Shown here in pieces: positions 1 to 31,195 of a stretch of DNA of 31,195 bases; the stretch's first letter is position 1, and the number at the start of each line of letters is the position of its first letter. The notes below the pieces were generated by a model. That model was given only the letters and a program-made list of their open reading frames with translations, was not told the DNA's origin and did not search any database. Position numbers and translations under genes: made by a program. Source of the DNA: a virus. The stretch lies in the IMG/VR virus record IMGVR_UViG_3300025102_000161, positions 1 to 31,195 of that record. The stretch is one strand, 5' to 3'.

Positions 1-24
1 GGTGAGGCCATAGGCTAGGAGTGG

Positions 25-47
25 CACGGTTTTTGGCCGAACCCGTG
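25..47. other. Imperfect hairpin in left intergenic region
   Basis: CACGGTT (25-31) can pair with AACCCGTG (40-47) with one bulged C and an 8-nt loop. All three forward frames meet a stop codon within the first 20 bases, so this is probably not the tail of a forward gene. It may belong to a terminator or a structured RNA of the preceding region, which lies outside the window. Confidence 0.4.
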
Positions 48-75
48 AAGGTTTGGATTTGAGCAGTAGCACGAC

Positions 76-126
76 CCGTTAGACGGATTTGCGTAATGCC
101 CGATTAGTTACTTGCCGTTCTAACGG
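76..126. other. Long stem-loop with internal palindrome
   Basis: CCGTTAGACGG (76-86) pairs with CCGTTCTAACGG (115-126) over about 11 base pairs with one bulged T. A smaller nested stem, GTAA (93-96) with TTAC (108-111), lies in the loop. The right arm is itself an inverted repeat, GCCGTT-CT-AACGGC (114-127). This could be an operator bound by a dimeric regulator or a structured RNA. The sequence alone does not separate the two. Confidence 0.45.
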
Positions 127-132
127 CGTGCG

Positions 133-158
133 TTTTACAGCAATTTTTTTGCTGAAAA
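133..158. terminator. Hairpin with T-rich loop, possible terminator
   Basis: CAGCAA (138-143) and TTGCTG (149-154) form a perfect 6-bp stem around a five-T loop. Flanking TTTT (133-136) and AAAA (155-158) can extend it. The T-runs would suit either a transcription terminator for an upstream gene or a cruciform near the promoter of the first gene. Function is inferred. Confidence 0.35.
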
Positions 159-177
159 TGGCCTTTTTGCCTTGCTG

Positions 178-193
178 CAAAAAATATTTTTTG
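178..193. promoter_or_regulatory. Perfect 16-bp AT palindrome upstream of first gene
   Basis: CAAAAAATATTTTTTG is a perfect palindrome of six A, TA, six T flanked by C and G. It ends 37 bases before the preferred ATG at 231. It could be a regulator site, an upstream activating element, or a TATA-like element if transcription starts near 210. Confidence 0.4.
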
Positions 194-197
194 GGAA

Positions 198-208
198 AAA
201 TCTCATAA
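198..208 (+). promoter_or_regulatory. Promoter-like element AAATCTCATAA, copy 1
   Basis: The 11-mer AAATCTCATAA begins 33 bases before the ATG at 231. An identical 11-mer begins 33 bases before the GTG at 2066, and C-rich plus CATACG/ATACG sequence follows in both places. The spacing suits an archaeal TATA/BRE region of a transcript that starts at or very near the start codon. Neither start has a convincing Shine-Dalgarno sequence. The promoter role is inferred. Confidence 0.5.
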
Positions 209-230
209 TATGACCCCTCATACGCTCGCC

Positions 231-587
231 ATGGACGACTTCACTCCGTGTACCTGCTGTTCACCTATGCAGCAAGCCAGTATGGCGCTTCTAGACAGTC
301 ATTTTGAGAAGGGTAAGAAGAAATCTAAGCCGTTTCACGGCTATAATCCCAATAAACACAGTCGAAAGGGTGGTTTGAACGCTAAGGGGCGTGCAAAGTT
401 CAAGCGAGAGGAGGGCGCGAACCTAAAACCACCAGTTACAACCAAGCCATCTAAACTGAAAGCAGGCTCTAAGAAGGCGAAACGCAGAAAATCCTTCTGT
501 GCACGCATGGGTGGAGTCAAAGGACCCACCAGCAAGGGTGGAAAACTCACTCCTAAGGGCGCTGCGCTGAAAAGGTGGAACTGCTGA
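231..587 (+). CDS. Small basic Cys-containing marine-virus protein (118 aa)
   Basis: A 118-residue, very lysine/arginine-rich protein. The N-terminus carries C7, C9 and C10. The middle has a GGLNAKGRAKFKRE stretch followed by GANLKPPVT, and the C-terminus has KSFCARMGGVKGP and ends LKRWNC. From memory this C-terminal module resembles a small conserved domain of unknown function (DUF6321-type) found in many marine phages and algal viruses. That assignment was not tested. The ATG at 231 is preferred over the in-frame ATG at 210 because the upstream element then has the same spacing as at the gene starting at 2066. It overlaps the next start (TGATG). The high basic charge suggests nucleic-acid binding or packaging with the genome, which is inference. 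Confidence 0.75.
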   Translation: MDDFTPCTCCSPMQQASMALLDSHFEKGKKKSKPFHGYNPNKHSRKGGLNAKGRAKFKREEGANLKPPVTTKPSKLKAGSKKAKRRKSFCARMGGVKGPTSKGGKLTPKGAALKRWNC

Positions 588-775
588 TGAATTGTGGCTG
601 CCCCGATTGTACTGGATTGACCGCAGCCTGGGACAATCTCGAGAAGAAACTCTGTCCTGAGGGGAAAGCAGCAGCAAAGCGTAAGTTCAAAGTCTACCCG
701 TCTGCTTATGCGAACGGTTGGGCAGTACAATACTGCCGTGGTAAGTTTAAGAAGAAGAAAGGTGGGAAGAAATGA
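587..775 (+). CDS. Small basic protein with YPSAYANG module (62 aa)
   Basis: A 62-residue protein starting at ATG 587, one base into the upstream stop, with AAAGGTGG about nine bases upstream as ribosome site. An in-frame GTG at 575 is possible but poorer. The N-terminus has a C-x-C-x2-C cluster (MNCGCPDC). The C-terminal half, AKRKFKVYPSAYANGWAVQ, followed by a poly-lysine tail, matches a short module I recall from many marine phage and algal-virus proteins. The function of that module is unknown. It sits between two other short basic modules that in other viruses are sometimes found together. It is probably part of a small DNA- or RNA-binding protein set. Confidence 0.7.
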   Translation: MNCGCPDCTGLTAAWDNLEKKLCPEGKAAAKRKFKVYPSAYANGWAVQYCRGKFKKKKGGKK

Positions 776-942
776 AACTCAAAAGGAAATCTTGCTGTTG
801 TGGAGGGACTGAAAAAACACCTTGTGTTTGTATGGTGAAAGGAGTGATGAATTGCTCAGCAACATCACCCAAGTGCCCTTGTTATGCACTACTAGATAAG
901 CAGAAAAATATCAAGAAGATGGTAGGAGTCTTGAGATTTTGA
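772..942 (+). CDS. Cys-rich mini-protein (56 aa)
   Basis: An open frame of 56 codons, ATG 772 to TGA 942. Coding is supported by GGTGGG six bases upstream of the ATG and by stop/start overlaps at both ends: ATGA with the previous gene and TTGA with the next. The protein has eight cysteines in two groups: CCC at residues 8-10 with C18 and C20, then C28, C35 and C37. The C-terminus is lysine-rich. The spacing suggests binding of one or two metal ions. No family assignment is possible beyond its similarity in style to its neighbours. Confidence 0.65.
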   Translation: MKLKRKSCCCGGTEKTPCVCMVKGVMNCSATSPKCPCYALLDKQKNIKKMVGVLRF

Positions 943-1247
943 TAACTGAGGAAGAAATACAGAAGAACCTCAATCGTTGGTTCAAAGAGAAGTGGGTAGA
1001 CGTCTCTAGGAAGGACAAAAGCGGAAAACACCCTCCTTGTGGACGTAGTAAGGCCAAAAAGTCGAGTAAAGGCTACCCAAAGTGCCGTCCATCAGTCAAA
1101 GTATCCTCTAAAACGCCCGAAACGTCTCGAAGTATGTCGAATAAGGAGAAAAAGGCAGCCACGAGGCGAAAAAGGTCAAAAAAACAAGGTGTGGGCGGTA
1201 AACCGACCATTGTTAAGATGGTTGGAGTTGTAAATACCTCACAATGA
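939..1247 (+). CDS. Basic DUF5872-like protein (102 aa)
   Basis: A 102-residue basic protein. The TTG start at 939 overlaps the upstream stop (TTGA), and GGAG lies about eleven bases upstream. The first half reads WFKEKWVDVSRKDKSGK then PPCGRSKAKK and YPKCRPS. This order (W-x-x-E-K-W-V-D, C-G-R, Y-P-K-C-R-P) matches my memory of the DUF5872-type domain of marine phages and large algal viruses. The rest is lysine/arginine-rich. Its biochemical role is unknown; charge and paired cysteines suggest nucleic-acid contact. It forms a run with the other basic mini-proteins at 231-942. Confidence 0.72.
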   Translation: MITEEEIQKNLNRWFKEKWVDVSRKDKSGKHPPCGRSKAKKSSKGYPKCRPSVKVSSKTPETSRSMSNKEKKAATRRKRSKKQGVGGKPTIVKMVGVVNTSQ

Positions 1248-1501
1248 CAAGTTTTACTTGCTCACCCCCTCTCCGGTCACCCATGTCGGTCAGAGTTATC
1301 GCGAAAGGCCCCATGGTATGTGCTGAATGTGGTAAAAGAGGAGTGAAGGGGTTCTCAGGCACTGGAACGGCTGTTTATTGCCCCGAACATACGAATATGG
1401 CAAATATACCTCGACCTACAGAGGGTAAAGTAGGAGTTAGTTCCCGAAACACTCGTTGGAATATGGGAGAAGGTACCCCTGACGAGAATGAGGGGCAATA
1501 A
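1244..1501 (+). CDS. Small zinc-binding protein (85 aa)
   Basis: An 85-residue protein with a single four-ligand zinc site: C-A-E-C-G-K near residues 26-29, then Y-C-P-E-H about 20 residues later. This C-x2-C ... C-x2-H arrangement suits a small zinc ribbon. The ATG at 1244 overlaps the upstream stop (ATGA) but has no good ribosome site; ATG 1283 (residue 14) is an alternative. The stop overlaps the next gene (TAATG). No family is recognised. It is probably a structural or nucleic-acid-contact zinc protein. Confidence 0.65.
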   Translation: MTSFTCSPPLRSPMSVRVIAKGPMVCAECGKRGVKGFSGTGTAVYCPEHTNMANIPRPTEGKVGVSSRNTRWNMGEGTPDENEGQ

Positions 1502-2025
1502 TGGCTAATTGGAACCAAGGTAACTACTTTGCAGTGTGTCCGGAGCATTCTTGGACTGTTGTAGACATAAACCGGCCTTGGTGTAGAGTTTGTGCTGAAA
1601 TTGGCTCCCCAAACAACGGCGCTTTGTCGAACCCGAAGATATGGCATAAGAAACACACTGATACATGGTTAAGGAGTTCAAAAAGACCCCAAATGGAGTT
1701 TGATAGGATGATGGACCAAAGAAATCGACGTATTGCTCTCCAAGGCACCGAGGCTGGCCTAAATGCTGCCTTTTCTCGTTTGATGCAAGCCCAAGGCAAT
1801 GAAGGGCCCAACGACCCTGCCCAAAATGACCCTAACGTCAAATATAAGCGTATGATTGCTCGAAATCCTGCTGGGTACGACAATAGGTTCTGCCAAAGTC
1901 AAAATTGCAACGCTATGGTGCCTAGAGGGAGTAATTATTGCTCTGCGTGCCAAGAAAGAGGCGATTCAGGTAATGAGATGGGTTTAACAGCAGAAGGGAA
2001 TTATACCACTGGTAGAAACTACTGA
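1501..2025 (+). CDS. Zinc-binding protein with two Cys/His sites (174 aa)
   Basis: A 174-residue protein starting at ATG 1501, which overlaps the previous TAA, with GAGGGGC upstream. The N-terminal site is C-P-E-H followed by C-R-V-C about 15 residues on, like the C-P-E-H of the gene before it. The C-terminal site is C-x4-C (FCQSQNC) then Y-C-S-A-C. The middle is hydrophilic and probably helical. The repeated C-P-E-H half-site in this gene, its upstream neighbour and the protein at 13560 suggests one zinc-ribbon family reused across the virus. The function is unknown. Confidence 0.65.
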   Translation: MANWNQGNYFAVCPEHSWTVVDINRPWCRVCAEIGSPNNGALSNPKIWHKKHTDTWLRSSKRPQMEFDRMMDQRNRRIALQGTEAGLNAAFSRLMQAQGNEGPNDPAQNDPNVKYKRMIARNPAGYDNRFCQSQNCNAMVPRGSNYCSACQERGDSGNEMGLTAEGNYTTGRNY

Positions 2026-2032
2026 TATAGGC

Positions 2033-2043
2033 AAATCTCATAA
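2033..2043 (+). promoter_or_regulatory. Promoter-like element AAATCTCATAA, copy 2
   Basis: Second exact copy of the 11-mer at 198-208, again 33 bases upstream of a start codon (GTG 2066). It lies in a 40-base gap between genes, and GTG 2066 has no Shine-Dalgarno sequence. It would be an internal promoter driving 2066-2551 and perhaps the giant gene after it. The role is inferred from repetition and spacing. Confidence 0.5.
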
Positions 2044-2065
2044 CTTAGTCCCCATACGGCCATAT

Positions 2066-2551
2066 GTGTCTGCGCTGAACGCTTCATGGGATATTCTCAA
2101 ACAAGAAGGTCAAAAGCAAGGTGAAAACAATCGCCCTGAACATAAAACACCTCAAATGCACATGAATGAGCACGAGGACAAGTTTAGGAGTGCTTTGGGA
2201 GATATGCAAGCAATTCAAGCAAATGACCCGTTGAAGAGGTTGATATCCAGCGCTCTAGGGCCTATAACGGCTGCTAGGGAGAAAATCAGAGAATTGCTAG
2301 ATAGGGCTGGAGTTGCCCACCAAGCACCTGGTGCAAAGAAAATAACAGGTAAATTAGACAAAGTGGCCGACGCTGCAGATGATGCCTACCGACATTTGCT
2401 CGCACATACTAATGAGTCAGAAGGAGGAGGTTTTGACCGAAATGGGTTAGATACTGATGTACCGACCAATACTAGTGGACAAGGTGGTCCCTTAGAGTAT
2501 GCTATGGCAGATATGAAGAACAATTCTTCGGCACCTGAGAACCCCTTCTAG
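2066..2551 (+). CDS. Unknown helical protein with N-terminal SWDILK peptide (161 aa)
   Basis: A 161-residue protein of unknown function starting at GTG 2066. ATG 2064 is out of frame and stops at once. It opens with ALNASWDILKQ, which resembles the PIDLAWSSIL opening of the next gene and the C-terminal PIDLAWSILK of the protein at 20023. The central part (about 60-115) is predicted by eye to be helical, with many Ala, Leu, Lys and Asp residues. The C-terminus is Gly/Asn-rich and looks flexible. No catalytic motif is visible. It may be a scaffold-like or accessory virion protein, which is only a guess. Confidence 0.6.
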   Translation: MSALNASWDILKQEGQKQGENNRPEHKTPQMHMNEHEDKFRSALGDMQAIQANDPLKRLISSALGPITAAREKIRELLDRAGVAHQAPGAKKITGKLDKVADAADDAYRHLLAHTNESEGGGFDRNGLDTDVPTNTSGQGGPLEYAMADMKNNSSAPENPF

Positions 2552-2589
2552 AGGGCAATCTTCTTCCCCACAACCCTGCTCCGTAGTTC

Positions 2590-5500
2590 GTGTTAGGTTC
2601 TCCTATAGACCTCGCTTGGTCTAGTATACTGGATTCTATCTACCTAAAAAAGGCCTCAGACTGGAACGCACAACATAGAGCGAGCAAGGTCCGTTCTATC
2701 GTAAATGCGGCAAAAGGCGATACAGGAGAAGACATCCAAAAAGAACTGGACACTTTATTGTTAGACGACTATTCTCGAGACTTGGGAGGGCTCAATGCCC
2801 TGCGTAAGGCACTACAGGAGCATTACATAGATAAGAACGGACAGTTGCAAACTATAGACGACCCGACGGACGCGGATTCTCCTGACTCTGTGTGGGAGTC
2901 AGACCCCTACATTAGTGAGGCTGTGCACCACGCTCTGAACGAGCACACTAGTAATGTGTACAATGATGCGTCCGTGAGGAGAGACATGGACGCTGCCATC
3001 GCTGCTCGTTATGTTTCTAACATTCCCGATTTTAGATTGCGTAGAAACAAAGTCCACAAAATGATGGACTTAGCAAGTGAAGGTAGGGCTTGGGGTAGTC
3101 GTGCACCCAGCATGACCCAAATAGACGATGAAATGAAATCTTTGCAAGAGATGCTTGATTCTGGAGAGGTGTTGCCTGATGACATAGCAGACCTTCCTCA
3201 ATTAGGCCCTGGCCACATTAGGCGTGTGGCAACAGAGAGAGTGAAAGAGAGGAACAGTCTAGACAACCCGTACGATAGACGTGGTTTAGGTTCTACCTTT
3301 GCTGACCCTAAAGAGATGTCATATCCTGAGATACGAAGAAAATTACGAGAGTTCCAAGAGGTGTTGGCATACAATTATGCAGAAAGAATGGCGAAAGACG
3401 TATCTGAGTACCGTAAAACAATCTCTCCTGAGACGTTAAAGAGATTCACTCCTGTAGGTAAGTCATACAAAGACGGTGAAGAGTGGAGAAAGGACTTCCA
3501 GTCTAGAGTAGTAAAGTCTCGAGCATACAAAGACCAATTCGCACGTCGCCTTAAGAGATTGAGAGCAGACCATCGTGATTTACCTGAGGGTTCGGAGTAT
3601 TCTAAGACTCCAGCAGAGATAGAAGAAATGGCTAAAGAGGACACCCTAGACAAGATGTGGAGGAACACTCTACACGATGCTTACATGGAAAGAGGTAGAA
3701 TCCGTGCTACAATGCACCCTCTTTTCCATAGTGTGAAATCACAACTCGAAAATGAAGGCATAGATTTAGACGCTGTTGAGGAAGACAGTGAGGGGATGAC
3801 TAACGAAGTCGAGAAGCAGATGCAGAACAAAGAAGCACAAGATGCTGTTTTCAGAATGTCACACATGATAGGAGTCAGTAAAGGAGCCAAAGGTGGTTAC
3901 GGTGGTCAAGATTGGGAGCAGGAGTATCACGACACAAATATGAGGCAAATTAAGAACGTGTGGGATAATTTGTCCAATGACGCTCAAAAGATACTACTAG
4001 GGTGGAGCATTGCTAGTGGTCCTCTATTAGGTGGTATACTCAAAATGGGTATGAGAGGCACAGCAGGTACTTACACAAAACCGCTCCCGCCGGACGCCAT
4101 AGAGCAATTCGCCGCACATATACACTCATCTAGTGAGAAGCAGAGAGGGAGAGGTGACATACCAGCGACTCACCAAGATGACACTAAGAGAATTATAGCA
4201 GATTATCTAGACGCTATAGATACTGACAGTGGTAGTAGAGAGGATAAAGCAGCCGAAGGTGGTATTACACCAGAAGAGCAGTTTGACCCCGAAACCGGTG
4301 TAAAGAGAGAAGGGCGAGGTAAATTGAGAAATGTCCCTATTACCGACCTCGGTTGGCAAAATGCTGAATATCAAACGCCGGAGGGAGGAGAGCGTCCCAC
4401 TTTAGATAATTTGATTTCAAAAGCGACCGCTCAAGGTAAGCACGAAGGCGGTTTACCGATGGAGAAGAAGTTTCTCATAGATACAATGCACCAATTAATC
4501 AACCCAAGCGAGGAAGATAACACCAACATTCTCTCTCGCAGCACATCCTCCTTGGACCCAAGTATGTGGTTGGAAGGTAAAGTAGCACCTGGTATGCAAG
4601 CCAATCAAGCACTTAGTGCGATTATTCACCAAGGCACGATGAGAGACGACTTCAATATGTACCGACAACACAGGAGAATGAAAAGACTGAGGAAACTCCT
4701 TCTTGACTACAATGGCAATCCCAAATCATACTCTGACATCGTCAAAGACCCTGGCTTTAATGAAATCTACAATGAAGACAGTTACGCTCAACTGAGGAGA
4801 GTAGGGCAAACTAGTAAGGAGAAAGAGCAATTCTTGTCCAGTTTATCAGGGAAGATGGATGAGTTGAGGGCTTGTCCGGAATGTAACGAACATGGTCACT
4901 ACCCTGGCACTAAGAATAACTGCTTAAGTGCAGGTAGTTCAGCAGGTCAGTGTTATGGGGCATTCCCAGGAAAAGGACAAGAACATCTAGCAGGTTATCT
5001 AAGACCCATGTCAGTAGCCCACAGAGAAAATGCCAGTTCGAGGAAGTTCATAGAGGGCTTGTTTGGCGATTTATTGGGTACTATCGAGCAAGACGGAGAG
5101 AGAGTACCTCACATGGACTGGTTTCAAGGGCACCACGAAGTTCCTACTTATCAGATGGGGCTCTTGGCTAAAGCAGCGAGAAGCGACAGAGAAGCCGCTC
5201 ACAAAATGAACATGACCAAAATATGTCCTAAATGCCAAGGCAGTGGTGAAATGATACTCGATGGTGAACCCATAGGGATAGAATGCCTCCAATGCAGACA
5301 TGTCGGTAAAAGAGTAGACGGTTTGATGCGTATACCTGACATGGCTGCCTTCTACGTCAGCAGAGGTTTTGGCTCTCCTGCTGGTATGCAATCAGAGATT
5401 CGTAGAGTTCAAGAGACTCATAAATTGAAGTTGAAGATTCGTGACCGATTATATGGTAGGGGGACTACACCTGCTAGTCAAGAGCAAGAGGCTGCACAAG

Positions 5501-8500
5501 AGTCTCTTGAGAGAGGCATGATACCAGCGGATGGTTCTACCACCCCTTTTGAGATACACCCTCTTACTCGTTGGCCGGATTTGCATACAGAGAAGGGACC
5601 TCTCAGTGAAGAGGGGCTAGGTAAGGCGCGTTCTGCAGCAGTTTCTGCTCTAAACGCGAACCCTCTAGACAGAATGTCAGACAGGAAAGATTTCATCAAA
5701 CAATACTTGGTTAATCACTACAACGAGATGTTTGCTAGAATAGCAGAATCATTAGACCCAGTATCAGCAGAGATTGTCAACAAGTCTAACCCCGAAACGA
5801 TAACCGAGAGTGGTTTCTTCAAAGAGTTGTTAGAACTCATGAGCGCAGACCTTCCTTACAACAGCGAGAATCCCTTGCAACTAAGTGCTCGTGCCATGAA
5901 CAGAGTCCGCTCTCACATGACTCACGCCCACGCTCCGGACTTCGACGGAAGGAACATGCATGTAGACTACGGACTCATGGAACAGGGACCATGCACATCT
6001 TGTGACGGAAGTGGGCACCCGTTGAGTGGGCTAGGAGAGCCTGTCATCTCACATTACTGTCCTGATTGTATAGGGACCACTAGTGAGGGTGTGCATAAGA
6101 TGCTCAAAAGAAACCCATGGATTAGAAGAGCGTATTCTAGAGAGCACTTGCTTGATATGTATCGCAACGGTAAACTAGAACAAGAACTAGGCAGGACTCC
6201 CTCCTATCATAACAACAAGTACCTAGACAGCGCTGGTTGTCAGTGCCATACTTGTCAAAACGGAAAAGCACCCTTATATCACACAGCAGTCGGCGCTCCT
6301 TCTCTATTCTCGAGTGGCTCTATGGCTGACAAGTTTAGGGCTACCATGTTTGCCAAGAATCCTGTGCCTAGACAATTACCAGTGAGTATGGACCCAAACA
6401 CTGTAACTGCCAACGACGCTTTGTATAATGAGATTCACAGCGCTCTCAAAAGATTCAGAAGTATAGGAGACAGTCCCAACCAACCGTTTGGTACACTGCA
6501 AGAAGACATGACTCTAACAGATTTGACCGACGAGGACATAGAGAAGGAGATAGAGAAAATACACTCAATGTTGAGCGGTAAAGATGCAAGGGATGCGTTG
6601 ATGGCTTTTCACCAAGAGGAGAACATCGTTCCAGATTTTGGTGATACATGGAACTCCGTACCATATCTCATAGACGACGACGCGAAACCTGAGGATTACA
6701 CTTCTGACAAAATGTTAGACATGCCATGCCCTTATTGTAATCGCTTAAGCAGTCTTGGGTTGTATAAAGGGGAAGTCAAAACCATAGGTCAGCATTTGAA
6801 AGAAGGAATGACGGGAGATTTGTCTTTCACTACTTGTCCTGTTGCTCAAGAGCGTGGAGATAGCGAGGATGGTAATCTATCGAAGATGACCATGGATATC
6901 AAAAACAATTACTTCGGTCCAAACAACAAAAAGAGAGACGAAGTGGAGTTAAAATGGGAAAAAGTGTATGAGTCGTTAGCACCTACACTACAAGAGATGA
7001 CAGGGAAATATAAGGGCAGTAGAGGTGCTTTAGATGCACACGCTGTACAATATGCTTTATCTCCAGGTATTGCTTTGAGAGTTCCTACCATTGCGCCAGT
7101 TGCTCCTATAATGATAGCACAACGCAGAGCGGCATCGGCCACTGGTCACAATCGAATGAACGACCCCAATAGCAGAACTAGGGGTAGATTCTCCGGTCTT
7201 ACTTGGGGTGTCAACACCCCCACTTCTCAAGACAATCCCTATGCCATGATTAGATTGGCGAAGGAGGCAATACCTACCAATGACCACAATAAAGGAAAGG
7301 TGATGAGACTTTGGGCTCTTCACATGCTCGACCCTGATTATATGGTTGAACAGCATGGCAATCCACTAGACTATCGCCCTGCTGATATTGGTGATATGGG
7401 TGAGATTAAGAGAGTTGATGAAGAGAGGGAAAAACAGTTGACGTGGGCTCGAAAGGTTCTAGGGAAAGGTAAGGGCGAATCATTAGACGAGTCAGAGAGG
7501 AGAGAGTTAGACCATGGCTGGAAAACTTTGCAGCCGTTGTTGCATCTAGAGAGAATGTGGAAAAACGATGTCTCCACACCCGAAAGGAAGGCACTGTGGG
7601 ATAATATAGACTTCGACCTCCCGAGTTCTATGTTCAACTTCGATAAACCCAACACTTTCATGCATGACGACAATACTTTCGATAACATGCTCAGTATTGT
7701 CAAAACTTGGGCTCACGACCGTTTGGCCTCCGCCACAGAGGGGGGTTACAATGCAGATGATGCTGGTTACAAGCAACCTTTCGAGAACCACCCTAGTATG
7801 GAGTGGTTCTACAAGAACAGCCACAAGCATGTCAACTCTAGATTGTTAGTGGCGTGGAAAGAGCATGATGATGAGGTTTTACGCGGGTTTGGTGATGAAT
7901 GGGTAGTAACTGGAAAGTCATTACCTGAGATAGAAAACTCCGGTTTGATGGACAAACTATGGGAGGGAGTCACCAATGGAATGCCGATTACGACAGTGAG
8001 AGACGGTAGGAACTTCATACTTGACGGTGACAAATGGCCCACTTTAGAAGAGGTCAAAGGAATGGGGCACGCTAATGAGGTTACGATTGCTAAATGGTAC
8101 AAACTCCGAAAAGAGGTGATGCTCAGAGCAGATAATAGAAAACTGAGCAAGCAGCGCATGTCTGACGAAGGGCGAGAGTACGCACAAACTGGGGCCAACG
8201 ATTTAGGGACAGGGACTCGATGCATGGTCTGTCTAGGTAACAGAACTCACATGCCAGGAATGAATGACGCTCAATTTTGGTGGTCAGCGGCAAATCCACA
8301 CATGGAAGGAGACATGGAGTCCTACGTTCCACACGTCAGTGACAATGAGGGAGGGAGAAGAAAATTAGAGATGCTCGGAATGGAAGGTTTTGAGGGACAT
8401 ACACCTAAGTGGACTCATCCTGACTCTATCAAGTGGGCTCACGACCATATGAAAACAGCACATGGTCATGAGGGAGAAGAAGGGTGGAGAGATTTCTTTG

Positions 8501-11500
8501 AAGAACAAAAGAGACACGGTATCATACCCAGCGATTGGGAAGTAGTAGATTCAAACGGAATCTATACTGACAATTACGTAAATTGGCTAGTCGGTCAAGA
8601 GCCGGAATGCGTTGCTTGCGGAGGCACTAGTCATTGCCATGATTGTGGAGGAGGAGGTTACAGCCCAGTGCCTTTTAGTGTAGAAGCAATGAACCAACAG
8701 AGAAACATCCACTTACTGAAAAGGCTAATTGAGTACAAAGGTAATGGGACGGTGATAGGTGATGATGGTGTCTTCTATGCTAATATGATGACCCCGATGT
8801 GGAGAAAACCAGTGTCTCAGATTCTTGCTGATTGGCAGATGGGTCTACCTGTAGGAGATGCCCTGCAGCACTTGGTCGCACACACTCCTCAAGGAGAGGC
8901 TATGTTTACTCATGAGGGTCTTTGGACTACTGACGAAGATGGTAAACAGAAGGTGGTCGGTAGTAAGAAAGAGTATGATAAAATACAACGCTCGGAATCC
9001 AAGGATTTCATAATCCGAAGGATAATCGAAGGAGAAGATGCGTACGCGCGGCATTTACAAGAAAGAGCAAAGCAGATTTACCCTGATGGTGAGATACCAC
9101 CAACTTGGTCTTGGCCGAGTCCGGACAAGCCTTACACTGGTTTTGATGAGAGACTTAAGAAGTGGTTGGAGACTGCCAGCCCCAATGATAAGAGAAGACT
9201 GCACGAACTATCTGTAAAGGCTGACAGAACTCTTAGGTCTGGTTTGGACAGGCAGGATGTGGATTTAGGTAAATATCCACCGGAGTACTCAGGCCTCTCA
9301 ATTAAACAACTTCAAGACAAAGCCAAGAAACTCTTCACAGGCAAAGACTTCTTGGTGTCACCAGGACAGACTGTGTCCGGTGACACATTCCTCAAACCAA
9401 TAATGAACCCACAAGCCGAAGTTACCTCATTCAACGATTGGAAATTAGGGGAATTGATAAACCACGATGAGTTGAAGATTAAGAATAAAGGTCCTGTTTG
9501 GCTTAATAACAACTTTGAAGATATAACCGGCAAGACTCTGGACCCTGAGGGACGTTTCAGCGAAGAAGATATTCTAAGATTGATATATGCAAATAGAGAA
9601 TACAAACACTACGGAAATGATACATGGCCTTCTTGGTGGACTCCTAACCACAATGAGGGCGTGCACAAAGACAATTACATTCACGGTAGAGATGCGTTTG
9701 GAGGTGAAGGTGAGGGGCCTACGAGGTGCGGTCACGCAAATTGTGGCAAGATACCCATATATGGTCCTAAACGCATAGGAGACAAATACAACCCATACGG
9801 GTCTTTTTGTGAAGACCACCACCTAGAAGAGATGCATAGAGTACACACTAGGACAGAAAATCTAGTGGGGGGTAGAAATATATTCGGTGGCCAATCGTTG
9901 TTGCTTGATATACTAAACTCTACTCATCTAGATGAAGAGGAGATAGAAGCAGCATTTAGAGGAGAGAAGTACGGCGAGGAAGGTCTTTTCCGAGGACATG
10001 GTCAGTTAGCAGGTTTAGGTCTGTCATTTTTAGGTTTCAAAAAGATAAAGGGGACTAATGGGAACTCTGACCATTTCATGCCTTACTTCGAGGGACCTCT
10101 AGGTAGAGTAGGAACTGCTGCCGATTTCGGTTTGGGCCATGAGACCTCTAGACCAGGAAGAAGGGGGATAAGGGGGGACTCGCTATTAGACTCTGAGTTT
10201 TGGCAACCTAAAAAGCGCGGCGCTGATGTAGAAAACAGAGGGGTTTCTTTCTTCGATGGGCATGGTTGGGACTATCACCAAACAGCCAATTCACTACCAC
10301 TCATTAGACTCAGTGGTATCAATGAGAAAATAACAAGCAGAATGGAGCAAGACCCTTATCGGAACCAATGGAAGACACCGCAACAGAAATCAGTATGTCC
10401 GGATTGTTTCTCCTTAATACCAAAGACCGTAGAAGATAACCAGTCAGATGAGGCTCGTAGATTCTTCGATGAAAAAGGAAGATATCCTCAAATTATACCT
10501 GATTGTCCCTCATGTGGGCGTGAGCATGGCTACTACACAGTAAACAAACAGGACAAAGTAGTCTACCAAAGAGACATCCCTAGAGGCGACCACGTACATG
10601 CAAGAGATTTACTTTTCAAGACTAACCATGTCGGTGAACCTGTTTTGACTAATCACCAAGAAGAGTTGAGGGCTAGAACACGACTGATAGAAAGATTAGA
10701 AGCAGTCGAGAGAGGAGAGAAAGACCCTTACAACCAAAGAGAGGACGAGCCCCTTTCAAGATGGTTCAAGTTTTCCGGAAACACTGTAAAATTGAAACCA
10801 GGAGACCCACGACCGGAAGAGGGGACTAATGTCCGGCCTGAGGAAATAATCCAATCTCTACGACACATACTAGTCAAGAGAGATAAGTTTGGTGTAATAG
10901 AAACGAACAAGGACGGCATGCCAAAATACTCTAAGGACCATGCAAAATTAATAGAACAAGCCAAGACCATATTAGACCCGAAATACAGACTTCCTGTAGT
11001 TCATTCCGGTTTTGGTTCTAGAATGGGCCATCACCTTAATCCGACTCAAGACACTTTCAGAGGCATGCACACAGTAAGTGCTGCCGATAAGGTAGTAGAA
11101 AACATAAACAATGTCCTAAAGAACAACAAAAGCAACTTACAGAAATTGTCTACTAAGATAGATAACGCCTTCATGAGATTATCTAAAGGTAAGATTGAGG
11201 ATACTAGAGACATTGGTATGGTGAGAGAAATAGGCAATACTGGCATACAGCAATACGTACGTAGTTCAAAAGCCCAAGATGTTATTAGGGCCGCTAAAAA
11301 AATAGTAGAGCAGAGTGCTTTACCTACATCATTTGCTATAGGAGATGACAAAAAGACTAGGGACTTAAGAGACGCCCATCTAATAATAAACATGCTCGAG
11401 AGGCTAGATGATATTAAGACAAGCGCACATAAACACCAAGATTTCGGACGTCTGATGTTATATAGTGACACTCGTTCTCATTTTGCGGAAGACGCACGTT

Positions 11501-11859
11501 TGAGTGCAGTAACCACCGCTAATCAACAATACGCGACTGGTGTACTAGGTGCGATGCGTAATGGTGTGAGGGCAGCCGCCATACCGATGAATGACGACGT
11601 CGATGCTGATACTAGAGCCTCTTACAAGCGGTTTAGTCATGGGATACGACCACAGTCCTATCATGACATGATGTCACAACACGAAGACACTGCTAGAGAA
11701 CAATTCAATAATTGGAGCAAGGACTACTTCCAATATGCTAATGATGAAGGAGATGGACCTACACAAGAACAAACGACCTCGGAGCAGGACATTAATCAAC
11801 CTAGAGGTATAGAGGTTCGTGGCGATGATGGTGAGTGGCAACCGTATAGTAATTCTTGA
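2590..11859 (+). CDS. Giant zinc-cluster protein (3089 aa), probable virion component
   Basis: A single open frame of 3089 codons from GTG 2590; a TAG lies in frame at 2584. No Shine-Dalgarno is visible. The protein is hydrophilic and charged, with no signal peptide. It opens with PIDLAWSSIL (residues 5-14). A mildly hydrophobic Gly-rich stretch lies near 468-488. Cysteine clusters occur at about 762, 879, 1135/1138 with 1157/1160, 1217-1222, 1380/1383, 1878/1881, 2007-2019, 2380-2407, and 2603/2606 with 2639/2642. Several read C-x2-C-x-G-x-G (CPKCQGSG, CTSCDGSG) or CHDCGGGG, as in the DnaJ zinc domain. No enzyme motif was recognised. Its size and position in the virion cassette suggest a giant internal or tail protein, or a polyprotein; this is inference. 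Confidence 0.85.
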   Translation: MLGSPIDLAWSSILDSIYLKKASDWNAQHRASKVRSIVNAAKGDTGEDIQKELDTLLLDDYSRDLGGLNALRKALQEHYIDKNGQLQTIDDPTDADSPDSVWESDPYISEAVHHALNEHTSNVYNDASVRRDMDAAIAARYVSNIPDFRLRRNKVHKMMDLASEGRAWGSRAPSMTQIDDEMKSLQEMLDSGEVLPDDIADLPQLGPGHIRRVATERVKERNSLDNPYDRRGLGSTFADPKEMSYPEIRRKLREFQEVLAYNYAERMAKDVSEYRKTISPETLKRFTPVGKSYKDGEEWRKDFQSRVVKSRAYKDQFARRLKRLRADHRDLPEGSEYSKTPAEIEEMAKEDTLDKMWRNTLHDAYMERGRIRATMHPLFHSVKSQLENEGIDLDAVEEDSEGMTNEVEKQMQNKEAQDAVFRMSHMIGVSKGAKGGYGGQDWEQEYHDTNMRQIKNVWDNLSNDAQKILLGWSIASGPLLGGILKMGMRGTAGTYTKPLPPDAIEQFAAHIHSSSEKQRGRGDIPATHQDDTKRIIADYLDAIDTDSGSREDKAAEGGITPEEQFDPETGVKREGRGKLRNVPITDLGWQNAEYQTPEGGERPTLDNLISKATAQGKHEGGLPMEKKFLIDTMHQLINPSEEDNTNILSRSTSSLDPSMWLEGKVAPGMQANQALSAIIHQGTMRDDFNMYRQHRRMKRLRKLLLDYNGNPKSYSDIVKDPGFNEIYNEDSYAQLRRVGQTSKEKEQFLSSLSGKMDELRACPECNEHGHYPGTKNNCLSAGSSAGQCYGAFPGKGQEHLAGYLRPMSVAHRENASSRKFIEGLFGDLLGTIEQDGERVPHMDWFQGHHEVPTYQMGLLAKAARSDREAAHKMNMTKICPKCQGSGEMILDGEPIGIECLQCRHVGKRVDGLMRIPDMAAFYVSRGFGSPAGMQSEIRRVQETHKLKLKIRDRLYGRGTTPASQEQEAAQESLERGMIPADGSTTPFEIHPLTRWPDLHTEKGPLSEEGLGKARSAAVSALNANPLDRMSDRKDFIKQYLVNHYNEMFARIAESLDPVSAEIVNKSNPETITESGFFKELLELMSADLPYNSENPLQLSARAMNRVRSHMTHAHAPDFDGRNMHVDYGLMEQGPCTSCDGSGHPLSGLGEPVISHYCPDCIGTTSEGVHKMLKRNPWIRRAYSREHLLDMYRNGKLEQELGRTPSYHNNKYLDSAGCQCHTCQNGKAPLYHTAVGAPSLFSSGSMADKFRATMFAKNPVPRQLPVSMDPNTVTANDALYNEIHSALKRFRSIGDSPNQPFGTLQEDMTLTDLTDEDIEKEIEKIHSMLSGKDARDALMAFHQEENIVPDFGDTWNSVPYLIDDDAKPEDYTSDKMLDMPCPYCNRLSSLGLYKGEVKTIGQHLKEGMTGDLSFTTCPVAQERGDSEDGNLSKMTMDIKNNYFGPNNKKRDEVELKWEKVYESLAPTLQEMTGKYKGSRGALDAHAVQYALSPGIALRVPTIAPVAPIMIAQRRAASATGHNRMNDPNSRTRGRFSGLTWGVNTPTSQDNPYAMIRLAKEAIPTNDHNKGKVMRLWALHMLDPDYMVEQHGNPLDYRPADIGDMGEIKRVDEEREKQLTWARKVLGKGKGESLDESERRELDHGWKTLQPLLHLERMWKNDVSTPERKALWDNIDFDLPSSMFNFDKPNTFMHDDNTFDNMLSIVKTWAHDRLASATEGGYNADDAGYKQPFENHPSMEWFYKNSHKHVNSRLLVAWKEHDDEVLRGFGDEWVVTGKSLPEIENSGLMDKLWEGVTNGMPITTVRDGRNFILDGDKWPTLEEVKGMGHANEVTIAKWYKLRKEVMLRADNRKLSKQRMSDEGREYAQTGANDLGTGTRCMVCLGNRTHMPGMNDAQFWWSAANPHMEGDMESYVPHVSDNEGGRRKLEMLGMEGFEGHTPKWTHPDSIKWAHDHMKTAHGHEGEEGWRDFFEEQKRHGIIPSDWEVVDSNGIYTDNYVNWLVGQEPECVACGGTSHCHDCGGGGYSPVPFSVEAMNQQRNIHLLKRLIEYKGNGTVIGDDGVFYANMMTPMWRKPVSQILADWQMGLPVGDALQHLVAHTPQGEAMFTHEGLWTTDEDGKQKVVGSKKEYDKIQRSESKDFIIRRIIEGEDAYARHLQERAKQIYPDGEIPPTWSWPSPDKPYTGFDERLKKWLETASPNDKRRLHELSVKADRTLRSGLDRQDVDLGKYPPEYSGLSIKQLQDKAKKLFTGKDFLVSPGQTVSGDTFLKPIMNPQAEVTSFNDWKLGELINHDELKIKNKGPVWLNNNFEDITGKTLDPEGRFSEEDILRLIYANREYKHYGNDTWPSWWTPNHNEGVHKDNYIHGRDAFGGEGEGPTRCGHANCGKIPIYGPKRIGDKYNPYGSFCEDHHLEEMHRVHTRTENLVGGRNIFGGQSLLLDILNSTHLDEEEIEAAFRGEKYGEEGLFRGHGQLAGLGLSFLGFKKIKGTNGNSDHFMPYFEGPLGRVGTAADFGLGHETSRPGRRGIRGDSLLDSEFWQPKKRGADVENRGVSFFDGHGWDYHQTANSLPLIRLSGINEKITSRMEQDPYRNQWKTPQQKSVCPDCFSLIPKTVEDNQSDEARRFFDEKGRYPQIIPDCPSCGREHGYYTVNKQDKVVYQRDIPRGDHVHARDLLFKTNHVGEPVLTNHQEELRARTRLIERLEAVERGEKDPYNQREDEPLSRWFKFSGNTVKLKPGDPRPEEGTNVRPEEIIQSLRHILVKRDKFGVIETNKDGMPKYSKDHAKLIEQAKTILDPKYRLPVVHSGFGSRMGHHLNPTQDTFRGMHTVSAADKVVENINNVLKNNKSNLQKLSTKIDNAFMRLSKGKIEDTRDIGMVREIGNTGIQQYVRSSKAQDVIRAAKKIVEQSALPTSFAIGDDKKTRDLRDAHLIINMLERLDDIKTSAHKHQDFGRLMLYSDTRSHFAEDARLSAVTTANQQYATGVLGAMRNGVRAAAIPMNDDVDADTRASYKRFSHGIRPQSYHDMMSQHEDTAREQFNNWSKDYFQYANDEGDGPTQEQTTSEQDINQPRGIEVRGDDGEWQPYSNS

Positions 11860-11964
11860 TATTATTATTCTATTCAGTAATAATAATTACTCTATTTTAT
11901 TATTGAAGAAAAGGGTAAGAAAATCAAGAAGGCGGTCAGTCTGCCAGCAGTAGGTATATGTGCT
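11860..11964. other. AT-rich intergenic gap with hairpin
   Basis: This 105-base gap follows the giant gene. ATTATTATT (11861-11869) pairs with AATAATAAT (11879-11887) across a 9-nt loop, followed by T-rich sequence to about 11900, which could end transcription. CTATTTTATTA (11892-11902) could serve as a TATA-like element for the next operon. The frame of the gene at 11965 stays open upstream to a TAA at 11884 but offers no ATG, GTG or TTG, so the true start of that gene is not certain. Confidence 0.45.
11861..11887 (+). terminator. AT hairpin after giant gene, possible terminator
   Basis: An all-AT 9-bp stem begins two bases after the stop of the giant gene and is followed by a T-rich run. 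The low stability of AT pairs makes a bacterial-type intrinsic terminator doubtful, but a T-rich archaeal terminator is plausible. Confidence 0.35.
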
Positions 11965-12573
11965 ATGCCCGAGTCCCGAAGACAGGATGATAGTATGACT
12001 ATGAGCAGCATGCCTCCAATTCAACCGCAAGATACTAACGCAGACGAGATAAGAGTATTAGGTCTAATCACCTTCGTTTCTGTACTAGTCGGTGCAGCAA
12101 TTGGGGTATTCGATGCTGGACTATGGCTGAAACAAGATGGGGATGTTAGAACTAACGCTTTCACTTACGCAATGGCTGCTTTCACTCTACAAGGAATGTC
12201 TTTCGTTCTCTACAAATTACTTATGCAACAATCGCTCGACCATAGAGCATCTTTTGCTAGAATGGACAGAGAGAGGGCACGTAAGATGCAAGGGATGCAA
12301 CAGGCAATGGCCAATAAGCAGATGGAGGTTGAAATGAGGTTGCAAGAAGCCCAATTCTTAAGACAGTTGCAAATGCTTGAATATAAGAATGATAACGAGA
12401 TGCTCCACATAAACGCCGACGCATTACTTTCTGAATCTGAGGCAGAATCGGGTGTCCCTTCTCATAAAGCCAGTAAGGGCAATAGTATAGATTTAGGCGG
12501 GACGTCCGCTGTTAGTCAGAATAATAAACACTCAGTGCGTGACAGGAATGGCAAGTTTACTAAGAAGGGCTGA
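11965..12573 (+). CDS. Two-pass membrane protein with coiled coil (202 aa)
   Basis: A 202-residue protein with two likely membrane helices, about residues 31-50 (LGLITFVSVLVGAAIGVF) and 65-87. A long charged, Gln/Met/Glu-rich stretch (about 90-150) then looks like a coiled coil. The C-terminus ends RDRNGKFTKKG. The ATG at 11965 has no clear ribosome site; ATG 11995 is an alternative, and the frame is open further upstream without a canonical start. It is followed by another small membrane protein and a small GTPase, with gaps of 2 and 8 bases. The three may act together at a membrane, but no family was recognised. Confidence 0.7.
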   Translation: MPESRRQDDSMTMSSMPPIQPQDTNADEIRVLGLITFVSVLVGAAIGVFDAGLWLKQDGDVRTNAFTYAMAAFTLQGMSFVLYKLLMQQSLDHRASFARMDRERARKMQGMQQAMANKQMEVEMRLQEAQFLRQLQMLEYKNDNEMLHINADALLSESEAESGVPSHKASKGNSIDLGGTSAVSQNNKHSVRDRNGKFTKKG

Positions 12574-12575
12574 TT

Positions 12576-12824
12576 ATGGGTTGGCTTTTTCACACTCCTA
12601 GCGACGATGCGACAGAGGCTACGTTGAAGGCTTTGCACTGGCAAAACACCTTAGACAACTATTACGAGCGTGGTTGGGGATGGGCTCGCACTTTACTATT
12701 TACTACTACTGCAGTATTCATCACCTCTTGGGTTGAAATGGCATTCGACATGAGTATTTGGGACAGAACCGTAGACTGGTTTGTCTCTTGGGCTCAAGCC
12801 AAGATAGACTCGATAAGTGGGTGA
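12576..12824 (+). CDS. Small single-pass membrane protein (82 aa)
   Basis: An 82-residue protein starting two bases after the preceding stop. The first 35 residues are polar with several aromatic residues. One membrane helix spans about residues 37-53 (ARTLLFTTTAVFITSWV), and a second, weaker amphipathic Trp-rich stretch follows. It lies between a two-pass membrane protein and the GTPase, with only 8 bases to the latter, so co-expression is likely. It could be a holin-like or anchor protein, but no signature supports either. Confidence 0.62.
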   Translation: MGWLFHTPSDDATEATLKALHWQNTLDNYYERGWGWARTLLFTTTAVFITSWVEMAFDMSIWDRTVDWFVSWAQAKIDSISG

Positions 12825-12832
12825 TGATTTGA

Positions 12833-13552
12833 ATGGTAGGCGTTACGGGTTCAATACTGATGGGAGCCATAGTATATGGCAAGGAATTGTACAATTTTCT
12901 CAAACCAAGAAGAGTGGGAATATATGGCCCGACAATGGTAGGGAAGACTACTTTGGACAGATTTATGACTACACCAGGAGAGATGGAAGATATAGAGGAA
13001 AGAACCGACCACGACCCTCGTTTGATAGGAGGTGGACATGTTCTTCCCAAGGCTACGCGAAAGAGAGTCAGATGGCACGGAGAAAAGAGAATAGTTCATT
13101 CTGCCGATGTGGGTGGCCAACAACGATTTTGGAACCTATGGATAGAAGATATGGTGGAAAGACAAGTAGAGATTGTCGTATTCATGGTAGACCATCGAGG
13201 GAAAGTTGGGGGCAACGCAGATATCATCGACGCAGTGGGAGGTTTGGAGTTTCTCGTAGACGCCTTAATCGCGAGGGATTGGAAATACAGGAGTTTGAAG
13301 ACATGGTGGAAAGGCAGAAAGTACGCCCCCACTCAAATATGGGTAGTGGCAAACAAAGCCGATTTGTGGTGGGACGACAAAGCAAATATCCTTTGGCAAT
13401 CAAAAAGATTGAGAGAACACCCTATTTTCGACCCTTATCGTCCTTCTATGGTGAAACTCCAAAAAGCAGGCATTCCCTGCAGAGTATCAATGATGGCTAC
13501 CAAGATAGGTTGGAACGTCGAGCAGAGCATGCTAGAAATGCTAAGTTGGTGA
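12833..13552 (+). CDS. Arf/Ras-type small GTPase (239 aa)
   Basis: A complete small GTPase. The P-loop (G1) is GPTMVGKT at residues 32-39. G3 is DVGGQ at 92-96, the form typical of Arf and G-alpha proteins rather than the DTAGQ of Ras/Rab, with the switch-II glutamine kept and F-W following. G4 is NKAD at 174-177, after the strand IWVVA. G5 is probably S-M-M-A-T-K at about 219-224. Residues 3-15 are weakly hydrophobic (VTGSILMGAIVY) and might be a membrane contact, as N-terminal helices are in Arf. It should bind and hydrolyse GTP as a switch. It follows two membrane proteins, which suggests action at a membrane in host takeover, assembly or exit. The partner (GAP/GEF) is unknown. Such GTPases are unusual in virus structural operons. 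Confidence 0.88.
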   Translation: MVGVTGSILMGAIVYGKELYNFLKPRRVGIYGPTMVGKTTLDRFMTTPGEMEDIEERTDHDPRLIGGGHVLPKATRKRVRWHGEKRIVHSADVGGQQRFWNLWIEDMVERQVEIVVFMVDHRGKVGGNADIIDAVGGLEFLVDALIARDWKYRSLKTWWKGRKYAPTQIWVVANKADLWWDDKANILWQSKRLREHPIFDPYRPSMVKLQKAGIPCRVSMMATKIGWNVEQSMLEMLSW

Positions 13553-13559
13553 TATTAAA

Positions 13560-14543
13560 ATGATGAATAGATTTAACCCCTTAACAATAAATAGCAGTCA
13601 ACAACCCTTGGCTAGTCAAACAAGTCAAGAAATGCGTAGAGTAGCCGCTAACTCACAAGTACCGTTAGCACAACTACAAGGTCTCGCGCAAGCACAGACA
13701 TATATGCAAGACGCTGCTTTACAAAGAAGTATAGAAATACCCAAAGTTAATTTCTACCCTTCAAATCATGGCAACCCGAAAAAGGCAAGAAGGGCTGATA
13801 TTAGACAGGCTTACAAATTACTGTCTCCGACAAAGAGAAGCGTTTTTGACCCTCGTAGATATTGGTTTGGGGGTAAATATCAATTTGTTGGCGATTCAAC
13901 TAGATGTTGTATAGAAGGGTGTGATGTAGATGAGTTAATTCGCGCGGCAGGTAATGTCTATGATATGATTAAAGATGAAGATACCGGAGAATCTCTTTGG
14001 GATTTATACTTCAAAGACCCAGTCACTGGTGAGGCTAGGGCTTTCCAAGCGCGTGAGAGAGTGACTGGTGGTAGAATACTACGAGCGACTTATTGCCCTG
14101 AGCATTTACATCTTTATCATTTATTGACTAAATGGGAACGTGCTGAACAAGAAGAGGAAGGTGCTAGCACTTCTAGTCTTAAAAACCGCCTTAACAAAGG
14201 AGTTTCGATGGTTACAGTACCTGTGACCTCACTCGCCATGAGAGACAACACTCCACCTCAATTAAATGCATACCAGCCATTCTTCGATATGATAAAGAAA
14301 GACAACATCCCAGTGGTTCGTCTCAAGAACGCAATGGGTGAGAACGAACAAACAATAGTCATTTTCGATATGAGGCAATTCCAAACTGGTGGTAACAGTC
14401 GTATGATAACTGACGCTAATATCAGTGCCCCACCCATGAATATGGATTTACCAACTCCGGCAGCGACTATGGGTCTCTCGGAACTGTTAAGCCAAACGGC
14501 TCCTCCGCCTTTACAGGTAGAGAGTGAGGAGTTGGCACAATGA
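13560..14543 (+). CDS. Unknown zinc-site protein (327 aa)
   Basis: A 327-residue protein starting at ATG 13560, seven bases after the GTPase stop. The first 60 residues are Gln/Ala-rich. A compact domain follows with C116, C117 and C121 and later Y-C-P-E-H (C179, H182), probably one zinc site; the C-P-E-H half-site is shared with the proteins at 1244 and 1501. A Glu-rich linker lies near 198-205, then a basic stretch, and the last 60 residues are Pro/Met/Gln-rich. No function is recognised. The stop overlaps the next ATG (ATGA), so the two are probably co-translated. Confidence 0.62.
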   Translation: MMNRFNPLTINSSQQPLASQTSQEMRRVAANSQVPLAQLQGLAQAQTYMQDAALQRSIEIPKVNFYPSNHGNPKKARRADIRQAYKLLSPTKRSVFDPRRYWFGGKYQFVGDSTRCCIEGCDVDELIRAAGNVYDMIKDEDTGESLWDLYFKDPVTGEARAFQARERVTGGRILRATYCPEHLHLYHLLTKWERAEQEEEGASTSSLKNRLNKGVSMVTVPVTSLAMRDNTPPQLNAYQPFFDMIKKDNIPVVRLKNAMGENEQTIVIFDMRQFQTGGNSRMITDANISAPPMNMDLPTPAATMGLSELLSQTAPPPLQVESEELAQ

Positions 14544-15178
14544 CGTTTGGTTTTGGTACTCCTCAACAACCTCCTAGTGGCGCTCTATCACTCGGTTTAC
14601 CTAATAATCAACAAAGTTTACCAGCACAAAATGGACTAGCAATGGGTGGGTGGGGGCAACAACCACCACCTGGATACAACCCATATCAACAAATGGGGGC
14701 AGGAATGATGGGAGCGATGGGCTTGAACCCCTCCACTGCTGAATTAGCACCACCTAGCGATTTGGAAGTCATGGCGGCACTGATTCAGACAAGTGTACCT
14801 GTAGATAGGTGGCTCGCAGGCCCAAATATGGAAATGTTAGTATCTCTACTCTACAAAGTGACTGCTCTAGCGACAGTAGACGTCTTGAAGAATGTCAGCA
14901 TTTCTGAAACCGAAGACGGCAAATTAGCATTTGATTTTAGTGGTTTTGAGAATGCCCCTACTGCTGACAGCGTGACAATGGACTCTAACAACCTCAAAAA
15001 TGCTGCAACTATGACTAGAGACCAAGCAATGCAACAACAGCAAGCGATTCTAAACACAGTACAGCAGAATCTGATGAGTGGTGCATTGAATGCTGCAATG
15101 GCTAACCCAGGCATGATGGAAAGCGTTGGTAGTGGTGTAGGTAGTTTATTTAGGGCTACTCTAGGGATGAGGACGTGA
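14540..15178 (+). CDS. Unknown protein with Pro/Gln/Gly-rich head (212 aa)
   Basis: A 212-residue protein with GAGGAG upstream and an ATGA overlap with the previous gene. Residues 1-70 are low complexity (Pro, Gln, Gly, Met, e.g. GWGQQPPPGYNPYQQ) and should be disordered. Residues 75-150 form a likely folded helical domain, and the rest is Gln/Ala/Met/Gly-rich. There is no catalytic motif. Disordered heads of this kind occur in virion assembly and membrane-linked proteins, but the role here is unknown. Confidence 0.6.
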   Translation: MTFGFGTPQQPPSGALSLGLPNNQQSLPAQNGLAMGGWGQQPPPGYNPYQQMGAGMMGAMGLNPSTAELAPPSDLEVMAALIQTSVPVDRWLAGPNMEMLVSLLYKVTALATVDVLKNVSISETEDGKLAFDFSGFENAPTADSVTMDSNNLKNAATMTRDQAMQQQQAILNTVQQNLMSGALNAAMANPGMMESVGSGVGSLFRATLGMRT

Positions 15179-15182
15179 TAAT

Positions 15183-15425
15183 ATGGTAATGGGACCAGTT
15201 AACGATTTGATGTTCGGTCTGCATGATATGACAATGGTCAAGAAATCATCAGTGGTTGATATGATAATGGTTCAAGTAATCAGCCTTGCGTTGGGCGCTT
15301 TCTTGTTGATAGCATTCTCCGCTTACGACATGGACCAAAACGAGTTGATGTATTCAATGGCTTTCCTTTTCGGAGCCACTTTCCTCACTGGGATAGTCTA
15401 CCGAAGACTCGGGGATACTGGCTGA
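15183..15425 (+). CDS. Two-pass small membrane protein (80 aa)
   Basis: An 80-residue protein with two membrane helices, about residues 24-48 (VVDMIMVQVISLALGAFLL) and 55-73 (LMYSMAFLFGATFLTGIVY), joined by a short acidic loop with a basic tail (YRR). Its size and topology fit a holin or a small assembly membrane protein, but no family signature is visible. It closes the plus-strand operon that contains the GTPase. Its last 72 bases overlap the end of the minus-strand gene that runs toward it. Confidence 0.65.
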   Translation: MVMGPVNDLMFGLHDMTMVKKSSVVDMIMVQVISLALGAFLLIAFSAYDMDQNELMYSMAFLFGATFLTGIVYRRLGDTG

Positions 15426-15695
15426 CCATTTGAGTAACGGACATTCGCTATTAGTTAGTTTAGTCTTGTAGTTCAAGAAACAACCACATAAGTTACATTT
15501 ACTGCCTTTTTTGTGCTCACATGTATCACAAATAGATAGCCTTCTACCCTTCTCTTCTTCACTCACGTGGTTCATTGCCAAAACATCTTTCACTGCTTGG
15601 TTTATGTCGTTTATGGTGTCTTTGTTTAACGGTACACCTAACACTTTTCTCGCCCGCTTCAAACGAAAGGGCTTAGAGCGCCCACCCCACCTCAT
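15354..15695 (-). CDS. Minus-strand Cys-rich zinc protein (113 aa)
   Basis: The only convincing minus-strand gene, 113 residues from ATG at 15695. A basic head (about 1-22) precedes a helix, and then a cysteine module reads C56-x2-C59, C67-x2-C70-x-C72 and C85-P, ending L-L-K-W. This R-L-x-I-C-x2-C ... C-x2-C-G-C ... C-P-x2-K-W pattern is familiar from small phage proteins of unknown function, including the lysine just before the last cysteine group. The module ends near residue 89. The remaining Ser/Glu-rich tail is the part that overlaps the plus-strand gene by 72 bases. It diverges from the plus gene at 15701 with only five bases between starts. Confidence 0.78.
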   Translation of the reverse strand: MRWGGRSKPFRLKRARKVLGVPLNKDTINDINQAVKDVLAMNHVSEEEKGRRLSICDTCEHKKGSKCNLCGCFLNYKTKLTNSECPLLKWSASIPESSVDYPSEESGSEKESH

Positions 15696-15700
15696 GATAC

Positions 15701-16390
15701 GTGAGCGGGCGCGTTACTCGTCAATCTTGTGCTTTCTGCCAGCACGAAGACAGGGATAGTTTAGAGGAAGGTTTGCTGTCAGGTAATATCATACCCAAAC
15801 AATTAGACAAAGACTTAGGATGGAGAGAAGGCACCACTGACAGACACTTCCGAAATCACATGGGGGAATACCATATGGGCTCAAATAGTGAGTGTGTAGT
15901 TTGCACACATCCAGAAAGGGGAGAAGTAGAAGAGGCTTATTTCTCAGGAGGTATGACTACCGAAGCAATAGCAGATGTAATCCAATGTAGTGAGTCTACT
16001 GTTTACCACCATCTAAAACATCATCTCAAGCCACTAGTCCAAAAGAGTGCGGCGAACATCATCTCCGTTCAAGCAGGTAAAGAGATAGACATGATGCGTA
16101 GTAATTTAGAGAGATTGAATGGAGAACTTGATGTCTTCTTAGCAGACGCTGATAGAAATGACCCTGCTTACGTCAAAAACATAGTTAGTCTACACAAAGA
16201 AGTCAGAGATACTCTGACTACTATGGTTAAGTTCCAATCAGAGACTATGGGAGTCAATAACCAAAACATTCAGGCTGATACAGTCAACATTCTCAAAGTC
16301 GAACTCGCTAAAGAATCTCCTGAGGTATGGGCTCGTATCCGTTCTAAGTTGTTGGAAGAAGATGAGGAGGATGTAGTAGATGTCCAATGA
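15701..16390 (+). CDS. terS: Probable terminase small subunit with duplicated zinc/HTH units (229 aa)
   Basis: A 229-residue protein starting at GTG 15701. It contains two tandem units of about 44 residues: C10-x2-C13-x-H ... H49-x3-H53, and C65-x2-C68-x-H ... H104-x3-H108. The C-to-H distances are identical in both. The second unit carries a helix-turn-helix (MTTEAIADVIQCSESTVYHHLKHH). The pattern C-x2-C-x-H-P-x-R, HTH, H-x3-H is common in phage proteins annotated as small terminase or DNA-binding regulators. The C-terminal half is helical, likely for oligomerisation, and ends in acidic residues. With TerL downstream, small terminase that recognises viral DNA for packaging is the best call. 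A transcription regulator is the alternative. Confidence 0.58.
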   Translation: MSGRVTRQSCAFCQHEDRDSLEEGLLSGNIIPKQLDKDLGWREGTTDRHFRNHMGEYHMGSNSECVVCTHPERGEVEEAYFSGGMTTEAIADVIQCSESTVYHHLKHHLKPLVQKSAANIISVQAGKEIDMMRSNLERLNGELDVFLADADRNDPAYVKNIVSLHKEVRDTLTTMVKFQSETMGVNNQNIQADTVNILKVELAKESPEVWARIRSKLLEEDEEDVVDVQ

Positions 16391-16835
16391 TAGGGCCTCG
16401 TCTCCTAAGTTTTGGCCAGTCCCAGTTCACAAATTGATGTGTAAGGACGTACGACTTTCGGGTATTCTTACAGAGGACCGCCCTATACACAGAAAAGAGA
16501 TGAGAGTGTTTCTTTCTCTAATGCATGAATTAGTGGATAGATGGTATGGTGCTGTAGGTCCGATGAATCACGACATAGCGAATCTCAGAAGTTATCATAT
16601 GGAACTAATACACGATTTAGAAGATTGCTTCAATAAACTAATAGAAGACGATACTGAGGATGTACTTGAAAACAGATACCACTTCGCAATGGTATTCGAC
16701 GCGGTGGGCGACATGTTACTTTCTTTCTCTAGTGTGTTTGCCGGACCTAACGAATTGATTACATTTTACTCTAAAGTCTTGAATCGTTTAGAGAGTACTG
16801 TGATTATAATACCGGAGGGTGAACATGGCTGGTGA
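16380..16835 (+). CDS. Unknown helical protein (151 aa)
   Basis: A 151-residue protein. ATG 16380 lies inside the end of the upstream gene (11-base overlap), with GAGGAGG about nine bases upstream. It has no cysteine cluster and no membrane segment. Most of it (about 30-140) looks helical, with heptad-like Leu, Met and Phe spacing, and it could form a bundle or oligomer. Its place just after the probable small terminase and overlapping a basic protein suggests an accessory packaging or virion role. No family was recognised. Confidence 0.6.
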   Translation: MSNDRASSPKFWPVPVHKLMCKDVRLSGILTEDRPIHRKEMRVFLSLMHELVDRWYGAVGPMNHDIANLRSYHMELIHDLEDCFNKLIEDDTEDVLENRYHFAMVFDAVGDMLLSFSSVFAGPNELITFYSKVLNRLESTVIIIPEGEHGW

Positions 16836-18120
16836 AGGTAACAAAGGCAGTTCCTCAGGTATGAGATTCAACCCTCGAGAGGGTCCTGAGTTTATGGAAG
16901 AAGACCGTAACCTAGGCAGAGATGATGCTGAGAGCAGGCAAAGACTTGATGAGAAGAAAAGGAAGGAGAAAGAAGACCGCCACAAAAAATTGGCTGGTTT
17001 GCAACACGTCGCTGTGAGAGTTAAAAGTAAGAAACGTCCTGAGGGAGACGACCAAAGAAATGATGAGAGATTATCAGAAATGACAGGGCCTGCAAGTAGC
17101 ACAGGTTATCCTCTAGACGTCGCAAGTGGTGCTAAGACAGGTACTGGGTCTGCTATGGGTGGCCCTAATATCATGACTGGTCATCCAATCGATATAGACT
17201 TTGATGCCATACTCAAAAAGAAGAAGAAGGCTGGGAGTAAAAAACGCAAGAAGTCGGATGATATCAAGTCTATCAAGACTAGACAAAGAGGTAAAGAGAC
17301 TAGAAGAAGAAGAGCGAAAATGGGAGATACTGCCCTCAGCCGTACTTACAAAGGAGGAGGCGTTAGAGGATTTCGTAATACTGAGGGCTATACTGAGACT
17401 CGTGCTACTATTGCCCAAAGGACAGAAGGGTCTGGTGGTAAGAATGTGGTTCGTAGAGGTCACGGTGGTAGAGGTAAAGGTTGGAGACAATCAACTAGTG
17501 GTAAAGGTACTAAGAGAGAAGCCACTCCCGACCCAAGAAAAGTACAAGCGAATATTGAAACTAGTCAAATGGCTAGAAAGGTTCCTACACATACCAGTGG
17601 ATATCAATTACCCTCTTCTCAAGCATATGAGAATGTGATGAGACCTCCACCTAAAGGGCCTAGGATAGACCATCCTCAACAAACTGCTAGTGATTTGACA
17701 CCCGCGAGCAGTAGACAAGTCAACCGACCTGGAGTCGCTCGCTCTGTTGGAGGGCAACAAATATCATCACCTGGTGGACCAACTGATGGCATGACAGGTT
17801 TCCAAGCAGCCTCTGTTCTAACGTCGTTTGAAAGATTGTTAGAATATGAAGGGATTATATCGAAGGCTAAGATTAGTGGTGCTGATATAACAGAGTTCAG
17901 ATTCTTAATTAGAGAGTTGAAGAAACTGTTACGTTCAGGCGCGTTGAAAAAGTCCGGCTTGGAAGATGCTGAGCATGACGATGAGAGACCCAGCCCTAAT
18001 TCCCATCGGAAGACAACGAGCCACCCTACCGGAGCCACAGAGGTAGACCCTGACGACGACCCCCGATATTGGGGAGCGCACCCGATGGGCCTTTTGTTGC
18101 CTCGGAGGGGACACATGTGA
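16825..18120 (+). CDS. Highly basic disordered protein (431 aa), possible DNA-binding virion protein
   Basis: A 431-residue protein with a textbook ribosome site (GGAGGG, five bases before ATG 16825). Residues 1-90 are charged and coiled-coil-like. Two similar segments follow: TGYPLDVASGAKTG near 94 and TGHPIDIDFDAILKKKKKAG near 119-138. The second resembles the PIDLAWSILK peptide of other proteins here. Residues 135-250 are Lys/Arg/Gly-rich (RRRRAK, RGHGGRGKG) and should bind nucleic acid. A short helical domain at about 332-375 is the only part likely to fold. The tail is acidic. A role in condensing or guiding DNA during packaging is possible. The next gene starts in its last four bases (GTGA). 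Confidence 0.62.
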   Translation: MAGEGNKGSSSGMRFNPREGPEFMEEDRNLGRDDAESRQRLDEKKRKEKEDRHKKLAGLQHVAVRVKSKKRPEGDDQRNDERLSEMTGPASSTGYPLDVASGAKTGTGSAMGGPNIMTGHPIDIDFDAILKKKKKAGSKKRKKSDDIKSIKTRQRGKETRRRRAKMGDTALSRTYKGGGVRGFRNTEGYTETRATIAQRTEGSGGKNVVRRGHGGRGKGWRQSTSGKGTKREATPDPRKVQANIETSQMARKVPTHTSGYQLPSSQAYENVMRPPPKGPRIDHPQQTASDLTPASSRQVNRPGVARSVGGQQISSPGGPTDGMTGFQAASVLTSFERLLEYEGIISKAKISGADITEFRFLIRELKKLLRSGALKKSGLEDAEHDDERPSPNSHRKTTSHPTGATEVDPDDDPRYWGAHPMGLLLPRRGHM

Positions 18121-19994
18121 TAGGCGTATCAATACTCAAAGGGGGAGGAGTCCTTCTACAAGGAGACCATGCGAAAGAAGCCGGTGGTATGCACCGAGCC
18201 CTCTCTCCAGGTGAAATGGCTAAGTTTTTTCCTGACGGAGAAAACCCCTTCCATATTAATCCCATTACCTTGAAGAGGTATGACGAAGACCCTAACTACG
18301 ATAATAGAGATGTCCTCAAAGCAATTATTGAAGACAGTGCATACGCTTTGGAAAAGGCCGGACACCCTGTATCGCAAAACCCAACAGAACTACGCAGAAT
18401 GTTAAGGGAGATGCTCAACAAATCTCTACATTTATTCAATAGTAGACAAACTAATGATTTGAATAAGTACCCTGAGAAGGCATACTTAGATGTGAATAAT
18501 GAGAAGTCATTACATCCTGAGTTTCAAGGCCACGCTTATGCACCTAGGTTCCAAGAGAACATCAATAAACTCAAACCGGAGCAGATAAGAATCCGCAACA
18601 AAAAGAATCAACTTATCATGTACAACGCTAGTCAACAAGACCACGCACAACATGGACACATGTCAGAGAGTGGATTCTTTGGCGCCCTCCCACTCTTCCT
18701 AAAGATGTTCACTGACCAATTTAATGTTGAACCAATGCATACCTTAGGAAAGGGTAACTACATTAAACCAGAAAGCATGGTAGTTCACACTAATCCAACA
18801 ACAGGAGAGAGGAGCAACCCATGGAAATATCATTACTCCAATCAAAACGTATTCGACTCTGCTGATAGAGGCACACGGCACAGCAGAGCAGACGGGCAGC
18901 CTCATCACTTGAGAAGTGTGATGGGTAGTTTGCACCCTGCTTGGTTCCAGCCTTCGCACGAGACCGACTACGCCAGCGCACAATCGAGGCTGGCATATGC
19001 TCGTATCATACTCACGAGGAATGGAAGAGGCTCAGAAGCCAGTGATGCAGACATTCTCAATTTCGCTCGGTCGAACCTCATGCAAACCATACACGACTCG
19101 GCTATAGGTAGAAGGTCTACTCGCAGTAATACGAGAAGTAAGAAACTCATAGATGACATGAGAGAGGTGATAGGGTTGAATCGTCGTGGCTCCGGTGTGA
19201 TGCATACTAATGAGCAGAAACAGTTAGATGATTATGTCAGAGTTAACGCTTCTAATATCAATGTTGGTAGGTATATTGGTCAAGGCGGAATTAACGCAAA
19301 ATCTCACCATAATGCAAAAAGCACACTACAAGAGGCTCTCATGCTTACTATGATGATTGCAGGCAATCCAAAATACGATAGGATGCTACAGAGGAAAAGA
19401 GGGGCCGATGATGGTTTTGCTATAGGTAAGTTATTGCAACAGAAGTTCATGCAGTCCCACGCTCACGACACCGATTACGTAGACGCTAGCAATTTCCAGT
19501 TTTTCGAGCCTGGAGATGTACCAAAACCAGTGGTCTCTCTAGACCCTAATGGTACTCTCGCTGATGGTCGTGCGATGCGTTCTCCACGAGTTCCCACGGG
19601 AGAGTTTGCAGTGTCCGACGCACCTTCAGGTCCAGGTCAAAGAATCACAGGTAACTTGGGATACACTCAAGCACTACCCCCTCAATTACCACCTAGAGAC
19701 CCAACCTTCGACCCTGGATTCAAAACATCATCTGACACATTGACAGATTTGATGGAACACCTACAATCAGCAGATGCTAGGATGGATTCATTAATCATCA
19801 AGTCCCTACCGTCACGTAGAAGATTCTACTTAGACGACGATACAGATTGTAATATTCTATGTAAGTCTTTCTCGTTAGAAACTAGAGATTTGCATCTAAT
19901 AGACCAAAGTCTAGGTGACTGGACGCTTATAGCGGAACGCTTGAAAGTGGAGCCCCGTGTGGTGAAAGCGGTCAAGGTGGCCTTGAGGTGGTAA
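18117..19994 (+). CDS. Unknown protein with C-terminal HTH-like segment (625 aa)
   Basis: A 625-residue protein. GTG 18117 is chosen because GGAGGGG lies six bases upstream and it overlaps the previous stop as GTGA. The body is hydrophilic with many His and Asn residues and no recognised fold. A Pro-rich linker lies near 525-560. The last 45 residues (ending TLIAERLKVEPRVVKAVKVALRW) look like a helix-turn-helix: a helix, the turn-like L-G-D-W, then I-A-E-R-L-K-V and a recognition-like helix. The N-terminus MIGVSILKGG loosely resembles the recurrent SILK peptide of this virus. The gene precedes the terminase region, so packaging or head assembly is possible. Confidence 0.62.
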   Translation: MIGVSILKGGGVLLQGDHAKEAGGMHRALSPGEMAKFFPDGENPFHINPITLKRYDEDPNYDNRDVLKAIIEDSAYALEKAGHPVSQNPTELRRMLREMLNKSLHLFNSRQTNDLNKYPEKAYLDVNNEKSLHPEFQGHAYAPRFQENINKLKPEQIRIRNKKNQLIMYNASQQDHAQHGHMSESGFFGALPLFLKMFTDQFNVEPMHTLGKGNYIKPESMVVHTNPTTGERSNPWKYHYSNQNVFDSADRGTRHSRADGQPHHLRSVMGSLHPAWFQPSHETDYASAQSRLAYARIILTRNGRGSEASDADILNFARSNLMQTIHDSAIGRRSTRSNTRSKKLIDDMREVIGLNRRGSGVMHTNEQKQLDDYVRVNASNINVGRYIGQGGINAKSHHNAKSTLQEALMLTMMIAGNPKYDRMLQRKRGADDGFAIGKLLQQKFMQSHAHDTDYVDASNFQFFEPGDVPKPVVSLDPNGTLADGRAMRSPRVPTGEFAVSDAPSGPGQRITGNLGYTQALPPQLPPRDPTFDPGFKTSSDTLTDLMEHLQSADARMDSLIIKSLPSRRRFYLDDDTDCNILCKSFSLETRDLHLIDQSLGDWTLIAERLKVEPRVVKAVKVALRW

Positions 19995-20022
19995 AATAGG
20001 TTTCTTACACGATTGGGATGAC

Positions 20023-21555
20023 TTGATTAGCAAGAGAAAACTTCGAGTTAGTGGTCTTGACCCAAACAACCCACCTACTATGCACAGTAGACCTAGGATT
20101 CACCCGTTAGGTGCTTTCAGTAGATTGGCCGGTGGTGGGGTAAGACCAGTTGGCCAATTCGGCCCTGATAATTCATTCGAGTACCCTCATGACATCCAGG
20201 TAGGAGACCCGTCCAAAAACCCTGGATTCTATCAGCGAGCAAAAGACTACTCAAGAATGGCAGAAATGTGGAGTGACCAGCAAAATAGTCTACGACGGTT
20301 GGTAGCGCAGAACCCTAATGCGAGACTACCCGCAGGCTTTGCAGGAAAACAGAATCCTGGTTTTGCTCGAGATTATCTTCACGATGCTGGCCAACGTGAG
20401 GGTTCCAAAGGTGGAAGGAAACCTGAGCAATATATTCTGTACACCAACGATGGTCCCGAAATGTTAGGAGGGGTAGGTGATAGAGGGCCGTTCCACAACA
20501 GACTCGCTAACTTCATGAATCATGTTGTTTCTTTCATTCCAGGCCTACGAGACCCCCAATACAGAAATCAACTCAAAAGAATACAACGTATGCAGAAAGA
20601 TGCGATAAAGGTTCTAGATTATCACACCCGTGGTAAGATGATGAACCCCAATCGTGAGATGTCAGATGCAGATAAGAAGATAGTCAATGAGTTCCTCAGT
20701 ACCTTCTATGTCACAGAGGGTTTGGATGTCAATGCGGCTAAGCGTGCTGCTGCTATGATGACACAAATGCAGAGCGATAACCCTGCAGAGGTCGACAAGC
20801 ACATGAACGAGGCCATTGAATCCGGTGAAACTGACCCACAAAAACTTTTCAATTATGTTAGTCAAAGGATGAAAGTGGGAGACGATGTTGGAGATGTTGA
20901 TTTTGGGGATGAATCTACCGGAGATGTGGCAGATGATGTGCCTGACGGTTCAAAGTTGTCTTACATCCTACCTGAGATAGGGCATACTCAAGGAAAATCA
21001 TACAAGCCGGCAGATTGCGAGTTCGCTCAGCAGTTCTTAGGAGGCAAGCATCTACAGGATACAACAGCAGGAGGTAAAATGGTCAACCTACAACCGAGCC
21101 ACTACAAGGCTTTACGAACTGCTTTGGAGGCTGCTAAAAGAGACGTACACGCAAATGCGAACTCTCACATAAAAGGGAAACTACCTGCTAATCCGGACCA
21201 AAGCGCGTTCGATTTCATACTCAATAATCCTGCATTCAACTCATCGTTAGAAGGCGCATCTAAGACTGCGAGAAATCGTGTCAAAGGCTCTTTGCAGAGC
21301 CTTTCAACCCAAGGACAAAGCGAGCGTATCAGTGCTATGGTTGGTTATGTGCTAGGCAATCCCGAGCACGTTCAGCAAGTCACTCAAGAGAGGGGTATGA
21401 CCAATTACGACCCTGCTCAACCACATACTTATTTCACCCCTCCTGCTGAACAACCTAATCCTGGACAGAACATAGACTTGACTGGGTCGGATGAGGTGCA
21501 ACTCTCAGAACGCGAACCTATTGACCTAGCGTGGAGCATCCTCAAGGGGGCGTAA
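20023..21555 (+). CDS. Unknown virion-type protein ending PIDLAWSILKGA (510 aa)
   Basis: A protein of about 510 residues just before TerL, with two bases between the genes. It is rich in Asn, Gln, Pro and charged residues, with a helical region around 190-290 and a second around 350-460. The extreme C-terminus is PIDLAWSILKGA, the clearest copy of a peptide repeated in other proteins here. The start is uncertain. TTG 20023 has only a weak site, while GAGGTG (19985-19990) lies five bases before an in-frame ATA at 19996, which would add the sequence IGFLHDWDDL. The C-terminal lysine-Gly-Ala codons double as the ribosome site (AAGGGGG) of the terminase gene. No family was recognised. Confidence 0.65.
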   Translation: MISKRKLRVSGLDPNNPPTMHSRPRIHPLGAFSRLAGGGVRPVGQFGPDNSFEYPHDIQVGDPSKNPGFYQRAKDYSRMAEMWSDQQNSLRRLVAQNPNARLPAGFAGKQNPGFARDYLHDAGQREGSKGGRKPEQYILYTNDGPEMLGGVGDRGPFHNRLANFMNHVVSFIPGLRDPQYRNQLKRIQRMQKDAIKVLDYHTRGKMMNPNREMSDADKKIVNEFLSTFYVTEGLDVNAAKRAAAMMTQMQSDNPAEVDKHMNEAIESGETDPQKLFNYVSQRMKVGDDVGDVDFGDESTGDVADDVPDGSKLSYILPEIGHTQGKSYKPADCEFAQQFLGGKHLQDTTAGGKMVNLQPSHYKALRTALEAAKRDVHANANSHIKGKLPANPDQSAFDFILNNPAFNSSLEGASKTARNRVKGSLQSLSTQGQSERISAMVGYVLGNPEHVQQVTQERGMTNYDPAQPHTYFTPPAEQPNPGQNIDLTGSDEVQLSEREPIDLAWSILKGA

Positions 21556-21557
21556 TA

Positions 21558-22964
21558 TTGCCTAGCCCTACAATATCAACAGAAGTAATAGAAGAGATAG
21601 ATTGGGAGATGGCTAAGAAGGATTTTAAGTTCTTCTTTGAGCAGATTTTAGGTTGGCAGTTAGCAGACCATCATGCTAAATGGTTTCATAACTTAAATAC
21701 TCATAAAAGATACTGTGTTAAGGCTTCGAGAGACCATGGTAAATCTACTTTGTTTCTAGGTTATTTGTTATGGAAGGTTATATTCACTCCCAAACTTGAC
21801 ACTATGATATTCAGTCACAGCCTAGACCAATCAATACGACATATGAGAGGACTTAATGATTTGATTGACGGTTCTCCCATGTTGGCTAAGATGAAAGACA
21901 AGGACGCTTGGTCCAAGACATTCTTTGGGTTTACCAACGGCTCTCGAATTAATGCTAAGTCCGTAGGAGGTGGTGTCCGTGGTGCTCACCCCGACCTCAT
22001 ACTTTGTGACGATATTTTGTGGGGCACTACTGAAACTGAACTCCAGAGAGTAGCCTCATGGTTTTATGAAGTGTTGATGCCTACTCTCCATCATACTTCT
22101 CAACTTTGTATAGTAGGGACTCCTTTCACTCCTACTGACCTTTACACAGAGTTGGAGGCTAGGGACGGATATCTCGTAGAGACTTATCCTGCAATTAATG
22201 AGAAAGGAGAACCGCTTTGGCCTTGGAGGTGGTCTTTAGAGGCTTTAGATTTAAGACGGCAAGATATGCCAGCCATCGCATTCACTCGAGAATATCTGTG
22301 CGAACCAATGGACGATATGTCCAGCCTTTTCCCCTCTGCTGTAGTCAATGCATGTAAAGACCCATATCTCCATCTCATGGACAGGCGAGACCCTGATGAC
22401 GACAGTCAGTATTTCATTGGCTGGGACCCTGCTATATCCTCTGACCGTTCAGCAGACTACACTGTAATGATGGTATTGAGAAGGCCCCCTGAGGATACTA
22501 ACCTACTCGAAGTGGTGCATGTAGTCCGACGTAAGGGTATGGATTTCAGAACACAAATCATAGAGATTCAGCGATTGAACAACAAGTTTCGCCCTGAGGT
22601 GATAGAGTTAGAGGCTAACCACTTCCAACGTGTGTTTGCTACGGAACTGAGAGCAGATACAGATTTGCCGATAAAGACCTTCATCAGCACAAAACAAAGA
22701 AGGGAGAGTTTGCTGATGGGTTTGGTTCTTCGATTCGAGAGAGAGCAAGTTCGTCTACCTTGGGCTGACGAGAGAGCCCGTGAAGTCATAAGCCAGTTAG
22801 AGCACGAGTTAATCATGTTCGGTATGAGTAAGACTGGTAAACTAGATAGTATCGCAAGGCATGATGACTTGGCTATCGCTCTTGCTTTAGGTAATTGGGC
22901 GACTACCGAGTTCCGTGAGAGAATTATAGACTTAGATAGTTTAATGTCGGGGTTGATAGATTGA
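21558..22964 (+). CDS. terL: Terminase large subunit, ATPase and nuclease (468 aa)
   Basis: The DNA-packaging motor of tailed viruses. The N-terminal ATPase has a Walker A-type loop SRDHGKST (residues 57-64) after the strand RYCVKA. The motif V-R-G-A-H-P-D then leads into Walker B LILCDD (147-152), and the coupling motif VGTPF follows near 186-190. The C-terminal RNase H-like nuclease begins FIGWDPA (D290) and continues with VIELEANH and the closing HDDLAIALALG acidic pair. Length is normal for the family. The start is TTG 21558, with GGGGGC about seven bases upstream; an upstream in-frame GTG at 21531 would overlap the previous gene and has no better site. It works with the portal and small terminase. 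The next gene starts in its stop (TTGA). Confidence 0.93.
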   Translation: MPSPTISTEVIEEIDWEMAKKDFKFFFEQILGWQLADHHAKWFHNLNTHKRYCVKASRDHGKSTLFLGYLLWKVIFTPKLDTMIFSHSLDQSIRHMRGLNDLIDGSPMLAKMKDKDAWSKTFFGFTNGSRINAKSVGGGVRGAHPDLILCDDILWGTTETELQRVASWFYEVLMPTLHHTSQLCIVGTPFTPTDLYTELEARDGYLVETYPAINEKGEPLWPWRWSLEALDLRRQDMPAIAFTREYLCEPMDDMSSLFPSAVVNACKDPYLHLMDRRDPDDDSQYFIGWDPAISSDRSADYTVMMVLRRPPEDTNLLEVVHVVRRKGMDFRTQIIEIQRLNNKFRPEVIELEANHFQRVFATELRADTDLPIKTFISTKQRRESLLMGLVLRFEREQVRLPWADERAREVISQLEHELIMFGMSKTGKLDSIARHDDLAIALALGNWATTEFRERIIDLDSLMSGLID

Positions 22965-24403
22965 TTTGGGGCAGTGCTCTTATTGGTGATGATTTCGATG
23001 CAGATACTGATGAGCCTGATGCAGATAAGGCTTGGGTCATCAAACAACTCATGCAACATCCTGTGTTGAAGAACAGCGTAGGAGTAGTAGCATTTGGAAA
23101 CAACAGCAAGACCCCTACTGGAGGTGGAGGTAAATTGGGAGCAGGCCCGTCTGCTGCCTCGGAAGTAGACACTCCAGAAGAGAAGAAAAACAAAAAGAAA
23201 TTGATGGAAGAAATGAGACAAGACGGAATGAAACTAGCGTCAGATGCAGGTTGGTTCGAGGACTCTTTCGGTAAATCAGCGTCCGCTTTAGTCAAGGACC
23301 TAAGATTGAAGAGGAGAGTCCACAAACAATTCAGTCAAGACATAGACGATGCAATCATGGCTATACGCATGGCGAAAAGCAATGAGGTGCAAAGAGGGCT
23401 AGATAGTATAACATGGGGTGGTGACTATTTAGATGCGATAAAGGGAATGAACCTCAATGACAAAGATTTCAAGGCTTTGATTAAGCATGGTGAGAAGAGA
23501 CAAGTCTCGCTCATCCAAGCGTGCAATCAATGGCAAGACGCTAACAATGTGCTTACTAAATTGTCTCAAATAAATGGAGAGTTTGACGAGGGACAATTAT
23601 CTCTTTGGTCTGACGCCACTAAAATGAAGAAAGACGCTAGACAGATGTGGAGACATTCTCTGCATCGTTCCTCTAAATTGAACAAAGCAGAGCAACACTC
23701 TCTATTATCAGCCAGTGACTTGTTGGATTATCACGGACCGATGGACAGCAGAACAATGCACACCCACATGACAAGCAATGACGGTAGAAGCGCAGGTCTT
23801 CCCTCAGTGCAACAACTTGGTGCTTTGTTGAAAACGTACGGTCCGGATTATGACATATTCAAACATGGTACTTTGTGGGAGAGGCAGAGTTCACAATCTC
23901 CTTTGCTAGTGAAAGACCCTTGGGCCTACGCTGCAGGATTCTTAGATGCTGATGGTTACATCACCATTAGTAAGAAGGGAGAACCACGCGCAGGATTTGT
24001 GGCAACAGGGGATAGAGGTAAGGTGCATTGTGAGAATCTCTATGATATGATAGGTGCTGGTGTACTATCTCTTGACCTCAAAGTGCACAAGAGTAGCAAG
24101 AGGAGCCAACATAGACTGCAATTCTATAGTAAAAATGATATCAGTAAATTACTCAAAGGCACTTACCCACATCTTAGACTAAAGAAAAACCAAGCACGTC
24201 ACGTGATGGAACTCTTGTCTCACCGAGGCAAAGATGGTGATTTGATAAGCAAGAGAAGAGATGAGTTGTACAGGTTAGTGAAATGGGAAAACTGGAAAGA
24301 TGTTAAAGCGGAAGAACTACTCAACGAGTGGAATGTTGATGAACAAGAGGTGCTCTCGTGGGATTCAACGGACCCTGACGCGATAGGGTTTGAGGTGGTT
24401 TGA
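22961..24403 (+). CDS. Unknown virion-type protein fused to LAGLIDADG domain (480 aa)
   Basis: A 480-residue protein starting at TTG 22961 (TTGA overlap with TerL; GGGG eight bases upstream). The first 30 residues are very acidic, followed by a Gly/Lys-rich linker. Residues 80-315 are mostly helical and unrecognised. Residues 319-332 read DPWAYAAGFLDADG, a LAGLIDADG homing-endonuclease motif with its catalytic-position acid at D331. The beta strand YITISKKGEPRAGFVA and a basic helical region follow, as expected for one half-domain. A single motif implies action as a dimer. No intein splicing residues are seen. Position between TerL and portal suggests either a captured endonuclease or a domain reused for DNA binding in the head. 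Confidence 0.72.
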   Translation: MIWGSALIGDDFDADTDEPDADKAWVIKQLMQHPVLKNSVGVVAFGNNSKTPTGGGGKLGAGPSAASEVDTPEEKKNKKKLMEEMRQDGMKLASDAGWFEDSFGKSASALVKDLRLKRRVHKQFSQDIDDAIMAIRMAKSNEVQRGLDSITWGGDYLDAIKGMNLNDKDFKALIKHGEKRQVSLIQACNQWQDANNVLTKLSQINGEFDEGQLSLWSDATKMKKDARQMWRHSLHRSSKLNKAEQHSLLSASDLLDYHGPMDSRTMHTHMTSNDGRSAGLPSVQQLGALLKTYGPDYDIFKHGTLWERQSSQSPLLVKDPWAYAAGFLDADGYITISKKGEPRAGFVATGDRGKVHCENLYDMIGAGVLSLDLKVHKSSKRSQHRLQFYSKNDISKLLKGTYPHLRLKKNQARHVMELLSHRGKDGDLISKRRDELYRLVKWENWKDVKAEELLNEWNVDEQEVLSWDSTDPDAIGFEVV

Positions 24404-26334
24404 TGGCAGAAGATAGTAGCCCAGTAGCCCGATTCATAGAAAGGTTGACTGGCCCCTTCCGCAGGAAAAGTACTCCTGAGCCAATAATGCCACTTTGGAA
24501 GGCTGGTATACAAGAACCAGTTTTAGTACAAGGTGTCAGCATACCTGCATTATATGCTACAGTGCAAGAGAGCATCATACTCCGAACTACTATCAACACT
24601 TTAACTCAAGAGATATTCCGGAGAGGGCATTATTGGAAAAAGAAGTTTCATTTCAAGTGCACAAAGTGCGAAGAAGAATATCAGCACGAAGTCAAAGAGT
24701 GCAAACTATGCGGTAATAGTGATTTCAAAAAACCTGACGTAGACCAAATACTATACCCTCGATGGTTCATCAAACAACGTAATGGTATGGACCAGTCTTT
24801 CACCGATGTAATGAGAGAGATAGAGTTTGACCTAAACATAGTGGACGATGCTTTCATAGTGCTATTGAAAGAATACTATATCAATCCAGATAATAAACAA
24901 ATTGAGTTTTTCAGAGTCAAAGAGATGGTGCGTGGTGACCCTACGTTCATGCGGATAGTCGCTGACAAAAGAGGGGTTAGAGGGGGTAGATATCTAGTAT
25001 GTCCTGTACACAGAGACAAAACCCACCCGTTTGGCGGAGAAGATAAGAAGTGTGAAATCTGCAATTTAGAATTACAAGATGTGCATTTCATCAACACTGC
25101 TGGCTCGGGTAAAACTCAATACTACATTGAGGGAGAGGTAGTTCACGTATCCAAGTTCCAACCGTCTAAACTCTACGGTAGAAGCCCTGTGGCTACAATG
25201 TGGCGACAGGCCATGACCTTGTCTGCAATGGATAACTACATGTATTTGGCGTACCAAAAGAGAAGGATACCTAGAGGTGTTCTCGCAATCACCACAGACA
25301 ATATCCAATCCACTGCATCCTTTTGGAAGGGCGCTGAGGAAAAGATGGAGCGTGACCCTAATTACATACCTAAAGTCGGTATAGAGTCAGCCACTGGTAG
25401 AGGTAGAGTAGAGTTCGTCAGATTCATGGACTCTCTTGATGAGATGCAGTATGGTGCAGTCCGTGACGAATTGCGTATGCGTATCGCAGCATTCTACGGA
25501 GTCTCTAATATATTCATGATGGATAGTGGCAAGGGAGGGGGTCTCAATAATGAAGGCATGCAAATCCTTGTCACTAACAGGGCTGTTGAGTTTGGACAGA
25601 AACTCTACGGCCGTGATATATTCCCTAGAATGTTCCAAGAGATGGGTGTCACTGATTGGGAAATGACTCTATATCCTAATGAAGAAGAAGATGACGTCAC
25701 TCGTCTACGACGAGATGAGATGGAAGTCAACATCGCTCAACGTATGGCTCAACTCGGATTTCAGCCCGAACTCACAGAAGATGCAGGTCGCGATATACGT
25801 TTCCACTATAAACAGCCTGAGCCACAACAGCAGATGGGCGCGGCCCCACAAGGAGGTGCTCCTCCACCAGCCCCACCAGGTGGTGCCGCCCCTCCTCCGC
25901 CTCAACAAATGCCTCCACCAGGTGTAATGCCACCAGGCGGGGCACCTATGATGCCACCTCGTAGAGGTGGGGCTCAAGGGATACCGCAACAAACAATGCC
26001 GCAACAAGGCGGTGGTCAACCAATGATACCTGGTGCCGACAGAGCCATGAGGGCTCAGACAGTTGCAGGTCAGCCTCCAAGAGTTCGTTCTAGAGGTAAT
26101 GAGATAATGACTATGGAGAAAGCGGCAGGTTTGGGTGAGAGTCAAGGACTGAGAGATAGAGGGCCAGCACCAGTCAGTTCTGAAACTCAACAGTCAGGTG
26201 CACCTAAGAGTAAAAAGAATCAAAGAGGTGCGAAAAAAGGCCCTATGGAGCAAGCATTAGATGCAGTGCGAGACGCACAGGATTCAGCCTCAGACCCCCT
26301 CAATAATAAGAAAGACTCAAACTTACCTGGATGA
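24403..26334 (+). CDS. Portal protein with two inserted zinc ribbons (643 aa)
   Basis: The portal forms the ring through which DNA enters the head. The call rests on position after TerL, length, and the middle region HVSKFQPSKLYGRSPVATMWRQAM... with the following helix-rich stretch and SNIFMMDSG/NNEGMQ segment, typical of phage portals. Two zinc sites are inserted: C86-x2-C89 ... C100-x2-C103 and C200-x2-H203 ... C217-x2-C220. Cellular phage portals usually lack these; they may stabilise a clip or wing region. From residue 471 on, the tail is Pro/Gln/Gly/Met-rich and probably disordered, ending in a basic and acidic stretch. The start is ATG 24403 (GAGGTG, five bases upstream), overlapping the previous stop. 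Confidence 0.85.
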   Translation: MAEDSSPVARFIERLTGPFRRKSTPEPIMPLWKAGIQEPVLVQGVSIPALYATVQESIILRTTINTLTQEIFRRGHYWKKKFHFKCTKCEEEYQHEVKECKLCGNSDFKKPDVDQILYPRWFIKQRNGMDQSFTDVMREIEFDLNIVDDAFIVLLKEYYINPDNKQIEFFRVKEMVRGDPTFMRIVADKRGVRGGRYLVCPVHRDKTHPFGGEDKKCEICNLELQDVHFINTAGSGKTQYYIEGEVVHVSKFQPSKLYGRSPVATMWRQAMTLSAMDNYMYLAYQKRRIPRGVLAITTDNIQSTASFWKGAEEKMERDPNYIPKVGIESATGRGRVEFVRFMDSLDEMQYGAVRDELRMRIAAFYGVSNIFMMDSGKGGGLNNEGMQILVTNRAVEFGQKLYGRDIFPRMFQEMGVTDWEMTLYPNEEEDDVTRLRRDEMEVNIAQRMAQLGFQPELTEDAGRDIRFHYKQPEPQQQMGAAPQGGAPPPAPPGGAAPPPPQQMPPPGVMPPGGAPMMPPRRGGAQGIPQQTMPQQGGGQPMIPGADRAMRAQTVAGQPPRVRSRGNEIMTMEKAAGLGESQGLRDRGPAPVSSETQQSGAPKSKKNQRGAKKGPMEQALDAVRDAQDSASDPLNNKKDSNLPG

Positions 26335-26369
26335 GAATGTTAAAGTGGAGATAGGGGGTGCCATAGCCA

Positions 26370-26723
26370 ATGTCCGACACGATTGTCAAACTGGACCCCA
26401 TGGTTAGAAAACTCGAAACTAGCATTTCTGAGTTCAAAAATGCACTAGAAAGTAACGATTTAGTGGCAGCACAACAATTTCTTAGGTCTATTGCACAAAC
26501 CAGTGATTACCTAGCAACTGATGTGACTGCAATATATAAATCAGAAGTAGATGGTAACAGAGCAGTTGGAGTCAATGACATATACGCAGGTGGTGCTCCG
26601 GTCATGGAGTTCAAAGACCAAGGCGCTATCATCAAGGGCGACAGACCTCTCGGTTATATCGGACCTGATGGTATTGCCTCTAACTGGAGACCACAACAAG
26701 GATTCGGTCAGAGGGTTGATTAA
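26370..26723 (+). CDS. Small unknown protein after portal (117 aa)
   Basis: A 117-residue protein with GGGGGTG upstream of ATG 26370. The first 60 residues form a likely helical hairpin or coiled coil. The second half is Gly/Pro-rich and less regular (VMEFKDQGAIIKGDRPLGYIGPDG). It lies directly after the portal and overlaps the next gene by one base (TAATG). Small proteins here are often head-completion, scaffold or adaptor proteins, but there is no signature to choose one. Confidence 0.6.
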   Translation: MSDTIVKLDPMVRKLETSISEFKNALESNDLVAAQQFLRSIAQTSDYLATDVTAIYKSEVDGNRAVGVNDIYAGGAPVMEFKDQGAIIKGDRPLGYIGPDGIASNWRPQQGFGQRVD

Positions 26724-27085
26724 TGTCTAACGAGGTCACCGATTTAGTCGATGCTCTTATCACAAAGATGGAGCGTATGGATGGTGACATAGGCAATCTC
26801 AAATTGCAGAACCAAGAACTCAAAAAAATGGTCTCCAGTCCGGAATACCTTCTACAGAAGTCCGGTTTCGTAAAGTTCGGCACTCCTGCTACCGAAGATG
26901 TATGGGGAGACCCTCTCAGAGGTGACAGGAACGAAGTAATAGAAAAGGCAGCCATCGCTATAGATGGAGTAATGGTTCCCAACATGCCTACTTCTAATGA
27001 AGAATGGCATGAGATGAATTGGGACCAGATTCACGCCATGGCTAATGAGGCGGCCATGACAGAAGGGAGGCCTGTTGACCAATGA
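26723..27085 (+). CDS. Small unknown protein with N-terminal coiled coil (120 aa)
   Basis: A 120-residue acidic protein. Residues 1-36 look like a short coiled coil (VDALITKMERMDGDIGNLKLQ). A middle segment carries Trp, Pro and Gly residues, and the C-terminal half has NEEWHEMNWDQIHAMANEA, probably a helix. It overlaps the genes on both sides (TAATG and ATGA), so it is translated with them. An assembly or scaffold-like role is possible; nothing specific can be seen. Confidence 0.6.
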   Translation: MSNEVTDLVDALITKMERMDGDIGNLKLQNQELKKMVSSPEYLLQKSGFVKFGTPATEDVWGDPLRGDRNEVIEKAAIAIDGVMVPNMPTSNEEWHEMNWDQIHAMANEAAMTEGRPVDQ

Positions 27086-27858
27086 AGCCAATGAAAGTAG
27101 ATGTAGGAGAATACGCTCCTGATGTAGATGAACTAATAGAGAAAGCAAACAACATGGATGAGATGCTGAGTAAGATTGCATCTCTAAGAGATGACTCTCA
27201 ATTAAGGAACATAACAGGTGTCGAGGAGGCACAGATGACTCATTATTGGACTAACCAATATCAACCGGAGGAAAATATAGAATCTATCAAGAGGCAAAGC
27301 ATTTCTGCTGAGACAGTCAATCTCATCAACGCTAACCCTCACCAAACCGGCTCGTCACTTGCTGCTCATGAAAACAATGCAGGAGGTATTAGGAAAGGAG
27401 AAAAACCCGATTTCCTAGATGCTGACGGCGACGGTGATAGAAAAGAACCTATGAAGGACGCTCTCAAAAATAAGAAGGGTAAGAAAATAGGCATCAAGAA
27501 GGGCGGAAAGAAATGCCCTTGCGGTAATGGTAAGATGGCATCAGAATGTTGCGGGGGAGATAAAATGAGCAAAGCCCCTCCAATGCCTGGTGGACCTAAA
27601 CCACCAATGGGTGGCGGTGGTGGCGGTGACGACGCTGCAATGCTCGCTGCTTTGATGGGTGGTGGTGACTCACCTGACATGGGTGGTGAAATGGGTGGAG
27701 AAGTACCTAGTGACCCAGCAGGAATATCTGACATGCTTATGGAGTTAGGAAAGAAAGTTAAGGCTCTAGGTGGCGGTGGTGGAGATATGCCAGCGCCTGA
27801 CATGCCTATGGGTGGAGACGAAGGCGCAGGAGGACCACCTAACCTCCCAGGAATGTGA
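27082..27858 (+). CDS. Protein with Asp-rich loop, SEC-C-like zinc motif and Gly/Met tail (258 aa)
   Basis: A 258-residue protein with GGGAGG upstream of ATG 27082. Residues 1-100 are helical. Residues 113-119 read DADGDGD, followed by RKEPMKDALK, an Asp-rich loop resembling calcium-binding loops. I recall a similar DxDGDGDKKEPMKKA peptide in many marine viral proteins. A lysine-rich stretch follows, then C145-P-C147 ... C156-C157 (CPCGNGKMASECCG), close to the SEC-C zinc motif of SecA C-termini. The last 90 residues are Gly/Met/Pro-rich with GGGGGG runs and are disordered. Metal binding is likely; the biological role is unknown. It may be a scaffold or decoration protein. Confidence 0.65.
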   Translation: MKPMKVDVGEYAPDVDELIEKANNMDEMLSKIASLRDDSQLRNITGVEEAQMTHYWTNQYQPEENIESIKRQSISAETVNLINANPHQTGSSLAAHENNAGGIRKGEKPDFLDADGDGDRKEPMKDALKNKKGKKIGIKKGGKKCPCGNGKMASECCGGDKMSKAPPMPGGPKPPMGGGGGGDDAAMLAALMGGGDSPDMGGEMGGEVPSDPAGISDMLMELGKKVKALGGGGGDMPAPDMPMGGDEGAGGPPNLPGM

Positions 27859-27873
27859 TGAGGTGGTGGTTGT

Positions 27874-30800
27874 GTGCGTGAATCTCCTCAAGACTACTTC
27901 TTGAATGCAAAGGCTAGATTCCAACTATCCTTAGATGAGGACGATGCAGCAGAACTATATTTCGCTTGTCACAATTTAGTCAATCACGATTTAGATTTCG
28001 ACTGGGATGATACCCTATCGAAGATGGAAGATATTCTCAAAGAGCAGAAGGTAGTGGTAGAACCGAAGGTTAAGTTTGGCCCTCCTAAGGTACAACAGAT
28101 TCCGTACATGGCGACTGATTCATTGAAAGAACCGGTAGAGCCTACAGGACCTCCCAGCAACATAGACCCCTTTAATCGTCGTAGTGGTTTACCTACTAGC
28201 ACTTTCAGACATAGGAGTAGAATACCTGATAACACACCTAGTGGTAAGTTCGGTGCACAGCAAGCGTGCATCGGTAATGGGCCGAACTCCCCGTACAACA
28301 AGATGCTCAAAACCTACGCAGAAGACTTGACTGCAGGTCGTTATCCTTTAGCGTGTGAGAAGAATACAGCAGCCGTTCGTGAACTGTTGGCGGATAGAGC
28401 GAAAGGTAGTGATGACCCCACTCTACCTGACGAGTTCTCATTACTCAATATGTTCATAGAGAACTCGAGAGCACCACTGTTGTATCAACATCTCAAAGAT
28501 TACTATTTACCTAATTCTGAGTTCTTTGTAGGGAAGGGCGACAAGTATTTCGATGACCACGCAGAGGATGTTTTGAGAATACCTGAAGAGGTGCGTGGTA
28601 AAGGTGCGGTACAAGCCAAGTTTAACCACCCGTACCAAATAGAAGCCTACAAAGACTCAATTGGTCATCTCAACCCCGACTTAGTTGGGCAATTGCCTAA
28701 AGAAATGAGGTATAGGTTATATGAACGTAGATACCAAAAGTGGTTACGGGAGTATGAGCAGCGTTTCCCCAACTCTGATTACGATGAACGACAAAAGAGA
28801 AGGTTGTTCATTGACCACTGGGCGTTAGAATTAGACGGCGTGAAGAACTCAAATGTGTGGAACAATCTCTATGACACAACAGGGAGAATGAATCTCGGTG
28901 GGTATCCCTCGATTGCAACACGTGAAGATTACGATGAATTGAGGGATGTTAATCAACAACATGGCAATCTCGCAATTGAGATGGGCTTGGAGGCATTGTC
29001 ATTTGATGATGCTGTTAGTGCAGCACAAGCGTACTACCAACATTGTGCTGAGTATCACTTGAGAGATTTTGATTACCCCCCTGAGTCAGAAGGTGAGAGA
29101 TGGACAAGGTATCTGAGAAAGTTAGCGCCGGAACATGAGAAGGGTTACGATTACGAAAGCAAGTTGTATGCCGATGACGACAATAGAAATGAAGATGGGG
29201 TCCCTCAAACCCCATTTATTCACTTTGCTGATGATGATATATTCTCGAATGGGGTAAAAGGGCAAGGATTCTCCGGTATGGAGATAGGTCGTTTCATTAA
29301 ACAAATGCGAATGGTCAACAAAGAATCAGCAGCGAACTTCTTCACTGGCCCTGTAGATGTGTCCCATAACCACGTACAACCAGTAGTTCGTCATGCAGAT
29401 GCTGAGATTTACAAGATGCTCTTCCGTCGTTTATTGAAGGAGTCGCATAGATTTCGTCTACACAGTGCGGAGGAAATCTCCTCTGGAAAGAGTGGGCTTT
29501 ACAGGCGTTTCAAACAAGCATATTCTGATGAGTGGAATGATGATTTTGACATACCGGACTGGCCTATGGACTCTATCGCTGATGTACAAAGAGCGCTTGA
29601 TAAAGCACTTAAGGCTGGAGTGATAACAGACTCTGAATGGAGAAAGGCGGAACATTACGCTGATTTGGATTATGGTGGGCACAGTGCTGAGCCGTTTGCC
29701 TATGTGAGAAGGAGAGATTTGAACCACAAAGTCTTGAGTCCTTGGATAGACCCTTACGAAAGCATCGCTCTAGGTGAGGTGGATTCTAGTGATGGTGAGA
29801 AATCGTTGATGAGACGTATTAAAGCAGGCCTCAAGAAAATGCCAATGTACCCTCATCATACTAGACACACTAGAAAGGGGGGTTTGGGCAAGGAGTCCCA
29901 AGACACTATAGCAATAAATGCTCAACGATACCCACACGAGTTCAGAGCCTTAGAGCCTGAGAACTTCATAATATCAGACAGGCGTGAGATGAAAAAGCCA
30001 GGAGATAAGGGCTACAAGGAGTTCATATTAGGGCTAGGAGAACTAGGTAACGAGTATGACATAGTGATGAAACGTGGTTTGGGGGTCGGTCAAATCAGAG
30101 GTAACTCTGAATTACCAATACTTTCAGAGATGTTAAACGCAGATTTCCCCGAAGAAGAGTTCAGCGAGGCTCAACTCCAAAGTAGTGACGAGGCTAGAAT
30201 AGACCCCAACGCAAGGCAACAAGATAGAGAGGACACGTTGGACGTAGAAGACCTTCTGAGAAACGCTCTCATTAGACATACTGGTAACCTTCTAGATGAG
30301 GGAGAGATGCCACATAGTGAACATGCTACAGATTTGCGTGGCTCGTTAAAAGCGTTAAGGCGCGTCAACTTAGGCGAAGAAGAAGCCAAAGGCTCTCTTG
30401 GTTACATACCTGCAGATAAGGGAGTATTCGCTGAGAACTCTTTGATGACTCCTGATGAGTCAGCCGTGAGAATGGTAACTATTAGGGACACAATGCCAAT
30501 TTCTAGAATGTTGGAGGCTTTCGAGGACACTGGGGAAGATACCAAGGAGGAGAATAAAAACCGACTTAAACAGATGAAAAACTTCAAAGAATGGAGAGCA
30601 AAGGCTTTGAAAAAATTAGAAGGCCAAATGCCCAAAACCAAAGAGGATGCTCAACAATTAGTTAGGTACGGCCAAACGAAGAAGGGGCACGGTCTACAAG
30701 CGTGGCTTGTCAGCATGAGCAAGATGTTCTACTCAGGTAAGAGACCCTCTCGTAATACACACACTCACCACCCAGCACTGACATCGAATATGCGACTCAA

Positions 30801-31195
30801 CAACATGAGGAACAACGGTGTCGAACAATTGGAAGATGGTTGTGGTATGGCTTCCTCTCAGACTTCTAAGATAACTGGCTCTTATGCACATAACATGATT
30901 GGTAAGAAGGGTGCTGAGCACGATAGAACATTGGAGCGTACATTCATGTTGAAATTGAGAGCCAGTCTTTGGGGCCTTGGGGGGACATTACCCTTACACA
31001 CTGATGGTGTGACAGTGCTTGAGGACCCCGAGCCGTTCTATGAAATACTACAGAAAGCCCTCAAAAACAAGACAGTGCCCGAAGACCTGCTTAGACACCC
31101 ATCAAAGTTCTTTGAAGAGGGCATGTTACACAACATATTCGCTTCCATGACTGCTGTGAGGGGCAGACACCGAGCACGCGGTTCTAACACCTTAG
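27874..31195 (+). CDS. Second giant unknown protein, cut by window end (at least 1107 aa)
   Basis: An open frame runs without a stop from GTG 27874 to the last base of the window, at least 1107 codons. GAGGTG (27860-27865) lies eight bases before the GTG; ATG 27858 and GTG 27872 lead to early stops. The protein is hydrophilic and charged, rich in Tyr, Arg, Asp and His, with long probable helices (for example RLYERRYQKWLREYEQRF) and no recognised domain or membrane segment. It has few cysteines, unlike the giant at 2590, but a similar charged style. It is likely a large virion protein of the head or tail. The major capsid gene was not recognised and may lie further on. Confidence 0.8.
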   Translation, partial: MRESPQDYFLNAKARFQLSLDEDDAAELYFACHNLVNHDLDFDWDDTLSKMEDILKEQKVVVEPKVKFGPPKVQQIPYMATDSLKEPVEPTGPPSNIDPFNRRSGLPTSTFRHRSRIPDNTPSGKFGAQQACIGNGPNSPYNKMLKTYAEDLTAGRYPLACEKNTAAVRELLADRAKGSDDPTLPDEFSLLNMFIENSRAPLLYQHLKDYYLPNSEFFVGKGDKYFDDHAEDVLRIPEEVRGKGAVQAKFNHPYQIEAYKDSIGHLNPDLVGQLPKEMRYRLYERRYQKWLREYEQRFPNSDYDERQKRRLFIDHWALELDGVKNSNVWNNLYDTTGRMNLGGYPSIATREDYDELRDVNQQHGNLAIEMGLEALSFDDAVSAAQAYYQHCAEYHLRDFDYPPESEGERWTRYLRKLAPEHEKGYDYESKLYADDDNRNEDGVPQTPFIHFADDDIFSNGVKGQGFSGMEIGRFIKQMRMVNKESAANFFTGPVDVSHNHVQPVVRHADAEIYKMLFRRLLKESHRFRLHSAEEISSGKSGLYRRFKQAYSDEWNDDFDIPDWPMDSIADVQRALDKALKAGVITDSEWRKAEHYADLDYGGHSAEPFAYVRRRDLNHKVLSPWIDPYESIALGEVDSSDGEKSLMRRIKAGLKKMPMYPHHTRHTRKGGLGKESQDTIAINAQRYPHEFRALEPENFIISDRREMKKPGDKGYKEFILGLGELGNEYDIVMKRGLGVGQIRGNSELPILSEMLNADFPEEEFSEAQLQSSDEARIDPNARQQDREDTLDVEDLLRNALIRHTGNLLDEGEMPHSEHATDLRGSLKALRRVNLGEEEAKGSLGYIPADKGVFAENSLMTPDESAVRMVTIRDTMPISRMLEAFEDTGEDTKEENKNRLKQMKNFKEWRAKALKKLEGQMPKTKEDAQQLVRYGQTKKGHGLQAWLVSMSKMFYSGKRPSRNTHTHHPALTSNMRLNNMRNNGVEQLEDGCGMASSQTSKITGSYAHNMIGKKGAEHDRTLERTFMLKLRASLWGLGGTLPLHTDGVTVLEDPEPFYEILQKALKNKTVPEDLLRHPSKFFEEGMLHNIFASMTAVRGRHRARGSNTL

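Follow-up and report, generated by a model that had tools for sequence, protein, structure and literature searches.

A giant late protein with an end tag and a conserved cysteine core: candidate virion cargo of a probably archaeal marine tailed virus

In phage T4, the capsid targeting sequence (CTS) is an N-terminal peptide of 10–20 residues that brings proteins into the prohead (PMC5694885). Among archaeal viruses, the magroviruses (Aoguangviridae, Magrovirales) have genomes of about 100 kb organized in two opposed gene clusters, which hold a family B DNA polymerase (PolB), a clamp loader, a chaperonin, and the head genes of a tailed virus (PMC10768690). The virus considered here is known from an IMG/VR fragment of 31,195 nucleotides (IMGVR_UViG_3300025102_000161), referred to below as the window. 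The terminase large subunit (TerL) and portal protein are clear in this tailed virus, which is marine and probably archaeal (Table 1). The named relatives of its portal are haloarchaeal Druskaviridae and methanogen-associated viruses, the nearest being HCTV-5 and HVTV-1 (Druskaviridae), with 28–29% identity over 67%. A 118-kb relative, G015, whose TerL is 87% identical to that of the window, carries the giant gene, terL, and the portal, protease, MCP, and tail-like genes on one strand, and PolB, a clamp-loader-like AAA protein, an SNF2 helicase, and a Cpn60/TCP-1 chaperonin on the opposed strand. Judged by gene content alone, the window's virus group is thus laid out like the magroviruses (PMC10768690). 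In the open PMC literature, we found no match for a magrovirus giant protein, a magrovirus GTPase, or an AWxxLK-type motif.

Table 1. Features of the window discussed in the text (positions in the window; residues are those of the giant unless another protein is named).
Feature	Coordinates	Strand	Remarks
Small variable protein	2066..2551	+	Precedes the giant; N-terminal tag LNASWDILK at its residues 4–12; of 11 relatives, G003 alone has a match
Giant late protein	2590..11859	+	3,089 aa, begins with GTG, free of internal stops; homologues occupy the slot in relatives
Giant N-terminal tag	2605..2634	+	Residues 6–15, IDLAWSSILD; relaxed form of [FLMI][DE]xAWx[LIVF]LK
Stretch with all 12 CxxC pairs	4873..10515	+	Residues 762–2642
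Conserved cysteine core	8185..8664	+	Residues about 1866–2025; profile comparison with clades D, E, and C; 34-sequence alignment
Core CxxC pair 1878–1881	8221..8232	+	Both Cys invariant in 34 sequences
Core CxxC pair 2007–2010	8608..8619	+	Both Cys invariant in 34 sequences
Core CxxC pair 2016–2019	8635..8646	+	Invariant at the first Cys, ≥90% at the second (34 sequences)
202-aa protein with hydrophobic segment	11965..12573	+	Conserved neighbour, between giant and GTPase-like gene
Small-GTPase-like protein	12833..13552	+	GPTMVGKTT (P-loop), DVGGQ, and NKAD by eye; slot anchor
641-aa variable protein	18069..19994	+	Positional counterpart in G015 (526 aa) carries the tag at its C-terminus
510-aa variable protein	20023..21555	+	C-terminal tag IDLAWSILKGA, then stop; precedes TerL
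Terminase large subunit	21531..22964	+	phrog_38, E=1.5e-58
Portal protein	24400..26334	+	phrog_18178, E=2e-68; tblastn to Druskaviridae

Several further observations concern the surroundings of the giant. A conserved gene at 15701–16390 (+) encodes N-terminal CxxC pairs and a helix-turn-helix, and has weak matches that include the terminase small subunit, making it a possible TerS. Between terL and the portal gene, 22961–24403 (+) contains a homing-endonuclease-like stretch (residues 321–424, phrog_5046, E=7e-9). The Gly/Pro/Met-rich protein at 27082–27858 (+) contains CPCGNGKMASECCG, which we take to resemble a SEC-C-type motif. A second giant (27874–31194, +), open at the window end and 2,395 aa long in G015, lies between the portal and protease genes and matched no PHROGs or Pfam family; a further open frame of 3,877 aa is present in L104. 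One viral contig of the group, L123 (PAUP01000076.1), was the single match in a genome collection and is binned in a public 'Cytophagaceae' MAG; it equals an IMG/VR contig (L148) in length, and the binning is probably an error.

The window was singled out in a sequence-only reading for a single uninterrupted gene for a 3,089-aa protein, and the gene stands as described. Its open frame spans 2587–11856 with an in-frame stop immediately upstream, so that the N-terminus can be extended by at most one residue. The protein has 31 cysteines and twelve CxxC pairs, at residues 762, 879, 899, 1135, 1157, 1219, 1380, 1878, 2007, 2016, 2603, and 2639, whereas 20,000 trials of residue shuffling gave 0.30 on average and never more than 4; the earlier range (residues 762–2642) and count of at least eight clusters are both right. 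Six of the pairs read CxxCxG and three match CxxCxGxG exactly, in agreement with the DnaJ-like spacing that had been noticed. The absence of a recognised enzyme domain was likewise borne out: nothing exceeded the cut-off in Pfam (best matches Smoothelin, E=0.004, and EsV_1_7_cys, E=0.07) or PHROGs (best E=0.03), and NCBIfam and PADLOC assigned no family. The EsV-1-7 cysteine motif match, below cut-off, covers residues 2380–2418 (9727–9843), and homologues of the giant have a Cys/His pattern resembling that of this stretch. Homologues from other clades also matched no curated family at cut-off in the same four libraries, not every homologue having been run against every library. Polyvalent phage proteins join several recognisable enzyme or DNA-binding domains within one giant protein; with none above cut-off in the four libraries, the window giant does not qualify as one. 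Two other identities were considered and set aside. RNA polymerases, of the multi-subunit type or carried in virions, have a conserved catalytic DxDGD motif, and DFDGRNMHVD at residue 1117 resembles the catalytic loop of large polymerase subunits; it is not retained in homologues. As for a tape measure, the giant has no PHROGs tape-measure match and its gene lies upstream of terL, while the tape-measure-like match in G015 is a different gene (48364–49917, phrog_1538).

The giant gene occupies a fixed late-gene slot just upstream of the 202-aa protein and the small-GTPase-like protein. The latter is 62–85% identical in 11 relatives and has weak profile matches to Arf (Pfam E=0.08, PDB E=0.7); a search of solved-structure sequences with its alignment gave nothing significant. 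Viral loci were scanned with this protein, and among the best 80 of 211 relatives, 68 had a gene in the slot, in addition to the window; the other 12 either lacked sufficient upstream sequence or had no open frame reaching 200 aa at that distance. In another search, 4 of 50 records matched, of which G032, short and with one internal stop, was discounted. Within the best 80 and the window's sub-group, the slot giants related by a common core range from 914 to 3,555 aa. The window's sub-group has proteins of 2,748–3,555 aa with 12–16 CxxC pairs; clade C, 2,525–2,600 aa with three; clade D (32 loci), 1,653–2,590 aa, some of them truncated at a contig end, with four each; L171, 1,641 aa with five; and clade E, 914–943 aa with four. 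In the 17 loci of clade F, the slot holds a protein of 343–586 aa without profile similarity to the giant, and hence a different protein in the same place. The idea that these are small ancestors of the giant was rejected on that ground, although many of them nonetheless start with the end tag described below.

The slot giant diverges far faster than the genes around it. Across 11 relatives, TerL, portal, and GTPase-like protein keep 62–90% identity, whereas the giant, the products of 18069–19994 and 20023–21555, and the second giant show about 26–46% over parts of their length or no match, a short patch of 58% in the second giant being the exception. G003 and G004 both have a TerL 90% identical to that of the window, yet the G003 giant is 26% identical over about half its length and the G004 giant has no BLAST match. 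When pairs of loci are sorted by identity of the GTPase-like protein, the median giant identity is 89% at 97% or above and falls to 34% at 93–97% (range 0–72, 39 pairs); for pairs under 80%, it does not exceed 8%. The GTPase tree places the window together with L129 and two clade C viruses in a single group (support 100/93), within which L129 is sister to clade C (L128/L130; support 100/97). The giants of L129/G003, with 48 cysteines, have no BLAST match to those of clade C, with 9–12. Sister GTPases beside unmatched giants suggest that the giant gene is exchanged whole, in addition to diverging rapidly. Since the tree is rooted at its midpoint for drawing only, growth of the giant from about 930 aa upward is one possible way to read it.

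The only region common to the slot giants of all clades is a core of ~130–160 aa, recovered by profile comparison. In the window, it reads C-x2-C-x-G ... C-x2-C-x-G-x3-C-x2-C-x-G, and in a 34-sequence alignment its invariant columns are Cys 1878, 1881, 2007, 2010, and 2016 and one glycine. With hhalign, the core of group W/B matched that of clade D at E=2.6e-11 (probability 97) and that of clade E at E=2.3e-7 (94); D matched E at E=1.5e-9 (96), and D against C was weaker yet colinear (E=1e-4, 58). The cysteine clusters of the window outside the core are additions of its sub-group, partly common to G003, G015, and G016. The proposed series of small zinc folds is not the defining trait of the family. 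In all 32 clade D and all four clade E giants, the CxxC pairs number exactly four, and one lies ~230–680 residues from the other three; this distant pair is invariant in clade D. Exactly four pairs make plausible two four-cysteine sites, one of which would bridge a long stretch of the protein. The suggestion of a zinc-stapled protein survives in this narrow, predicted form for clades D and E, whose distant pair would suit a long-range staple; the long series of 12–16 pairs belongs to the window's own sub-group, relatives having 3–5.

Structure prediction, one of the checks that the sequence-only reading had proposed, yielded moderate models and no significant fold match. AlphaFold models of residues 1513–2039 around the window core (34 sequences) and of a 1,160-residue stretch from clade D (25 sequences) are rich in helices, with confidence that is moderate in both (pLDDT 65, pTM 0.46–0.47). 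Foldseek returned no match to them at E<=0.001, and VIA-align mainly long helical hairpins, the best row being such a hairpin (Z 9.3, rmsd 4.5, 92 aligned) on a model of this moderate confidence. A search of solved-structure sequences with the core alignment gave nothing significant. Viral contigs scanned with the giant itself gave no match, and the core alignment retrieved only three records that were already known. The core profile was also without a match in HCTV-5. The CxxCxG(xG) pairs, of which two are close neighbours, recall the DnaJ-type CxxCxGxG domain and Anti-TRAP; Pfam DnaJ_CXXCXGXG (PF00684) nevertheless has no match in the giant or in four homologues, and Anti-TRAP reaches E=0.03 in L131, below cut-off.

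A second shared element is a short tag at the protein ends. The giant starts with VLGSPIDLAWSSILDS, and the protein preceding TerL ends with EREPIDLAWSILKGA. Across 2,467 non-redundant ORFs from loci of these viruses, the preferred residues are [FLMI][DE]xAWx[LIVF]LK, and 178 ORFs, forming 100 single-linkage families, have the tag at an end, against 7.0 expected; 43 of the 221 tag-bearing ORFs have it internally only. These ORFs were picked mechanically, some not being genes, and the count omits L001, L105, L106, L123, L127, and ORFs running off a locus end. In a set of 458 ORFs from 11 records, the strict tag occurred 33 times near N-termini and seven times at C-termini (0.6 expected in each case), and 13 times internally (about 6 expected). 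It is nearly exclusive to the late strand, being found in 138 of 1,349 late-strand ORFs and 4 of 429 on the other strand (Fisher p=6e-13); in four near-complete contigs, none of the 194 early-strand ORFs (49+54+52+39) carried it. The relaxed tag, with a background of 2.7% per 75-residue stretch, is present on 12 of 13 slot giants outside clade D (W/B 4, C 2, L171 1, and E 5, one of these a fragment), and clade B giants are tagged at both ends. The exception is G003/L129; the L129 locus is cut at the N-terminus and stands outside the per-clade tag table, the full G003 protein having been examined instead. The 32 clade D giants have the core but no strict tag, and four relaxed matches among them are near background; a tag match in clade D at G053 12151–12495 is doubtful. 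Either tag and core are separable, or clade D giants are not loaded by the tag. A second end motif of clade D giants, VRIIKAD, is absent from the other proteins of those loci. The tag also resembles the MIM1 motif of ESCRT-III, a likeness set aside as coincidence. In the structural region of HCTV-5, none of 42 ORFs has the tag, and among 29 ORFs of vir335 one match is internal and another is weak and C-terminal-like.

Most tagged proteins have no Pfam match: among 95 family representatives, Pfam recognised 12 families, and these include DnaJ-type zinc domains, a SLOG-like protein, a NUDIX hydrolase, and a zinc ribbon of TFIIS type. The NUDIX hydrolase (L195:1417–1977) is tagged at both termini. 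The TFIIS-type factor (L128:832–1296), paired with the Pfam TFIIS match by pattern and not by name, has two zinc ribbons, the sequence RSADEP, and an N-terminal tag, and its gene lies in the late cluster directly upstream of the clade C giant.

With a shared tag and rapid change outside the core, the giant looks like tagged particle cargo. On the best view, it is the largest member of a set of variable late proteins that carry end tags, and we assign a probability of about 45% to the reading that it is a late, cargo-type protein loaded into the virion by an end-located tag. Within it, the core would fold around zinc and act as a functional hub; for clades D and E, the distant fourth CxxC pair would staple the core to the remainder of the protein. 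The tag would serve as a loading peptide, docking the proteins to a shared assembly partner such as the scaffold, portal, or shell, so that the giant and its tagged neighbours could be carried in the particle and act on the host at entry, and the hypervariability might stem from an arms race against the host or against rivals. The interpretation given in the sequence-only reading is partly supported: of its three roles, an internal protein injected with DNA comes nearest to the evidence, namely a hypervariable gene of the late cluster whose end motif recurs on a NUDIX hydrolase and a TFIIS-like factor, injection itself being putative. The main result against cargo and loading is the set of clade D giants that lack the tag; the internal-only tags and the moderate models without a significant fold match also weigh on that side.

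The same late cluster adjoining terL and portal, with its shared end motif, could also belong to a scaffold or core organiser, the tag gathering proteins at the assembly site and none being retained in the particle; the doubly tagged clade B giants would suit a bridging scaffold. Such a protein would be expected to co-evolve with the conserved shell and portal, yet the giant is exchanged, and NUDIX and TFIIS-like proteins with the tag would be unexpected clients for a scaffold, so we hold this alternative to be rather unlikely. The giant and the tagged proteins could instead be late effectors acting inside the infected cell, with a tag that would dock to a host complex; the tagged TFIIS-type factor and NUDIX hydrolase speak for this, and the hypervariability would fit a host interface. 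Early genes should then carry the tag too, and the early strands of the four contigs have none, which makes the effector alternative improbable.

The remaining two alternatives stem from the earlier suggestions and fared worse. A structural tether or tail/fibre core would agree with a large, hydrophilic protein that is helix-rich in models, but in G015 the tail-like genes, with their tape-measure-like match, lie ~33 kb downstream of the giant, and the slot gene ranges from the smallest to the largest giants while the packaging genes are conserved; we consider this role very unlikely. Least probable is a polyprotein cut after synthesis into several zinc proteins. The length of the giant and the additional cysteine clusters spread along it would fit such a product; against it, inspection of the alignments by eye showed neither a repeated linker nor a cleavage motif, and homologues keep a single open frame.

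Beyond the giant itself, the cargo reading extends to a more general and more tentative picture, in which one widespread group of tailed viruses of marine archaea would load dozens of interchangeable, fast-evolving proteins into the particle through a nine-residue terminal tag, for delivery to the host. The NUDIX hydrolase, the TFIIS-type factor, and swappable 3,000-residue giants with a zinc core would all be plug-in cargo for a common socket. This picture is possible and falls well short of probable. If the cargo reading is right, the tag on about 100 families would predict from sequence the delivered protein set of a large group of uncultured marine viruses, and a string of unidentified late genes would become a testable class. 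The giant itself shows over what range the occupant of one slot can grow, with a core of about 150 residues inside proteins of 914 to 3,555 aa, and at what pace such a gene can be replaced while the packaging genes stay.

The described systems resemble this one in different respects. The magroviruses share its gene layout and differ in G+C, which is 31.5% in the Aoguangviridae type genome ON649702 (PMC10768690) and about 45% in the window. The closest parallel to the tag is found in the internal head (ejection) proteins of T4 and the giant phage SPN3US, where several late proteins that are otherwise unrelated have a short terminal peptide in common (PMC5694885). Unlike those peptides as described there, the tag of the present viruses also occurs at C-termini and sometimes internally, has no known cleavage site and no sequence relation that we found, and has a putative role in packaging. 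Taking the CTS of T4 (PMC5694885) as the model, we propose that the tag would load proteins into the particle.

Follow-up and report, generated by a model that had tools for sequence, protein, structure and literature searches.

Why should a virus carry a small GTPase among its virion genes, directly behind two membrane proteins, and what could such a gene do there? To our knowledge, no head-tailed virus of prokaryotes has been described with a Ras-superfamily small GTPase among its core genes, and the assembly and exit of archaeal tailed viruses at ether-lipid membranes are largely unknown. The DNA analysed here (the window) is a 31-kb IMG/VR fragment of 31,195 nucleotides, the full-length relatives of which comprise 100–118 kb. 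The initial annotation had recognised three reading frames in it, with gaps of only 2 and 8 bases, and described them as a tight unit in which a GTPase follows a membrane/coiled-coil protein and a one-pass protein. The coordinates proved to be right (Table 1), and hydropathy and gene spacing agree with this description.

Table 1 Positions of the genes of the block, the GTPase motifs and the gene next to the block in the window
Feature	Position	Strand	Basis or conservation
MEM2, 202-aa membrane protein	11965..12573	+	14 relatives, hydropathy
MEM1, 82-aa protein	12576..12824	+	conserved motif, hydropathy
Small GTPase, D-x-GGQ type, 239 aa	12833..13552	+	motifs, predicted fold, selection
G1/P-loop GPTMVGKTT, residues 32–40	12926..12952	+	G32, G37, K38, T39, T40 invariant
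G3 DVGGQ, residues 92–96	13106..13120	+	position 96 Q/E/D among relatives
G4 NKAD, residues 174–177	13352..13363	+	invariant
G5-like MATKIGWNVE, residues 221–230	13493..13522	+	nearly all positions invariant
D1, 327-aa soluble partner	13560..14543	+	16 relatives
D2, 212-aa protein, Gln/Pro/Gly-rich N-terminus	14540..15178	+	conserved order, homology to W2
D3, 80-aa two-TM protein	15183..15425	+	gene order, hydropathy

The GTPase gene and its product

The product of the third gene is almost certainly a small GTPase. The motif set of this class (G1 GxxxxGK[ST], G3 DxxG, G4 NKxD and G5) is complete, and the G1, G3, G4 and likely G5 elements noticed initially are conserved across 25 diverse relatives. 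G1 (G-x4-GKTT) and G4 do not vary, the G5-like MATxIGWNVE hardly does, and G3 reads D[VIL]GG[Q/E/D]xR in all relatives but one, the sole exception being DIAG, which is still DxxG. Since G3 residue 96 may be Gln, Glu or Asp, the latter two occurring in many members, the position of the catalytic Gln is not fixed. The original suggestion of an active switch is plausible, with the reservation that the catalytic Gln varies.

Almost all of 80 IMG/VR relatives have the gene complete or nearly so, and it is under strong purifying selection, with pN of about 0.10–0.16 as against a saturated pS of about 0.8. Because pN is low relative to pS and the overlapping same-strand frame of 248 aa (12817–13563) is interrupted in all but 9 of 153 homologues, we consider the GTPase frame to be the real gene and have rejected the overlapping one.

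Searches with HMMER gave a score of 12.8 bits for the Pfam Arf family PF00025 (E 0.08), which is under its cut-off of 22.3, and a marginal match to NCBIfam small_GTP (E 0.12). A single-sequence search of the PDB with the GTPase yielded no match, and the best entry in the PDB profile search was 8oun, a GTP-binding protein, at E 0.08. The AF2 model of the GTPase (mean pLDDT 74, with the P-loop and switch I being weaker) has the Ras-like alpha/beta fold and matches small GTPases at Z 11–12, namely LokiRagO (12.2), Arf1 (11.5) and GerdArfR1 (11.5). Among 1000 Foldseek-ranked chains, 897 reached Z of at least 8, and nearly all of the matches listed were small GTPases. The P-loop is preceded by an N-terminal hydrophobic helix (residues 4–23), which is only moderately hydrophobic, i.e. 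below the usual TM hydropathy, and not strongly amphipathic. In this respect it is reminiscent of Arf and SR-beta.

Relationship to other small GTPases

The G3 stretch D-x-GGQ-x-R-FWNLW is of the Arf/Rag type, and the window's protein has both the Arf-type D-x-GGQ with following LW, in DVGGQQRFWNLW, and the N-terminal helix. Both motif and profile bear out the earlier reading of DVGGQ as the Arf form, as a D-x-GGQ (Arf/Rag) type. The viral profile ranked Asgard DxGGQ proteins (DxGGQxDFWxLW) first, although the value of E 1e-16 is biased, as this set was picked with the viral profile and was sought only in the relatives of one Asgard genome. Arf was second (E 3e-10), and the Ras, Rag, ArvA and SRPRB-like sets scored more weakly.

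In the maximum likelihood tree, the GTPases of the two viral lineages described below are united in a single clade (100/99), the branch of which is very long. They were not grouped with Arf in the free tree, where ArvA was their neighbour; this position is weakly supported (78/77), and the branches are long. The constraint uniting the viral GTPases with Arf gave p-AU 0.27, and none of the constraints joining the viral clade with Arf, the Asgard Arf-like set, Rag or Ras was rejected. Hence, as regards the phylogeny called for initially, the viral proteins were recovered together but a specific Arf or Asgard ancestry was not supported by the tree. Since they form a single clade on a very long branch and no alternative joining was rejected, the viral GTPases are a family of their own, assigned to the Arf/Rag type by motif and profile, whereas the tree is compatible with several origins. 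The D-x-PG G3 of Era/Obg-type GTPases is absent from the viral proteins, as judged by the G3 motif, the tree having been calculated without an Era/Obg set. A tblastn search of a collection of 50,697 phage records with the GTPases of both lineages yielded no match. The family adds to the Arf/Rag-type GTPases a diverged branch that is viral and lies beyond Asgard archaea and eukaryotes, and it is thereby relevant to the spread of membrane-switch GTPases.

Genes adjoining the GTPase

The hydropathy profile of MEM2 predicts a TM segment at about residues 31–49 and a weaker one at about 69–87, while the C-terminal half is charged and coiled-coil-like. The motifs GLI... and Y.M.AF..QG are invariant in the 14 relatives compared. 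In MEM1, the conserved N-terminal motif TPSDDA.E.TLRA.H..NT.D..YER is followed by one predicted TM segment; most relatives show one such peak in hydropathy, and that of the window's own copy is weak (1.35). The very AT-rich gap between a giant ORF and MEM2 (11860–11964) contains the inverted repeat TATTATTATT...AATAATAATA, a possible terminator or promoter of the block.

Downstream of the GTPase gene, D1 has five residues (C116, C179, H182, H184 and H187) which are invariant in 16 relatives and form a candidate metal site. The D1 model was poor (pLDDT 60), and the fold search with it found no fold match (best Z 3.6). D3 is the next gene in most relatives of the window lineage and was not seen in this place in the second lineage. 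Between D3 and the gene designated D4, many window-lineage relatives have a minus-strand ORF that contains CxxC pairs and encodes about 105 aa; it lies at 15354–15695 in the window. The region 15701–16390, upstream of the terminase, encodes Cys/His pairs and a helix-turn-helix-like segment with only weak HTH profile matches; its product is a candidate small terminase subunit.

Conservation of the block

The order MEM2-MEM1-GTPase-D1-D2 is constant among relatives with GTPase identities of 54–85%. MEM2, MEM1 and D1 adjoin the GTPase gene at 110 of 114 GTPase loci; the remaining four are truncated where a contig or fetched segment ends. All genes of the block lie on one strand with the virion genes, mostly with short gaps. 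When the loci were anchored on the terminase, the GTPase was found at 36 of the 37 that had enough upstream DNA; for the remaining one (L138), it is present in an overlapping locus of the same contig (L079), just outside the fetched piece. Among virus records anchored on the DNA polymerase, 12 of 23 contained the GTPase, including every one of at least 76.8 kb, and the other 11 are shorter contigs in which the terminase is absent or which end just upstream of it. No sufficiently complete relative lacking the block was encountered among the GTPase-, terminase- and polymerase-anchored loci. The block is therefore core, not accessory, in this virus group. The initial claims that the GTPase is virus-borne among virion genes and forms a set with its two upstream neighbours hold in all testable relatives, so that the refuting condition named at the outset, a lack of the membrane genes beside it in related genomes, did not occur. 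The unit extends beyond those three genes, since D1 and D2 also belong to it.

A second, deeply diverged lineage came to light through record G016 (L325), the GTPase of which scored no better than E 1e-33 against the viral profile; it was studied with 86 IMG/VR relatives. Here two hydrophobic proteins (about 140 and 75 aa) are followed by the GTPase, a CxxC...CxxH protein (about 225 aa) and one rich in Gln/Asn (about 235 aa). This five-gene order, with similar sizes, was found in 36 of 37 loci checked, the exception (L440) having a short ORF inserted ahead of the D1-like gene. The comparison of profiles by hhalign argues that the GTPase (99.9%, E 9e-35), D1 (94%, E 1e-7 with W1) and D2 (88%, E 4e-6 with W2) are homologous between the lineages, mismatched control pairs having reached at most 32% and E 5e-4. 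Homology of the membrane genes across the lineages was not supported by this method, which detected none in sequence for MEM2/U2 or MEM1/U1. They correspond only in their place, size and hydrophobicity. Every second-lineage member tested shows two hydropathy peaks in the counterpart of MEM2 and one in that of MEM1; in most window-lineage members, MEM2 has one or two and MEM1 has one.

The place of the block in the genome differs, as it follows the prohead protease/MCP in the second lineage and precedes TerL in the window lineage. That it has been kept intact despite this change is good evidence of a functional unit, and we hold with high confidence that MEM2, MEM1, the GTPase, D1 and D2 constitute one.

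Virus group and host

All eight related records studied in this respect encode PolB, and the halovirus HCTV-5 is among the nearest named relatives of this polymerase. A clamp loader (AAA), a group II chaperonin (Cpn60_TCP1), an ERCC4 nuclease, an HMGL-like gene and a prohead protease (Peptidase_S78) were found in relatives, the evidence being spread over two records. We know of no virus of this group in culture. The published description of Magrovirales (Aoguangviridae and Apasviridae), viruses associated with Poseidoniales archaea (PMC10768690, PMC12999244), comprises genomes of 90–110 kb, PolB, a clamp loader, a chaperonin, an HMG-CoA-lyase-like gene and an HK97-type virion module. The 100–118-kb relatives share these features and are assigned to the Magrovirales type by this comparison of gene content. 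Because of this agreement, the hosts of this tailed-virus group are very probably marine archaea, and from the gene content we infer a Poseidoniales host. A GTPase is not mentioned in the ICTV profiles of Aoguangviridae and Apasviridae or the literature searched on MGII viruses (PMC5332604), an earlier mention elsewhere being possible.

Apparent cellular homologues in three MAGs labelled Cytophagaceae, Maricaulis and Asgard archaeon (L082, L083 and L084) were rejected, as each of the contigs carries viral neighbours; they are likely mis-binned viral contigs, i.e. binning contamination.

Other features of the window

Directly upstream of the block lies a giant ORF (2590–11859; 3089 aa) in which CxxC zinc-ribbon-like pairs are numerous, and several relatives have smaller or unrelated ORFs in its place. 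A second giant ORF (27874–31194, more than 1100 aa) runs off the end of the window. The ORF between the terminase and portal genes (22961–24403) contains a LAGLIDADG-like segment, LDADGYITI.

The peptide PxDxAWxxLK recurs near the N-terminus, and once at the C-terminus, of many otherwise unrelated proteins, most of them from the virion module. In the window it occurs at 2066–2551 (N-terminal) and 21514–21552 (C-terminus of the ORF 20023–21555), and further sites are found in L087–L092 and L099–L104. Of 98 proteins in G001, 11 had the shorter pattern W..[LI]K within their first 60 aa, where shuffling predicts 0.9; G003 had it in 8 of 101 proteins, as against 0.6 predicted, but G008 in only 1 of 100. 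The peptide could be a capsid-targeting or processing tag.

Possible function of the block

The N-terminal helix of the GTPase and the MEM genes, together with the location of D1 after the GTPase like that of ArvC after ArvA, led us to propose a switch held at the membrane. Our leading, albeit tentative, reading is that the block is a membrane-anchored GTPase switch in membrane-linked assembly or exit. MEM2 and MEM1 would be placed in the host membrane and would hold the GTPase there in a complex, with the help of its own hydrophobic N-terminal helix. GTP binding would change switches I and II, whereby D1 and D2 would be recruited or released, and the conserved Cys and His residues of D1 would make it the likeliest regulator or effector in such a GTP cycle. 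The unit would be made with the virion proteins and act late, most likely in the membrane-linked assembly of virions or in their exit from the cell. The block's location among virion genes, together with the absence of any observed loss, argues for a core late role and against accessory host control. The conserved five-gene block names candidate parts of the membrane assembly or exit of archaeal tailed viruses. A more far-reaching version, possible but on the doubtful side, is that a GTP-driven membrane machine of a switch, two anchors and two soluble partners predates the split of the main lineages and remodels or breaches the archaeal membrane for assembly or exit. If true, release would depend on a GTPase, in a manner that resembles neither holin/endolysin lysis nor ESCRT budding.

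The block might instead hijack a host membrane process (secretion, vesicle shedding or cell polarity) or block superinfection, and small membrane proteins are a common means of superinfection exclusion in phages. Vesicle shedding in Euryarchaeota is controlled by the small GTPase ArvA with small operon partners (PMC10927574), which also points in this direction. However, host-control genes are usually patchy between relatives, whereas no sufficiently complete record lacks the block, which stays among virion genes, and we regard such control of the host as unlikely. Nothing in the analysis pointed to host polarity, a role considered initially.

A role on entry, with the block as a virion or DNA-delivery component, its proteins packaged or tail-associated and acting at the host membrane, and the GTPase timing or directing genome delivery, would fit a core block which is part of the virion-morphogenesis module in each lineage and adjoins head genes in the second. 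Nevertheless, it lies within the tail genes in neither lineage, its membrane proteins resemble residents of the host membrane and we know of no precedent for a nucleotide-cycling switch inside a virion, all of which makes this role distinctly unlikely. It is very improbable that the GTPase is a targeting receptor of the SRP-receptor-beta type for viral membrane proteins: an Arf-like domain behind an N-terminal hydrophobic helix and adjoining membrane genes recall SR-beta, and the second-lineage profile matched Asgard SRPRB-like proteins at E 2e-6, but the match of the window-lineage profile to the SRPRB-like set was negligible (probability 7%) and no SR-alpha-like partner was recognised in the block.

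Comparison with known systems

Switch proteins of the membrane-anchored kind favoured here can be set beside four groups of GTPases. The Rab/Ran-like GTPases of giant eukaryotic viruses are likewise virus-encoded small GTPases and gave fold matches in BFVD; they are annotated as Ras/Rab/Ran-family proteins, whereas the present one is of the D-x-GG type and belongs to a fixed membrane cassette of head-tailed viruses. Rag/Gtr and the Asgard Rag-like proteins share the D-x-GGQ G3 and include the best fold match, LokiRagO, which is tied with Arf1 and ArfR1. In contrast to them, the viral protein stops at the G domain, without a C-terminal roadblock-like domain, and the tree does not resolve their kinship to the viral clade. 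Eukaryotic Arf/Arl and Asgard ArfR resemble the viral GTPase in the D-x-GGQ...LW G3, the N-terminal helix before the P-loop, the Arf-like G5 and the fold. They differ from it in that the virus-encoded protein has a longer switch I, an insert between the central strands and NKAD and a variable catalytic Gln, and shares no tree clade with Arf.

In the comparison with the cellular ArvA/ArvB/ArvC system (OapABC in Haloferax; PMC10927574), the viral block differs by its two upstream membrane genes. The fetched ArvA homologues have a D-M-P-G G3, by which the Asgard ones compared had themselves been picked, while the viral G3 is D-x-GG[QED] with one DIAG. The G3 and the absence of the ArvB and ArvC partners rule out that the viral GTPase is ArvA: neither ArvB (DUF2073/OapB) nor ArvC (DUF2072) was matched by Pfam among the window's block proteins or by NCBIfam among its partner proteins. 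On the other hand, the small archaeal GTPase of each system carries a hydrophobic helix at its N-terminus, and its operon is conserved and includes a downstream Cys/His partner, D1 here and ArvC there, a zinc-ribbon protein and proposed GAP encoded within two genes after ArvA in most archaea (PMC10927574). The Arv system acts on the membrane, and its operon is the best working analogue of the viral block.
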